From an uncultured Marinococcus sp. (GTDB taxonomy: Bacteria; Bacillota; Bacilli; Bacillales; Marinococcaceae), in assembly GCF_947493875.1 (NCBI RefSeq), contig NZ_CANLSU010000011.1, positions 1 through 52,637 on the forward strand: DNA of 52,637 bases. Direction: 5' to 3'. Positions 1 to 52,637 of this stretch are shown piece by piece. A program made the position numbers and the translations under genes. The notes beneath the pieces were generated by a model that did not search any database, was not told where the DNA came from, and saw only the letters and a program-made list of their open reading frames with translations. How positions within the stretch are numbered: the stretch's first letter is position 1; each line of letters starts with the position of its first letter.

Positions 1-50
1 TCGGCTAACTTCATTCTACTAGAAAAGGACTTCCTTTTTTCGTGTTCGCT

Positions 51-79
51 CGTTTACACAAAATATTTTACGCTCTCCC
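51..79. mobile_element. IS256-like terminal inverted repeat (element lies to the left)
   Basis: Read on the minus strand this starts GGGAGAGCG and ends TTTTGTGTAAACG. The repeat at 52562-52588 starts GGGACCGTC and ends with the same 13 bases. Such ends, with a conserved TGTGTAAA block, are typical of IS256-family elements. The body would extend left of base 1. No clean transposase C-terminus can be read in bases 1-50, so family assignment rests on the repeat alone. Confidence 0.5.
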
Positions 80-130
80 TCTTCCCTTTATGTATAATAT
101 TCTTGTTGTTTTAAATAATTAACAATTAAT

Positions 131-178
131 ATATTTTCCATTCACATATACTGAAACGTTTATGTAAATGGAAAATAT
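131..178. repeat. imperfect inverted repeat with TTTATGTAAA core
   Basis: Arms ATATTTTCCATTCACATA (131-148) and TATGTAAATGGAAAATAT (161-178) pair with one mismatch around a 12-base loop. The segment ACGTTTATGTAAA (156-168) is also the centre of the palindromes beside the two tyrosine recombinase copies at 7653 and 17447. It could be a recombination or regulator site. I see no gene in the rest of 80-372. Confidence 0.45.
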
Positions 179-372
179 TATTTTGGTCTATTTGCAGAAA
201 TCTGAGATTTGTAATTGGAAGACTACAACCCAGGTTTTTATTTCTAAATGCAACACAGCTCGATTCTCGGCGAAAAAACTGTACTAAAAAAGCTTGAAAT
301 AGTTAAATTTCAAGCAAAAAATACATTTAATTTTTGTTTTCTCTAGTATGACCATTTTTTAAAAAGGATCTA

Positions 373-789
373 TTATTCTAAAGGTTGAATATATTCCCCT
401 ATTTCTTCTATTATATAGTGAATACAATCATTCCCTTTGAATTTATCATCATAGGCTAAATAAACGGTAAAATCTTCTGCTTGCTTGGAGGTAAGTGTAA
501 GCTTGTAGCCATTAAGGGATAAAAAGGAATCGAAAACTGTTAAAGCCGTTCGTTTATTCCCATTTCGAAAAATATGACCGCCCCTAGCAATGGAATGATA
601 ATAGCAGCAAGCTTTCTCCGGAATGGAAGGGTACATTTCTTCACCGTATAGTTCTTTTTTTGGTCGATGCAGCATCGTTTGAAAGCTCTCGTATTGTTTA
701 ACCCCAGCTTGATCGCTGTCGTTATACATTTCCATAACAGTATAATGAATAAAGAGAAGTTCCTCTTCGGAAAAGTAAAATACCTCCAT
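373..789 (-). CDS. Doc-type Fic-domain toxin
   Basis: The 138-residue protein carries the Fic/Doc catalytic motif HIFRNGNKR at residues 72-80, matching HxFx(N/D)(A/G)NK(R). In this family that loop binds ATP and transfers phosphate or AMP; Doc of phage P1 phosphorylates elongation factor Tu. The length fits the compact Doc subgroup. It lies 19 bases downstream of an AbrB-like gene on the same strand, the antitoxin-then-toxin order of a type II module. The target is not visible from sequence, and EF-Tu is only the family precedent. Function as a toxin is inferred from motif and neighbour. Confidence 0.85.
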   Translation of the reverse strand: MEVFYFSEEELLFIHYTVMEMYNDSDQAGVKQYESFQTMLHRPKKELYGEEMYPSIPEKACCYYHSIARGGHIFRNGNKRTALTVFDSFLSLNGYKLTLTSKQAEDFTVYLAYDDKFKGNDCIHYIIEEIGEYIQPLE

Positions 790-808
790 TAACTAATACC
801 TCCAAAAA

Positions 809-1075
809 TCATCGGTCTTTTAAGTTTCGAAGAGCATCGTCATATTTATCTACGGCACGATTCATTGCTTGTAATACGTCTGGACGCACGCCTTCCGGTA
901 AAGAACGATTCGCTTTTTTCATAATAATTTCCCCAGTTTCTTCATTATAATAGACATTAAGTTCATCGCCCTTAGCCAACTCTAATCGATCAGCAATTGC
1001 TTTAGGTATACCAGCTGAAAGACTATTTCCTGATTGGTTCAATCGACGTGTAAATCTTTTCTCAGCCTGCGCCAT
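809..1075 (-). CDS. AbrB/MazE-type antitoxin of the Doc pair
   Basis: The 88-residue protein has an N-terminal swapped-hairpin AbrB/SpoVT/MazE-like domain, roughly residues 7-53, with the typical run NSLSAGIPKAIADRLEL followed by GDELNVYYNEETGEIIMKK. Its charged C-terminal tail (about 60-88) is where such antitoxins usually wrap their toxin. The start is preceded by AAAGGAGG. A promoter with a perfect palindrome in its spacer lies just upstream, so autorepression is likely. Doc is classically paired with Phd, but AbrB-type partners are also common. Confidence 0.8.
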   Translation of the reverse strand: MAQAEKRFTRRLNQSGNSLSAGIPKAIADRLELAKGDELNVYYNEETGEIIMKKANRSLPEGVRPDVLQAMNRAVDKYDDALRNLKDR

Positions 1076-1146
1076 TATAGACGCCTCCTTTCATTTCTGA
1101 AAATAATAGCTGTTCATCAATCTTTCAAAATATATATTGTAAGTAC

Positions 1147-1175
1147 AGTATATATAATAGTCACTATTATGACAA
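1147..1175 (-). promoter_or_regulatory. promoter and operator of the Doc/AbrB module
   Basis: On the minus strand there is TTGTCA (1170-1175), a 17-base spacer and TATACT (1147-1152). The spacer contains the perfect palindrome ATAATAGT-C-ACTATTAT (1154-1170), a good candidate operator for the AbrB-like antitoxin. Confidence 0.6.
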
Positions 1176-1304
1176 CCTTGATATTTGCATAGGTTATTAT
1201 TAATTTCACATACTATAATTATTTTATAAACAAAAATATGGTTAAGGTAATACATGTACTTCCAAATTTTAAAAAATAAGGCCGCTCCAGAACCTGAGAT
1301 ATAA

Positions 1305-1333
1305 ACCTAAGGAAATGTTATATTTCCTTAGGT
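1305..1333. repeat. perfect 12-bp hairpin, CTAAGGAAA family
   Basis: Arms ACCTAAGGAAAT (1305-1316) and ATTTCCTTAGGT (1322-1333) flank a 5-base loop. The same CTAAGGAAA/TTTCyTTAG hairpin lies upstream of both tyrosine recombinase copies (7568-7592 and 17359-17376), so this may be a solo copy or remnant of that cassette. The rest of the 1176-1472 gap is AT-rich and shows no gene. Confidence 0.5.
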
Positions 1334-1472
1334 ATAGAATAATATATTATAATGTATTATTAAAAAATCATTTAACTTATTCCTCTCTTTGAGAATAAAC
1401 ATAAATTTTAAATTTAATTATTACAGTGTGTGAAATTAATAAATTTTAGTTATTATCACACTGCTAGTTAAT

Positions 1473-1497
1473 AAAGCCCAGCTATATACTGGGCTTT
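1473..1497 (-). terminator. likely terminator of the nuclease-STAND gene
   Basis: The stem AAAGCCCAG (1473-1481) / CTGGGCTTT (1489-1497) lies about 40 bases past the stop at 1536. On the minus strand it is followed by a short T-rich stretch, so termination is plausible but not strong. Confidence 0.55.
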
Positions 1498-1535
1498 AAT
1501 TCCAAGAGTTTGTAAATTTATAATGCATTAGTCAA

Positions 1536-4500
1536 TTAATAAAAACCTAAATCATTCTCTTCTTCTTGTTTCTTCTCATTTTCTATATTCTTATACAATC
1601 TTTCTATATTGTTCTGAGCCCATTCTTTTACTACCCATGAATTATGTTTTTTAAATGTTTGATAGACTTCAATTTGTCTTTGAAGATAAGGAATTAAGGA
1701 GCCACTCCAACTAAACGTGTTTAAGCTGCTACTTATATTTCGCAGCACTCTTTCATTATCACCGTACTCAAAAACTAAATGATAAGCAATCGAAGTTATT
1801 TTATTTTTGTCATCTTCTAAAACTGGTACTATAGTTGAAAGCATTTCCGGAGCTTTTATATGAACTTTACACCACTCTATTAGTATTTCTTGAGGGACAG
1901 CTTCCAAGGGCCAAGTAGTTTCATATATTAGCGATTTTGATTCTAATAAATTTATTGTATTATAAACTATTATTTTATCCTCACAAAGCAGAACTTCCGC
2001 AAATACTGGCCAACTATGTTCCCATCCATACTTCATCAAAATATTAGTATATTCTCTTAAATTTTTAAGTTGATCAAAATTCAATTTTGTTGATAGCAGG
2101 TTCATTATTTTTCGTGAGAAAGAAGAAATAAACTCTCCCCTTCCACTATCATCATTCAATATAATTCCTTTAATTATCTCGCTAATTTCATAACTATGAA
2201 TTTTATCATTGATTAATAAATCTGGAATTAATAACATTTCTTTAAATTTTCCTGATAACATTTTAAATTTTTCAGCATCATTATAGACATACATATATAG
2301 AATATGCCAACTAACAGTAAATTCTTTACTTTCATGTTTGATGATTTCTGCGATCAATTTTAATATAGTTTCTGACTCTAAGTGATCTAATACACTACCA
2401 TATGCCAGAGTATTTAAAGTATTAATATTTATTTTTCTATTTTTTAATGATTCAATAATTCTATCTATATCATTTTCAGAGATATTTATATATCGTGTCA
2501 ATTCTACTGTATATTTCCCTAGGCTTGGAGATTCTGAAAATTCATCTAAAAAGTTCTCTACTAGCTCGAAGTTTTCGTTTTGTAAAGCTGATAGTACACC
2601 TCCCACAAAAGATATATTAATATTTTCAATTTTTTGATTGATTATTTCGTCAAATTGATTTTTTATTTCAATTAATAAAAAGTTAGGTTCCTCTACCAAC
2701 CTAGCAATTTCATACCCAAAAATATATGCTTTTCTTTGTTCTCCAACTAAAACTAAATACAAGTTATCAAGAAAATTTTTATATTGATCTTTTACAGTAT
2801 ATGCAGCAAATTTTTTTGCTTCTTCACTCGAGATATCAATGTACTGACCACCATCATTTTTTTCATGACGCCATTTCGGAAGACTTACTATCAGTTTCAA
2901 TTGATTTATAAAGTCTTTCGGTTGTAACCACCTCACCCAATTTTCAATTCGTTCTAGTGCATCTCTTGGAATTTTTGAGCTATCAAATTCAATGGTATCT
3001 TTGATATTTTCTAATGCCGTTGGCCAAAAAGGGCCCTTTTTACCAATAATTATTTTTAAAGATTTCTCAATCTCTTCTATTCGCCCATGGGAAACTAGGC
3101 CCCGAATATTATTTGCAATTAAATTTAATGCTCTTTCAGACATTTCTTCATCATTAATTGCTAATTGCGTAAGCCTATCGAGCACATTTTGCCAATAATT
3201 AAACACTTCTCCCCATGTTTCAGGTCTCCATTCTTGACTTATTGGTCTACTCCCTTGTTTTTCAACACCTAACATTCGGCTAAAATGATGTGTTTGTAAA
3301 GCATGACCTAACGCTTCTAATCCTAATAATCGAACTTCGTACTTGTTAGATTCCAAAGCATAATCAATCACATCAATTCTCTCATTCGGAGGAGCCTGAG
3401 TTCCAGATAAAACATAATGAAATAGTTGCAGAAATTGAGCGGTAGCATTGTTAGCCCAACTTTCATTTTCTGCTGCAGCAAAATATAATAAAATCCTTGA
3501 GGCTTCGGCAAAAGTATCTTCCCAAAAGCATAATTTTTCTAATGCCCAAACTAAATTTCTTCTACCAGCTTTAATTTGTAGTAATTCTTTAATACTCATC
3601 GAGCCAAAAACTCTTTTTAAAGTACGGGAGGTAGCTGTGGGGTTCACCTCTACTAAAGAGCGGAAGAGACGGGAACCCTTTTCAGAATTTAGAACTTCCG
3701 CTTGGCCAAAAGGGGCCTGCTCTCCACATATACTAGAAGTCAATTCTTGGGCTTTAGGTAGAAAATGGAGTTTTGCCATTTGATCGCAGAGAGCTTCAGA
3801 CATTCCAGCTGGCATATCTGTTGTCAAAATTTGATATGCTGTTTCAGGTGGGCATTTTTTCCACCAATCTGCAGCTAAACGTATAGCTAAAGGTTGTGGA
3901 GTCACCCTAATATATCTGCCCCGCACATCCAATATTCCTCTCTCAATAAAATATTGACAAGTTTCATAAAATTCTTCATTGCTGACTCTGCATATATGTT
4001 CTGTAACGAATTGACGATGTGACGAAGCCTCATCTTCAAATCCAATGTGATCAAAAAGAGCGCATGCCGATAATACTTTAAGTTTTATACTGTCTTTTCC
4101 ATCTCTATCCCATAAAAGTTTATGTATTAGAGCATCGTCTCTTAAACTTCCGATATCGTCTTCCATATTAAGTCTTGCTTTTGCTAAGAGTACAGCAATC
4201 TTGGGGAAGCCTTGAGCAAAATGTATAATTCTTTCGATATCCTCTGAAACTATACCAGGGTAACTTTGAGAAATGATCCCTTCAATAACTTCATCTGATA
4301 CTGGCTTCAACTCGATATAAGGATGATCAGAACTGTATCTTTCAGGATTAAAATCCAAAGTCAATAAATTTAACTGACTATCTGAATGTTCAATTTCTTC
4401 CTTTAAAGCTTTATGGGTTTCAGGGTTACAATTATCCACAATAACTGTCCCCTTCAAGCGTTGTGCCCTCCAAGTTGAAATACTATTAGATAAACTAGTT

Positions 4501-5312
4501 GGATTATTAGCTGCATCTAAATATATAGCTTGTTTGCTTCTAGCCAATTGATCTAAATCATTTGGATCGTTTGGGGGGCGAAAAGTTTCAAAAGCCAACC
4601 TTGTTTTGCCTAAGCCTGATAAACCTATAATACGCGCCACTTTTTTTACCCCAGTAAAGTGGTTTCTTAATTGCTTTATATTAGACTCATTTAATTCATT
4701 GAATATGTAACTATAACTATTATCCTGATAACCACTCCAGTCTTTCCATGTCATAGCACCATTTGGAAGATGTTTTCCAACCCAGTGCCACACAGCGACA
4801 ATAGCTGAAAGAGATTTATTAGTCCATGCGGCTATTTCATTTGCATCATAAATATATATAGCAATAGATTCACTTTTAGCTTCGACTTCAGCTTCCTCAA
4901 TCGCTTCCTGAAAGCGATCAATTCTAGTTTGTTTTTGCTGTTCATTCAAAGAATGATTGTGGAAAAGAATATATGCACCCTCTTGTTCGATCACCTGACG
5001 AACCATCGGTTTAAGCTCTTGTTCATTTATTAATATTTCTTCTTTACATTTTGAAGGTGGCATATCAGTGGCTTTGCATTGAAAAAGCGTAAATCGATTT
5101 GGGAGCCAACTGGTCCTCTCTACTCCCTCTTCCCATTTGATTCTTCCATCCTCTCCACCATCTGAAGCATTGATATTAAGAGCCACTCCCACTGCACTAG
5201 CTGGGATACCCCATTCTTCAGCTTCAAAATATAACAAAATTGATAACAATTCTGTAAGTTGTTGATCTGATAATTTTTCTATATCATTGTGAGTTACTTC
5301 TAAAAAATCCAT
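1536..5312 (-). CDS. nuclease-STAND NTPase, putative antiphage defence protein
   Basis: The 1258-residue protein has three parts. Residues 1-190 look like a restriction-endonuclease-like domain with SDGGEDGRI (about 50-57) and FQCK (77-80), resembling the D-x(n)-(E/Q)xK core of Mrr/Cap4-type nucleases. Residues 225-420 form a STAND-type P-loop ATPase with Walker A GLSGLGKTRL (230-239) and Walker B TVIVDN (about 289-294). The remaining 800 residues look like helical repeats that could sense a target. This layout matches Avs-type antiviral STAND proteins, so defence is inferred. An in-frame ATG at 5384 exists, but the ATG at 5312 has AAGGAGG six bases ahead and is preferred. The region is AT-rich, as many defence islands are. 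Confidence 0.75.
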   Translation of the reverse strand: MDFLEVTHNDIEKLSDQQLTELLSILLYFEAEEWGIPASAVGVALNINASDGGEDGRIKWEEGVERTSWLPNRFTLFQCKATDMPPSKCKEEILINEQELKPMVRQVIEQEGAYILFHNHSLNEQQKQTRIDRFQEAIEEAEVEAKSESIAIYIYDANEIAAWTNKSLSAIVAVWHWVGKHLPNGAMTWKDWSGYQDNSYSYIFNELNESNIKQLRNHFTGVKKVARIIGLSGLGKTRLAFETFRPPNDPNDLDQLARSKQAIYLDAANNPTSLSNSISTWRAQRLKGTVIVDNCNPETHKALKEEIEHSDSQLNLLTLDFNPERYSSDHPYIELKPVSDEVIEGIISQSYPGIVSEDIERIIHFAQGFPKIAVLLAKARLNMEDDIGSLRDDALIHKLLWDRDGKDSIKLKVLSACALFDHIGFEDEASSHRQFVTEHICRVSNEEFYETCQYFIERGILDVRGRYIRVTPQPLAIRLAADWWKKCPPETAYQILTTDMPAGMSEALCDQMAKLHFLPKAQELTSSICGEQAPFGQAEVLNSEKGSRLFRSLVEVNPTATSRTLKRVFGSMSIKELLQIKAGRRNLVWALEKLCFWEDTFAEASRILLYFAAAENESWANNATAQFLQLFHYVLSGTQAPPNERIDVIDYALESNKYEVRLLGLEALGHALQTHHFSRMLGVEKQGSRPISQEWRPETWGEVFNYWQNVLDRLTQLAINDEEMSERALNLIANNIRGLVSHGRIEEIEKSLKIIIGKKGPFWPTALENIKDTIEFDSSKIPRDALERIENWVRWLQPKDFINQLKLIVSLPKWRHEKNDGGQYIDISSEEAKKFAAYTVKDQYKNFLDNLYLVLVGEQRKAYIFGYEIARLVEEPNFLLIEIKNQFDEIINQKIENINISFVGGVLSALQNENFELVENFLDEFSESPSLGKYTVELTRYINISENDIDRIIESLKNRKININTLNTLAYGSVLDHLESETILKLIAEIIKHESKEFTVSWHILYMYVYNDAEKFKMLSGKFKEMLLIPDLLINDKIHSYEISEIIKGIILNDDSGRGEFISSFSRKIMNLLSTKLNFDQLKNLREYTNILMKYGWEHSWPVFAEVLLCEDKIIVYNTINLLESKSLIYETTWPLEAVPQEILIEWCKVHIKAPEMLSTIVPVLEDDKNKITSIAYHLVFEYGDNERVLRNISSSLNTFSWSGSLIPYLQRQIEVYQTFKKHNSWVVKEWAQNNIERLYKNIENEKKQEEENDLGFY

Positions 5313-5504
5313 ATTAACCTCCTTCTTCGATTCATTTTTATGAATAAGTTTATTTAAGTTATATAGTGATGAAAAAGCATTCACTAATAGTTATAATTTT
5401 TGTGGTTGTATAACTATAGAGAAAACAGAAACTTTACGTAAAAAATATCTTATAAAATTAAATAAATTTTTAATAAAAACTTATTTATGAAAAAGTATAG
5501 CTAT

Positions 5505-6422
5505 CTATTCATGTTCTTTATAAATTGCTATTGGATCTACTGCAATTTTAGGAAAATTTACTGATGCAAATGCTTCTTGAATTTGATTAAATTCACTTAC
5601 AATTCTATTCATAAAGTCTGCTAAAGTTTTTTCAGCTTCTAAATCAGGGTTTTTAATATTTTTACCAAAATCATTCATTTTTTCAGTAACGCTCGTACTT
5701 TCTTTTGTAGGAATTTTAGTTATTTGACAAACCATTTCCCATTTTCCTTCTAAATTAGAACCATATTTATAAATTATGTTTCTAATAGTTTCTCTTAAAT
5801 ACTCTTTATTAATAGTGCCTGAAAAAGTTAAGTTTTTACTATTGGTCATTTCTATTGTGGTTAAGTTAGAATACAAAGTCGAAACTAAATTTGAGAATTG
5901 TTCAAATTCATCAGGCTGACTTTGATTTCCATTAAATAAATCCATCATGCTTTCAAAAGAGCCGTAATCGAAATCTGATGTTTCATCTTTACTTTTGTTA
6001 TTAATTATTCTATCTAGCTGGCCAAAATTTGAAAGATTCTGAGCTAAAGTTTCATAATCAAATATTTCTATTCCCCCTGAAATTTTAACAAAATTTTTAT
6101 TAGAAGTTTCAGAAGAAAAATGTTTTGAATTCGTAACATCATTCATCAAGTTGTTTTCTTCAAGTCCTAGTCTCATTTGTTCAAAAGCATAATCGTGTAA
6201 TGATTTGGTGTTTTGTAAATTTGAAGTTGTTGTACGATTGTAGTTCGCTTCTCCAGAAATAGGGAACCCTAATAACTCCATTATTAAAGATGTTTTTGCT
6301 TTTCCCCCTACTTGATTTGCTTTTTGCTCACTTTCAATTACATTTTCTAATAAACCACTGTTAACTTGGGCAAGTATAGATTCAATTTTATCAGCGTTGT
6401 AATATATAAAATCCCTATAAAT
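5505..6422 (-). CDS. DUF6414-like protein with apparent AUU start
   Basis: The first ATG (6281) gives 258 residues, but the frame stays open upstream with protein-like sequence (FIYYNADKIESILAQ). A strong AAGGGGGAG (6429-6437) is followed by three ATT codons. The third ATT, at 6420-6422, has ideal spacing and gives 305 residues. The N-terminal 'FIYYNADK' start, the LHDYAFEQM segment and KNFVKISGGIEIFDYE recall DUF6414 proteins of unknown function; this is from memory and unsure. No membrane segment or catalytic motif is evident. It lies 190 bases upstream of the nuclease-STAND gene and 50 bases downstream of the recombinase, on the same strand, so co-transcription with one or both is possible. 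Confidence 0.6.
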   Translation of the reverse strand: MYRDFIYYNADKIESILAQVNSGLLENVIESEQKANQVGGKAKTSLIMELLGFPISGEANYNRTTTSNLQNTKSLHDYAFEQMRLGLEENNLMNDVTNSKHFSSETSNKNFVKISGGIEIFDYETLAQNLSNFGQLDRIINNKSKDETSDFDYGSFESMMDLFNGNQSQPDEFEQFSNLVSTLYSNLTTIEMTNSKNLTFSGTINKEYLRETIRNIIYKYGSNLEGKWEMVCQITKIPTKESTSVTEKMNDFGKNIKNPDLEAEKTLADFMNRIVSEFNQIQEAFASVNFPKIAVDPIAIYKEHE

Positions 6423-6472
6423 AATAATCTCCCCCTTATATAATCACGATATAAATTTTATAGTTTATATAA

Positions 6473-7531
6473 TTAATTCGTAAAGCTATTTTTTTTCACT
6501 TTTAGTCCAGCATGTTCTTTATAATTTCTTCTTCGGAGTAGGTAACGCTCGGTCGTTCGTATAGACGCATGCCCTAGCATATCCCGAACCGAAGCAAGGT
6601 CAGCCCCATGCTCTAACATATAATAGGTCGTATAATGACGACACGTGTGTGGCGTAATAGGATCTCGACGGTGCTGGACAAACGGAAATGGAGCTGAGGC
6701 CATGAGCTTGCTAAAACGATCCCCTAAATAGTTTACATGATAATGTCCCCCATTTTTCTTTGGAAAGAACGCAGAGTCTCCTGTAAAGGCCTCTGTGATC
6801 ATTTCCCGGCCTTTCCGGAAGTCCTGGAGAATACGCAATACATCGGCGAAAAGAAAAATCGGCCGCTCTTTTTCGCCCTTTCCCGTAATGTGCAGAAAGA
6901 AAGCTCCTTCCGGCGAGCGCCATTCCAAATCACGCCACTTGGCTTTGGCCAATTCTTCAATCCGCATACCTGTACTCGTCAGAACGACCAATAACGTGTA
7001 AGCAAATGAATCTTTTTGTTTGAAGTAAGAGAGTAATTGCTGAACTTCGTGCTCATGGAGATCCCGGTCTACTAGCTCCTCTCTCGGTTGAGCAACTGGC
7101 GCCATTTTTGTCGTCAAATCGGTTTCCATCATGTCTTCCTGCACAAGGAAGCGAAGGAACTGTTTAATGACCGTACTATGACGGGCCAACGTGCTCGCCT
7201 TATATCCCTTCTCTCGCTCGAGATATAGCTGATACGCATAAATACGTTGAGCAGAAATTTCTCTTAATCCTCCGAACTCTTGTATATAAGTAAGGAATGG
7301 AACAAGCGTTTCTAAATATTTACGCTTTGTCCGCTCGCTTCGCTGTTTACGCAGCGTATTGTTTTTATGTAAATAGATGTACATTAGAAATTCATCAGGT
7401 ATCTGTTCCCACTCCACCCCTTCGAAACCTTGCGCAGAAATATCTGTGTACAAGTCGCTATTTAGAAACGAATGAGACTTTTCCAATGAAAGAGCTTGAG
7501 TTTGATTTCCTGGTAATACAAGGTGGTTCAT
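6473..7531 (-). CDS. tyrosine recombinase (intact cassette copy)
   Basis: The 352-residue protein has an N-terminal SAM-like core-binding domain (about 45-155) and a C-terminal catalytic domain with all expected residues: R190 (TGMRIEEL), K218 (TGKGEK), H295-x-x-R298 (HTCRH), H321 (LGHASIRTT) and nucleophile Y330. These enzymes cut and rejoin DNA through a 3'-phosphotyrosine. The ATG at 7531 is chosen over 7564 because GGGAGG sits seven bases before it. It is divergent from yefM-yoeB, with a hairpin and a 34-base palindrome between them. A decayed copy with the same neighbours lies at 16276-17319. Confidence 0.9.
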   Translation of the reverse strand: MNHLVLPGNQTQALSLEKSHSFLNSDLYTDISAQGFEGVEWEQIPDEFLMYIYLHKNNTLRKQRSERTKRKYLETLVPFLTYIQEFGGLREISAQRIYAYQLYLEREKGYKASTLARHSTVIKQFLRFLVQEDMMETDLTTKMAPVAQPREELVDRDLHEHEVQQLLSYFKQKDSFAYTLLVVLTSTGMRIEELAKAKWRDLEWRSPEGAFFLHITGKGEKERPIFLFADVLRILQDFRKGREMITEAFTGDSAFFPKKNGGHYHVNYLGDRFSKLMASAPFPFVQHRRDPITPHTCRHYTTYYMLEHGADLASVRDMLGHASIRTTERYLLRRRNYKEHAGLKVKKNSFTN

Positions 7532-7567
7532 TCTACGCCCTCCCAGTTGTTGTTCTTGTTTCAAAAC

Positions 7568-7592
7568 CTAAGGAAATTGAAGCTTTCTTTAG
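7568..7592. repeat. CTAAGGAAA hairpin upstream of recombinase
   Basis: CTAAGGAAA (7568-7576) pairs with TTTCTTTAG (7584-7592), one mismatch, loop of 7. It lies 37 bases upstream of the recombinase start, and related hairpins occur at 1305 and 17359. It may be a leader hairpin or a binding site. Confidence 0.5.
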
Positions 7593-7652
7593 CCTTTATT
7601 TTATCATGCTTAGATGGTGTATAGTTGGTTAAAAATACAAATATTAATAAGT

Positions 7653-7686
7653 TAAACAATTACGTTTATGTAAACGTAATTGTTTA
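7653..7686. repeat. 34-base palindrome beside tyrosine recombinase, candidate core site or operator
   Basis: TAAACAATTACGTTTA (7653-7668), centre TG, then TAAACGTAATTGTTTA (7671-7686): a perfect palindrome. The same site with one mismatch stands at 17447-17480 in the second cassette copy. Arms of this size around a very short centre could bind a recombinase dimer or a repressor. Confidence 0.65.
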
Positions 7687-7878
7687 TATATTCAATAAGG
7701 ACACTTTGAAACCTTTCATAACATCCGCCACACTTCTGATACGTACTAGAAAGCTTCAATAGGGTTTTGGAAGAAGTACTAATAGTTTTTGGCCCGTGTA
7801 TCAACTGTCTTATAAAAGCCCTTTTTAAACACTAAAAATTTCCATATTTGTTCAAACAAAAATAGATTGGGAAGCTCA

Positions 7879-7907
7879 TAGACAAATTGTACATTTAATT
7901 GTACAAT
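7879..7907 (+). promoter_or_regulatory. yefM promoter with two TGTACA operator boxes
   Basis: TAGACA (7879-7884), 17-base spacer, TACAAT (7902-7907). Two TGTACA boxes at 7888-7893 and 7900-7905 are 12 bases apart centre to centre, as in the E. coli yefM-yoeB operator bound by YefM and YefM-YoeB. They overlap the promoter, which fits autorepression. Confidence 0.75.
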
Positions 7908-7929
7908 AAAGAAGAAGGAGCTGATAACG

Positions 7930-8178
7930 ATGACCGTCATGAATTATTCCAACGCGCGAAAGAACTTTAAGGGATTAATTGATAAAGTCAACGACGACAA
8001 CGAAGCCGTTACCATCACGACTAAAGAACGAAACGCTGTCCTTATCTCGGAAGACGAATACAATCAATATCTTGAAACCATCTATCTGTTAAACAACCCG
8101 AGCAATGCCAAGCATCTATCGGAATCCATCAACCAATTAAATCAAGAAGAAACCACGACCGTCGATATCGATGAGTAA
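7930..8178 (+). CDS. yefM: YefM-type antitoxin
   Basis: The 82-residue protein has the Phd/YefM fold signature: an N-terminal MNYSNARKNFKGLIDKVN, then EAVTITTKERNAVLISEDEYNQYLET (about 25-50). The acidic C-terminal tail is expected to wrap YoeB. The start has GAAGGAG about ten bases ahead, and upstream TGTACA boxes support self-regulation. It overlaps yoeB by eight bases, which suggests translational coupling. The second copy at 17713 is cut short by a stop codon. Confidence 0.9.
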   Translation: MTVMNYSNARKNFKGLIDKVNDDNEAVTITTKERNAVLISEDEYNQYLETIYLLNNPSNAKHLSESINQLNQEETTTVDIDE

Positions 8179-8437
8179 GTTGAACGTCTTATTCACTCAC
8201 AATGCGTTTCAGGATTATCAGTATTGGCAAACCAAGGACAAAAAAATGCTCAAACGCATTAATCAATTAATTAAAAGCATTGAACGAGACGGGGCGTTAG
8301 ACGGCGTTGGGAAGCCAGAGAAACTAAAAGGAAATTTAGCCGGCTTTTACAGTCGTCGCATCGATATCGAGCATCGACTGGTGTATACCGTGGATGAAAC
8401 ACAAATCAGTATAGTTGCTTGCAGATACCATTATTAG
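8171..8437 (+). CDS. yoeB: YoeB-type mRNA interferase toxin
   Basis: The 88-residue protein is of normal YoeB length. It keeps the residues used for ribosome-dependent mRNA cleavage in E. coli YoeB: the Glu in GKPEKLKG (E50, for E46), Arg in YSRRID (R62/R63, for R65), and the C-terminal His-Tyr (H87, Y88, for H83, Y84). It overlaps yefM and is followed by a good terminator at 8483-8512. The intact active site suggests the module is functional, unlike its decayed copy at 17954-18220. Confidence 0.9.
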   Translation: MSKLNVLFTHNAFQDYQYWQTKDKKMLKRINQLIKSIERDGALDGVGKPEKLKGNLAGFYSRRIDIEHRLVYTVDETQISIVACRYHY

Positions 8438-8482
8438 ATTAAACACATAAAAAAACTTTCTTATAATTAGTAAAAGAGAGAG

Positions 8483-8512
8483 GCTTGCTGGTCCCTTCCA
8501 GGAAGCTTTTTT
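8483..8512 (+). terminator. yefM-yoeB terminator
   Basis: GCTTGCTGG (8483-8491) and CCAGGAAGC (8498-8506) form an 8-of-9 stem followed by TTTTTT. Homology between the two cassette copies also fades about here, so this may mark the cassette edge. Confidence 0.7.
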
Positions 8513-8528
8513 GCGTGACAAGAAAAAC

Positions 8529-8556
8529 CCTCTCAAAAAGCTTACTTTTTGAGAGG
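8529..8556. repeat. perfect 12-bp hairpin of unknown role
   Basis: CCTCTCAAAAAG (8529-8540), loop CTTA, CTTTTTGAGAGG (8545-8556). No T-run follows, so it is not a classical terminator. I see no gene in 8557-8876. Confidence 0.5.
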
Positions 8557-8876
8557 ATGGCAGAATTAATCTATTATTTGTCCCGCTATCGCAAGAGTTA
8601 TTAATTGTTTTTTTAATTATGGTACCTGAAATTTTCCAATCAAAGAACAATAATCCACCTTTTCCCCCGCGGTTGAACATTGGATAACGATAGGATAAAA
8701 GACTCTAAATCTAGCTGGTTTATTCCTTGGAAGTATAGGGTAAAAAACCACAGTTCTCCCCTGAGGAATTTTTGTGTTGGGGCATCGGCTAGTCGTGTTT
8801 TTATGTTTTTAAGAATGATTCGGAACCTCCTCCGAAGCATGATTTTCTTTATTTTAAAATATATCAAGAAATAGTG

Positions 8877-8917
8877 AATGGGTTGAAGTTGGTATTAGTG
8901 TCCACCTTCAACCCATT
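8877..8917 (-). terminator. lactate permease terminator
   Basis: AATGGGTTGAAG (8877-8888) pairs perfectly with CTTCAACCCATT (8906-8917), a 17-base loop, just beyond the lctP stop at 8925. Confidence 0.65.
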
Positions 8918-8924
8918 AGCCGTT

Positions 8925-10511
8925 TTATAAAATGTTCATCAAAATGAATCCGCCAATACCCGTCAGGATCCCGTACAAGATCGCCGGTCCCAAGGTTTTT
9001 CGGATAACGTTCCCTTCCTCTCCCTGCATTCCTACAACAGCACTTGCAGCAACTACGTTATGCACACAAATCATATTTCCCGCGCCGGCTCCCACCAGTT
9101 GAGCAGCAAGCACCACGTGGACATTCGCGCCCGTGGCCTCTGCGATATTGTACTGAATTGGGGAGAAGGTAAGCGTGGAAACGGTGGCGCTTCCGGTAAT
9201 AAAAGACCCCAATTCCCCGAGGAACGGGGCGGCAAAGATCCACATTGGGCCGAAGGCGGCTGCCATCCCCTGCGCAATGTACTCCGGCATGCTCATCAAA
9301 TCGCTCGCATTCATCCCGGAATTACTAAACACATGAACCATGGCAAGCGTGGCCGCAAGAGTCACAGCGGTAATTTTAATCGTAGCCAACGACTGCGTGG
9401 CTGCCCGCCCAAAGTGGCCCAGCCGTTTTCGTTGAACGACGACGGCCAAGATAGCCGCGACCGTGAGGACTGTGCCGGGAGAATAAAGCAGTTCCCATTC
9501 CGACGTGACCCCTTCCACCCCCAAAATATTCGTCCAGGTTAAATCAATGGCGGTCTGGGTGAATTTCTGAAACCAAGGAACAATACGGGTGAGAAGCAAT
9601 AAGAGAACAACAATGATATACGGAAGCCACGCCCGGATTAATCCCATCTCGGATCGTTCGTGACTTATCTTGAAATCCTCCTGCATAGCATCGGTCCATG
9701 TGGACGTTGGGAGCAACCATCCTTTTTTAGCAGTCACCGCGGCCACCACCAGTCCCGTTAACGAACCAAGAATCGCTACAAACTCCGGGCCAAACAAATA
9801 TGCATATACTAATGCGGATCCGTTATACGTGATCCCAATAAGCAGGGTCCAGGGAAGCATCACCATAGCGTCCTTGATACCCTTTCCTTTACCAAAGAAC
9901 AACGTCAGAACGAGCATTAGGATAAAAGGAATGAACATGCCCGCGAATAAATCAATGAGGGTGACCGTAAAACCGACATCCTGATAAAAGGCAGCATCCG
10001 CTTCGGGCAAAGTGCTTAAGCCGACCAACACGGGCGTTCCTACCGCTCCGAAGGCGACGGCAGTACTGTCAGCAATGAGCGCTGTCGCCACCGCCGCCAA
10101 GGGCTTAAAACCTAGCGCGAGCATTAACGGCGCCGTCACCATCGCCGGGGTACCAAACCCTGCCGCCCCTTCAATTAACGATCCGAACAAAAAGGCGACA
10201 AAGATCAATTGGACCCTCATATCCTGAGAAATACTCTGGAACCCCTGATTAATGCGATTCACTGCCCCCGTGTTCCTGAGGGTATTCAAAAGAACCAGAG
10301 CTCCAAACAAAATGAATAAAATGGTCAAGGTTTTATGTACACCCTGGAGGATCGACGAAGCAATCACCTGGCTTTCCATTCCCCACACGGTTATCGCTAA
10401 TAGAATGACAACAACGGCACTGATAGACATCCCTTTAATTGCCGGCATTCGCAGCAGGACCAACAACAGAAATGGTACAATCACAGCGCTTAAGGCCACG
10501 ATCATTAACAT
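8925..10511 (-). CDS. lctP: L-lactate permease (LctP/LldP family)
   Basis: The 528-residue, strongly hydrophobic protein has a dozen or more membrane segments and the LctP-family block [12 protein letters not shown], followed by [20 protein letters not shown]. The family imports lactate (and often glycolate) with protons across the cytoplasmic membrane. The start is set by GAGGAGG six bases before the ATG. It is divergent from a FadR-type GntR gene, with a palindromic operator and a cre-like box at its promoter, so it is probably induced by its substrate and repressed by preferred carbon sources. The nearby glcD/glcF genes make glycolate a possible second substrate. Confidence 0.88.
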
Positions 10512-10574
10512 TTGATTTCCTCCTCTTTGATATCATGATGCTTTCGCTCTTACCGCTCATCAAGGATAGGGGGT

Positions 10575-10599
10575 AATATGGTCATCAGATGACCATATT
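10575..10599. promoter_or_regulatory. GntR operator downstream of the lctP promoter
   Basis: AATATGGTCATC, centre A, GATGACCATATT: a perfect 12-base-arm palindrome placed just after the lctP -10 box. Its TGGT...ACCA ends fit sites of FadR/LldR/PdhR-type regulators, so the divergent GntR gene is the likely ligand. Confidence 0.75.
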
Positions 10600-10603
10600 C
10601 CAT

Positions 10604-10632
10604 ATAGTAATCGCTTACATTCATATTTGCAA
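10604..10632 (-). promoter_or_regulatory. lctP promoter with cre box
   Basis: Minus strand: TTGCAA (10627-10632), 17-base spacer, TACTAT (10604-10609). TGTAAGCGATTACT (10606-10619) matches the CcpA consensus TGWAANCGNTNWCA except the last base and covers the spacer and -10. Confidence 0.6.
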
Positions 10633-10690
10633 TATGTTTTGTGACCAAAAGATGCTTTTTCTAGTTCTTTGTTCAAAAACAGCTTGATAA

Positions 10691-10719
10691 TTGAAAGCGG
10701 TTTCCACTAATGATAAAAT
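10691..10719 (+). promoter_or_regulatory. gntR promoter with cre-like box
   Basis: TTGAAA (10691-10696), 17-base spacer, TAAAAT (10714-10719). A cre-like TGAAAGCGGTTTCC (10692-10705) overlaps the -35 and spacer. Confidence 0.5.
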
Positions 10720-10732
10720 GAATTCATGCTTC

Positions 10733-10749
10733 TCATCTGATGACCATAT
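10733..10749. promoter_or_regulatory. second GntR operator, near the gntR start point
   Basis: TCATCTGATGA (10733-10743) followed by CCATAT repeats one full arm of the 10575 operator and part of the other. Its place downstream of the gntR -10 suggests autorepression. Confidence 0.55.
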
Positions 10750-10874
10750 CTTTAGAAAATAAAATACTTATCGTTTTTATGCTTTGCCTAAAGCAGCGCG
10801 GCGAGGCTAACGCTGATGCACAAACGATCAAGAACACAGGACTATTCTAGCATCTACGAGAGGAGAAGCCATTA

Positions 10875-11600
10875 ATGCCTATCGAACGTATTGAAACGAA
10901 AAAAATCGCTGAAGTAGTTCGAGAAAAAATTGAAGAAATGATCAAACGTGGAGAAATACAACCCGGGGACAAACTGGCTTCCGTCATTGCGCTTTCGGAA
11001 CAGTTCGATATCAGCCGCTCCGCCGTTCGGGAAGCTTTAAGTGCATTGCAAGCCGTCGGCATTGTCACGATTCGCCAGGGAGAAGGCACCTTTGTGAACC
11101 AATACGATGCTTCCACCATCACAGAAATGATGAACAGCCCTACCCTTCTTTCGACGCAAACCATGAAAGAACTGTTTGAAGTCCGTCATGTGCTGGAGAA
11201 AGGAGCTGCCGAACTGGCTGCACTTCGACGGACAGACGGTCACCTGGAACAGATGCGGGACGCGCTGGAACAAATGACACAGGCGTCTAACGGTTCGGGG
11301 GATCTCGGCGAACAGGGTGATGTTCGTTTCCATCTAGCTATTGCCGAAGCCTCCGGAAATCACCTCCTTCAACAAATGATGAGTCGGCTTTCCGATACCT
11401 TGCAAAAAACCATGTATGAAACCAGAAAAGTATGGTTGTTTTTCGAACAACGATCCTCTCAAAACCTGATTGACGAACATCAACAAATCTTTTATGCCAT
11501 CGAAAACCACCAAAACGAATCCGCTGCTGTGGCCATGAGCAGACACCTCATCAATGTGGAGCATGTGCTGTCTCAAGGGATGAAACATCGAAACATGTAG
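10875..11600 (+). CDS. FadR-type GntR regulator of lctP (LldR-like)
   Basis: The 241-residue protein has an N-terminal winged helix (about 8-75; PGDKLASVIALSEQFDISRSAVREALSAL, then GIVTIRQGEGTFV) and a C-terminal FCD domain (about 95-230). The FCD keeps the usual ligand/metal positions in DVRFHLAIAEASGN and DEHQQIFYAI. It is divergent from the lactate permease, and two matching operators lie between them, which points to substrate-responsive repression of lctP and of itself. By analogy with LldR the effector may be lactate. No gene is seen in the 190 bases after it. Confidence 0.85.
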   Translation: MPIERIETKKIAEVVREKIEEMIKRGEIQPGDKLASVIALSEQFDISRSAVREALSALQAVGIVTIRQGEGTFVNQYDASTITEMMNSPTLLSTQTMKELFEVRHVLEKGAAELAALRRTDGHLEQMRDALEQMTQASNGSGDLGEQGDVRFHLAIAEASGNHLLQQMMSRLSDTLQKTMYETRKVWLFFEQRSSQNLIDEHQQIFYAIENHQNESAAVAMSRHLINVEHVLSQGMKHRNM

Positions 11601-11788
11601 ACAATCTACCATGCGTTTCTGCCTTCCTTGCTTCGGTTCAGCGGAAAGCCAATCATAATCATTAAAAGAGGGATTAGGTCTGCCAATCCTTCGCAAGATA
11701 AACATTTGCAAAATCAGCGTCACAGAAGCATGAAAGCTTTATTCTCTGTATAAATTCAACTTATTGCATCATCTAAAGGAGGAAGACG

Positions 11789-12265
11789 ATGCGTAGTCAT
11801 GACACAACGACCGACATTATTCTGATTGGCGCCGGTATCGTAAGTGCGACGCTCGCCACGCTTTTGAATAAATTGGCGCCGGAGTGGCGCATTACTATTT
11901 TTGAGAAGCTCGATTCCGCCGGGCAGGAGAGCTCGAATGAATGGAACAACGCCGGTACCGGTCACGCGGCGCTCTGTGAGCTGAACTATACGCCCGAGCA
12001 GCCGGACGGCTCTTTGAAGACCGGCCGGGGGGTTGAAATTAATGAACAGTTTCAGATTTCACGACAGCTCTGGGCGCACCTGGTGGATCAGGGAGATCTT
12101 CAGAACCCGGAGGAGTTTATCCGTCCCCTTCCTCACATCAGCTTTGTGTACGGGCAGGATCACGTAAATTTTCTGAAGAAACGGTTCGAGGCCCTCGACG
12201 GCCATCCCCAGTTTCAGGGCATGGAATTTTCCGAGGATCCCGAGCAAATCAGGCAGGCCCCGTAG
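11789..12265 (+). pseudogene. mqo: malate:quinone oxidoreductase, N-terminal fragment
   Basis: The reading frame matches the N-terminus of Mqo, the FAD-dependent membrane-associated enzyme that oxidises malate to oxaloacetate with quinone. The FAD-binding segment [18 protein letters not shown] is at about residues 9-26, followed by the Mqo-like [21 protein letters not shown] full Mqo has near 500 residues; only about 155 remain before the sequence switches to the tail of an hsdM gene on the other strand at about 12255-12265. It retains AAAGGAGG before its ATG. It should be inactive. Confidence 0.85.
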
Positions 12266-13268
12266 ACATGGAACCGTTCGATAATACAAAACCTGCCGAA
12301 CCAGAAGGAGTCAACTTCGAGATCATGTGCTGAATCCACGCATAGTTGGCATTTCCTTCTGGCGGGATACCGAAGTTCCAACGGGCATCATCTAATAACC
12401 GGTTGCCGCCCCAGTCACTGATATTGAATGGAGGGTTGGCCAGAATATAGTCTGCCTTCAAGCTTTTGTGCAAGTCCTTGTGAAAGGTATCTGCATGCTC
12501 ACCTCCGAGATTGCTATCAATGCCGCGTATGGCCAAGTTCATTTTGCATAAACGCCAGGTCGTTGGATTCGATTCCTGTCCGTAGACAGCGATGTCTCCT
12601 AGCTTTCCCTGGTGGTTCTCGACGAATTTTTCGCTTTGAATAAACATCCCGCCTGACCCACAGCAAGGGTCGTAAATACGGCCTTTATAAGGTTCGATCA
12701 TTTCAACCAATAATTGAACGATCGATCTTGGAGTATAGAACTCACCGCCGTTTTTCCCTTCGGCACTCGCAAATTTACCCAGAAAATACTCGTAAACACG
12801 ACCTAAGACATCACTTGCTTTACTTTGCTCATCCCCTACTTGAATAGATGAAAACAAATCGATCGTCTCTCCTAGCCGACGTTTGTCTAAATCTGATCTT
12901 GCATAGCTTTTTGGTAGGATCCCTTTTAGAGATTTGTTTTCTTTTTCGATCGCGATCATCGCGCTGTCGACCATTTGACCAATTTCAGGTTGCTTAGCGT
13001 TTGCTTGCAGATAGGACCAACGCGCTTCTTTAGGCACCCAGAAAATATTTTTGGCTAAATATTCGTCGCGGTCCTCCTCATCAGCGTATTCTTCTTCCTC
13101 TAACTGATTATGTAATTCTTCAAAGCTATCTGACACGTATTTCAAAAACAGGAGCCCCAGGACCACGTGTTTGTACTCCGCAGCATCCATGCTCCCCCGT
13201 AGTTTATCTGCCATCTGCCATAACTTTTCTTCGTAACCGATATTTGCTGTAGTTTCTTGCTTTACCAT
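12249..13268 (-). pseudogene. hsdM: type I restriction methylase HsdM, C-terminally truncated
   Basis: The remaining 335 or so residues show the HsdM N-terminal helical domain, then the N6-adenine methylase core with motif I DPCCGSGG (200-207) and motif IV NPPF (278-281). The frame then leaves the family in 'SNGSMST' and stops after three foreign residues. HsdM is normally about 480-520 residues, so the C-terminal part is gone. AAAGGGG precedes the start. No hsdS or hsdR is present in the window, so this is an orphan remnant of a restriction system, broken by the same join that broke mqo. Confidence 0.85.
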
Positions 13269-13337
13269 TATTCTGTCCCCTTTAAAATAAAAATCTATTT
13301 CTTGTAATAAACAACGCCAGTTCTCTTTTGCTTATTA

Positions 13338-13928
13338 TTATCTATTGTGTTCCTTCTTATGCTTGGCATAAATCGTCGAACGGGGAACGCCCGTCACTTT
13401 CACAATATCATTCACGCTCATCTTATTCGTGCCCCGGTTTTCGAATAGTTGGAGGGCTTGCTGAACAGCTTTATCCGATTGCCCGGGGCGGCCCATATGC
13501 TTCCCCTGCGCTTTTGCGCGTTCTCGTCCTTCTGTGGTACGCTCCCGGATCAAGTCGGCCTCAAACTGCGCAAAGCTTCCCAGTACATTAAACAACAGCG
13601 TCTGCATGCTATTCGTATCCTCTCCAGCATGAAACTCCATGTTATCTTTCAGAAATAAGACGGAAATGCCTTCGGCTGCCAGTTCATGTACGATGTTGTT
13701 CAGATCAATAATCGAACGGGCCAGACGATCAATCTTCGTCACCACCAGAGTATCGCCCGGACGGGCATAGCTAATGGCTTCTTTCAGCTGCTCCCGTTCG
13801 GTGGCCGTTGTACCTGTCACCTTTTCGGTAAAGATTCGATGGCAGCCAGCCTTTTCCAACAGCTGTTGCTGGGAGCTGAAATCCTGATGAAAGGTCGATA
13901 CGCGGGCGTAACCAATCCGTTGCGTCAT
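13338..13928 (-). CDS. serine resolvase/invertase (TnpR-like)
   Basis: The 196-residue protein has a resolvase catalytic domain with RIGYARVS (nucleophile Ser11, R9), the TKIDRLARS motif with its two active-site arginines (about residues 68-75), and a long E-helix (FAQFEADLIRERTTEGRERAKAQGK). A C-terminal Hin-type helix-turn-helix follows (SVNDIVKVTGVPRSTIYAKHKK). This is the layout of Tn3-family resolvases and small invertases. No Tn3 transposase is present. It starts 69 bases upstream of hsdM on the same strand. It may have resolved a lost transposon, or helped create rearrangements seen nearby. Confidence 0.88.
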   Translation of the reverse strand: MTQRIGYARVSTFHQDFSSQQQLLEKAGCHRIFTEKVTGTTATEREQLKEAISYARPGDTLVVTKIDRLARSIIDLNNIVHELAAEGISVLFLKDNMEFHAGEDTNSMQTLLFNVLGSFAQFEADLIRERTTEGRERAKAQGKHMGRPGQSDKAVQQALQLFENRGTNKMSVNDIVKVTGVPRSTIYAKHKKEHNR

Positions 13929-13947
13929 TTTGTTTCCTCCAAAGTGT

Positions 13948-13995
13948 CTAAAAGTCTATTAGGTATTGTACATTCTATTATAGACGACCTTTTAG
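13948..13995. promoter_or_regulatory. resolvase upstream region with inverted repeat and -10 box
   Basis: CTAAAAGTCTAT (13948-13959) mirrors ATAGAC...CTTTTAG (13980-13995). On the minus strand TATAAT (13977-13982) is a good -10 for the resolvase. The position and symmetry suit a resolvase binding site that also regulates the gene. Confidence 0.45.
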
Positions 13996-14000
13996 ATGGA

Positions 14001-14036
14001 AAACACCCCATTTTTAGAGGCAAAAATGGGGTGTTT
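14001..14036. terminator. 15-bp perfect stem-loop, probable bidirectional terminator
   Basis: AAACACCCCATTTTT (14001-14015), loop AGAGGC, AAAAATGGGGTGTTT (14022-14036). The stem is perfect and separates the hydrolase gene from the resolvase promoter. Confidence 0.5.
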
Positions 14037-14071
14037 CGATCATTGTCCAGAAGTTAAGGTTTTAGACTATA

Positions 14072-14102
14072 AAAAAACCTCAACGATATATTGAGGTTTT
14101 TT
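14072..14102 (-). terminator. terminator of the membrane hydrolase gene
   Basis: AAAAAACCTCAA (14072-14083), loop of 7, TTGAGGTTTTTT (14091-14102). It has a T-run in both directions and lies 30 bases past the stop at 14133. Confidence 0.8.
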
Positions 14103-14132
14103 CACGAGCCGTTTGCTTCATCTTTATTTTTA

Positions 14133-15965
14133 TTAGATTTGCGTTAGCGTATTTGTCACGGATATGACTGTAACCATGATGGCGTAAATTAAGCCCCCTA
14201 AATATGGATTCAAGGTTACTCGGAAAATTTTTCTTGAAACGATAGCAGCCCCTGGCAAAATAACTAAAAATGTGGTTAGCCATATGCCAACAATAGCCGA
14301 AACATTGGAAAAGAATACTTCTCCTGTAATAAAAAACGTGCTGTATTGGATGACAAATATCACCAGCACCCCTAGAACGTTAAATAACGCTACAAACAGG
14401 GTATTAATCCACTCTTTTTTACCGATCCATACATAATTAAAACAGTTAATAGCTATGGAATTAGCAACGAAAAACAAAATGAAAAACGGAAGATATTTTA
14501 AAGCGATCACTAGCTTGTCTGGCGTAAATGATTTTACTCCCAAGACCCATAAACGGTAGTCCGTCTTGAATAAATAATCACTTAAGAACACCAAACTATA
14601 AGTGGCGACACAAACAATGAGAGCTAATAGTATCGTTTTCCCTAAACTCTTTGGTTGTATCGTGACCCCTATATCTTTTAAAGAACTTCGCTCTTCTTTC
14701 GGTGTAACTATTCTTGACAGCAGGATGACCCCTATAGCAAATAACCCGTTAATAGCCGCCCACATACCGACATAAAACGTATAGGATTGAGGGAAAAAGC
14801 TTGGTCGAATAGCTGTCGTCCAATTAAACAACCATAGATATGATAGTCCTGAAAATACAGCGCTTACGAAAAGGCCGCCCCAAAACCATGCTTTTTGCTT
14901 ATTCGATATTAGGGTTGACGGTTGTGATGGCGAAGATGCCCGTAAGGATGAAAACGGTTTGGTGAATAATAATAGTTTACAAAAACTTACGAGAAACATC
15001 ACGAAACCGACTAAACCAATAAAATTAAATAAGGCTTTCCATTGCCATATTTGATTTCCGGAATGGATAGGATCAGGCGCTCCCAAAGAAGATTCAAAGA
15101 AATTTAAACTATTATACACCACATGACCCGAAAAATGGTTCCAAGGATGCGTTTGGGCAGGGTTATAAATAACTCTTGATGCCTCGGTGCCTTGTATTTC
15201 TTGTTCGTACATTGTATAGCTTTCACGTTCATCGGTATAGTCTGTTGGGGAGGCCCCAAAATGTAAAAATGATTGCGCATTGTCCGTATTTATGTAGTTT
15301 CTTGGCTTCGTGAAGCTCCCATCCTCTTGCTGGGTACGAAAGAAGAACTCGTCATACTGTGCCGCTACAATACCAACATCGCGTCCTCCATATTTGTTAT
15401 AATAATTTTCATTTTGAGGGTTGGTGTAATCGGCATCATGTCCTACGAGCAACACCGAAGAAATGAGGGGATTTTCTTTTTGATTATCCACATCAATAGA
15501 CCAATTTGCTGCACGTGCTCCGTTGGAGTGGCCCGTGATACCAATATTCTCCGTGTTCACATAAGGCAGATCAGCCATTAATTCTACGGCGTCATACATT
15601 CCTGTGCCTCTTTGTTCCCATTCTGTCGGTTTTACTGCTTCCGAATTTCCATGGCCATACATATCAATGGACATCACCACGTACCCACGACGGGAGTACT
15701 CTACGAAATTCAAGTCCTGCATCTCTCGATTATTATACCACCCGTGACTGGTGACGATCCCCGGGGCTTGGTTGTTTTCTGTAGCACTTTTCGGAACATA
15801 AAGTAAAGCACTCATCATTTTGCCCGAAGGCGTTTCCCATCGCATGTCTTTTACTTCTACCTGGGCACCCGATGTTTGAACGAACGAAGCTCCAATGCCG
15901 CTTATGACACACAGTAATACAGCAATCAACGTCAGTAACTTGGCCCGACTTTTTGTCTTTTTCAT
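14133..15965 (-). CDS. membrane-bound alpha/beta hydrolase
   Basis: The 610-residue protein starts with a signal-anchor segment (about 9-29). An extracytoplasmic alpha/beta-hydrolase domain follows, with the nucleophile elbow GHSNGAR (Ser147), an upstream VTSHGWYNN loop that may form the oxyanion hole, and a late His in THPWNHFSGH. From about residue 310 it has eight or so membrane segments. The substrate is unknown; such fusions are often annotated as dienelactone-hydrolase-like or acyl hydrolases. AAAGGGGG precedes the start. A stem-loop followed by a T-run lies about 60 bases upstream inside the likely leader, hinting at attenuation. Confidence 0.75.
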   Translation of the reverse strand: MKKTKSRAKLLTLIAVLLCVISGIGASFVQTSGAQVEVKDMRWETPSGKMMSALLYVPKSATENNQAPGIVTSHGWYNNREMQDLNFVEYSRRGYVVMSIDMYGHGNSEAVKPTEWEQRGTGMYDAVELMADLPYVNTENIGITGHSNGARAANWSIDVDNQKENPLISSVLLVGHDADYTNPQNENYYNKYGGRDVGIVAAQYDEFFFRTQQEDGSFTKPRNYINTDNAQSFLHFGASPTDYTDERESYTMYEQEIQGTEASRVIYNPAQTHPWNHFSGHVVYNSLNFFESSLGAPDPIHSGNQIWQWKALFNFIGLVGFVMFLVSFCKLLLFTKPFSSLRASSPSQPSTLISNKQKAWFWGGLFVSAVFSGLSYLWLFNWTTAIRPSFFPQSYTFYVGMWAAINGLFAIGVILLSRIVTPKEERSSLKDIGVTIQPKSLGKTILLALIVCVATYSLVFLSDYLFKTDYRLWVLGVKSFTPDKLVIALKYLPFFILFFVANSIAINCFNYVWIGKKEWINTLFVALFNVLGVLVIFVIQYSTFFITGEVFFSNVSAIVGIWLTTFLVILPGAAIVSRKIFRVTLNPYLGGLIYAIMVTVISVTNTLTQI

Positions 15966-16024
15966 TTTTATCCCCCTTTGGATGTAAACCTCTTAACTTC
16001 TCCGCCCTCCTTTCTCTTAAACTC

Positions 16025-16065
16025 AAAAAAGGCACAGTTGTCCCTTATTACAGGGAAACTGTGCC
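16025..16065 (-). terminator. terminator-like hairpin in the hydrolase leader
   Basis: On the minus strand GGCACAGTT plus TCCCT pairs with its mirror (arms 16031-16045 and 16052-16065, one bulge) and is followed by TTTTTT (16025-16030). It ends about 60 bases before the hydrolase start at 15965. I see no clear promoter between, so it may act as an attenuator. Confidence 0.55.
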
Positions 16066-16119
16066 TATCTCAACATTCTGAGCACTTCATATTAACTTAG
16101 GAATAACATTACCATTAAA

Positions 16120-16133
16120 TAAAAGCGTTTTCA
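16120..16133 (-). promoter_or_regulatory. cre-like box upstream of the hydrolase
   Basis: Minus strand TGAAAACGCTTTTA matches the cre consensus at 13 of 14 positions. The first T preceding it gives TTGAAA, a possible -35. No other gene lies in 16066-16275. Confidence 0.35.
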
Positions 16134-16275
16134 ATACTTTCAATTCATAAAATTCTCATTTCTATCTTTAAGGCTGTAAAATTGTTAACCCTCGTAATTA
16201 TAGTAACTAACCCAAAAATGAGTTAGCATCCTTGAATTAAAAACGGTTAACAAATTTTAGCCAGCACTAATATTT

Positions 16276-17319
16276 TTAACTCGTAAAATTATTCGTATTC
16301 ATTTTCAATCTAGCATGCTCCTCATAGTTTCTTCTCCGAAGGAGATAGCGCTCTGTCGTTCGTATCGATGTATGGCCCAGCATATCCCGAACGGAAGCAA
16401 GGTCAGCTCCATGCTCTAACATATAATAGGTCGTATAATGACGACACGTGTGTGGTGTAATTGGGTCTCGACGATGCTAGACAAATGGAAATGGCGCTGA
16501 GGCCATGAGCTTGCTGAAACGATCCCCTAAGTAGTTTCCCCATTTTTTTGGAAAGAACGCAAAGCCTCCTGTAAAGGTCTCTGTAATCATTTCCCGCTCT
16601 TTTCGGAAATTCTGGAGGATGTGCAATACATCGGCGAAAAGAAAAATCGGACGTTCCTTTTCTCCCTCCCCCGTAATATGTAGAAAAAAAGCCCCTTCTG
16701 GCGAACGTCACTCCAAATCACGCCACTTGGCATTTGCCAGCTCTTCAATCCGCATCCCCGTGCTCGTTAAAACGACTAACAACGTATATGCAAATGAATC
16801 TTTCTGGCTGAAATAGGTTAGTAATTGCTCAACTTCATGCTCATGGAGACCCCGGTCTACGAGCTCCTCTCTCGGTTGAGCAACGGGCGCCCTTTTTGTC
16901 GTCAAAGCGGTGTCCATCATGTTTTCCTGCACGAGGAACCGCAGGAACTGTTTAACGACCGTGCTATGACGTGCCAGCGTGCTCGCTTTGTATCCTTTCT
17001 CTCGCTTGAGATGTAGCTGATACGCGTAGACCCGTTGCGCAGAAATTTCTTTTAATCCCCCGAACGCTTGCACATATGTAAGGAAGGGGACAAGCGTTTC
17101 TACATATTTACGCTTTGTCCGCTCGCTTCGCTGTTTACGAAGCGTATTGTTTTTATGTAAATAGATGTACATTAAAAATTCGTCAGGTATCTCTCCCTAC
17201 TCTATCCCTTCGAAGCCTTGTGAAGAGATATCTGTATACAAATCACTGTGCAGAAACGAGCGAGACCTCTTCAATGAAAGAGCTTGAGTTTGATGTCCTG
17301 GTAAAACAAGATGGTTCAT
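16276..17319 (-). pseudogene. tyrosine recombinase, decayed cassette copy
   Basis: This is a diverged copy of the recombinase at 6473-7531, alignable from its start (ATG at 17319) to its stop (16276-16278). It has several lesions. There is an in-frame stop near the N-terminus (in 'GIE*GEIPDE'), a stop replacing Trp in the catalytic domain (LEW to LE*), a stop replacing Gln in FVQHR, and a small deletion near 16535 where the intact copy has a longer stretch. The central catalytic part still reads TGMRIEELANAKWRDLE. It cannot make a full recombinase. Its surroundings repeat those of the intact copy. Confidence 0.9.
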
Positions 17320-17358
17320 TTCATGCTCTCCCCATTATTATTGTATTTATTCCAAAAC

Positions 17359-17376
17359 CTAAGGAAATTTCTTTAG
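17359..17376. repeat. CTAAGGAAA hairpin, decayed cassette copy
   Basis: CTAAGGAAA (17359-17367) directly abuts TTTCTTTAG (17368-17376). It corresponds to the hairpin at 7568-7592, with the loop deleted. Confidence 0.5.
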
Positions 17377-17446
17377 CCTTTATTTTATCATTCCCAAATG
17401 GTTTATAGTTGGTTAAAAATACAAATAAATATGTTTTTTAATAAAT

Positions 17447-17480
17447 TAAACAATTATGTTTATGTAAACGTAATTGTTTA
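17447..17480. repeat. recombinase-side palindrome, second copy
   Basis: TAAACAATTATGTTTA, centre TG, TAAACGTAATTGTTTA. It equals the site at 7653-7686 with one base changed in the left arm. Confidence 0.6.
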
Positions 17481-17712
17481 TACATTGTGAATAAAGATAC
17501 TTTGAGAACTTCTCATAACTTCCAACACACTTCTAATACGTACTAGAAATCTTTCCCAAGTTTTGAAAGAAGTACTAATGATTTTTGACGCCTGTACCAA
17601 CCATCTTATAAAGCCCTGCTTTTCAATGATAAAATTCAAATGTTCGTTAAGAAGAAAGCTGCGTGAGAAGATCATTAACAAATTGTACAATACAAGAAAA
17701 GAGCTGATAACA

Positions 17713-17919
17713 ATGACCGTCATGAATTACTCCAATGCGCGAAAAAACTTTAAGGGATTGATTGATAAAGTCAACGACGACAACGAAGCCGTCATCATTA
17801 CCACCGAAGAACGAAATGCGGTGCTCATCTCCGATGACGAATACCGTCAATACCTTGAAACCATCTATCTGTTAAACAACCCTAGCAACGCCAAACATCT
17901 ATCGGAAGCCATCAATTAA
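17713..17919 (+). pseudogene. yefM: YefM antitoxin, prematurely stopped copy
   Basis: From ATG 17713 the product matches YefM of the first copy almost throughout, but a TAA replaces the Gln codon after 'SEAIN', leaving 68 of 82 residues. The toxin-binding acidic tail is lost. Only one TGTACA box (17684-17689) remains upstream, against two in the intact copy. The DNA-binding half could still fold and might cross-regulate the intact operon, but this is speculation. Confidence 0.85.
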
Positions 17920-17953
17920 TAAAATCAGGAAGAAACCACGTCCGTTGATATTG

Positions 17954-18220
17954 ATAAGTAAACTGAATGATTTATTCACCCATCATGCGTTTCAGGACTA
18001 CCAGTACTGGCAGACCAAAGATAAAAAAACGCTCTAACGTATGAATCAATTGATTAAAAGTATTGAATGAGATGAGGTTTTAGAAAGTATGGGGAAACCA
18101 GAGAAATTAAAAGGAAATTTAGCTGGCTTTTACAGTCGTCGTATTGATATCGAGCATCGATTAGTGTATACCGTGGACGAAACACAAATCAGTATCGTTG
18201 CTTGCAAATATCATTATTAA
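17954..18220 (+). pseudogene. yoeB: YoeB toxin, decayed copy
   Basis: The sequence aligns with yoeB (8171-8437) to the last codon, including the final Cys-Lys-Tyr-His-Tyr. The start ATG has become ATA, and stops occur where the intact gene has sense codons (for example in 'KTL*RMNQ' and 'SIE*DE'). It is therefore dead, and the whole second cassette appears inactive. Confidence 0.85.
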
Positions 18221-18344
18221 ATGAAGCTTGTTGAAAAATTTCCTTGTAAGACAGTAAATAGAAAGGCTTGCTGTGCCTGGTATGCTCCCCTTTAAGTAGG
18301 CAGATGAAATAAATCATCTGTTTTGCTTAGAGGAGAGCATTTTT

Positions 18345-18950
18345 TATGTCTTATCGCGGATATACCAACGAGCAGAAAATAGCGCGGTTCACGCTTTTCA
18401 CCAATGAATGGAGAGTGTAGGTGATTTTTGTGATCGTTGAGGCATTCGCGGATCAACGTTAAAAGACTGGATGGAGAGGTACGAACGCCATGGAGGTGTA
18501 GCACTAACGAAAGCGACCCAGTGGAAGCGATATTCCTCAGAACGGAAACAAGAAGCTGTGGAAGCATACCTGAACAATGGGAGACCTCAGCGGGATATTA
18601 TTCACATCTACGGCATTTCGAATAGACCCGTGCTTCAGAGGTGGATCATGCAATATCATCAAGGGGCCCTATCCAAGAAACGAAGAGGTTCTCCGATGAC
18701 ACACGAACGCTCCACCATTTAGCAGGAACGAATAACGATTATGCAGGACTGCCTAGCCCAACAGAACGATTACAGCCGTATCGCCGAGCAGCATCAGGTT
18801 TCCTACCATCAGATCTACCGACGGGCCCGGAAATATGCACAGGGTGGCTGGAAAGCCCCTGGAGGACCGGCGCGGCCGCTCCCGGCAACCAAAAGCGTTA
18901 ACCAACGAAGAGCGTATTGACATCCTGGAAGTTCGCTTTTCCGTTTTGCC
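18345..18950 (+). mobile_element. IS3-family (IS150-like) orfA remnant
   Basis: After a ribosome binding site (AGAGGAGAGC) an ATG at 18345 begins a transposase-like MSYRGYTNEQKIARFTLF, broken by a stop at 18418-18420. The next frame reads RGSTLKDWMERYERHGG and SERKQEAVEAYLNNGRPQRD, helix-turn-helix segments typical of OrfA of IS3/IS150 elements. A later piece reads AEQHQVSYHQIYRRARKYAQ. It ends in KALTNEERIDILE before meeting the sulfide:quinone oxidoreductase remnant. No OrfB with a DDE domain is present. Confidence 0.7.
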
Positions 18951-18952
18951 CG

Positions 18953-19634
18953 TCAATATGAATTAAATTCTGTTGGAAATGCGCATGCAATATCCCGATC
19001 TTCAATAATTTGGTTTAAGACCTTAGTATACTTTTCGACGGAAAACATATCGGCATTCGCTGAATAGAATGACACGTTGCTCTGGCCCCGGACTCCTTGT
19101 TTCTGAAAGGCTTCTTCCGCCAGATACATAATTTTTTGCGGTGCCCCACCGCATTTAATAGCCGATTGCAGATAGGAGAAGACGGCGTTTCCACTTTGAA
19201 AATCACGAATGCATTCCCCCGTGTACTGAACATGCTCATACGAATAGTTGCTGCACACTCCATTTTTCCCCAGGTTTTCTTCCAATCCCCCAATATTATG
19301 CCGATCGAACTGCAGGCCCGGACACACTACCAGGTATTTGTAATGTATGGTAAACCCATCTTGCATCTGGCTCGTATTTCCTTCCGGCTGAAAAATCTCT
19401 GTCCGCTGCAAATATCAGGTGACGCCTTTGAGAATAAACGAGGCTTCGCTCCGTTCTGATTTGCTCTTATCAAAATTTCTGCCCCGACCAGCGTTCGCAA
19501 CGGCTGATAATAGTGCTTGTCCGCTGGATCAACAATGGCCACATCAATGCCTTTCGTCTATCACCTTAACTGGACAGCAACCGTAACCCCTACGGTTCCT
19601 CCCCCAACAAGACGACTTGATGAAACTGTTCCAT
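18953..19634 (-). pseudogene. sqr: sulfide:quinone oxidoreductase, truncated and frameshifted
   Basis: From a good start (GGAGGATGTACCT-ATG at 19634) the frames together read an SQR N-terminus. There is an FAD-binding LLGGGTVGVTVAVQL, then IDVAIVDPADKHYYQPLRTLVGA, KYLVVCPGLQFD and SGNAVFSYLQSAIKCGGAPQKIMYLAEEAFQKQG. At least two frameshifts separate the pieces. The gene ends at the IS3 remnant, losing the C-terminal half of a roughly 400-residue enzyme. SQR oxidises sulfide at the membrane, passing electrons to quinone, so an old sulfide-detoxifying function was lost here. Confidence 0.8.
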
Positions 19635-19889
19635 AGGTACATCCTCCTTTAAAAATACATGCAAGGATAGAATAACTATATCCTTTTCATTCACTATACC
19701 CCTCGCTGGATGTAGGACAACCATAAATTGATAACGTTTTCTATTTACAAAATCAATAGTTAAATAAAATCTATTATTCCTTATATGACAATTTTTTTAA
19801 AACATCATCATAACAGTATTTATAAATCCTCAGTATACTTATCAACATGCTTATATACCCGCACCCGTAATGTTAACATTCAATGACAA

Positions 19890-19906
19890 TTCTGATGAAA
19901 TCAGAA
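19890..19906. repeat. small hairpin upstream of the peroxiredoxin gene
   Basis: TTCTGAT-GAA-ATCAGAA lies about 90 bases before the peroxiredoxin start. Otherwise the 19635-19993 gap is AT-rich with no gene seen; it must hold the divergent promoters of sqr and the peroxiredoxin. Confidence 0.35.
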
Positions 19907-19993
19907 ATTGACGTTTTCAATGTGATATATATTGGCTATAGGCTTTCTAAAAACCATTATTAATAATTTTAGAAAAAAGGAGATGATCAATTT

Positions 19994-20656
19994 ATGGAAC
20001 AACAAGAACAACAAACACAAGGCCAAGGCCTTCCGCGTATTGGGGAGCAGGCACCTGTTTTCGATGCGGTAACGACGCACGGAAATATCTCGCTGAACGA
20101 TTATTCCGGGCAGTGGCTCCTCCTCTTTTCCCATCCGGCAGACTTTACACCAGTGTGTACGTCGGAATTTGTCGCTTTTCAGGAGGTGTACGGGCGATTG
20201 AAAGAAATGAACACCGAATTGCTGGGGCTCAGCATTGACAGTGTAAGTTCGCACATCGCCTGGGTCCGCAACATCGAAGAAAATTTCCAGACAACAATTG
20301 AATTTCCGATCATTGCGGATCTGGATCAAAAGGTCGCTACCCAGTATGGCATGGTCATGCCGGAATCTACCGGCACAGAAACGTCCCGGGCGGTCTTTGT
20401 CATTGATGACAACCAAAAAATCCGGGCCGTGATTTACTATCCTCTCTCCACCGGACGAAACATGGAAGAAATTGTCCGTCTCGTCGAAGCGCTGCGCACC
20501 ACGGATGAGCATGGCGTTTCCACACCGGCCAACTGGAACTCCGGAGACAAAGCCATCGTGAGTCCGCCGAAGACCAAAGAAGAAGCGCAAGAGCGGATGA
20601 ACAGCGATGAATACGACTGTGTGGATTGGTACTACTGCCAAAAAGAAATCAAATAA
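19994..20656 (+). CDS. 1-Cys (Prx6-type) peroxiredoxin with archaeal-like C-terminus
   Basis: The 220-residue protein has the peroxiredoxin active site HPADFTPVCTSEF with peroxidatic Cys55, Thr52 and Pro48. It reduces hydrogen peroxide and organic peroxides in the cytoplasm. The length and the long C-terminal domain fit the Prx6 group. Near the end is CVDWYYC (Cys209, Cys215), the spacing seen in archaeal peroxiredoxins that form extra disulfides. AAAAAGGAGATGA precedes the start. It lies directly before the cytochrome bd genes, so oxidative stress and low-oxygen respiration functions are grouped here. Confidence 0.88.
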   Translation: MEQQEQQTQGQGLPRIGEQAPVFDAVTTHGNISLNDYSGQWLLLFSHPADFTPVCTSEFVAFQEVYGRLKEMNTELLGLSIDSVSSHIAWVRNIEENFQTTIEFPIIADLDQKVATQYGMVMPESTGTETSRAVFVIDDNQKIRAVIYYPLSTGRNMEEIVRLVEALRTTDEHGVSTPANWNSGDKAIVSPPKTKEEAQERMNSDEYDCVDWYYCQKEIK

Positions 20657-20664
20657 GGAATAGG

Positions 20665-20687
20665 CTCCCGGCGAGGTCAGCCGGGGG
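20665..20687 (+). terminator. weak hairpin after the peroxiredoxin gene
   Basis: CTCCCGGC (20665-20672) and GCCGGGGG (20680-20687) pair with one G-U. Only TCTTT follows, so read-through into the cyd genes is possible. Confidence 0.5.
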
Positions 20688-20717
20688 TCTTTGCCTCGTT
20701 TCAAGGAGGTCCTCAGC

Positions 20718-20810
20718 GTGGGAGACAATCAGGAAAAAAAGCTGGCCATTGTGGCCTTTATTGCTGCTTCATTATTTTTACTTTCATTAATTGGACGGCT
20801 ATTTTCATAG
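20718..20810 (+). CDS. 30-residue single-membrane-span protein preceding cydA
   Basis: A GTG-started ORF has AAGGAGG nine bases ahead. It encodes MGDNQEKKLAIVAF, then a hydrophobic stretch of about 20 residues ending IGRLFS. It stops 21 bases before cydA. Cytochrome bd oxidases often have tiny single-span subunits (CydX, CydS, CydH), and B. subtilis ythAB is accompanied by a small gene, ythC. This ORF could be such a subunit or assembly factor. I see the ribosome site and span; the function is inference. Confidence 0.6.
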   Translation: MGDNQEKKLAIVAFIAASLFLLSLIGRLFS

Positions 20811-20831
20811 CTGATCCTGAGGGAGGATACC

Positions 20832-22178
20832 ATGATTGATTATGATCCAGCCACCTACAGTCGTATTTTGACAGGATTAACATTAGGATTTCATATTATC
20901 TTTGCTTCCATTGGGGTTGGAGTACCGTTAATGATTGCCCTCGCCGAGTGGACCGGCCTCCGGAAACGGGACCCCCACTATACCCTGCTCGCCCGAAGAT
21001 GGGCCCGAGGGTTTGTGATCACCGTCGCCGTCGGGGTGGTAACCGGGACGTCGATTGGCTTACAGTTGAGTCTGCTTTGGCCCAATTTTATGGAGCTCGC
21101 CGGTCAGACGATTTCTCTGCCGTTATTTATGGAAACTTTCGCCTTTTTCTTTGAGGCTATCTTTTTAGGCATTTATTTATATACATGGGACCGGTTCAAA
21201 TCGGGCTGGCGTCATTTTTTACTCGTTATCCCCGTGGTGATCGGCGCCTCGTTATCGGCCTTTTTTATCACTACCGTCAATTCCTTTATGAATCAGCCGC
21301 AGGGCTTTGAACTCGTAAACGGGGTGCTCACCGATATTAATCCTCTGGTGGCAATGTTCAACCCGGCCACCCCGACGAAAACGGCTCACGTTATTATTAC
21401 CTGTTACCTGGCATCCGCGTTTGTGCTGGGGGCCATAGCGGCCACCAAAATGATTCGGGGCAATCGTCATGCTTATCATAAAAAAGCGCTCCACCTGACC
21501 ATGGTGTCCGCTTTCGTGTTCGCAGCAGCTACAGCCGCGATTGGCGATCTGTCCGGCAAGTATCTGGCGGAATATCAGCCGGAAAAATTAGCCGCTGCCG
21601 AATGGCATTTTGAAACGGAGGAACAGGCACCGCTGATTGTCGGTGGGTTTTTAGCAGACAACCAGGAAGTCACCGGGGCAATGGAAATCCCCTATGCCCT
21701 TAGTATTCTCGCCCACAGCAACCCCAACGAAGAAGTAATTGGCTTAAATGAATTCCCGGAATCCGACACCCCTCCGTTATATATTCATTACTTATTTGAC
21801 GGCATGGTGGGCATTGGCATCTATTTGCTGGCGATTTCTTTTATGTATTTACTCATTCGCCGGATAAAGCCGGCCTGGCAATATAATAAATGGCTGATGC
21901 GCGGCATTGTCGCCGGTGGGCCGTTAGGCATTTTAGCTATCGAATTCGGGTGGGTATTCGCCGAGGTTGGACGCCAGCCCTGGATTTTGCACCAGATCAT
22001 GCGTACGCCGGAAGGAGCGACTACGGCCGAACACGTAGATATCATGCTTTACTTGTTCATTGCCCTGTATATCGCCCTCGGAGTGACTGCCACGGTAGTA
22101 CTCCGCCGGATGTTTAAAGAAAATCCAGCCGCTCATGAACTCGAACAGCGGTACGGGGACAGGAGGGATGACAAATGA
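20832..22178 (+). CDS. cydA: cytochrome bd quinol oxidase subunit I (YthA/CIO-like)
   Basis: The 448-residue membrane protein begins with the CydA pattern ILTGLTLGFHIIFASIGVG, whose His21 corresponds to the heme b595 ligand, and keeps TKTAHVII and GWVFAEVGRQPW, heme and quinol-site segments of the family. The quinol-binding loop is short, as in cyanide-insensitive and YthA-type oxidases. The complex oxidises quinol and reduces oxygen to water with high affinity. GAGGGAGG precedes the start. It overlaps cydB by four bases (ATGA) and is flanked by two tiny ORFs. Confidence 0.9.
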   Translation: MIDYDPATYSRILTGLTLGFHIIFASIGVGVPLMIALAEWTGLRKRDPHYTLLARRWARGFVITVAVGVVTGTSIGLQLSLLWPNFMELAGQTISLPLFMETFAFFFEAIFLGIYLYTWDRFKSGWRHFLLVIPVVIGASLSAFFITTVNSFMNQPQGFELVNGVLTDINPLVAMFNPATPTKTAHVIITCYLASAFVLGAIAATKMIRGNRHAYHKKALHLTMVSAFVFAAATAAIGDLSGKYLAEYQPEKLAAAEWHFETEEQAPLIVGGFLADNQEVTGAMEIPYALSILAHSNPNEEVIGLNEFPESDTPPLYIHYLFDGMVGIGIYLLAISFMYLLIRRIKPAWQYNKWLMRGIVAGGPLGILAIEFGWVFAEVGRQPWILHQIMRTPEGATTAEHVDIMLYLFIALYIALGVTATVVLRRMFKENPAAHELEQRYGDRRDDK

Positions 22179-23191
22179 ACCTGGAAATCCTCGGCATGGG
22201 CGTGCTTTGGCTGTTTTTGTACGGCTACATGATCGTCAGTTCGATTGATTTTGGCGCTGGTTTTTTCCACTTCTTTAATAAGATTTCGCGGAAGGACCAC
22301 CAGGTCAATTCGCTCATCCAGCGCTATTTGTCTCCCGTATGGGAAGTCACCAACGTCTTTTTCGTCTTTTTCTTTGTCGGCATCGTTGGCTTTTTTCCAT
22401 CGACCGCCTACTATTTTGGCACTGCCTTACTGGTGCCGGTCAGTATATCGATCGTGCTGATTGCGATTCGCGGGTCATATTACGCTTTTAATACGTACGG
22501 AGCCAAAGACAGCCCTGTCTATTCATTTTTATACGGAGCAACGGGTCTTTTAATCCCCGCTTCGCTGACCATCGCCCTCACCATTTCCGAGGGCGGGTAC
22601 GTCAATGTTTCCAACGGGCAGGTTCGCCTGTTATACGGCGAATTATTTTCCAGTTTGTATGCCTGGAGTGTCGTGATTCTGGCGATCATCAGCGTGCTGT
22701 TTATCTCTTCTGCCTTTTTGCAGTACTACGCCCAAAAAGCGGGTGATAACACGTCGTATCGATTATTTCGCCGGTATACCCTGTTCTGGTCCCTGCCAAC
22801 GATCGTTGCCAGCGGCCTCGTCTTTATCGGTATTCGTCAGCACAACCCGGAACATTTTTCCAGCATGCTGAATATCTGGTGGATGTTTGGGCTTTCGTTC
22901 CTGTTTTTCTCCTTGGTCGTCTATCTCAGCTATCGGCGCAAGCGATTAGGAACAGCTTTTGTGTTCGTCATGCTGCAATATTTCAGCGCGTGGTTCGGCT
23001 ATGGCGCCTCCCATCTGCCATGGCTTCTGTATGATGAGTTGACCATTTATGATGGTTTCGTTAATCAGACGATGGCCTGGTCGCTGATCGCTGCGTTTAT
23101 TGCCGGCTTTTTATTACTCATTCCCTCGCTGTATTTGCTCATGCGGTTATTTTTATTTGATGCCGCCTACATTCGAGGAGAAAGGAAGTAA
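22175..23191 (+). CDS. cydB: cytochrome bd quinol oxidase subunit II (YthB-like)
   Basis: The 338-residue protein has eight or nine membrane spans and the CydB N-terminal signature WLFLYGYMIVSSIDFGAGF. CydB stabilises the heme-bearing CydA and forms the oxygen or proton path. It overlaps the cydA stop, so the two are translationally coupled, and is followed three bases later by another tiny ORF. No cydCD exporter genes are present in the window. Confidence 0.9.
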   Translation: MNLEILGMGVLWLFLYGYMIVSSIDFGAGFFHFFNKISRKDHQVNSLIQRYLSPVWEVTNVFFVFFFVGIVGFFPSTAYYFGTALLVPVSISIVLIAIRGSYYAFNTYGAKDSPVYSFLYGATGLLIPASLTIALTISEGGYVNVSNGQVRLLYGELFSSLYAWSVVILAIISVLFISSAFLQYYAQKAGDNTSYRLFRRYTLFWSLPTIVASGLVFIGIRQHNPEHFSSMLNIWWMFGLSFLFFSLVVYLSYRRKRLGTAFVFVMLQYFSAWFGYGASHLPWLLYDELTIYDGFVNQTMAWSLIAAFIAGFLLLIPSLYLLMRLFLFDAAYIRGERK

Positions 23192-23194
23192 CCT

Positions 23195-23302
23195 ATGGAA
23201 TTTTTTCTAGTTATGATTGCTCCCCATTTGATTTTGGCTGGCGCCGTTATCGGGGTGTTTGCCTGGTTTGGCCGTCGGCCTGCATCGGAAGAGAAGGAAT
23301 AG
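23195..23302 (+). CDS. 35-residue small membrane protein after cydB
   Basis: The ORF starts ATG three bases after the cydB stop, with GAGGAGAAAGGAAG ahead. It encodes MEFFLVMIAPHLILAGAVIG, continues hydrophobically to FAWFGRR and ends with an acidic tail. It looks like a one-span subunit. Position and size resemble small Cyd subunits and the ythC gene of B. subtilis. Assignment is by context only. Confidence 0.6.
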   Translation: MEFFLVMIAPHLILAGAVIGVFAWFGRRPASEEKE

Positions 23303-23317
23303 AAAGAAGGCGAAAGC

Positions 23318-23665
23318 ATGACCGTCTCGTTTTTGATTACGGTTTTTGTGCTAGGAGCGGTGGGCTCCTACATTTCCGGACTGGTTGGCGTCGGCGGCTC
23401 CATTATCAATTACCCGCTGCTGTTGTATGTGCCGGCGCTGCTCGGCGTTGGCTCGTTTACCGCCCATGACGTATCCGGGGCGATTGCGGTGCAGGTGTTG
23501 TTTGCGACCGTTGGGGGCGTATGGGGCTATCGAAAGGGCTCGTATCTGCATGCCTCCCTGATCGGATACATGGGCACCAGTATTATCATCGGCAGTTTAC
23601 TCGGGTCCCTGTTTTCCGGGGCGTTTTCCGAAAGCATGAGCATTCGCCAGGCATTGTACTCATGA
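23318..23665 (+). pseudogene. TauE/SafE-type membrane transporter, N-terminal fragment
   Basis: About 112 residues match the N-terminal half of TauE/SafE (sulfite exporter-like) proteins, with GLVGVGGSIINYPLLL and the AHDVSGAIAVQVLFATVGGVWGY block. Full members have about 250-280 residues in two repeats; the second repeat is absent. The frame is lost at about 23660, where sequence becomes the 3' part of an unrelated gene on the other strand. It starts 15 bases after the small ORF downstream of cydB and was probably in the same operon. Confidence 0.8.
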
Positions 23666-24399
23666 CTCAATTGCCAAAGGGTGGGGAAAACCAGCGCATA
23701 AGCTCCTGTCGTGAACGCCACCACTACAACCTTGATAAAAGCAGGAAACATATCCCACGGGCGGTTCGCCCGCACCATTCCCGAAAAAATACGCCATCTT
23801 CCACTACTTCGATTCTTGACCATGTATCGTACACGGACCTTCGAGGCTGGATCGTTTAGAGTTTCACGTGTAATAGGAAATAAAATCTCCAACAGACGTT
23901 TGCTCATCAACCTTGTTGACGATTGATTTTTGCTGTTCAGGGAGGGGCCCTTTTTCAATTGATTTCGCTTTTCAACGTACGCCCGGGCTTGGTCTGAGCT
24001 TCCATAATACATCTCATTCACCAACTGTAAAACCGCCTCTCGAACACGCTTATACATTGGCATAAAACCAAGACCAGGGAGGCTAATAAATGCACTATTT
24101 TTATCTTCAGCCATTTCTGCCAAGATCGTCTTCTTTTCCTGGAATAACGGTAAATCCGTCAAAGCAATAACAAAATCCCATTTATTATGAACATTTGTAG
24201 CTTCCAAAGCCTCCAACACTTCCAAAGAGTCATTTGTTTCGCCTGTAAGGAGGTCTTCGGTACATTCAATTTGCCAGCTATATTCTTCATCGACATCACG
24301 GGCCAGCAACGGAGGAAGGTCTCTTTGTAACGCTTCCCCTAGTTTCGCTGCATATCCCGGCGCAGTTATTAACCCTAGCTTTTTTGTCGGCTGAAGCAT
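23527..24399 (-). pseudogene. unknown membrane-associated protein, C-terminally truncated
   Basis: The authentic part spans about 24399 to 23662, some 245 residues. It has a soluble N-terminal region (KKLGLITAPGYAAKLGEALQRDLP, WDFVIALTDLP, AFISLPGLG) and a membrane segment near its end (VVVAFTTGAYALVFPTLWQLS). I do not recognise a characterised function. Past about 23662 the frame merely reads the opposite strand of the TauE-like fragment, so the protein has lost its natural C-terminus, probably further membrane spans. AAAGGAG lies ten bases before the start. Confidence 0.6.
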
Positions 24400-25152
24400 G
24401 TTTCTCGCGCTCCTTTCTTCCTTGTGTCAGCGATATCGCACAGATAACTAGTGCTACGAATATTTGTTGACCCCTGCCTATATCATTATACTGCCATCCT
24501 TGGCCAATACAACGAAGAGCAACTTTAAGAAACACTTTTTTTCTTTTGATGAAATGGCTATTTATGAGACCTATCGTCGTGCAAAGCAATAACTTTTACT
24601 GCTTTCGATAGGATAGAGCCGACAGTGTCCATAAGTAATGACGTCATGTCTATACAAGCTATAGAATCCAGACCAATTAGCTTGCCGTCGCTTAGTATGT
24701 TTTGTTTTAGCAATCCTACTACTCATGGTGAAATAATCAAACGCAAACATGCCAAGTCGCAGCCAGCCTCTTTGATGGAAAGGATATGTTATTAGCAGCA
24801 ACATGTGCGTAATTGGAAGCATGAGCATCGCCCCAAGGCTTGAACCATTTGTGCAATCTACAACAAGGGCGATAAACGAAGCCTTATTCGCGGCTAAAGC
24901 TCCCCCCTTAAAAAGCAAGCATTTAATGATAAGGTATTGCTCTTTATTTCCATTTACGTTCCTCGAATCAAATAGCACGTCTTTATCATTCATGCATGCT
25001 TTCAAGAGTCTCCGTTAATGAGTAGCCAACGTTCGAAGAATCGCTGTCCTTCTAATGAACATAATCGCGATTATTAGCACACTTATAAAAAATAAGCACC
25101 CCAATCATCAAGATTTGAGATACTTAGAAAAGTTTACTTTACATATGAATGT
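24400..25152. other. 750-base stretch without a recognised gene
   Basis: A 144-codon open frame on the minus strand (24571-25005) and a 71-codon one on the plus strand (24803-25018) overlap, and neither has a convincing ribosome site or family pattern. The minus frame is rich in Arg/Lys/Tyr near its end (KHTKRRQANWSGFYSLYRHD). This could be a decayed transposase, but I cannot support it. Confidence 0.3.
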
Positions 25153-26460
25153 TTATACATTTTTTATCTGTTTGATTTTTGGTTCTGCTTCAATTAAGAG
25201 TTCGATGAGATGTACCGCCCGCTGGCCGCTAGATGCCCGTTCCGCGCCGTATTTCATCTGCAGTAAGCACCCGGGATTGGTGGTAACAATCACTTGAGCG
25301 TTCGTGGCCTGGGCGTCTCCCATTTTCCGATCGAGAATTTTCATCGATTCATCATACTGCACAATGTTATAAATGCCGGCCGATCCGCAGCAGAAATCCG
25401 GGTCATTCATTTCGTTCACTGACACCCCCGGCAATTGGTTCATTAACTGCCTCGGTTCATTCGTAATCCGCTGCACGTTGGTCATATGGCAGGAAGGTTG
25501 ATAGGTAATGGTGTAATTCAACGGCTTGGTGAACTGTAGCCCGTCCAATTCGGCGAGCACCTTCGTAATGTCTTCCACCTTAGCCACAAAAGCCAACGCC
25601 CGCTTGTGCCAGTCACTTCCTTCATCAAACAGATGGTCATACCGAATCATTTGGGCCCCGCAGCCGCCAGCATTATTCACAATCCGGTCGACGTTCAGGT
25701 CTTCAAGCATTTGAATGTTCTGTTTGGCCAGGGCGACGGCTTCGTCATGCCGTCCGGCATGGGCATGCAGGGCCCCGCAGCAGGTCTGCTCTTCCGGGAT
25801 AACCACCGAAGCCCCTGCCAAGGTTAACAATTCCACGGACTGTTCGTTAATGGTAAAAAACACGCTGTCCATGACACATCCTGTAAAAAAGGCCACCCGC
25901 AGTTTTTCTTTCTGCTGGGCTGGCTGCACCTTTTCACGCGACGCCCGTTGTTTCGGCGAGGGCATCGGCGGTAAAACACTGGCGAACTCTCCCAGATGCA
26001 AGGGCGTTTTCGATAATATACCGAGCTTTTGCGCAAAGGTCTGCAGCCCGCTTTTTTGGTACATCCATGTTAAATTGCCCACTGAATGCATTATCTTTGA
26101 GGAAGGGACAGCATGCTCAAACAAGCCTTTTTCGAGCGCCGCCTGATGCTTGGGTTTTTCTTTATTTTTTTCAATGGCGTGTTTGGCGCCTTCGAGCATT
26201 TGATCGTACTGGACATTCGTCGGGCACACGGTCATGCAGGCCATGCACCCCAGGCATTTTTCTACCGGGTCTTCCAATTCGTGAAGAGATATGTGCCCTT
26301 CCGCTGCCAGCTTCATGAGTTGGATGCGTCCTCGTGGAGAGTGCGTTTCCGTCTCCATGGTCTTATACGTGGGACATGCCGGCAGGCAGTAACCACATTG
26401 CACACAGTCAAACGCTTTTTCATAATTCATCACGTCTTTTAACGTTTCAGGCTCATTCAC
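25153..26460 (-). CDS. glcF: glycolate oxidase iron-sulfur subunit GlcF
   Basis: The 435-residue protein starts with two 4Fe-4S ferredoxin motifs, CVQCGYCLPACP (about 20-31) and CLGCMACMTVCP (about 69-80). Two cysteine-rich CCG-type domains follow (FFTGCVMDSV with CCGALHAHAG, and YQPSCHMTNVQ with CCGSAG). This is the GlcF/LutA-like electron-transfer subunit that takes electrons from the flavoprotein GlcD towards the quinone pool. It overlaps glcD by eight bases, showing coupling. Substrate could be glycolate or D-lactate; a GlcE subunit is missing, as is usual in Bacilli. Confidence 0.88.
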   Translation of the reverse strand: MNEPETLKDVMNYEKAFDCVQCGYCLPACPTYKTMETETHSPRGRIQLMKLAAEGHISLHELEDPVEKCLGCMACMTVCPTNVQYDQMLEGAKHAIEKNKEKPKHQAALEKGLFEHAVPSSKIMHSVGNLTWMYQKSGLQTFAQKLGILSKTPLHLGEFASVLPPMPSPKQRASREKVQPAQQKEKLRVAFFTGCVMDSVFFTINEQSVELLTLAGASVVIPEEQTCCGALHAHAGRHDEAVALAKQNIQMLEDLNVDRIVNNAGGCGAQMIRYDHLFDEGSDWHKRALAFVAKVEDITKVLAELDGLQFTKPLNYTITYQPSCHMTNVQRITNEPRQLMNQLPGVSVNEMNDPDFCCGSAGIYNIVQYDESMKILDRKMGDAQATNAQVIVTTNPGCLLQMKYGAERASSGQRAVHLIELLIEAEPKIKQIKNV

Positions 26461-27859
26461 GGCTTAACACCAGCCTTTGTCCCGGCTCCGCAAAAATCTT
26501 TCCCGGATTCATGATGTTATTCGGGTCCCAGCTTTGCTTAATGCGTTTCATTAAATCCACTCCTGCGATTCCAATTTCGTTTTCCATAAAGGGCGATTTC
26601 ATGGTTCCTATGCCGTGCTCGCCGGATAAGGTTCCCCCGAGATCAATGGCCGCCTGAAAAATGTCCTCTACGGCTTTTTCCACACGCTTCATTTCTGCCT
26701 GGTCCCGCTCATCGCACAGGATGTTGGGATGGAGATTCCCATCTCCGGCATGACCGAACACCACCAGGTTAATCTCGTACTTTTCACGTATCTCGCCAAG
26801 CTTTTTCATCATCAAAGGAATCTGACTGCGGGGGACCGTCGCATCTTCCGAAACCTTGGTCGGCTTAATCGTTGCGATTGCCGGGGACACCATTTTTCGT
26901 GCTTTCCATATTCTTGTTGCGGCTTCCGCGGTTTCTGGCACCTGAACAGCTGTCGCCTCCAGCTGTTTCATGATGGTCAGTATTTCTTGTAATTCTTTGT
27001 TGATGGTTTCTTCATGCCCATCCAGTTCCATAATCAGCACAGCTTCTGCATCTTGAGGCAGGCCCGATGGCTCGTATGCTTCTACGGCCTGCACACAGGC
27101 GTGGTCAATGAATTCCATTTTTGATGGCAGAATGCCTGAGGTTAACGTAGTGGAAATGGCCCTTCCGGCTGTTTCCATGGAAGCAAAAGCCACCATGATG
27201 GTTTGAACGGCTTTCGGCTTCGGAATGAGCTTCAAGGTCGCGGATGTAATCACCCCCAACACCCCCTCGGAGCCCACAATTAATTTTGTGATATCCAAGC
27301 CGGTAACGTTTTTGATCGTGCGCCCGCCTGTCCGCGTAATTTCTCCTTCCGGGGTGACTACTTCCAACCCAATAACATAATCCTTGGTAACTCCATATTT
27401 CAACCCGCGCGGCCCCCCGGAATTTTCCGCCAAGTTACCTCCTATAGTCGAAACATGCGCACTGCTGGGGTCGGGCGGATACATGAGACCGTAAGCTTCC
27501 ACCTCCTGATGGATGGCTGACGTAAGGGTGCCGGGGGACACTTCCGCAATCAAATCGTCTGCGTACACTTCGATGCTTGCGGGCCATTGACTTGTATCCA
27601 GCACCATGCCCCCATAGACCGGCAGGGGCCCGCCGCTTAAGCAAGTCCCCTGCCCCCGTGGGGTGACAGGCACCCGGTAGTGATTAGCGATTTTCATGAC
27701 TTCACTTACTTGGCGGGCCGAAGCCACCTGTACCACAGCCTCGGGCACATATTCCCCAAACGAGCCATCATAGCTGTAACTGTGGCGATCCACCACGGCC
27801 GTACGTACATACTTCTCCCCTAACGTGCTTTTTAAAGCGGTTATCCATTTAGCTTCCAT
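26453..27859 (-). CDS. glcD: FAD-linked glycolate (or D-lactate) oxidase subunit GlcD
   Basis: The 468-residue protein has a PCMH-type FAD-binding domain (about 38-215; VTPRGQGTCLSGG, PPDPSSAHVSTIGGNLAENSGG) and a C-terminal FAD-oxidase cap with FGHAGDGNLHPN and SGEHGIG, the substrate and flavin motifs of GlcD/D-lactate dehydrogenases. It oxidises a 2-hydroxy acid to the 2-oxo acid. The ATG at 27859 is preferred over a GTG at 27877 because AAAGGAG sits eight bases ahead. A hydrolase-like remnant overlaps its start. The nearby lactate/glycolate permease may supply substrate. Confidence 0.88.
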   Translation of the reverse strand: MEAKWITALKSTLGEKYVRTAVVDRHSYSYDGSFGEYVPEAVVQVASARQVSEVMKIANHYRVPVTPRGQGTCLSGGPLPVYGGMVLDTSQWPASIEVYADDLIAEVSPGTLTSAIHQEVEAYGLMYPPDPSSAHVSTIGGNLAENSGGPRGLKYGVTKDYVIGLEVVTPEGEITRTGGRTIKNVTGLDITKLIVGSEGVLGVITSATLKLIPKPKAVQTIMVAFASMETAGRAISTTLTSGILPSKMEFIDHACVQAVEAYEPSGLPQDAEAVLIMELDGHEETINKELQEILTIMKQLEATAVQVPETAEAATRIWKARKMVSPAIATIKPTKVSEDATVPRSQIPLMMKKLGEIREKYEINLVVFGHAGDGNLHPNILCDERDQAEMKRVEKAVEDIFQAAIDLGGTLSGEHGIGTMKSPFMENEIGIAGVDLMKRIKQSWDPNNIMNPGKIFAEPGQRLVLSRE

Positions 27860-28027
27860 ACATACGCTCCTTTCCACGGCTAATGAGAGCTTGAGGATTG
27901 GTTTGAACCATTGAAATTATTTGCGCTTCCGTCATTCCCGCTTCCAGTAATTGTTCGATGAAACCACCCAATGCATCTACCACAGGGATATGATGCGCCT
28001 GGCCGTAATCGGTGACTAGCGCAACAT
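27849..28027 (-). pseudogene. TIM-barrel hydrolase C-terminal remnant before glcD
   Basis: In one frame this reads HVALVTDYGQAHHIPVVDAL, then a helix and GMTEAQIISMVQTNPQALIS, ending in a TAA that overlaps the glcD start by 11 bases. The pattern 'GMTEaqI..M...NP..L' is the C-terminal helix of amidohydrolase or phosphotriesterase-like enzymes. The 5' part is missing: upstream of about 28027 the sequence is AT-rich and unrelated. It was probably the first gene of the glcDF operon, lost through a rearrangement. Confidence 0.6.
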
Positions 28028-28112
28028 GTTTTGTTTATATTTTTTGAGATGTAGAGAGAAATTTTTAATTTGCGCATTGCACTATAATAACCATTTTTTG
28101 TTTGCAAGTAGC

Positions 28113-28152
28113 AAATCACCCTTATCCAACTATTACAGGAAAAGGGTGATTT
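28113..28152. terminator. terminator-like hairpin between glcD side and glaH
   Basis: AAATCACCCTT (28113-28123) pairs with AAGGGTGATTT (28142-28152), 18-base loop. The rest of 28028-28440 is AT-rich and holds no gene that I can support. Confidence 0.5.
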
Positions 28153-28440
28153 TAATTGAGAATACTTTTGGGAACTATCATTAGTTGAAAACTTTCGATA
28201 ACAAAAAAGATATTAATTTGGATAATATATTTTTAACACACATGGATTAGGGGGTATCTTTCCTGTTATTAATAGAAGATTATTATTTTTGTTTCTGACA
28301 CTTGTTACACTTTGATGAGCAAGAAGTTTTTATAACTTTAGAGTCTATCTCACTTTTGTTTTCTGTTTCTATATTTGGAACAAATATACACATCTTGCTT
28401 CCTCCTATTTGTTATATGAATTGGTCATCCCATATAAAGC

Positions 28441-29373
28441 TTAGTTCGGGAATCTTCCTCTTTGACGAAGCAATTCTCTATCTAGATCTTTATTGACTTC
28501 AAAAGCGGCTCTTCCGTGTAGCCAAAACAAATTATTTACCATTACTAGATGACCTACTGGCAAGTTCAACTCCGTAACACTTTGATCTTCTTCCATTGAT
28601 TTGGACATATCACGCAAATATTTAGCCTCTTCGATAGAGGAAGGATTAGCAAATTGGTCTATAAAGCAAATACACGGATCGCCATTCTCATGAAAAAACG
28701 TTTTTCTATTAACTTCTTGGCTAACATTTTTACTGGCAGGCGCCTTGTAAGCAATTTCTTTTTCGGCAAAAGGATGTTTATAATATTTATCTAATTCTTG
28801 CCAGTCGTCCAAATGAAGCAAGCGGGATTCACCACCAATGGCATTTTCTTCATGCATTTTCATCATTAAGAGCCAATCTGTAGATTCATCAACGAAAGTA
28901 CCGTCTGTGTGTAATGTAAAACGGCGATAAGCTTGTCTTAAATACGAATCACTAGTATCCGTGTGATTAACGGTAAAACGAGCATAGTATTTACCAGACA
29001 TAGCATCAAAATTACATTCTCCGATTAAGTGTGTAAGGGCTGTAGAAAAGAGAACATATTTATCAGTATCAGTAATCTCTTGATCTAAACCAATTGTAAA
29101 TCCCCCAGTGGCACGATCCATTAATATATTGCGAACGGTTGTAGTAAAAGACTCACTTAACACATCTTGCAATGCTCCAGCTACAATAAATCGCATATAA
29201 GGCACGTATTCTAGTTCTTGCACTTCTACGTTTTTCACTTGATCAAAGAATTTTGCTAAAGCCTCTTTTTTAATATCGATATGATAGAGACGGGCGTTCT
29301 GTGGATGCTTAGCAATTTTCACTTCCTGAGTTTCTTGGGAAAAATCTAAAATATGGTTTCCTGAAATAGCCAT
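28441..29373 (-). CDS. glaH: glutarate 2-hydroxylase GlaH (CsiD)
   Basis: The 310-residue protein matches E. coli CsiD/GlaH along its length, for example HLIG-NFDAMSGKYYARF, SDSYLRQ, LLHLDDW and FWLHGR. GlaH is an Fe(II)/2-oxoglutarate oxygenase that converts glutarate to L-2-hydroxyglutarate with release of succinate and CO2. Iron ligands are visible as H155 and D157 (LHTDGT) and H286 (WLHGR); R303 or R305 in LLRQRGRF should bind 2-oxoglutarate. The ATG at 29373 is chosen because AAGGAGG lies upstream. An upstream ATG at 29436 has no such site. Its leader holds a terminator and a cre-like box, so transcription is probably controlled by carbon source. Confidence 0.9.
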   Translation of the reverse strand: MAISGNHILDFSQETQEVKIAKHPQNARLYHIDIKKEALAKFFDQVKNVEVQELEYVPYMRFIVAGALQDVLSESFTTTVRNILMDRATGGFTIGLDQEITDTDKYVLFSTALTHLIGECNFDAMSGKYYARFTVNHTDTSDSYLRQAYRRFTLHTDGTFVDESTDWLLMMKMHEENAIGGESRLLHLDDWQELDKYYKHPFAEKEIAYKAPASKNVSQEVNRKTFFHENGDPCICFIDQFANPSSIEEAKYLRDMSKSMEEDQSVTELNLPVGHLVMVNNLFWLHGRAAFEVNKDLDRELLRQRGRFPN

Positions 29374-29408
29374 AGCTTGATGTTCCTCCTTAATTATTGA
29401 GAATAAAT

Positions 29409-29464
29409 GGAAAAATAAAAGCCAGCCTTTTAACACAAAGGTACCTTTGTGTTTAAAGACTGGC
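29409..29464 (-). terminator. intrinsic terminator in the glaH leader (attenuator candidate)
   Basis: On the minus strand a long stem has inner arms ACACAAAGG and CCTTTGTGT around TA, extended by TTTAA, CTTT and GCCAG pairs (29421-29464, few mismatches). It is followed by TTTTATTTTTCC (29409-29420). It ends only about 36 bases before the glaH ATG and right before its AAGGAGG, with no visible promoter between. Confidence 0.7.
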
Positions 29465-29586
29465 TCTAATAGACGGATGGCAAACTATACAAGTAGTAAG
29501 TCCACGTCATATTAAACAGTTTTATCGTTAAAATGATCATGATAACTTTTTGCACTTACGGGACAGAAAGAGAAAATCTTTCTTGC

Positions 29587-29631
29587 GGTAAGCGTTAACA
29601 TTATATTGAATTACATTTATTTATTTGTCAA
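29587..29631 (-). promoter_or_regulatory. glaH promoter and cre-like box
   Basis: Minus strand: TTGACA (29626-29631) and TATAAT (29600-29605), spacing 20, or CAATAT (29603-29608) at spacing 17. TGTTAACGCTTACC (29587-29600) matches cre at 13 of 14 bases and begins at the -10 end, so CcpA would block initiation. The transcript start would lie about 220 bases before the glaH ATG. Confidence 0.6.
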
Positions 29632-29699
29632 TCTTTTATTCATTCTTTATTTAAAAATTTTTACGACCTCTACTTTTTCGCAATTTTAAAGGTAGATGA

Positions 29700-30005
29700 T
29701 TATAAATTTTTATATTGTTTATATAAATCTTTCAAAGCTGAAATAATAGCATTCTTAGCCTTTCCAAAGTAGTTGTGCTCAATAAGATTGATAGGTTTTT
29801 CGATGCCATTTCGCAAACTATACCCCTTCAAAAGTCGATTAATAAATTCTCTGCCGTGAGCAGTCGCCAATGTACAAGAAGACTCTAAAATTACTCCGTA
29901 TTCACGATCAATTTCTACAGTGACTGTTAGTGTTTGAAACATACTTTGCGCAGCCATTCCTTCTGGTAATCTAGCATGCCCTGCAATAAATACCACATTA
30001 TCCAT
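29700..30005 (-). CDS. DUF3870 family protein
   Basis: The 101-residue protein shows the DUF3870 pattern: an N-terminal VVFIAGHARLPEGMAA, then TVTVEIDREYGVILESSCTLATAHGREFINRLLKGY and a C-terminal helix ending KNAIISALKDLYKQY. The family has no established biochemical role, but members are often near TRAP transporter and 2-hydroxy-acid genes. It has no signal or membrane segment. AAGGGG lies eight bases before the ATG. It is 70 bases upstream of the glaH promoter on the same strand and divergent from the TRAP operon, so it may act in the glutarate pathway or its regulation. Confidence 0.65.
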   Translation of the reverse strand: MDNVVFIAGHARLPEGMAAQSMFQTLTVTVEIDREYGVILESSCTLATAHGREFINRLLKGYSLRNGIEKPINLIEHNYFGKAKNAIISALKDLYKQYKNL

Positions 30006-30354
30006 ATGTAATTCCCCTTTTTTAAATAATCATGATTTGGTATTAACTCTTTAATTTCTCCGTCTTAAAAAAGATTTTTTACAAATTTCTCTGGTTTTAC
30101 GTCGTTAATACTTAAAATGTAAATTTTTAAATTTTTCATTTATCTTGAAAAGACTATAAATTCTTAATTGCTTTGACTTAAAAATTTAAGTTACATTATA
30201 TTCCGATAAATTCTGTTTGATTACTATTTCTCCTTTAATAAAAAGTGTTACTCATAAACGTAATTGATAACACCTCCCTTAGACTATATTCATTGTAGAG
30301 TGATCTCATTTAGCCTTCAATTAAAATCAGATATAAAGTTCTGAAAATTTTGTA

Positions 30355-30401
30355 TTGTAATTGAAAGCGTTAACAACTAAAATTTGTTATACAGTATAAC
30401 A
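30355..30401 (+). promoter_or_regulatory. TRAP operon promoter with cre box and palindromic operator
   Basis: TTGTAA (30355-30360), 17-base spacer, TAAAAT (30378-30383). TGAAAGCGTTAACA (30362-30375) is a perfect cre consensus in the spacer. TGTTATAC-A-GTATAACA (30385-30401) is a perfect palindrome just after the -10, a likely site for the FadR-type regulator at 33406. The rest of 30006-30354 is AT-rich with no gene seen. Confidence 0.7.
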
Positions 30402-30424
30402 TGTTTTTCGGAAAGGGGTTTATT

Positions 30425-31429
30425 ATGAAACGTATTCTTTTTTTATTATTATTTTTGGTACCGGTTTCATTTCTCTTATTAAATGCTTTTTCAGACCAAA
30501 AGTATGAATATTATTCGATCGCTACAGGAACCACAGCGGGAACTTATTATCCTGTGGGTGTAGGGTTAGCAAACTTGTACACAGAGGAATTAGGGGAAAA
30601 TGTTCGAGTGACAGGACAATCATCAGGAGGCTCCGTAGAAAATATTGACTTACTTAGAGAAGGAGAAGCTGAATTTGCCACTATCCAAGGCGTTATTGGG
30701 GACTTTGCTTACCAAGGTAAAGATATATACGCTGATAATACTTACGAAGATTTGCGTGCTGTAACAACATTATGGCCTAACGCAGAACAATTCCCTTTAA
30801 AAAATAGCCAAATTACCACAGGAAATCTAGCTGATATAGAAGGAACAAATTTTTCTTTGGGCTCTCGTGGAAGTGGTACAGAACAAACCACACGTATTAT
30901 TATGAACAGTCTCGGCATGTCTAAAAAAGATATCAATCAAGATTATCTTGGATTTGGAGACACGATTTCCGCAATGAGAGATGGAACTCTACAAGGAGGA
31001 GCTGTTTCTGCCGGTTTACCTACCACTGCTATTACAGATATGTATGCAAGTGGTGTGAACGCGACCTTGCTCGACGTATCCGATGAACAATTACAAAAAA
31101 TCCAATCAAGTTCAGAAGTTTTTTATAGGTATACAATTCCTGCTGAAACTTATCCAAATCAAAGAGAAGAAATACGCACCATAGCTCAAGGCAATTTCAT
31201 GGGCACAGATGCAAACGTAAATAAAGAAACAGTTTATCAAATCACAAAAAACACGTATGAAAATTTAGAACGAGTACATGGAATACACTCTGTTACAAAA
31301 AATATAACGTTAGAAAATTCTTTAGAAGGATTAACAGTTCCCTTACATTCAGGGGCCTACAAATATTACAAAGAGCAAGGTGTAAAAGTGCCAGAAAATT
31401 TAATGCCGCCAAAAGAAAAGAAAGGATGA
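30425..31429 (+). CDS. TAXI-type TRAP transporter substrate-binding protein
   Basis: The 334-residue protein begins with a signal peptide or lipid-free anchor (MKRILFLLLFLVPVSFLLL), then the TAXI-family signature YSIATGTTAGTYYPVGVGLANL (about 30-50). It continues with GQSSGGSVENIDLL and AEFATIQGV. It would capture the substrate outside the membrane and pass it to the fused permease encoded eight bases downstream. In this locus the substrate is most likely glutarate or 2-hydroxyglutarate, inferred from glaH and lhgO. The ATG at 30425 (AAAGGGG ahead) is preferred to one at 30401, which lies inside the operator. Confidence 0.85.
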   Translation: MKRILFLLLFLVPVSFLLLNAFSDQKYEYYSIATGTTAGTYYPVGVGLANLYTEELGENVRVTGQSSGGSVENIDLLREGEAEFATIQGVIGDFAYQGKDIYADNTYEDLRAVTTLWPNAEQFPLKNSQITTGNLADIEGTNFSLGSRGSGTEQTTRIIMNSLGMSKKDINQDYLGFGDTISAMRDGTLQGGAVSAGLPTTAITDMYASGVNATLLDVSDEQLQKIQSSSEVFYRYTIPAETYPNQREEIRTIAQGNFMGTDANVNKETVYQITKNTYENLERVHGIHSVTKNITLENSLEGLTVPLHSGAYKYYKEQGVKVPENLMPPKEKKG

Positions 31430-31437
31430 GTATGTAA

Positions 31438-33405
31438 ATGGCCAACAGCAATACAAATCTAGATTCAAACCAACGTACCGAGAACATACAAACGCCAGAG
31501 AGATATTCTAGCACTTGGAGAAAAATCCTTGTCGTTAGCGTAGCTGTTATATTAGCAGTATTCGCTATCGTATCGAATAGCTTCTTGAATATGCAAGAAA
31601 TTTACAGAAATAGCGTATTTCTCATGCTGTCTTCATTTCTAACATTTCTCTTGTACCCTTCTTCAAAGAAAAACGAGAATAGTCCTTTTTCTATCGTAGA
31701 TATCGTTTTAGCCCTCGGTAGTGCGATTGCTATTGGATATATTTTATATGGTTATTCCAATATCCATATCGATCGCTTGTCCCAGGCAGTTACGATTAAC
31801 TATATTTTTGCCACAATAGCGATCGTCTTCCTCTTAGAAGCCACTCGTCGTGCACTAGGTTGGTTTATTCCAATTTTAATCATATTGGCTATGGTGTATA
31901 GTATTGTCGGTCCTTACTTTTCTGGTGTTTTTGGCCATGCTGGTTTTAGTATCGAAAGGCTATTATATCGCGTATATATGACTACGGAAGGCATATTTGG
32001 CATGACGTTATCGATAGCTGCCACATATATTGTTATTTTTATTATTTTAGGAGCATTTCTTAGTGTGAGTGGAGCTTCAAAATTATTTAATGACCTCGCA
32101 CTAGCTTTTGCTGGAAGATATAGCGGCGGTCCAGCTCAAGTCTCTGTATTAACAAGTGCCTTAACAGGTTCATTGAGCGGCAGCGCCGTGGCTAATGTTG
32201 CCACGACCGGCACATTTACGATTCCTTTAATGAAATCAGTGGGCTTTAGATCACGGTTCGCTGGAGCTGTAGAGGCTACAGCATCTACAGGTGGAATGAT
32301 GATGCCCCCAATCATGGGCGCAGCGGCGTTTATAATGGCAGGATTTCTTGGAGTCCCCTATTCAGTCATTGTGCTAGCCGCAATTATTCCGACCTTTTTG
32401 TACTTCGGAGCCTTAATTCTTGCTATTAACATTGAATCTAGGAAACAAGGATTAAAAGGTATTAGTAAAGAATCAATACCCCAAGTTTTTAAAGTACTCA
32501 AAGAGCGAGGATTATTATTACTTCCCCTGATAATAGTAGTTTACTTTTTACTATCGGGACGGACGCCTTTATTTGCTGGGTTTGTTGGTATCATAAGTAT
32601 CATTATTGTAAGTTGGCTTACATTAGATCCTTCGACACGCATCACACCTAAAAAATTGATTCAAGGTCTTTATGAAGGAGCAAAAGGCACTGTGCAAGTG
32701 ACCATGGCATGTGCATCTATTGGTATTATGATTGCCGTTATATCGATGACAGGCTTAGGAGAAGCTATTAGTACAAATATTTTGGCTATCTCAAGCGGAA
32801 ATTTATTAATAGCTTTATTTTTAGTAATGCTCACCTGTATCGTTTTGAGCCTAGGTCTCCCTTCCACAGCTTTATATATTATTGTGTCTGTCACAGTAGC
32901 TCCTGTACTTATTGACATGGGGATTAATGATGTTGCTGCTCACTTCTTTGTTTTCTGGTTTGGGGTGCTTTCTAGCATTACTCCTCCTGTAGCACTTGCT
33001 TCTTACACCGCTTCAGGCATAGCTAAATCAGATGCCATGCAAACCTCTTGGAGTGCTTTACGTTTAGCACTACCTGGGTTCATCATACCGTTTTTAATTG
33101 CTTTTAACCCAGCCATAGTTATGCAAGGAAGCAATAACAACTTTCTTGATATCATACTAACACTGCTGTTAGCTTCCTCGATCGTATTTGCCCTAACCAT
33201 AGTATTAGCAAAATACTTCTTAAAACCTTTATTATGGTGGGAACAACTACTTTTTGTCTTTCCTATAATATTATTATTATTTACAAATGTATTTACTATC
33301 ATGCTTGGAGTTTTACTCTTGGGAGGTGCTGTAGCCATACAAATTTATCGTTATCATTACCAAGGTCGATCTTACGACACGGCTTTTAAGAAAGGAGACT
33401 ATTAG
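31438..33405 (+). CDS. TRAP transporter permease, fused small and large subunits
   Basis: The 655-residue protein has about four N-terminal membrane spans (DctQ-like) fused to a 12-span DctM-like domain, the 4TM/12TM fusion usual for TAXI systems. Family blocks include SGSAVANVATTGTFTIPLMKS and ASTGGMMMPPIMGAAAFIMA (about 240-300) and LGLPSTALYI. It drives ion-coupled uptake of an organic acid. The stop codon directly abuts the ATG of the next gene. With the binding protein it forms a complete transporter. Confidence 0.9.
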   Translation: MANSNTNLDSNQRTENIQTPERYSSTWRKILVVSVAVILAVFAIVSNSFLNMQEIYRNSVFLMLSSFLTFLLYPSSKKNENSPFSIVDIVLALGSAIAIGYILYGYSNIHIDRLSQAVTINYIFATIAIVFLLEATRRALGWFIPILIILAMVYSIVGPYFSGVFGHAGFSIERLLYRVYMTTEGIFGMTLSIAATYIVIFIILGAFLSVSGASKLFNDLALAFAGRYSGGPAQVSVLTSALTGSLSGSAVANVATTGTFTIPLMKSVGFRSRFAGAVEATASTGGMMMPPIMGAAAFIMAGFLGVPYSVIVLAAIIPTFLYFGALILAINIESRKQGLKGISKESIPQVFKVLKERGLLLLPLIIVVYFLLSGRTPLFAGFVGIISIIIVSWLTLDPSTRITPKKLIQGLYEGAKGTVQVTMACASIGIMIAVISMTGLGEAISTNILAISSGNLLIALFLVMLTCIVLSLGLPSTALYIIVSVTVAPVLIDMGINDVAAHFFVFWFGVLSSITPPVALASYTASGIAKSDAMQTSWSALRLALPGFIIPFLIAFNPAIVMQGSNNNFLDIILTLLLASSIVFALTIVLAKYFLKPLLWWEQLLFVFPIILLLFTNVFTIMLGVLLLGGAVAIQIYRYHYQGRSYDTAFKKGDY

Positions 33406-34119
33406 ATGCCTGAATCTCTCTATCGCAAAAAAGTATCAACTCAAGTTTTAGAATTAATGCAAGAGAAAATCAGAACAGGAGAATATGCTCCTGGCGATAA
33501 ACTCCCTCCCGAAATAACCTTAGCCAAGCAATTTGGAGTTAGTCGCACAGCTATACGCGAAGCTTTAAATATTCTCTCTATTAGTGGCGTAGTGACTTCC
33601 TTACAAGGGGGCGGCCGACAAATCAACGAAGTTAATTTGGTAAACATGTTAGAAGTCATCCCTTATTCTTTGATTGACGTTAGTGAAATTATTGATTTGC
33701 TCGAAATGCGTATGGTGTTTGAAGTAGAAGCTGCTGCCCTAGCCGCTCAACGACATGAAGAAGAGGACGAAATTGAACTTTTGAAAGCGCTCAATCAATT
33801 TAAAGGTACTTTGACAAACAAAGAAAGCATAGGGTTTGAAGCAGATTACCAGTTTCACCTCGTTTTAATCAGAGCAGCTAAAAATGCTTTTTTCGAGCAA
33901 ACATTTATTAATATTAGTACCGTTCTGCAAAACTCTTTACAGTTTTCTTTATCAAAAAACCTCGGAAAGCCTAGAAAAAGAAAAGAGGTATATCATGAAC
34001 ACGAAATGATCTACGAAGCTTTTTGTGCAAGGGATAGTGACACGATCAAAGCAACAATGCAGGCTCATTTAATGAATGTTAAAACTAAATTGGAAGAAAT
34101 TAAATCGATGGGAGATTAA
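33406..34119 (+). CDS. FadR-type GntR regulator of the glutarate locus (CsiR-like)
   Basis: The 237-residue protein has a GntR winged helix (about 10-75; PGDKLPPEITLAKQFGVSRTAIREAL, then VVTSLQGGGRQI) and an FCD ligand domain (about 90-230) with FEADYQFHLVLIRAAKN and YHEHEMIYEAF metal/ligand positions. It starts right at the TRAP permease stop and has AAAGGAG in the end of that gene. E. coli CsiR, also GntR-type, represses the csiD-lhgO operon and responds to glutarate. A palindrome at 30385 is its probable operator. The effector is inferred from context. Confidence 0.85.
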   Translation: MPESLYRKKVSTQVLELMQEKIRTGEYAPGDKLPPEITLAKQFGVSRTAIREALNILSISGVVTSLQGGGRQINEVNLVNMLEVIPYSLIDVSEIIDLLEMRMVFEVEAAALAAQRHEEEDEIELLKALNQFKGTLTNKESIGFEADYQFHLVLIRAAKNAFFEQTFINISTVLQNSLQFSLSKNLGKPRKRKEVYHEHEMIYEAFCARDSDTIKATMQAHLMNVKTKLEEIKSMGD

Positions 34120-34269
34120 TTAAGACAAAGCCTATCACCAATAGAAATAACGAAAAGAATTTTCCCCATCACTTTGTTGTATTTTCAATCGTCTATAACT
34201 GTAGTTTGCAAGCAATAATTAATAAACGTTTTAACTATTAATTCAATCAATAAAGAGGGAGAGAAATCA

Positions 34270-35490
34270 ATGGAAGATTATATTATTATCGGCGGTGGGA
34301 TCGTAGGTTTGTCCGTTGCCTACGAGCTAACAAAGCAGCATCCTCATGCAAACGTCACTGTACTTGAAAAAGAAGAAAAAGTAGCTTTTCATCAAACGGG
34401 TCATAATAGCGGTGTTATTCATTCTGGTATTTATTACACACCTGGAAGTCTAAAAGCTCGTCTAGCGAAACAGGGAAATAAATCCATGCGTCAATTTGCA
34501 GAAAAGCATCAAATACCGATAGACATCTGTGGAAAAGTCATCGTCGCCACAGAAGAAAAGGAATTGCCCCACCTTGAAAATCTTTATCAACGGGGGCTTC
34601 AAAATGAATTGGACATTGAAAAATTAAGCAAATCAGAACTTTTAGAAAAAGAACCTCATGTTCGAGGAATAGCAGGAATTTACGTACCTTCAACTGGCAT
34701 TATTGATTACTCAAAAGTTTCCAATAAGCTTGCTGAACTCATCGAACAACAAAATGGCCAAATTAAATATGGTACTGCCGTAACAGCTATTTCGGAAAAC
34801 ACTGATAGCGTAGAAATTAACACCAACAAAGAAGTCTATAACGGCCGTTACTTAATTAATTGTGCTGGTTTGCAAAGTGATCGGATAGCTGAACTCGCTG
34901 GTTACCACTTGGACCTAAAAATCGTACCTTTTCGGGGGGAATATTATAAATTTGTCGAAGAGAAAAGAGATCTCGTACGTAATTTGATTTACCCTGTCCC
35001 TAATCCCGAATTCCCCTTTTTAGGTGCTCACTTCACTCGTATGATGGATGGTAATGTTGATGCTGGGCCTAACGCCGTTCTTGGTTTCAAGCGAGAAGGA
35101 TATAAAAAGCGGGATATCAACATTAAGGACTTATCTGAAGTCCTTCTTTACAAAGGATTCTGGAAGCTTGCTAAACCTTACTTAAAAGAAGGCATAGGAG
35201 AAATGATCCGTTCCGTAAATAAAAAGAAGTTTGTGCAAAATCTTCAGAAATTAATTCCAGAAGTCCAGGAAGAAGACCTTATAATAGGACCGCGCGGAGT
35301 ACGGGCCCAGGCTTTAACGAAAGATGGGAAAATGGTTGATGATTTTTACATTGTTTCTGGTAAGAAAAGTTTACATGTGTGCAATGCACCATCACCAGCG
35401 GCAACTGCTTCTCTAGAAATCGGTAAGAATATTGTAGAACGTATACATGTTGAAGAAGAACGCAAAGAAAAAGCAAGCGTAAATGTTTAA
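34270..35490 (+). CDS. lhgO: L-2-hydroxyglutarate oxidase/dehydrogenase LhgO
   Basis: The 406-residue flavoprotein has the N-terminal dinucleotide fold IIIGGGIVGLSVAYEL (GxGxxG at 8-13) and the LhgO signature FHQTGHNSGVIHSGIYYTPGSLKA. It continues with PHVRGIAGIYVPSTGIIDY and IIGPRGVRAQ. It oxidises L-2-hydroxyglutarate, the GlaH product, to 2-oxoglutarate with electrons to quinone. GAGGGAGAG precedes the ATG. It is separated from the regulator gene by 150 bases and is followed by an SDR gene. The E. coli partners csiD and lhgO are adjacent; here the transporter and regulator stand between them. Confidence 0.9.
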   Translation: MEDYIIIGGGIVGLSVAYELTKQHPHANVTVLEKEEKVAFHQTGHNSGVIHSGIYYTPGSLKARLAKQGNKSMRQFAEKHQIPIDICGKVIVATEEKELPHLENLYQRGLQNELDIEKLSKSELLEKEPHVRGIAGIYVPSTGIIDYSKVSNKLAELIEQQNGQIKYGTAVTAISENTDSVEINTNKEVYNGRYLINCAGLQSDRIAELAGYHLDLKIVPFRGEYYKFVEEKRDLVRNLIYPVPNPEFPFLGAHFTRMMDGNVDAGPNAVLGFKREGYKKRDINIKDLSEVLLYKGFWKLAKPYLKEGIGEMIRSVNKKKFVQNLQKLIPEVQEEDLIIGPRGVRAQALTKDGKMVDDFYIVSGKKSLHVCNAPSPAATASLEIGKNIVERIHVEEERKEKASVNV

Positions 35491-35596
35491 GTTCCACTGA
35501 AATCAGTTACTATATATTCGATGGAATCCTTGATCTAAGCATATAATAGGCTTTCTTGCTAGGTGCATGAATTGGTTTAAGGAGGGACAAGCAGAT

Positions 35597-36389
35597 ATGG
35601 ATTTGGGATTAAAAGGAAAAGGCGTATTAGTTTTAGCTTCAAGTACTGGTTTGGGAAAAGCTGGAGCGATGTAATTTTGCCAAAGAAGGGGCCAAAGTGA
35701 TGCTTTTTAGCTCTTCGTCGGATAAACTTATAGATACAGTAGAAGAGATTAAGCGTACAACAAATAATAATAGCGTTTTCTATTCCGTAGGAGACATGAC
35801 AAAGCGAGAAGATATTGAAAGCGTAGTAGAAAAAAGCGTTTCTGAACTGGGTCGAATTGATGTTTTAGTAAACAATACCGGAGGGCCACCTGCTGGCCCC
35901 TTTACTGCCTTTTCTGATGCAGATTGGCAGCAAGCTTATGAATTAGTTTTATTAAGTTTTATTCGATCCATTCGAGCTGTGATTCCCCATATGAAAGCCC
36001 AGGGAGGTGGACGTATAATTAACTCTACGTCGTCATCCGTGAAAAGCGTTATCGATAATTTAATATTATCTAATACATTACGCGCAGGCGTACTCGGTTT
36101 AACAAAAACACTTTCTCAAGAATTAGGTCCGGATAATATTCTTATTAATGTCCTTGGACCAGGCCGAATTGAAACCAACAGAACAAAACAGCTTGATGAA
36201 AACAAAGGAAAAAAGTTGGGAATGTTATCAGAAGAGATAAAAAATCAAAGCATAATGAGCATCCCCTTAGGGCGTTACGGAACCTCAGAGGAATACGCAA
36301 AATTAATGGTATACCTCTGTTCTGAAGCGAATACATACATTACAGGCCAAACTATTCTTGCTGATGGAGGATTTGTTAAAGCATTATAA
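35597..36389 (+). pseudogene. short-chain dehydrogenase, +1 frameshift
   Basis: From ATG 35597 (GGAGGG ten bases ahead) the frame reads GVLVLASSTGLGKAGAM and meets TAA at 35672-35674. Skipping the single T at 35672 restores a continuous SDR of about 263 residues: FAKEGAKVMLFSSSSDKL, NNTGGPPAGPF and a C-terminal GQTILADGGF. The catalytic region reads NSTSSSVKSVIDNLILSNTLRAG, without the usual Tyr-x-x-x-Lys, as in a known divergent SDR subgroup. It could be a recent mutation, a sequencing error or programmed shifting. Its place after lhgO suggests a role in the same pathway. Confidence 0.75.
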
Positions 36390-36476
36390 ATAGAATGCTT
36401 GCATCATTTCCTTAGTTAGTAGACTATTTATTGCCATCACGTTTTGTCTTTTCGATGATTCTAGCGCCTCTCTTAA

Positions 36477-36662
36477 TTAAGAAATAAAAATAGCTTTAAT
36501 CGTAAATTTTGGTTTTCCAATTGCATCTGCCAACTCCTGTTGGGAAAAAGCCTGACGTTGGCGTTCAGTTTTGATGGTTGCCGCAAGGACTGATTCCAGC
36601 TTAAATCGATCAATATATGCTTTTCCCATAACTTCTTGGTAACGATCGAATGCTTTGCTCAT
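36477..36662 (-). pseudogene. XRE-type antitoxin (HigA-like), truncated
   Basis: The 61-residue frame holds a helix-turn-helix RQAFSQQELADAIGKPKFTI typical of HigA/XRE antitoxins, preceded by a MSKAFDRYQEVMGKAYIDRF segment. It stops within the domain where the recognition helix should continue. It is 29 bases downstream of a RelE/HigB-like remnant on the same strand, the toxin-first order of HigBA. Both genes appear dead. Confidence 0.6.
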
Positions 36663-36691
36663 CTCAATGTCTTCCTTTGTCTTTATCGTTG

Positions 36692-37090
36692 TTATCTGGA
36701 ATCATTCGCACCATAAGCGTCGTAACACTGTTCAGCTGGGCCAATGTCCGGTCGTCGGATCGTCCCCGTTATACGTCTTATTGAATTGTGCAACAGCAGC
36801 ACCTTCTGCCCTTCATGAATCACAAGCAGCAAATGGTGCTTGCCAGTTTTAAGGCCATCGATTTCCCAGCGTTATAGTGTCTCTCCCTGTGTGATTCTCT
36901 TCAGAGGGCAAGGGTCATGTTCGAGGGTCGATCAATACCAGATATACTGATCTGCCGTTTTGTCCCAAAATCTCTAGAGATCTAGTTTTTTCCATTCCTG
37001 TGTTGCCGCATCGAACAGCCAATTTTCGGACGCTGGAATATTTCCAAATGCTTCTACATCATATACCATCGTTAGTCCATCCATTCTCAT
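36692..37090 (-). pseudogene. HigB/RelE-like toxin remnant with three internal stops
   Basis: One frame from ATG 37090 runs 132 codons with three in-frame stops. Its second half reads RWEIDGLKTGKHHLLLVIHEGQ, then KVLLLHNSIRRI, the core strands of HigB/Gp49-like toxins that cut ribosome-bound mRNA. The first part reads WLFDAATQEWKKLDL. The intervening stops mean no toxin is made. A perfect 19-bp inverted repeat just upstream may have been its operator. Confidence 0.55.
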
Positions 37091-37096
37091 AAGAAT

Positions 37097-37142
37097 ATCC
37101 CTACCCTTCTGATAGTATAGATGCTATCAGAAGGGTAGGGAT
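37097..37142. repeat. perfect 19-bp inverted repeat
   Basis: ATCCCTACCCTTCTGATAG (37097-37115), loop TATAGATG, CTATCAGAAGGGTAGGGAT (37124-37142). It lies directly before the HigB-like remnant. Perfect conservation beside dead genes is notable. I see nothing else in 37143-37417. Confidence 0.6.
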
Positions 37143-37417
37143 CATAGTCGATGCCAGCAAAAGCGGGACCTGCTTCCAATAATCTACTTTGTGTTAACAC
37201 ATTGTGAAAAATGGGCTAAGTCAATGACTTGATTCGTCGTCATCTGTTTCAGCTTCTACTTTATGCAGCCACCGGGACCGGCGGTAGCACACTGTGTTTG
37301 TCTATCTACCTATCTATTATTTTTACTGACAAAACGATTAACCGCATTGAAGATCAGGGTGATCCTTCATCAGAACGGTTTTCCTGTAAGAATAACTCCC
37401 CAAAGTTTATCTACCTT

Positions 37418-38335
37418 TTAGTCATCAAGGGCCCAATGCCGATCGGCCATGAACGAGACCGTCAGCCATTTTTTGGGTGTTGCGCCGGTCAATACTGCGG
37501 CCAGTTTTTCTCGCATTTCATCTTGTTTTTTTAGGGAATTGAGGGGGCTACTTTCCAGCGCCACAATATCAATTTCCACCCAAAGAGTACGCCCGACCTT
37601 GGTTATCCGCAGAAAGCTTTCTTCGACATTATAGTCGGCAGCCAGCTCCTCTAACGTTTCTTCCATGCGACGGCGTATTCCTTCATGCGAGCTCATCGCC
37701 AAAACCTCCCGAAGGGCTAGGCGCATTTCTTTCAGCGGGAACCGCAAAAAGTATACGGATACGAGCAGTACCATGACTGGATCGACATAAGGAATAAACG
37801 ACGGGAACCACTGAAAAATTTCAAGCATAAAGGCGACGAGAAATCCCACAAACACTCCCATACTGACGAGCGTATCCATGAGCCACTGATTGGATTCCGC
37901 CTTTAATAAGGCCGACTGCGAACGGGAAGCCTGCACGTGTAAATAACGAGCGACAGCTCCACACGCGAGCAATCCGATAAACGAGTAAACAAACGCCGGT
38001 CCTACTTGCATGTCCCGTCCTCCTTGGAACAGGGACACCAGGGCGGCCGCTGCCGAACCCGCGATCAACAGCAGAATAACCATGTACTTGAATAACACCA
38101 CGAGAGGTTCCACGATGTCCAACCCAAAGGGGTATCGTTTCCAGTCGGTCGTCGCCATCCATGTAGCCGCCGCTAGCGAGACACAGGAGAGCGCCACCCC
38201 GACCAGCGAATATAACCCGTCGAATACAATCATTTGCGATTGGACCCATAAGCCTAAGATCATACCGGTGCCTGAAAACAGAACAGTGGCCATGATCGAG
38301 ATCCAAAGTATTTTCTTTTCTTGTTTCATATTCAT
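37418..38335 (-). CDS. cation diffusion facilitator transporter
   Basis: The 305-residue protein has six membrane spans and the CDF pattern: GLWVQSQMIVFDGLYSLVGVALS near residues 28-50 (the Asp of the first metal site) and ALLKAESNQWLMDTLVSMGVF (about 140-160). A soluble C-terminal domain follows, containing VEESFLRITKVGRTLWVEIDI. CDF proteins export divalent metals by proton exchange. The usual HxxxD of span 5 appears here as NxxxD (ESNQWLMD), a change that can alter metal choice. AAGGGGGTG precedes the ATG. It follows a TetR gene by 12 bases and is probably controlled by it. Confidence 0.82.
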   Translation of the reverse strand: MNMKQEKKILWISIMATVLFSGTGMILGLWVQSQMIVFDGLYSLVGVALSCVSLAAATWMATTDWKRYPFGLDIVEPLVVLFKYMVILLLIAGSAAAALVSLFQGGRDMQVGPAFVYSFIGLLACGAVARYLHVQASRSQSALLKAESNQWLMDTLVSMGVFVGFLVAFMLEIFQWFPSFIPYVDPVMVLLVSVYFLRFPLKEMRLALREVLAMSSHEGIRRRMEETLEELAADYNVEESFLRITKVGRTLWVEIDIVALESSPLNSLKKQDEMREKLAAVLTGATPKKWLTVSFMADRHWALDD

Positions 38336-38347
38336 TCGATCACCCCC

Positions 38348-38917
38348 TTATCTTGCGAGAGCTCGTACAAGCATGAGCTTCAGTTCGGCCTTGGCCTGCC
38401 GTTGATCGTTCGTCCCCGATCGGGACAAATAATGGCTTTCTGCGGCGTGCTCGACCAGGCCGATCGTGTTGTTAACCATTAGCTTCAACTCCAGTTCATT
38501 CGTCAGTTGATGGTGCTGTTGTAATTGCACGAATTGCGCTTGCAGCCAATCATAGTAGGGGCGATAAATCGCTTCCCAACGCTCAAAGGAGTAATAGAGC
38601 GACATCCCGCTATAGCACATGCTAATCGAATCCTGAAATTCTTCCGTGATCTGAAACGTTATGGCGATCACGATATCAATGATTTCGGTGAGGGTGCCTG
38701 CATCTCCATGCGCTTTCATGCGAGCCAACTGTTCGTTTAGGATATGAGAAGCAATGGCCGGCACGAGCTCTTTTTTCGATTCGAAATAATTATAAAACGT
38801 CCCCTGAGCTACACCGGCTTCCTTCACTAGGTGGGAGACTGACGTTTGATCGAATCCTTCCCGATGAATGACGGTGATGGCCGCTTTCAATAATTGATCG
38901 TAGGTGGTCTGTTTCAT
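38348..38917 (-). CDS. TetR-family regulator of the CDF transporter
   Basis: The 189-residue protein has an N-terminal TetR helix-turn-helix (about 8-52) with FDQTSVSHLVKEAGVAQGTFYNYFESKKEL. The variable C-terminal ligand domain is not diagnostic. GGAGG lies five bases before the start. A perfect 11-base-arm palindrome is 36 bases upstream, consistent with autorepression. Sharing a transcript with the transporter suggests that it senses the exported metal or a toxic compound. Confidence 0.85.
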   Translation of the reverse strand: MKQTTYDQLLKAAITVIHREGFDQTSVSHLVKEAGVAQGTFYNYFESKKELVPAIASHILNEQLARMKAHGDAGTLTEIIDIVIAITFQITEEFQDSISMCYSGMSLYYSFERWEAIYRPYYDWLQAQFVQLQQHHQLTNELELKLMVNNTIGLVEHAAESHYLSRSGTNDQRQAKAELKLMLVRALAR

Positions 38918-38952
38918 GGTTGCCTCCTGTAAATTTGTGCTTCTATCACTAA

Positions 38953-38975
38953 TAGTGACTGACAGTCAGTCACTA
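38953..38975. promoter_or_regulatory. TetR operator
   Basis: TAGTGACTGAC, centre A, GTCAGTCACTA: a perfect palindrome upstream of the TetR gene, extended imperfectly by TATCACTA and GTGATA. Confidence 0.75.
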
Positions 38976-39119
38976 GTGATAATACTAAAACTATTCGATA
39001 AAATCAACCTGCTAGAAACAAAGCGAACCTAGTTGAAGCAGGATGGTTATATTTCTCTGATAGCGAAGCAAATTCTAGATAATTCCTTCTCTACTTGGTT
39101 TTCGTCGTCGAAGAACTTT

Positions 39120-39159
39120 AAACGGCTTGCCTCATTTGGATATCAAGGGCAAGCCGTTT
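39120..39159. terminator. 12-bp terminator-like stem
   Basis: AAACGGCTTGCC (39120-39131) pairs perfectly with GGCAAGCCGTTT (39148-39159). It lies between the lipoprotein stop and the TetR promoter and probably ends the lipoprotein transcript. Confidence 0.6.
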
Positions 39160-39259
39160 GAGAATTTGATGTATTTTCGCTATCTACTTGACGATGAAAG
39201 TTCAATTCATGATTATATTTCTATTTATACTTAATCAATCGTTCAGCTTTTGATCGACT

Positions 39260-39580
39260 TCAACGAATAACGTCATTATAAATTTGACCTTCACCTTCTT
39301 CTCCAATGCTAACAATCTTTAAACGCTCTTCATCCAAAATGTATATTGATTTGTATTCAGGATTGCCATTGTTTGCATAAACAATCACTCGACTATTTCC
39401 TTCCTCATTTTCTACGTTTACAGATTCGAAATCTGAGCCTATTTCTTTTTCAACTACGTCTAGCTCAGCCCAGTCATTTTCAGCAAAAAAGCTTGTATCC
39501 TTCTCCTCGTTCTCCCCACAAGCAGCTAGTAATCCCGCAGTTAGAACCATCGCGATTGTCATCTTCATCGTTTTTTTCAT
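39260..39580 (-). CDS. small secreted lipoprotein of unknown function
   Basis: The 106-residue protein starts with a lipoprotein signal peptide (KKTMKMTIAMVLTAG) and lipobox LLAAC, so Cys21 would be lipidated and held on the outer face of the membrane. The mature part is acidic, with no motif that I recognise; NSRVIVYANNG and KSIYILDEERLKI suggest a small beta fold. GGGAGGAG lies six bases before the start. It sits alone between the TetR and cadD regions. Confidence 0.7.
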   Translation of the reverse strand: MKKTMKMTIAMVLTAGLLAACGENEEKDTSFFAENDWAELDVVEKEIGSDFESVNVENEEGNSRVIVYANNGNPEYKSIYILDEERLKIVSIGEEGEGQIYNDVIR

Positions 39581-39877
39581 TTAGGGCTCCTCCCTCCCAT
39601 TCGTTGTTCTTACAGTCGGGCTAACAATGGCAATATGACTATCATAACGACACACACCGGAATCGACAAGACATACAGGCGCGTCCTGGCAGCAAGCCCA
39701 CCGTTTAATCAACGGTGACACTGTCCTTTCACCATTAATTAGGTATGAAAAAACAGCCCTCCGGCTTGCTACCATAGAATACGTCGAACGATAAGGAGAT
39801 TGCTTGGAGGAGAATGATTTCCCCCAAACCATAGAGCATGCGTCTTGGCAAACGAGGGCTCGCCTCCTCAACGCTTC
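39581..39877. other. gap without a supported gene
   Basis: An open frame of 96 codons on the minus strand (39581-39871) lacks a ribosome site, and its Cys- and Arg-rich composition looks non-coding. In other bacteria cadD is followed by an ArsR-type cadC, but no helix-turn-helix is readable here. Confidence 0.4.
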
Positions 39878-40489
39878 TTATCCAGTGATCCACGACCACA
39901 CGACCGCAACGGTGCCTTGCAGGATCAGTACGTAGAATCCCAGACCGATGTAAATGACCGCCATGACCCAGCGGCCCACGTATTCGATTGCGGTCGATAC
40001 ACCGGGTAGACGACTCAATTGCTGGGCACTAAATACTAAAATCAATATCCATACAGCGAAGGTGACCAGCGTGGTCATCAGGGCCGATGCCGAGATGGAA
40101 ACAAAATAAGGCACAAACAAACCAATATTATCGGCCCCGCAGCTAGCAATGACAACGAGGGCAACCGTCGTGGAGAGGTTTGTTCGCTGGTGCTGATGCA
40201 GTTGCTGGTCCCCATCATCCTCATCGCCCATGAGGGCGATTTTGATCCCCAGGTACAACGGAATCAGGCCCAGCAAGCCTAACATCCAGTCCTCCGGGAC
40301 CACGCGTAATACAAAAGCGAAAAACAGACTAACACCGATAAGTACCAACGAGCCCCTGTAGTGCCCGAGATAAATCTGGCCATACTGCTTCTTTGTGGTC
40401 GCCTAACCGAAAAAGAGCAGGAGTAACACCACTAGATCAATTGCCGTGGCTGCATAAAGCACCGAAGCTGTTCCGATAGTCGTTAGCAT
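39878..40489 (-). pseudogene. cadD: CadD cadmium resistance transporter with internal stop
   Basis: The frame from ATG 40489 (AGGAAGAGG ahead) reads a full CadD of about 203 codons: TAIDLVVLLLLFFG, then TAG at codon 29, then TKKQYGQIYLGHYRGSLVLIGVSLFFAFVL and PEDWMLGLLGLIPLYLGIKIALMGDEDD, ending in a last membrane span. CadD is a LysE-like membrane protein giving cadmium tolerance. The stop (40403-40405) replaces what is usually Arg or a similar residue. A 156-residue N-terminally short product could start at 40348, but it would lack the first span. Otherwise the sequence is intact, so the mutation looks recent. Confidence 0.82.
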
Positions 40490-40630
40490 GGTACCTCTTC
40501 CTTTCTTCTCCCACGGGTTATTGGGGGCCTGATAAAAAACGCGCCAAACATAGCTGCTCGGCGCGTAGTTTGGGCGGATTGGCCCCAGTTGATTTCTCGA
40601 TTAAGACATCCGGAACAGCCGAAGACTGTA

Positions 40631-40670
40631 AAAACAAGGGCTTTCCTGTATTTAGGAGAGCCCTTGTTTT
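40631..40670. terminator. strong bidirectional terminator
   Basis: AAAACAAGGGCTTTCCT (40631-40647), loop GTATTT, AGGAGAGCCCTTGTTTT (40654-40670), one mismatch, T-run on both sides. It isolates cadD from the YerD-like gene. The rest of 40490-40980 shows no gene. Confidence 0.75.
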
Positions 40671-40980
40671 TATTAATTAACTTATATACTAAAAACATTG
40701 GTGTTAATGGTGCTTAAGTATAAATTCGTTTCCTTCGTGAACTCTTTCTTCACTAATTTTAACTTTATTAAGCCAAATATCTTCGATTTCTTCGGAGGCT
40801 TATTTTTCCTCTCAGGAACGAATTTCCACACGAACAAAAATGCCAAAGTACTAATGACCCTGTAAATAAAGAAAGAAGATGCTCCAAATGCTTCATTATA
40901 GAGGTGAAAACGCGGAAAATACCGCTAGATTAGCACCCCAATGCAATGTTGTAGCAATCAATATCACTTTTCCTCTAATT

Positions 40981-42642
40981 TTAATACTTTTTTTCCATAT
41001 CTTCTACGGAATACGTACGGCCATCTACATCTTTATAGATAACGTGACCTCTATGGAATTCGGTGGGGGAATGGAGACCGGCCGCCACTGCTAAATTATG
41101 CATGCCCTCCCGCATCGAAATAATAAAATTAGTGACACGGTACGATTTTTCTTCAACGTCCAAGGCTTCCTGTCGCTTCGGCTCTGTAGTAGCCACACCG
41201 ACCGGGCACTCATTTGTATGGCAAACCTGGGCCATGATACAACCCACGCTGATCATGAACCCTCTCGCCACATGAATCAAATCAGCGCCTAAAGCAAGCG
41301 CTGTGACCGCCTTATTTGGCGTTAAAAGTTTCCCTGAAGCAACGATAGTAATTTTATCTCTAAGTCCTGTTTCATTCAGTGCTTCTTCAAGCATCGGTAG
41401 CGCTGAGAATAACGGAAGAGACACACTGTCAGCCATTTCTTTGTATGAGGCTCCAGTACCTCCTTCGCTTCCGTCAAGCGTAATAAAGTCCGGAAGAATA
41501 GCCGAAGCTTTCAATTCCTCCGCCAGCCTGGCAGCATGCTGTTTTGAGCCGAGGGTGATTTTTATACCAACCGGCTTATTACTCAACCGCCGCAGTTCTT
41601 CTAAAAACGACATCAGTTTTTCCGTTGTTTCGATACCTTTGAAACGGTTTGGGCTGTCTATCGTTTTCCAGGGCTCTACGTTACGAATGGAAGCAATTTT
41701 CTCCGTAACCTTCGCTCCATCAACGTGACCGCCTCGCTGCTTTGCCCCCTGGGCCAACTTAATCTCTATCGCTTTCACCTGCTCGTGGGCCGCCTGCTTC
41801 CTGAACAGCTCCGGGTTGAAGTTTCCGGCCTGATCTCGTGCACCAAACAAGCCGGGGCCAATCTGCCATATAATATCTGCCCCTCCCGACAGATGATATT
41901 CCGACAGCCCACCTTCGCCCGTATTCATCCAGGAACCGGAAGCCCGGGCATTTCCAATAGACAATGCTTCGATCGCCCGGTCCCCGAGCGAGCCGTAGCT
42001 CATCCCCGACTGGCCGATGAGTCCTTTAACATGGAAGGGTTGCTTCACCCCGCTATGCTTTCCGAGCGTGATGGTATCCTTTTCATCAAGAAGATATGGA
42101 TCGAATGATTCCTCCACATGATGCTCCTGCCGGGTAAACAGCCGTTCATTATCGATCTCATATACTTTGCTGAGCACGGCATCCGCCTTACGGTCTCGGC
42201 GTATCTCCTCTTCTAACGTTGGGTACATGTCGTTTACAATGTAATATCCGTTCGTATTAAAATTTTCTTTTGAACCATAGCCTAGCATACGTGTTTTGTA
42301 CTTACCAGCCTTGACAGTGGAAACAAATTGCTCCCTTGAAAAGGGTTTCCCTTCAAGATCATTGTTAAATAAATACTGGCGAAATTCCGGTCCCGTTTTC
42401 TCGATTAAATAGCGCATTCTGCCCAGGGCCGGAAAGTTTTTCAAAATAGCGTGCTGTTTCTGCTGGCGGTCCCTGACATACATCCAAAGCACGAGCCCTG
42501 CCGGCACGAATACAATAAACACTATTAAGAGTCCCAAAAGGACAATAATAGTCGTTTCTATATCCAACCCGTCTCCTTTTTCTACCGATGTCTCCATTTC
42601 AAACCCGTTTTGCACCATTGGAGAACTAGCGGTCTTTTTCAT
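40981..42642 (-). CDS. FMN-binding glutamate synthase-like protein (YerD-like)
   Basis: The 553-residue protein has an N-terminal membrane segment (about 28-55), then a glutamate synthase FMN-barrel domain with GQSGMSYGSLGDRAIEALS, TGEGGLSEYH, ITLDGSEGGTGA and CHTNECPVGVATTEP. The last is the Cys cluster region of the GltB large subunit. It lacks the glutamine amidotransferase domain, as in B. subtilis YerD and archaeal-type proteins. It may make glutamate from ammonia and 2-oxoglutarate or serve another FMN-dependent reaction at the membrane; this is unproven. It stands alone with its own promoter region. Confidence 0.82.
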   Translation of the reverse strand: MKKTASSPMVQNGFEMETSVEKGDGLDIETTIIVLLGLLIVFIVFVPAGLVLWMYVRDRQQKQHAILKNFPALGRMRYLIEKTGPEFRQYLFNNDLEGKPFSREQFVSTVKAGKYKTRMLGYGSKENFNTNGYYIVNDMYPTLEEEIRRDRKADAVLSKVYEIDNERLFTRQEHHVEESFDPYLLDEKDTITLGKHSGVKQPFHVKGLIGQSGMSYGSLGDRAIEALSIGNARASGSWMNTGEGGLSEYHLSGGADIIWQIGPGLFGARDQAGNFNPELFRKQAAHEQVKAIEIKLAQGAKQRGGHVDGAKVTEKIASIRNVEPWKTIDSPNRFKGIETTEKLMSFLEELRRLSNKPVGIKITLGSKQHAARLAEELKASAILPDFITLDGSEGGTGASYKEMADSVSLPLFSALPMLEEALNETGLRDKITIVASGKLLTPNKAVTALALGADLIHVARGFMISVGCIMAQVCHTNECPVGVATTEPKRQEALDVEEKSYRVTNFIISMREGMHNLAVAAGLHSPTEFHRGHVIYKDVDGRTYSVEDMEKKY

Positions 42643-43040
42643 TTTCTATCATTCTTTTCAGCGTTTCTACAGTCTTCCACATCTTTTCGTACATTTATAC
42701 AGTATCTTCTTCATGTATACTTCCCCGGCGGCTGGAACATTAAGCATGCTTTACACGATTAAAACAAGAATAGGGACAGTTTTAAAAATAATTGGATATC
42801 CGTCAAGCAAATATGGAAATAAGTAAAGCTTTTAAATGATCTGATTCCATGTTCTATCGATGCTTAAGCCGTTTGAATGTTTTTGATATCGTTGAGGTGG
42901 TAACACCGTCACAGTGGCTAGTCGTTATCACTCAGTCCTTATCAGCGGTACAAAGCGAGTCCTCATTGCTTGGAAGAGCAATAACGACTTTAGTATTCTT
43001 TCTAGTAAGAAGAAATTTTTGCACTAAGGAGAAGAAAAAT

Positions 43041-43277
43041 ATGCCTTACTCTAACCAAAGGGAAAAATCTTTGAGTACTCGGTCTTCAGAGCTTAACGCT
43101 GCCATTATTTTTATGTATATTTCAGGATTGCTTTTTTTTAGATGGGATCTATTCGGTGACGGTTTACCGTTAACAAATTTTAGTGCAGAACTAATATTTA
43201 AATTAATGGCTCTATTTTTCATATTTTTTAGTTTTAGAAAATTAATTAATTTTGTAAAAAACAATAACGCTCAGTAA
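43041..43277 (+). CDS. small two-span membrane protein
   Basis: ATG 43041 has AAGGAGAAG ahead and yields 78 residues with two hydrophobic segments (about 20-36 and 52-68) and a basic C-terminus. An earlier in-frame ATG at 42849 has no ribosome site. I do not recognise the family. The 42643-43040 gap before it holds no other supported feature. Confidence 0.5.
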   Translation: MPYSNQREKSLSTRSSELNAAIIFMYISGLLFFRWDLFGDGLPLTNFSAELIFKLMALFFIFFSFRKLINFVKNNNAQ

Positions 43278-44501
43278 GTATACTAAAAGAGTTGCTTTTT
43301 AATTTTCTCGATTTTAATGACAAAAAATACGGAAGATATTCTGTCCGTGGATAGAAAGTATGTCTTATTCCTGTTTGTTATTGTTAGTTTGCATTTAATA
43401 AGGTTGAATAAATTTGATCTTTGAAGCTTTTTTAAGTAATAAGAAAACACTAGTTACCTTCTTTTATATATCTATTGTCAAAGCCGATGAGCAATTAGTG
43501 CCCTCAATCTTTTAACGAAGGTATTTTAGGAGGAATGGTAATGGTCTCACAAAGAAGAGGCGGAGATTAAATGAACGAATTTTTCTTGGCTTTCGACAGT
43601 ACTTATTTATATGATGGTCTGTCGTCGAGCCAAATGAATGTCTACCATCAAAAGCCGAACCTTAACGCTGGATGCCTTATGGACGCCATGGTGATTCAAC
43701 AGGTCCAAGCCTAGTATCTTTAAGGCATTTCGGTCTCCCGTCTCAGCCCGAATTCATCTTTGGAATGGAAGACGGGGCGGAAATACGGTTTCTTTCGGCC
43801 TCTATGAGCCACGGACGCCACTGTCTCCCTAGCATGGAACTGTATCGCTCGGCTCCACTAGCTCAAGGCTACCCAAAATCCTTTTCTACTTTGAAGAATT
43901 TTCTCACTCGTGTACGCTAGTCCGACCAGGGATTCTTATCCCCCCCCCACGGGATCGTAAATACCTGGTCGCAACGTTACAGCAACAAAGTTAGCATCGA
44001 ATCGACTAGATGTCCATGTTAGCTTAAATCCAGCAGGCAACTCCGAGGTCCATTCCAGTAATGCAAAACGTCGGCGTTGATTTGGTTTCGTACGGGATTG
44101 ACGTGACCGACGCCCATCATTTCCCCGGAGAAATGGACTCATGGAATGTCATGCGAACCTCATTAAATTGATGAAACAACAAATTGGCGGTTCAACGTCG
44201 ATCTGTCGCATTAAAAATCCTCTATACCTGGCCAAAGTTATGGTGAAAATATAATCGTTAAGCTTATCTATGCTCGTATGGTACTTTATCAAAAGACTAA
44301 GAGACACCAAGATCGGTTAGCATTGACACTATCTAAAAGAGTAACTTTTTGCTACAGTAAATATTCTATATTTTATTCAAACGAAAGACAGCTTGGACAG
44401 ACCGTAGACAAAATGGATAGTAGAAGAAAAAAACTGACATGAAAAAATCGATAAAAATATTTGAAAACCGATTTTTACAATTGAAGCGAAAAACTACCTT
44501 A
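43278..44501. other. 1.2 kb with no recognised gene, possibly decayed
   Basis: A possible ORF begins at 43571 with AAGAGGCGGAG ahead (MNEFFLAFDSTYLYDGL) but stops after about 45 codons. Adjacent frames (43672-43920 plus, 43936-44142 minus) overlap it without a family match. The sequence at 43560-44160 is more GC-rich than its flanks, including a run of nine C (43941-43949), which suggests an insertion remnant. I cannot name it. Confidence 0.3.
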
Positions 44502-45242
44502 TCATTTACGAAAAGAATCAGAAATTTCTGTAGTGGCTTGAATAACAGTGTCTATATATTTATTAATCGATTCTTCATCAAATCGGAAAGCCGGTCCTGA
44601 AACTGAGAGTGCACCAACAATATGCTTTTGGTTATCATAAACTGGTACTGACAATGCGGAAACATTAGAGCTGATTTCACCTACACTGACAGCATAACCC
44701 TTCTTTTGAGTATCATGTATCTTTTCTATTAAAATTTGTTGTTCTTCGAAAGGTAAGTCCTTCATCATTTGCTTTTGACGTTCCTCAGGTTGAAAAGCCA
44801 AAATCGCTCTTCCAGTTGCTCCAGCATAAATTGGTAATTGCTTCCCCACCCCTACAGAACGTCGTATTTCTTGCTGACTTTCATATTCCAACACACATAA
44901 ACGTGTTTGTCCGTTGGGCACATAAAAACCGACAGTTTCGTTAGTAATATTACGTAGTTTCATTAACCAAGGTTCTATAATAGAAGAAAATGGAAATTCT
45001 GTAACCACTTTATTCGCGTAATCCAAAAACACTACTCCAAGAGAATAAAGTTTAGATTGAGGATCCTGAAAAACAAATCCTTCTGTTTTTAACGTGGTCA
45101 ATAAACGATGCACGATTGTAGAAGACATCTCTAGCTCTTCACTAATGTAACGTATACTCTGCGGCCCAGGGTTTTCTTTTAAATGATTCAATAATTTAAG
45201 TGCACGTAGTACCGTGGCTGATGTATCCATTTTTGCTTTCAT
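44502..45242 (-). CDS. IclR-family regulator
   Basis: The 246-residue protein has an N-terminal winged helix (about 8-70; ALKLLNHLKENPGPQSIRYISEELEMSSTIVHRLLTTL) and an IclR effector domain (about 75-245) with LPIYAGATGRAILAF and GYAVSVGEISSNVSALSVPVYD. AGGAGG lies five bases before the start. IclR members usually control nearby catabolic operons. The BCCT-to-aldehyde-dehydrogenase operon lies upstream on the same strand, separated by an IS30 remnant, and is the obvious candidate target. Confidence 0.85.
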   Translation of the reverse strand: MKAKMDTSATVLRALKLLNHLKENPGPQSIRYISEELEMSSTIVHRLLTTLKTEGFVFQDPQSKLYSLGVVFLDYANKVVTEFPFSSIIEPWLMKLRNITNETVGFYVPNGQTRLCVLEYESQQEIRRSVGVGKQLPIYAGATGRAILAFQPEERQKQMMKDLPFEEQQILIEKIHDTQKKGYAVSVGEISSNVSALSVPVYDNQKHIVGALSVSGPAFRFDEESINKYIDTVIQATTEISDSFRK

Positions 45243-45329
45243 TTCAACCTCCTATTTTAATTTATATATATATATTTAAATTTTTATTTTCTTCATATTT
45301 TAAGTTGTAATATTAAGTGCAACATGTAC

Positions 45330-45660
45330 AAAAATAAAAAACACCCCAGGTATTTTTGAGTAAGAGGCATGTACTATCAAATACTCACACGAAGGGGTAC
45401 TAGGAACTACTATCATCTTACCATGATCGAACACCAACAACTAGAGGCTCTAACGAGCCTCCGCTGGTCCATCCGACTGATTGTAGTTTTCCTAGGCAAA
45501 TGTCCATCGACTATTTCCCGTGAACACCGGCGCCAACCGTCTTTCATTACGTATCAGGCATATCAAGCATAGAAATCCTATCACCAGATTGATTTACCAC
45601 AGCCTATGAATTGTTTATATGGGAAGACCACGGAAAGGATGTTTCAAAAAGAAGTATGAC
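45330..45660 (+). mobile_element. IS30-family transposase remnant
   Basis: An ORF from 45369 reads NYYHLTMIEHQQLEAL, then LGKCPSTISREHRRQ, the N-terminal helix-turn-helix of IS30 transposases ('HPSTISRELKRN'). It is stopped at 45572. Further short pieces (SYHQIDLPQPMNCLYGKTTERMF) follow. The DDE domain is gone. It separates the iclR gene from the aldehyde dehydrogenase gene. Confidence 0.65.
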
Positions 45661-45690
45661 TCTTAAAGGGCCAACCCAATATATATTAAA

Positions 45691-45727
45691 ATAGTGTGGA
45701 AGATAAACTATGATCTTTCCACACTAT
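45691..45727 (-). terminator. terminator of the BCCT/aldehyde dehydrogenase operon
   Basis: ATAGTGTGGAAGAT (45691-45704) pairs with ATCTTTCCACACTAT (45713-45727), one bulge, 33 bases past the aldehyde dehydrogenase stop. On the minus strand TTTTAATATATAT follows. Confidence 0.65.
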
Positions 45728-45759
45728 CCCTATTATTAAATTAACCACTGATTTTTACA

Positions 45760-47229
45760 TTAAACACTTTTAATGTAACGTGTTTTATATTGAAGATAAA
45801 AATCTGTCGCTTCACTACCAAGTTCTTTGAAAGTTCCTGTACTGGATTGCTTGTACCCACCGAAAGGTGCTTGAAAGAAAGTACCTGTAGTGGTCATATT
45901 TACTTTTACAATTCCTGCTTCTATTTCATTAAGTGCTTTATTCATATACTCAAGGTTTTTCGTGCAAATTGCTGAAGACAACCCATAATCTACATCATTT
46001 GCCACTGTAATTGCTTCATTGATATCTTGTACTTTAATAATACTGTTTACTGGTCCAAAAATCTCTTCTTTAGCGACTTGCATCCACGGTTTTACTTCAC
46101 TGATGACGGTCGGTTCTACGAAGTACCCTTGTTGGTATTCGTTTCCTTTTGGAGTGTTTCCGCCTATAAGCACCTTAGCCCCTTCATCTTTTGCACTTTG
46201 GATGAGATTAAGCGTAGATTGAAGTTCAGACTGATTTACTTGAGGCCCCATGTCTACGCCTTCTGTTAAGCCATTGCCCACTTTTATCTCTTCAGTCTTT
46301 TTCACAAGTTTCTCCGTAAACTCTTCAGCTATTTTCTCATGGACTATGATTCTACCTGTTGCTGTACATGCTTGACCTGTCTGCCCGTAAGCGCCCGCTA
46401 CAGCCAGCTGAACCGCTTCGTCAATATCTGCATCTTCCATAACTATAAGAGGGTTTTTTCCTCCCATCTCAAGCAAGCAACGTTTCATATCTTTAGCTGC
46501 TTCCGCGTATATTTTTTTACCAACTGCATTAGAGCCCGTAAATGTTACGGCTTTGATAGCACTATGGTTAATCATATCTGGAACAAGTTTTCCTGGCGCA
46601 ATTACGAAATTAACTACACCAGCAGGAACACCGGCGCGATTGACTATATCTATAAATTTCATTGCCGTTAAAGGCGTTTCAGAAGAAGGTTTTAAAATCA
46701 CTGTGTTCCCAGCAGCAATAGCTGGTGCTGTTTTCCAAGCAGGAATGGATAATGGAAAGTTCCAAGGTGTAACTACTAAAACTGGACCAAGTGCTTCAGG
46801 TTTAGTTTCGATTTGGACATTTGGGATATCCGCTTCAACTATCATTCCTTTCATCCGACGACATTCTCCAGCGTAATATTTCACAATTCCTGCAGCATAT
46901 CCAACTTCTTTTAGAGCATCATTGTAGGTCTTCCCCTCTTCTTTAACGATTGCTCTCGCAAGGTCTTCTTTTTCCTCTTCCATTAATTTTGAAATGTTAT
47001 ATAAATATTCTCCGCGTTGAGGAGCAGGCGTCGTGCCCCAAAATTTTGACGCTTTCTCTGCAGAATCTATCGCCTCATTTACATCCTCTATATCTGATTG
47101 ATAAAAGGAAGAAATAACTTCCTGGGTATTAGCAGGGTTTACTCCTTCTTTTAAATCTTTACCAGAAGGCGCAACCCAGTTTCCATTTATAAAATTTTTC
47201 AGTGTTGTTGCAGTTGCAGTAGTTGCCAT
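45760..47229 (-). CDS. NAD(P)-dependent aldehyde dehydrogenase
   Basis: The 489-residue protein has all core ALDH residues: Asn157 in TPWNFPL, Glu254 in LEMGGKNP and nucleophile Cys288 in GQACTAT, plus FTGSNAVGKKI for cofactor binding. Overall it resembles 2,5-dioxovalerate and succinate-semialdehyde dehydrogenases of Bacilli. It would oxidise a semialdehyde made by the preceding enzymes of the operon. Sequence alone does not fix the substrate. It lies 56 bases after the DUF3726 gene, with GGAGAGAG ahead of its start. It could also serve the glutarate locus, but it is 9 kb away. Confidence 0.88.
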   Translation of the reverse strand: MATTATATTLKNFINGNWVAPSGKDLKEGVNPANTQEVISSFYQSDIEDVNEAIDSAEKASKFWGTTPAPQRGEYLYNISKLMEEEKEDLARAIVKEEGKTYNDALKEVGYAAGIVKYYAGECRRMKGMIVEADIPNVQIETKPEALGPVLVVTPWNFPLSIPAWKTAPAIAAGNTVILKPSSETPLTAMKFIDIVNRAGVPAGVVNFVIAPGKLVPDMINHSAIKAVTFTGSNAVGKKIYAEAAKDMKRCLLEMGGKNPLIVMEDADIDEAVQLAVAGAYGQTGQACTATGRIIVHEKIAEEFTEKLVKKTEEIKVGNGLTEGVDMGPQVNQSELQSTLNLIQSAKDEGAKVLIGGNTPKGNEYQQGYFVEPTVISEVKPWMQVAKEEIFGPVNSIIKVQDINEAITVANDVDYGLSSAICTKNLEYMNKALNEIEAGIVKVNMTTTGTFFQAPFGGYKQSSTGTFKELGSEATDFYLQYKTRYIKSV

Positions 47230-47285
47230 AATTTCTCTCTCCTTTGATTAGTTTTATATTAATTTTCATAAAACAACTTTTGTTG

Positions 47286-48086
47286 TTAAGTGTTCTCACC
47301 AGCGCCTCGTCTCCTTGATTGCTCAGAAGACTTGACTAATATCTTACGGCCAATTTGATCTAAATGTTTCCAAATAGCGTTATCGACTTCTGCTCCATTA
47401 TGTGAAGCCTTTTCAAATTCCGCTTTTAATAATGCAGATTCTACAAGTTGAACACTTTCACAATTTTTCTTACGACGTAATTCTTTAACGCATGAATTGA
47501 TTAGTTCTATTTCCATCGCAGAGTAAAGCGAAAACTCTTCACACGATAATGTATTATTATCAAACGGGAACAGATCCTTCGAAAATTTTTGCTGCATAAT
47601 ATTCTCTACTTCTTCTCCTTCAGCTATAAATGGAAAAGGATTTTCCGGGGTTGCTAACATCCATATTGCAGTGTTTCTTGTGCTCCTATAATTGATTAAA
47701 CATCCTTTATTTCTGAAAGCAACGTAATTGGCAGTCTTAGCCAGGGCTTGGGAAGGTACAGTATTTTGTACAGATACTTGAACTATTTGATTTGCATAAT
47801 TTAGACTCAACGCACAGTCTGCTATAGCTTTACCATACACAACAGCACTCCCGTTACTGATATTGCAATATAAAACATTATTACTTTTCTTCGATATTTC
47901 TATGCTATTTAATCCATGTTTTAATATATCATCGGTTTCTTTTTGTAAAATGGAAAGACCTTTGAGTCCAACGATTTCGCTCCATGCTACCGCTTCTGCT
48001 CCATCATCGGCATATCCATAGGGAATACCACAAGCCAAAAACACCTTTTTACAATGAGCGAATAATTCTAGATAGGAAACTCGCAT
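47286..48086 (-). CDS. DUF3726 family protein
   Basis: The 266-residue protein begins VSYLELFAHCKKVFLACGIPYGYADDGAEAVAWSEIVGLKGL, the DUF3726 start in which a helical segment with 'G...G.A.(D/E)AA' is typical. The middle holds TVPSQALAKTANYVAFRNKGC and the end is rich in Arg and Ser. No catalytic motif is known for the family. It overlaps the dipeptidase-like gene upstream by 19 bases, so the two are co-translated, which suggests that they act together in an undescribed catabolic step. Confidence 0.65.
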   Translation of the reverse strand: MRVSYLELFAHCKKVFLACGIPYGYADDGAEAVAWSEIVGLKGLSILQKETDDILKHGLNSIEISKKSNNVLYCNISNGSAVVYGKAIADCALSLNYANQIVQVSVQNTVPSQALAKTANYVAFRNKGCLINYRSTRNTAIWMLATPENPFPFIAEGEEVENIMQQKFSKDLFPFDNNTLSCEEFSLYSAMEIELINSCVKELRRKKNCESVQLVESALLKAEFEKASHNGAEVDNAIWKHLDQIGRKILVKSSEQSRRRGAGENT

Positions 48087-49084
48087 TTCTGCGCCTCCTC
48101 TTCAGCTGTAAAAGCATTTGTGAAGAAACGTAACCAATTCCCTCCCATCACTTTCGATATTTCCTCATCTTTCATTCCATTTTCTTGTAAACCTCTTATA
48201 ATGTTGGGAAAATCAGCTGGAGTTTTAAACCATTCTGGCCATTCAGGCCACTCGGGATCTTCTTGCGAACCAGCTCCATAATCAATTTCGAAAGTCCATC
48301 GTCCCATCCTCATCCAGTTTAAAAACTCCTTGGACATGTTCATGGTTAAATCTGTGCCAATTCCGACATGATCAATTCCCATAAAATCTACTGTTTCCAT
48401 TATCATTTCACAGAACTCATTCAATGTTGTACTTTTTCCATTAATCAAATGAGGATAGGCGCACACTCCAATGACGCCTTTATTCTCTTTCAAAGCTTGA
48501 AGTACTTTTTCAGATTTATTTCTTTTCGTAGGATAAAGCCAATCAGGATTCGCATGAGTAATTGCCACTGGACGATTTGATATCTCAATTGCATCGAGAG
48601 AAGTTTGTTCGCCAACATGCGATAAATCAACCACCATCCCAACTCGGTTCATTTCTTCAACTACCAATTTGCCATAGCGAGAAAGTCCACTATCTATTTT
48701 TTCGTAACAACTACTTCCAACTAAATTTTGATTGTTATAAGTTAGTTGCATCACTTTAACCCCAAGCTGATTAAATACAGAAACAAGAGAAAGATCATCT
48801 TCTAAAGCTGAGGTATTTTGTGTTCCCAGAATCACACCTATCTTTCCTTCTTTTTTGGCTTTCAAAATATCAGAACCTTGAAAGACTTGCATTACCAAGT
48901 CACTATTTGCTTTAAAAAATTGATGCCATGCCCCAACCTTACTGATTGTCTCTCGGGCATTCTCCCACAAACCACAGCAAGCATGAACACAAGTTACACC
49001 ACCCTCTTGAAGCAGATACAAAAAGTCTCGATCCCAATTACTTAGTTCTAATGCATCAATAGTAATTATTTCTTGTTGAGTCAT
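48068..49084 (-). CDS. M19 (renal dipeptidase-like) protein lacking metal ligands
   Basis: The 338-residue protein aligns with membrane dipeptidases (M19): LTYNNQNLVGSSC, GLSRYGKLVVEEMNRVGMVVDLSHVG and PVAITHANP...KRN, retaining H156 and H177. But the N-terminal HxD that binds zinc is absent (TIDALELSNWDRD), and the bridging Glu of the usual 'GxEG' strand is Gln (ILGTQNTSAL, Q89). It probably uses one metal or none and may not be a peptidase. AGAAGGGG precedes its start. It overlaps the unknown gene upstream by 29 bases and the DUF3726 gene downstream by 19 bases. Confidence 0.8.
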   Translation of the reverse strand: MTQQEIITIDALELSNWDRDFLYLLQEGGVTCVHACCGLWENARETISKVGAWHQFFKANSDLVMQVFQGSDILKAKKEGKIGVILGTQNTSALEDDLSLVSVFNQLGVKVMQLTYNNQNLVGSSCYEKIDSGLSRYGKLVVEEMNRVGMVVDLSHVGEQTSLDAIEISNRPVAITHANPDWLYPTKRNKSEKVLQALKENKGVIGVCAYPHLINGKSTTLNEFCEMIMETVDFMGIDHVGIGTDLTMNMSKEFLNWMRMGRWTFEIDYGAGSQEDPEWPEWPEWFKTPADFPNIIRGLQENGMKDEEISKVMGGNWLRFFTNAFTAEEEAQKCEFPI

Positions 49085-50780
49085 AACATGCCCCTTCTTT
49101 AGTAGGTATTTGTGGAAAAACCCAATTATCTGCGAATGGTTCCCCTATTTCTTCTACAAGAGGTGCGCCTTGAAACAAAGTAATACGCACCCAACGATCA
49201 GATTTTGGATTAAAACGTTCCGCTCCAAAAAAAGACAACTTACATCTTAATAAATTAACTGGCGATAATTTTTTGCTTAATAAATTCATTCGAATCTCAC
49301 CATATTCATAACCATTTAAAGATTGGATACGTTTTATAATTCCTTTATATTTTGGATATTTTAAAATAAAAGAAGTAATCATTTGTTCTGAAGAATCATT
49401 TTCTAATGCTTGATGTACTTCCTGTACTTGTTCGGCAATGTTCAAGGGCATCTCAAACTCTTCTCCAGGGTCTTCTCCACGAATTCCTAGGCGTGGCTCT
49501 TCTTTTTCTTCAGACCGATACCAAAAATAATATTTTTCTTCTGGATCAGTAAAATCGTAATCAAAAACCCAAGCATATTGATCATTTATTAGTTGTTTTA
49601 ATTGGTCTACCGTCATTTTTGGATCAATTTGATAGGATTCTTCCGAACCCATATATTGCTCTAGTTCAATAACATGTTCGGCATAAAGTTCTAATAAAAG
49701 TGTATACAGTAATTCTTGTGTTTCTATTGGAACCATTTCAGTTAATTCTTGCCATACATCAAATACTGGTTGGCCTTCTATTTCTCTCGTGCTCATGTAT
49801 TCTACAACGAGACTTTTTAAACGCTTAATATTTTTATCTAGATCTTCTGGATTAACAAAAATTTCTCTATCAATTAATCTTGATTCCTCAAAATAATTAG
49901 AAACACGTTCCAACCACTGAGTTAAAATTACCAAGTCGCTTTGTGAGGGCTGAATGTCTTTGACTCTTGCTATTGCTTTTTCTCGAAAAAAGATCCATTG
50001 ATGAATCAATTTTGGATGTGAAATCAAAAATGGCGCCATCCCCAAGCCAGTAGCATTTCCAGTCCCCATAAAACGCTTAATTTCAGGCCCTAGTTTAATG
50101 GAGTGAGAGTTTTTTTCATGCGCTATATGTTCTACTAAATGGAAACTAAAATGACGTAACATGTAAACAGCAAACATTTGAGCTTGAAAAGGCCCACTAA
50201 AGGGATGATCGTTTTTAATCTTTTCATAAGGCGCTAAACCAAATTTTCCATTTCCATAAACAGCTGTTGTTCGAAGCAAATATCCAACTTCATTTAATGT
50301 TTGTGGATCTGGTTGCTCTTGTTTTGTCAAACATTCAATTACATAATTAAAAACTCTATTGCTTTTATTTGCGCGAGACCAAACAAGGTCAGAAGAATCG
50401 CTCCGTCCAACTTCTTGTTTCGGCAATTCTACTTTTAGTCTCTCTAATTTCTCGCTCGAAATAGTGCCCTCACATAATGCAAAAGTTACGTCCCATTTTT
50501 CTGAAATAACCCGATCGCTTCTTTCTTCCTCATTAATTCTTGTAGAAATAACGATAAAAGAAAACAAATGTTTTGGGGTTTGAACGCTATATATAGCGTA
50601 ACCATAGCCTTCTTCGTTCAAATCAAAGGTAGTACACTCGATTTGCCAATTCTCTCTCATCATATTTCTTAACATCGTACGTAAAAAGCTCAAACTTGTA
50701 AGTCGAAATGCACCAATTCTTTCTTGTGTCATGACTTCAGAAGCGGGACGCAACTTATGCTTTTCACAGCTTATAGTCAT
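49056..50780 (-). CDS. unrecognised 574-residue cytoplasmic protein
   Basis: I do not recognise this family. The protein has no signal peptide or membrane span and is rich in Glu, Lys and aromatic residues. An N-terminal region of strands (about 40-120; WQIECTTFDLNEEGYGYAIYS, HLFSFIVISTRIN) is followed by a mainly helical middle, containing RTTAVYGNGKFGLAPYEKI and GPFQAQMFAVYMLRHFSFHLVEHIAH (about 170-225, with several His). The end reads RWVRITLFQGAPLVEEIGEPF. GAGGTG lies before the start. It lies between the BCCT gene and the M19-like gene, overlapping the latter, so it is probably an enzyme of the same pathway. Confidence 0.75.
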   Translation of the reverse strand: MTISCEKHKLRPASEVMTQERIGAFRLTSLSFLRTMLRNMMRENWQIECTTFDLNEEGYGYAIYSVQTPKHLFSFIVISTRINEEERSDRVISEKWDVTFALCEGTISSEKLERLKVELPKQEVGRSDSSDLVWSRANKSNRVFNYVIECLTKQEQPDPQTLNEVGYLLRTTAVYGNGKFGLAPYEKIKNDHPFSGPFQAQMFAVYMLRHFSFHLVEHIAHEKNSHSIKLGPEIKRFMGTGNATGLGMAPFLISHPKLIHQWIFFREKAIARVKDIQPSQSDLVILTQWLERVSNYFEESRLIDREIFVNPEDLDKNIKRLKSLVVEYMSTREIEGQPVFDVWQELTEMVPIETQELLYTLLLELYAEHVIELEQYMGSEESYQIDPKMTVDQLKQLINDQYAWVFDYDFTDPEEKYYFWYRSEEKEEPRLGIRGEDPGEEFEMPLNIAEQVQEVHQALENDSSEQMITSFILKYPKYKGIIKRIQSLNGYEYGEIRMNLLSKKLSPVNLLRCKLSFFGAERFNPKSDRWVRITLFQGAPLVEEIGEPFADNWVFPQIPTKEGACYDSTRNNYY

Positions 50781-50820
50781 TAACTATTCACCTCACTATT
50801 TAATCATGCTCTTTCATGGG

Positions 50821-52398
50821 TTAAATAATCTTTTTTTCATTATTTTTCCCATTTTTGAGGTCTTCTTCAGATACAGAGAATGACAATCCTTGTTCTCTTG
50901 CTAGCTTTTTACAAACATGTGGGGCAGTCCAAAATGTGGTCAAAAGTAATAAAGAGACTGGGACAGCAGTTACTACTATAAAAGATTGTAAAGAATTAAC
51001 ACCGCCTTCACCAATTGTTAGTAATATAGTTGCTACCGCCCCCATAAGTATTGCCCAAAAAACTCTTATAATCTTAGGCGGGTCTCCACTACCAGTAATA
51101 GCCATAGAAATAGTGAAAGACATTGAATCGGTCGTTGTTAGCACAAAAATAATAGTAGCTAGTAAAAAGAGGAAACCTAATAGTAGCCCAAATGGCAATT
51201 GTTCTGTTATTGCTATCATTGCAGCGGGCGGACCATTACTGTTGAGTGCTTGCGAAATAGAATTAGGTTGGGAAAGCTCTTGAAAAATTCCAGTGCCTCC
51301 TACAACCGTAAACCAAAAAGTTGTAACAATAGGAGCTATTATAGCTACGGCTAATACAATTTCGCGTATAGTTCTTCCTCGAGAAATACGGCTAGTAAAA
51401 ATAGCCATCATAGGTCCATAACCTAAAAACCAGGCAAAAAAGAAAACTGTCCACCCACTCAACCATTCTTCGTTGCTACGGTAAGTATGCATTGTTAGAA
51501 AATTTTGAAGATAAAATCCGAATGATTCTAGATACGAATTAACAATAAACAACCAGGGGCCTAATATCAGCATGGCTATAACGAGACCTATGGCTAGAAT
51601 AGTATTGTAACTGCTTAAGATTTGAATGCCTTTATGAATCCCCGTCACTGCAGAGATAGCCGCCACAATAACTAAAAAGATAATAATCAGAGAATGGGTT
51701 AATAAAGTATTAGGAAATCCTAATAAAGCGTTCAATCCGTAACCGGCTTGCAAGCCAAGAAATCCGATGGGACCTATGGTTCCTGCAGCTACCGCTATTA
51801 TAGAAAAAGAATCTACAAACGTGCCTAATATGCTTTTTTTTATAACTTTGTCGCCAAAGATTGGATACAATAGAGATCTTGGTTTAAGGGGAGCGCCACG
51901 ATGATAATGAGCATACATTAAAACGAAAGTGCTCAAAGTGCCTAAAATAGCCCAAGCCAGAAATCCCCAATCAACAAAACTCGTTGCCAATGCCGGCGTT
52001 ACCGTTTCTTGGGCCTTCGACGGCACCCCTTCAAAATGCGGAGGAACATTTAAATAGTGACTCAAAGGCTCAGCCGCCGCCCAAAAAACCCCGCCACCAG
52101 CAAGCAAAGTACACATAATAATCGAAATCCACTTAAAGTTGCCTATTTCTGGCTTTTCCATATTCCCTAATTTTATTTTTCCATATTTAGAAAAACCTAA
52201 ATATAAAGCAATAATAAACGTTCCAAGCATAAGGAATTGATAAAAAGAACCAAAATATTTTACAGAAAAATTGAATGAAGCGCTTACAATTTTAGTTACA
52301 AAGTTTTGGTCAATAATCCCTGCCAATACAAATAAAATCAAAGCCCCTCCACTTATGATGAAAACAGGTAAATCAACAGTTTTTTTCTCATTTTCCAA
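50821..52398 (-). CDS. BCCT-family transporter
   Basis: The 525-residue protein has 12 membrane spans in BCCT order, with FWAAAEPLSHYLNVPP (TM4 region) and GWTVFFFAWFLGYGPMMAIF followed by SRISRGRTIRE (TM8 and after). BCCT carriers import betaine, carnitine, choline or related quaternary amines with sodium or protons, or by exchange. Several tryptophans of the usual TM8 box are Phe, Leu or Tyr here, so the substrate may differ. A TTG at 52398 is taken as start because AAGGAGG lies seven bases ahead; the ATG at 52422 has none. It is the first gene of a minus-strand operon. Confidence 0.88.
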   Translation of the reverse strand: MENEKKTVDLPVFIISGGALILFVLAGIIDQNFVTKIVSASFNFSVKYFGSFYQFLMLGTFIIALYLGFSKYGKIKLGNMEKPEIGNFKWISIIMCTLLAGGGVFWAAAEPLSHYLNVPPHFEGVPSKAQETVTPALATSFVDWGFLAWAILGTLSTFVLMYAHYHRGAPLKPRSLLYPIFGDKVIKKSILGTFVDSFSIIAVAAGTIGPIGFLGLQAGYGLNALLGFPNTLLTHSLIIIFLVIVAAISAVTGIHKGIQILSSYNTILAIGLVIAMLILGPWLFIVNSYLESFGFYLQNFLTMHTYRSNEEWLSGWTVFFFAWFLGYGPMMAIFTSRISRGRTIREIVLAVAIIAPIVTTFWFTVVGGTGIFQELSQPNSISQALNSNGPPAAMIAITEQLPFGLLLGFLFLLATIIFVLTTTDSMSFTISMAITGSGDPPKIIRVFWAILMGAVATILLTIGEGGVNSLQSFIVVTAVPVSLLLLTTFWTAPHVCKKLAREQGLSFSVSEEDLKNGKNNEKKII

Positions 52399-52561
52399 AA
52401 AACTACCTCCTTCATGAGCCAAAATAGAAAAACTCTATAATTCACAATATAGGTATTTAATTCCGATATTTATAAATTAACTTGTTTGAATATATTTGTC
52501 AATGCTCTCTTAATAAATTATTGATTTTTTTAATTGACATTCTAAGGTAAGAAAAAACAAA

Positions 52562-52637
52562 GGGACCGTCAATAATTTTGTGTAAACGGCTGTCCTCTTC
52601 CAGCCTTGAAGTTAACCCTGCCGTTGAAACATATCTT
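52562..52637 (-). mobile_element. IS256-like element end with transposase C-terminus
   Basis: The terminal repeat GGGACCGTC...TTTTGTGTAAACG (52562-52588) begins an element that continues past the window. On the minus strand a frame running in from the right reads FNGRVNFKAGRGQPFTQNY and stops at 52569-52571 inside the repeat. IS256 transposases typically end in such an '(F)xGR(V/L)...FTQN' tail. No other gene is seen in 52399-52561, which must hold the BCCT promoter. Confidence 0.6.

Follow-up and report, generated by a model that had tools for sequence, protein, structure and literature searches.

In the window, meaning the whole 52,637-nucleotide stretch analysed (an uncultured Marinococcus sp., contig NZ_CANLSU010000011.1), a minus-strand operon was found that has just short of an even chance of being the Bacillota form of an operon for the catabolism of homarine (N-methylpicolinate). 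This reading builds on the observed gene set, its co-occurrence in other genomes, one gene fusion, predicted folds and a split of the related operons by the presence of an Ldh or a RidA gene. Three points are new here, namely the form found in Bacillota, the fold of the 574-residue protein (U574), which has no structural match, and the Ldh/RidA split; an operon of this kind is probably already in print. The order of the operon is BCCT, U574, M19-like, DUF3726, aldehyde dehydrogenase (ALDH), hairpin and IclR:

50821..52398, minus strand: BCCT-family secondary transporter (betaine-type uptake), the first gene of the operon (Pfam PF02028, 2.2e-149)
49056..50780, minus strand: U574, a 574-aa protein and predicted core enzyme, outside Pfam, NCBIfam and PDB families
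48068..49084, minus strand: M19-like amidohydrolase with an altered metal site (PF01244, 1.5e-77; PDB 2i5g, 7.1e-67)
47286..48086, minus strand: DUF3726 protein with an Ldh_2-like fold, a probable partner subunit of U574 (PF12525, 6.7e-8)
45760..47229, minus strand: aldehyde dehydrogenase (PF00171, 5.6e-164)
about 45690..45730, minus strand: terminator-like hairpin 3′ of the ALDH gene (fold -22.3 kcal/mol, z -4.1)
44502..45242, minus strand: IclR-family regulator, probably the local regulator (PF01614 and PF09339)

All six open reading frames are intact, with sizes matching those of their relatives, as the first-pass annotation had concluded in calling none of the operon genes truncated; the six genes, the overlaps of 19–29 bases and the IclR gene beyond that it had described are all present on the minus strand. 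The U574 and M19 genes share 29 bases (49056–49084), and those of M19 and DUF3726 share 19 (48068–48086); the gaps are 40 bases between BCCT and U574, 56 bases between DUF3726 and ALDH and 517 bases from ALDH to IclR. Judging from the sequence, the BCCT gene probably starts at the TTG at 52398, located behind AAGGAGG, and not at the TTG at 52422, which fits the coordinate given earlier. The shared terminator proposed in the same annotation would be the stable hairpin computed after ALDH, beyond which the sequence is rich in A+U and includes a short run of U; when 91 bases were folded, none of 200 shuffles was equally stable. The hairpin is absent from the output of a simple terminator pattern scan, and no clear excess was seen in the scans for terminators (8 matches, 5.1 expected) or promoters (21 matches, 26.9 expected).

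The five-gene set had been proposed as a unit, and its co-occurrence elsewhere, in both GTDB and Bacillota loci, clearly bears this out. At least 579 relatives of U574 were confirmed in GTDB contigs; many of the named genera among the matches listed are marine or halophilic, judging from their names. Flanks reaching 5 kb or more before U574 and 3 kb or more after it were available for 58 of 80 GTDB loci, and these contain DUF3726 in 58 cases, M19 in 55, ALDH in 49, BCCT in 45 and all four in 45. U574, M19, DUF3726, ALDH and IclR occur together in 13 of the 13 Bacillota loci examined, and IclR directly follows ALDH in 12 Bacillota loci other than the window. Seven of 398 genomes from the window's class carry U574, and the same seven carry DUF3726; the two proteins are fused in Mesorhizobium (L012). 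M19 has a single match in the window genome (3.27 Mb), so that its position beside U574 is unlikely to be a matter of chance. BCCT relatives with 42–63% identity are present in many U574 loci and only 28–30% identical ones in some; one locus (L171) combines a 75% identical BCCT with the gene order of the window. LysR relatives were found in 62 of 92 U574 loci, a LysR gene being usual in proteobacterial operons where the window has IclR.

The M19-like protein passes the Pfam M19 model (PF01244, 261 bits, cut-off 26), and the M19 family includes dehydropeptidase. The metal-ligand roles of the HxD motif, Glu and two His are known from renal dipeptidase. This complete binuclear zinc site is present neither in the window protein, where HxD and Glu are replaced, nor in its subfamily, where H156, H177 and D245 are invariant (32 aligned members, L078 without the N-terminal part). 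The M19 amidohydrolase 2i5g, which is matched over about 318 residues, has the same altered N-terminal and Glu positions. The active site had been described as damaged, wrongly, since the changes are common to the subfamily and 2i5g; a pseudo-enzyme was rejected for the same subfamily-wide pattern. The context of 2i5g, which is PA5396 from the P. aeruginosa dgc region, differs, being a glycine betaine cluster; a pepD gene at that position is described in PMC12093977. The two best NCBIfam models for the ALDH, both below cut-off (NF052305, 564 bits vs 750; NF042993, 541 vs 770), describe 2,5-dioxovalerate and alpha-ketoglutaric semialdehyde dehydrogenases, which are C5 2-oxo-semialdehyde dehydrogenases. 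BCCT carriers take up betaine-like solutes; the window BCCT passes the general Pfam model and scores 331 bits against the glycine betaine BCCT model NF047988 (cut-off 650).

The related operons differ in one extra gene. Among 103 U574 loci, RidA is present in 54, an Ldh_2 reductase in 20, both in none and neither in 29; on the U574 tree, three changes alone can explain the split, and four of the 20 operon Ldh genes are only 35–38% identical to that of Ruegeria TM1040. The nearest PDB structure to the TM1040 Ldh is delta1-piperideine-2-carboxylate reductase (184 bits vs 136 for the next), an enzyme that doubles as an N-methyl-amino-acid dehydrogenase. Its own substrate has a reduced picolinate skeleton. 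The window operon has neither an Ldh nor a RidA gene; in the window genome, no Ldh_2 match and no N-methylglutamate dehydrogenase were identified, and the nearest RidA relative, 41% identical, is located on another contig (contig 3).

In Ruegeria TM1040, Aliiroseovarius and Phaeobacter, the plasmid-borne operon is adjoined by four-subunit sarcosine-oxidase-type genes and an AraC regulator. Of the four oxidase subunits, the two large ones score above the NCBIfam cut-offs for sarcosine oxidase and the two small ones do not; the alpha subunit scores 677 bits against solved sarcosine oxidase, compared with 719 for the other tested Ruegeria copy. On these sequence scores, the neighbour may be N-methylglutamate dehydrogenase (Mgd) or an ordinary sarcosine oxidase. 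Of the NCBIfam models, that of the choline regulator GbdR fits the TM1040 AraC protein best, with a score below cut-off. Among four more Ruegeria operons the oxidase is adjacent once (L153) and the AraC gene twice (L153, L156), and in genomes G150 and G171 the AraC–oxidase pair is located away from U574. Strong oxidase beta-subunit matches at most 13 kb away were found at six loci, five of them Ldh-type, none RidA-type and one with neither gene; weak matches, under the threshold, also occur in the RidA-type L004 and in L092. No Mgd-like oxidase adjoins the window operon; a flavoprotein at 34270–35490, considered as an N-methylglutamate oxidase, was rejected, its score lying above the NCBIfam cut-off of L-2-hydroxyglutarate oxidase. 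According to passages of PMC13390433, the AraC-type tmaR of R. pomeroyi is located next to mgdABCD. The operon was not seen in R. pomeroyi, whose megaplasmid is present in the plasmid collection; the only Ruegeria record matching U574 there is TM1040.

The predicted route, including the substrate, the intermediates, the reaction of each enzyme and the regulation, would be as follows. Homarine would be imported by the BCCT carrier, and U574 with its partner DUF3726 would cleave the C5–C6 bond of the pyridinium ring to give 2-(N-methylformamido)-5-oxopent-2-enoate. The C5 aldehyde would then be oxidised by the ALDH, and the M19-like enzyme would strip the N-formyl group from the enamide, yielding 2-(methylimino)glutarate. 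In the RidA version, hydrolysis of the imine would produce 2-oxoglutarate and methylamine; in the Ldh version of other bacteria, an Ldh_2 reductase would form N-methylglutamate for N-methylglutamate dehydrogenase. For this step the window genome would need an enzyme from outside the operon, such as the RidA relative on contig 3. The local regulator would probably be IclR. If the route is correct, gene content alone would predict whether nitrogen leaves as methylamine or by way of N-methylglutamate. The comparative evidence favours the earlier proposal that a betaine-like compound is taken up and degraded by unfamiliar enzymology, function being predicted. Homarine is missing from the candidate substrates listed there.

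The evidence points to a substrate with a six-membered ring that bears N-methyl and 2-carboxylate groups, homarine being the most likely. Homarine is common in sea life; passages of PMC12817926 describe it as a marine diatom solute that Ruegeria pomeroyi draws down rapidly. It is rather unlikely, but deserves weighing, that the same operon handles another substrate, either N-heterocyclic or a betaine, for instance pipecolate betaine, N-methylpipecolate or a different methylated pyridine carboxylate; BCCT uptake, U574/DUF3726 ring opening, oxidation of the aldehyde and hydrolysis of the amide would then run through other intermediates. The reduced picolinate ring on which the Ldh relative acts fits partly saturated rings too, and the more distant U574 relatives of M. 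ciceri and Neorhizobium, which have ABC transporters and other neighbours, suggest that the family may serve several substrates. However, a saturated six-membered ring should yield products of the 2-aminoadipate type, whereas the ALDH is nearest to C5 semialdehyde dehydrogenases, and some operons adjoin an oxidase that may be an N-methylglutamate enzyme.

U574, the predicted core enzyme of the homarine route, has no family in Pfam or NCBIfam and no PDB match by single sequence or by a 55-sequence profile. Its AlphaFold2 model (pLDDT 90.1, pTM 0.91) gave no Foldseek matches to solved structures in the PDB at E<=0.001; the modelled fold, matching no solved structure, may be new. The 55-sequence alignment has 72 invariant columns, including 10 Arg, 6 Trp and 5 Glu. 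No cofactor signature was found, and for that reason ring cleavage by U574 is a guess. DUF3726 is probably its partner subunit. The DUF3726 model has 27 Foldseek matches at E<=0.001, all of them Ldh_2-type dehydrogenases (rmsd 7–11 A), which rules out a fold of its own; against Pfam Ldh_2 it scores 13.7 bits, under the cut-off of 38.8. The matches include delta1-piperideine-2-carboxylate reductase (1wtj, 2cwf, 2cwh; Ldh_2 family), in comparison with which DUF3726 is shorter. In Ldh_2 enzymes, His has a catalytic role; the window protein has Val opposite the SHG histidine, and no invariant His is present among 53 aligned members. A literature search found no paper on DUF3726.

Taken together, U574 and DUF3726 could represent a new class of pyridinium-ring-opening enzyme, with a catalytic subunit of unsolved fold and a repurposed Ldh_2-fold subunit, perhaps bringing reductant, encoded in an operon whose two versions deal with the methylated imine by Ldh reduction or RidA hydrolysis; this combined proposal is tentative and somewhat doubtful. 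If true, two families of unknown function would be tied to homarine breakdown, this breakdown would extend to Bacillota, and a possibly new-fold enzyme would cleave an aromatic N-ring. That the pair instead forms an assembly, carrier or regulatory complex around the ALDH and M19-like enzyme, with no ring opening, would suit a U574 that fits no solved fold and a DUF3726 without an invariant histidine, but is quite unlikely: the invariant columns of U574 suit a binding or active site, and the core set holds no other obvious ring-opening enzyme. A known degradation route, for glycine betaine, carnitine, proline betaine, trigonelline or ectoine, is the least probable, despite the BCCT and ALDH genes, the GbdR-like neighbour in TM1040 and the pepD gene (predicted dipeptidase) that precedes dgcAB in glycine betaine clusters in passages of PMC12093977, as the six proteins include no Rieske demethylase, carnitine dehydrogenase, flavin monooxygenase or ectoine hydrolase, and U574 and DUF3726 would be left unexplained.

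The proposed homarine route has the same logic as tgn trigonelline degradation; the carboxylate position and the products would differ. In the Acinetobacter baylyi tgn route, pyridinium cleavage by a two-component flavin monooxygenase gives an N-formyl enamide aldehyde, followed by ALDH and amide hydrolysis. Pfam and NCBIfam searches revealed no flavin monooxygenase domain, the tgn hallmark, among the six operon proteins. A literature search of titles and abstract openings returned nothing on homarine catabolic genes, and passages of PMC9038784, PMC12817926 and PMC12093977 contain no mention of homarine catabolism. A conserved homarine pathway (Ferrer-Gonzalez et al. 2026, Nat Microbiol, doi 10.1038/s41564-026-02313-7) is cited by title in PMC13390433, passages of which have Mgd taking part in homarine catabolism; this makes the earlier label 'undescribed' doubtful, and Mgd-like or sarcosine-oxidase-like genes adjoin the three roseobacter plasmid operons. 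The window version would differ from that pathway in having IclR in place of LysR and in the absence of Ldh, RidA and an adjacent oxidase. The window operon would belong to the published pathway, whose genes are presumably homABCDER, a set that five enzyme genes and a regulator would fit.

The six minus-strand genes claimed in the first-pass annotation are all present in the window, with open reading frames and sizes that agree with those of their relatives, none being truncated. Five of the six proteins have a Pfam match (IclR, aldehyde dehydrogenase (ALDH), DUF3726, M19 and BCCT); no Pfam family was found for the 574-residue protein (U574; 49056..50780, minus strand). The claimed overlaps were borne out, with 29 bases shared by the U574 and M19-like genes and 19 bases by the M19-like and DUF3726 genes; the 19-base overlap also occurs at the Bacillota loci L016, L018, L171 and L173. 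As for the shared terminator, a stable hairpin does lie 3′ of the ALDH gene, but it is absent from the hits of a simple terminator scan. The readable sequence upstream of the operon is limited by the end of the contig at 52637. The gap between the ALDH and IclR genes (45243-45759) is 517 bases long in the window, against about 10-180 bases at the 12 remaining Bacillota loci, and may contain inserted or decayed sequence.

The five-gene set proposed from the window recurs elsewhere. At least 579 stretches of GTDB contigs were confirmed as encoding a U574 relative, and the best 80 of these were examined. The 58 of these 80 whose flanks extend for 5 kb or more before U574 and 3 kb or more behind it, read with stricter thresholds for ALDH and BCCT, contain DUF3726 in 58, M19 in 55, ALDH in 49 and BCCT in 45 cases, and all four partners of U574 together in 45. 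An earlier labelling of 92 loci (the 80 plus 12 read previously, some cut by contig ends), made at a low threshold that also counts paralogues, gave DUF3726 in 86, M19 in 84, ALDH in 71, LysR in 62, BCCT in 61, RidA in 47 and Ldh, an Ldh_2-type reductase gene, in 16. Matches to U574 are also found in 168 plasmid records, mainly of rhizobia and roseobacters.

Within the class of the window organism, U574 and DUF3726 occur in the same seven of 398 genomes, which span four genera, one of them supplying four genomes; among 150 relatives, U574 was found in two, counting the window's own genome. The genome of the window organism (3.27 Mb) contains a single M19 gene. Loci from this class are labelled Bacillota because the nearest named U574 relatives are Bacillota. 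All 13 that were read (the window, L016-L020 and L171-L177) contain U574, M19, DUF3726, ALDH and IclR; BCCT is present in 10 (missing from L016, L020 and L177) and a RidA-family gene in eight (L017-L019, L172-L176), and the gene order of L171 is that of the window. In a quickly built tree with 89 U574 proteins, a branch with a support of 96 sets the seven Bacillota rows apart from the rest.

Distant U574 relatives (28-31% identity) were seen in Sinorhizobium meliloti (L009), Mesorhizobium ciceri (L013) and Neorhizobium (L014); their neighbours are IclR, a DUF3726-like gene and M19 in S. meliloti and Neorhizobium, and ALDH and ABC transporter genes in M. ciceri. These relatives may act on a different substrate. 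One Ruegeria genome (G150) has two divergent U574 genes on contigs C4 and C8 (loci L154 and L051), 39% and 42% identical to that of the window.

The AlphaFold2 model of U574, built from 55 sequences, has a mean pLDDT of 90.1 and a pTM of 0.91. A Foldseek search of the PDB with this model gave no chain at E<=0.001 (best E 0.05, probability 0.12), and no credible hit came from searching PDB sequences with a profile; the lack of a match to a predicted model is no proof of a new fold. The DUF3726 model (pLDDT 92.2) looks like an Ldh_2 fold: all 27 Foldseek matches at E<=0.001 are of the Ldh_2 type, at an rmsd of 7-11 Å, delta1-piperideine-2-carboxylate reductase being among them, and the profile search agrees (1z2i, 4.7e-5). 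Among the best 80 of the at least 579 GTDB loci, the U574 stop lies within 150 bases of the DUF3726 start in 68; M19 separates the two genes in five Bacillota loci, and in the remaining seven the longest DUF3726 open frame extends back into U574. On a Mesorhizobium plasmid (L012:9947-12391), the two are fused into an 814-residue protein with the DUF3726 match at residues 596-813. Given this adjacency and fusion, U574 and DUF3726 are predicted to constitute a single enzyme complex.

The M19-like protein, whose closest solved relative is PDB 2i5g, had been described as having a damaged active site; the altered ligands are, in fact, common to a subfamily alignment of 32 members (one without the N-terminal part). 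The HxD motif and the metal-bridging Glu are replaced in the alignment, and three positions, two His and an Asp, do not vary; all these positions are presumably metal ligands. By sequence, the protein appears to be a re-tuned amidohydrolase, not a broken one.

The operon occurs in two versions. Within 8 kb of U574 in 103 loci (12 earlier, the best 80 of at least 579 from GTDB, four from Ruegeria and seven Bacillota stretches; one genome is counted as both L003 and L177, each without Ldh or RidA, and G150 enters two times, once per U574 gene), Ldh is found in 20, RidA in 54, both in none and neither in 29, the last being an upper bound since the RidA queries covered two subfamilies and missed the annotated RidA of L014. 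The 76 wide-flank loci give 14, 46, 0 and 16. A strong match to an oxidase beta subunit lies within 13 kb in six loci, five with Ldh, none with RidA and one with neither; L011 shows the other oxidase subunits, the beta gene being beyond the edge of the stretch, and L004 and L092 have weaker matches. On the U574 tree the Ldh/RidA split takes only three changes, two of them forced by well-supported branches, so kinship may account for much of the pattern. The window operon has neither gene; no Ldh_2 match was found in the genome of its organism, and a RidA relative is encoded on contig 3.

Another part of the window is likely a glutarate utilisation region, the CsiD family being known for glutarate hydroxylases:

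28441-29436, minus strand: CsiD-family protein
30401-33405: TAXI TRAP transporter, between the CsiD-family and L-2-hydroxyglutarate oxidase genes
33406-34119: GntR regulator, between the same two genes
34270-35490, plus strand: L-2-hydroxyglutarate oxidase

On the minus strand, at 39878-40348 and 37418-38917, a cadmium-resistance transporter (Cad family) is encoded close to a cation efflux protein and to a TetR regulator. At locus L097 (contig 14 of genome G000), a gene for a D-amino-acid-oxidase-like flavoprotein adjoins one with a proline-racemase-like start, as judged by eye; the pair perhaps serves hydroxyproline catabolism.

Four lines of evidence point to homarine (N-methylpicolinate) as the operon's substrate, a reading we put at slightly below even chances. 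A betaine would be a fitting cargo for the BCCT carrier. In Ruegeria TM1040, the Ldh gene after DUF3726 has delta1-piperideine-2-carboxylate reductase as its nearest PDB relative; this enzyme acts on a reduced picolinate skeleton. The ALDH is nearest to C5 2-oxo-semialdehyde dehydrogenases, with scores under their cut-offs. The operon has genes for an AraC regulator and for a four-subunit oxidase next to it in Ruegeria TM1040, Aliiroseovarius and Phaeobacter, similar to the arrangement of mgdABCD and tmaR described in PMC13390433, according to which N-methylglutamate dehydrogenase (Mgd) participates in homarine catabolism. Against homarine, the oxidase adjoins only one of four further Ruegeria operons (L153), an AraC-oxidase pair lies away from the operon in two Ruegeria genomes, and the nearest NCBIfam model of the AraC protein is GbdR; the oxidase may be a sarcosine oxidase. 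The further Ruegeria operons lowered our confidence in homarine from marginally above even, and two rival readings gained slightly. U574 is present in 30 of 31 genomes of the genus Ruegeria; the operon was not seen in Ruegeria pomeroyi, which consumes homarine quickly according to PMC12817926.

A homarine pathway is already in print, as cited in PMC13390433. Four points are put forward as new: the Bacillota version of the operon, the finding that no solved fold matches U574, the resemblance of DUF3726 to Ldh_2 proteins in its fold, and the division of loci into Ldh and RidA types; each may already be in the printed homarine paper. The literature collection searched contains no paper with the word DUF3726, and PMC13390433, which cites the pathway, was the only one seen to deal with homarine catabolic genes, the others being judged mostly by title and abstract start.

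The proposed route assigns a role to each operon gene. Ring cleavage would yield an N-formyl enamide aldehyde; that U574 uses oxygen in this step is conjecture. The aldehyde would be oxidised by ALDH and deformylated by the M19-like enzyme. Ldh and RidA would share one substrate, a methylated imine, in the last step; it would be reduced to N-methylglutamate in the Ldh version and hydrolysed in the RidA version. The route is modelled on the logic of trigonelline breakdown.
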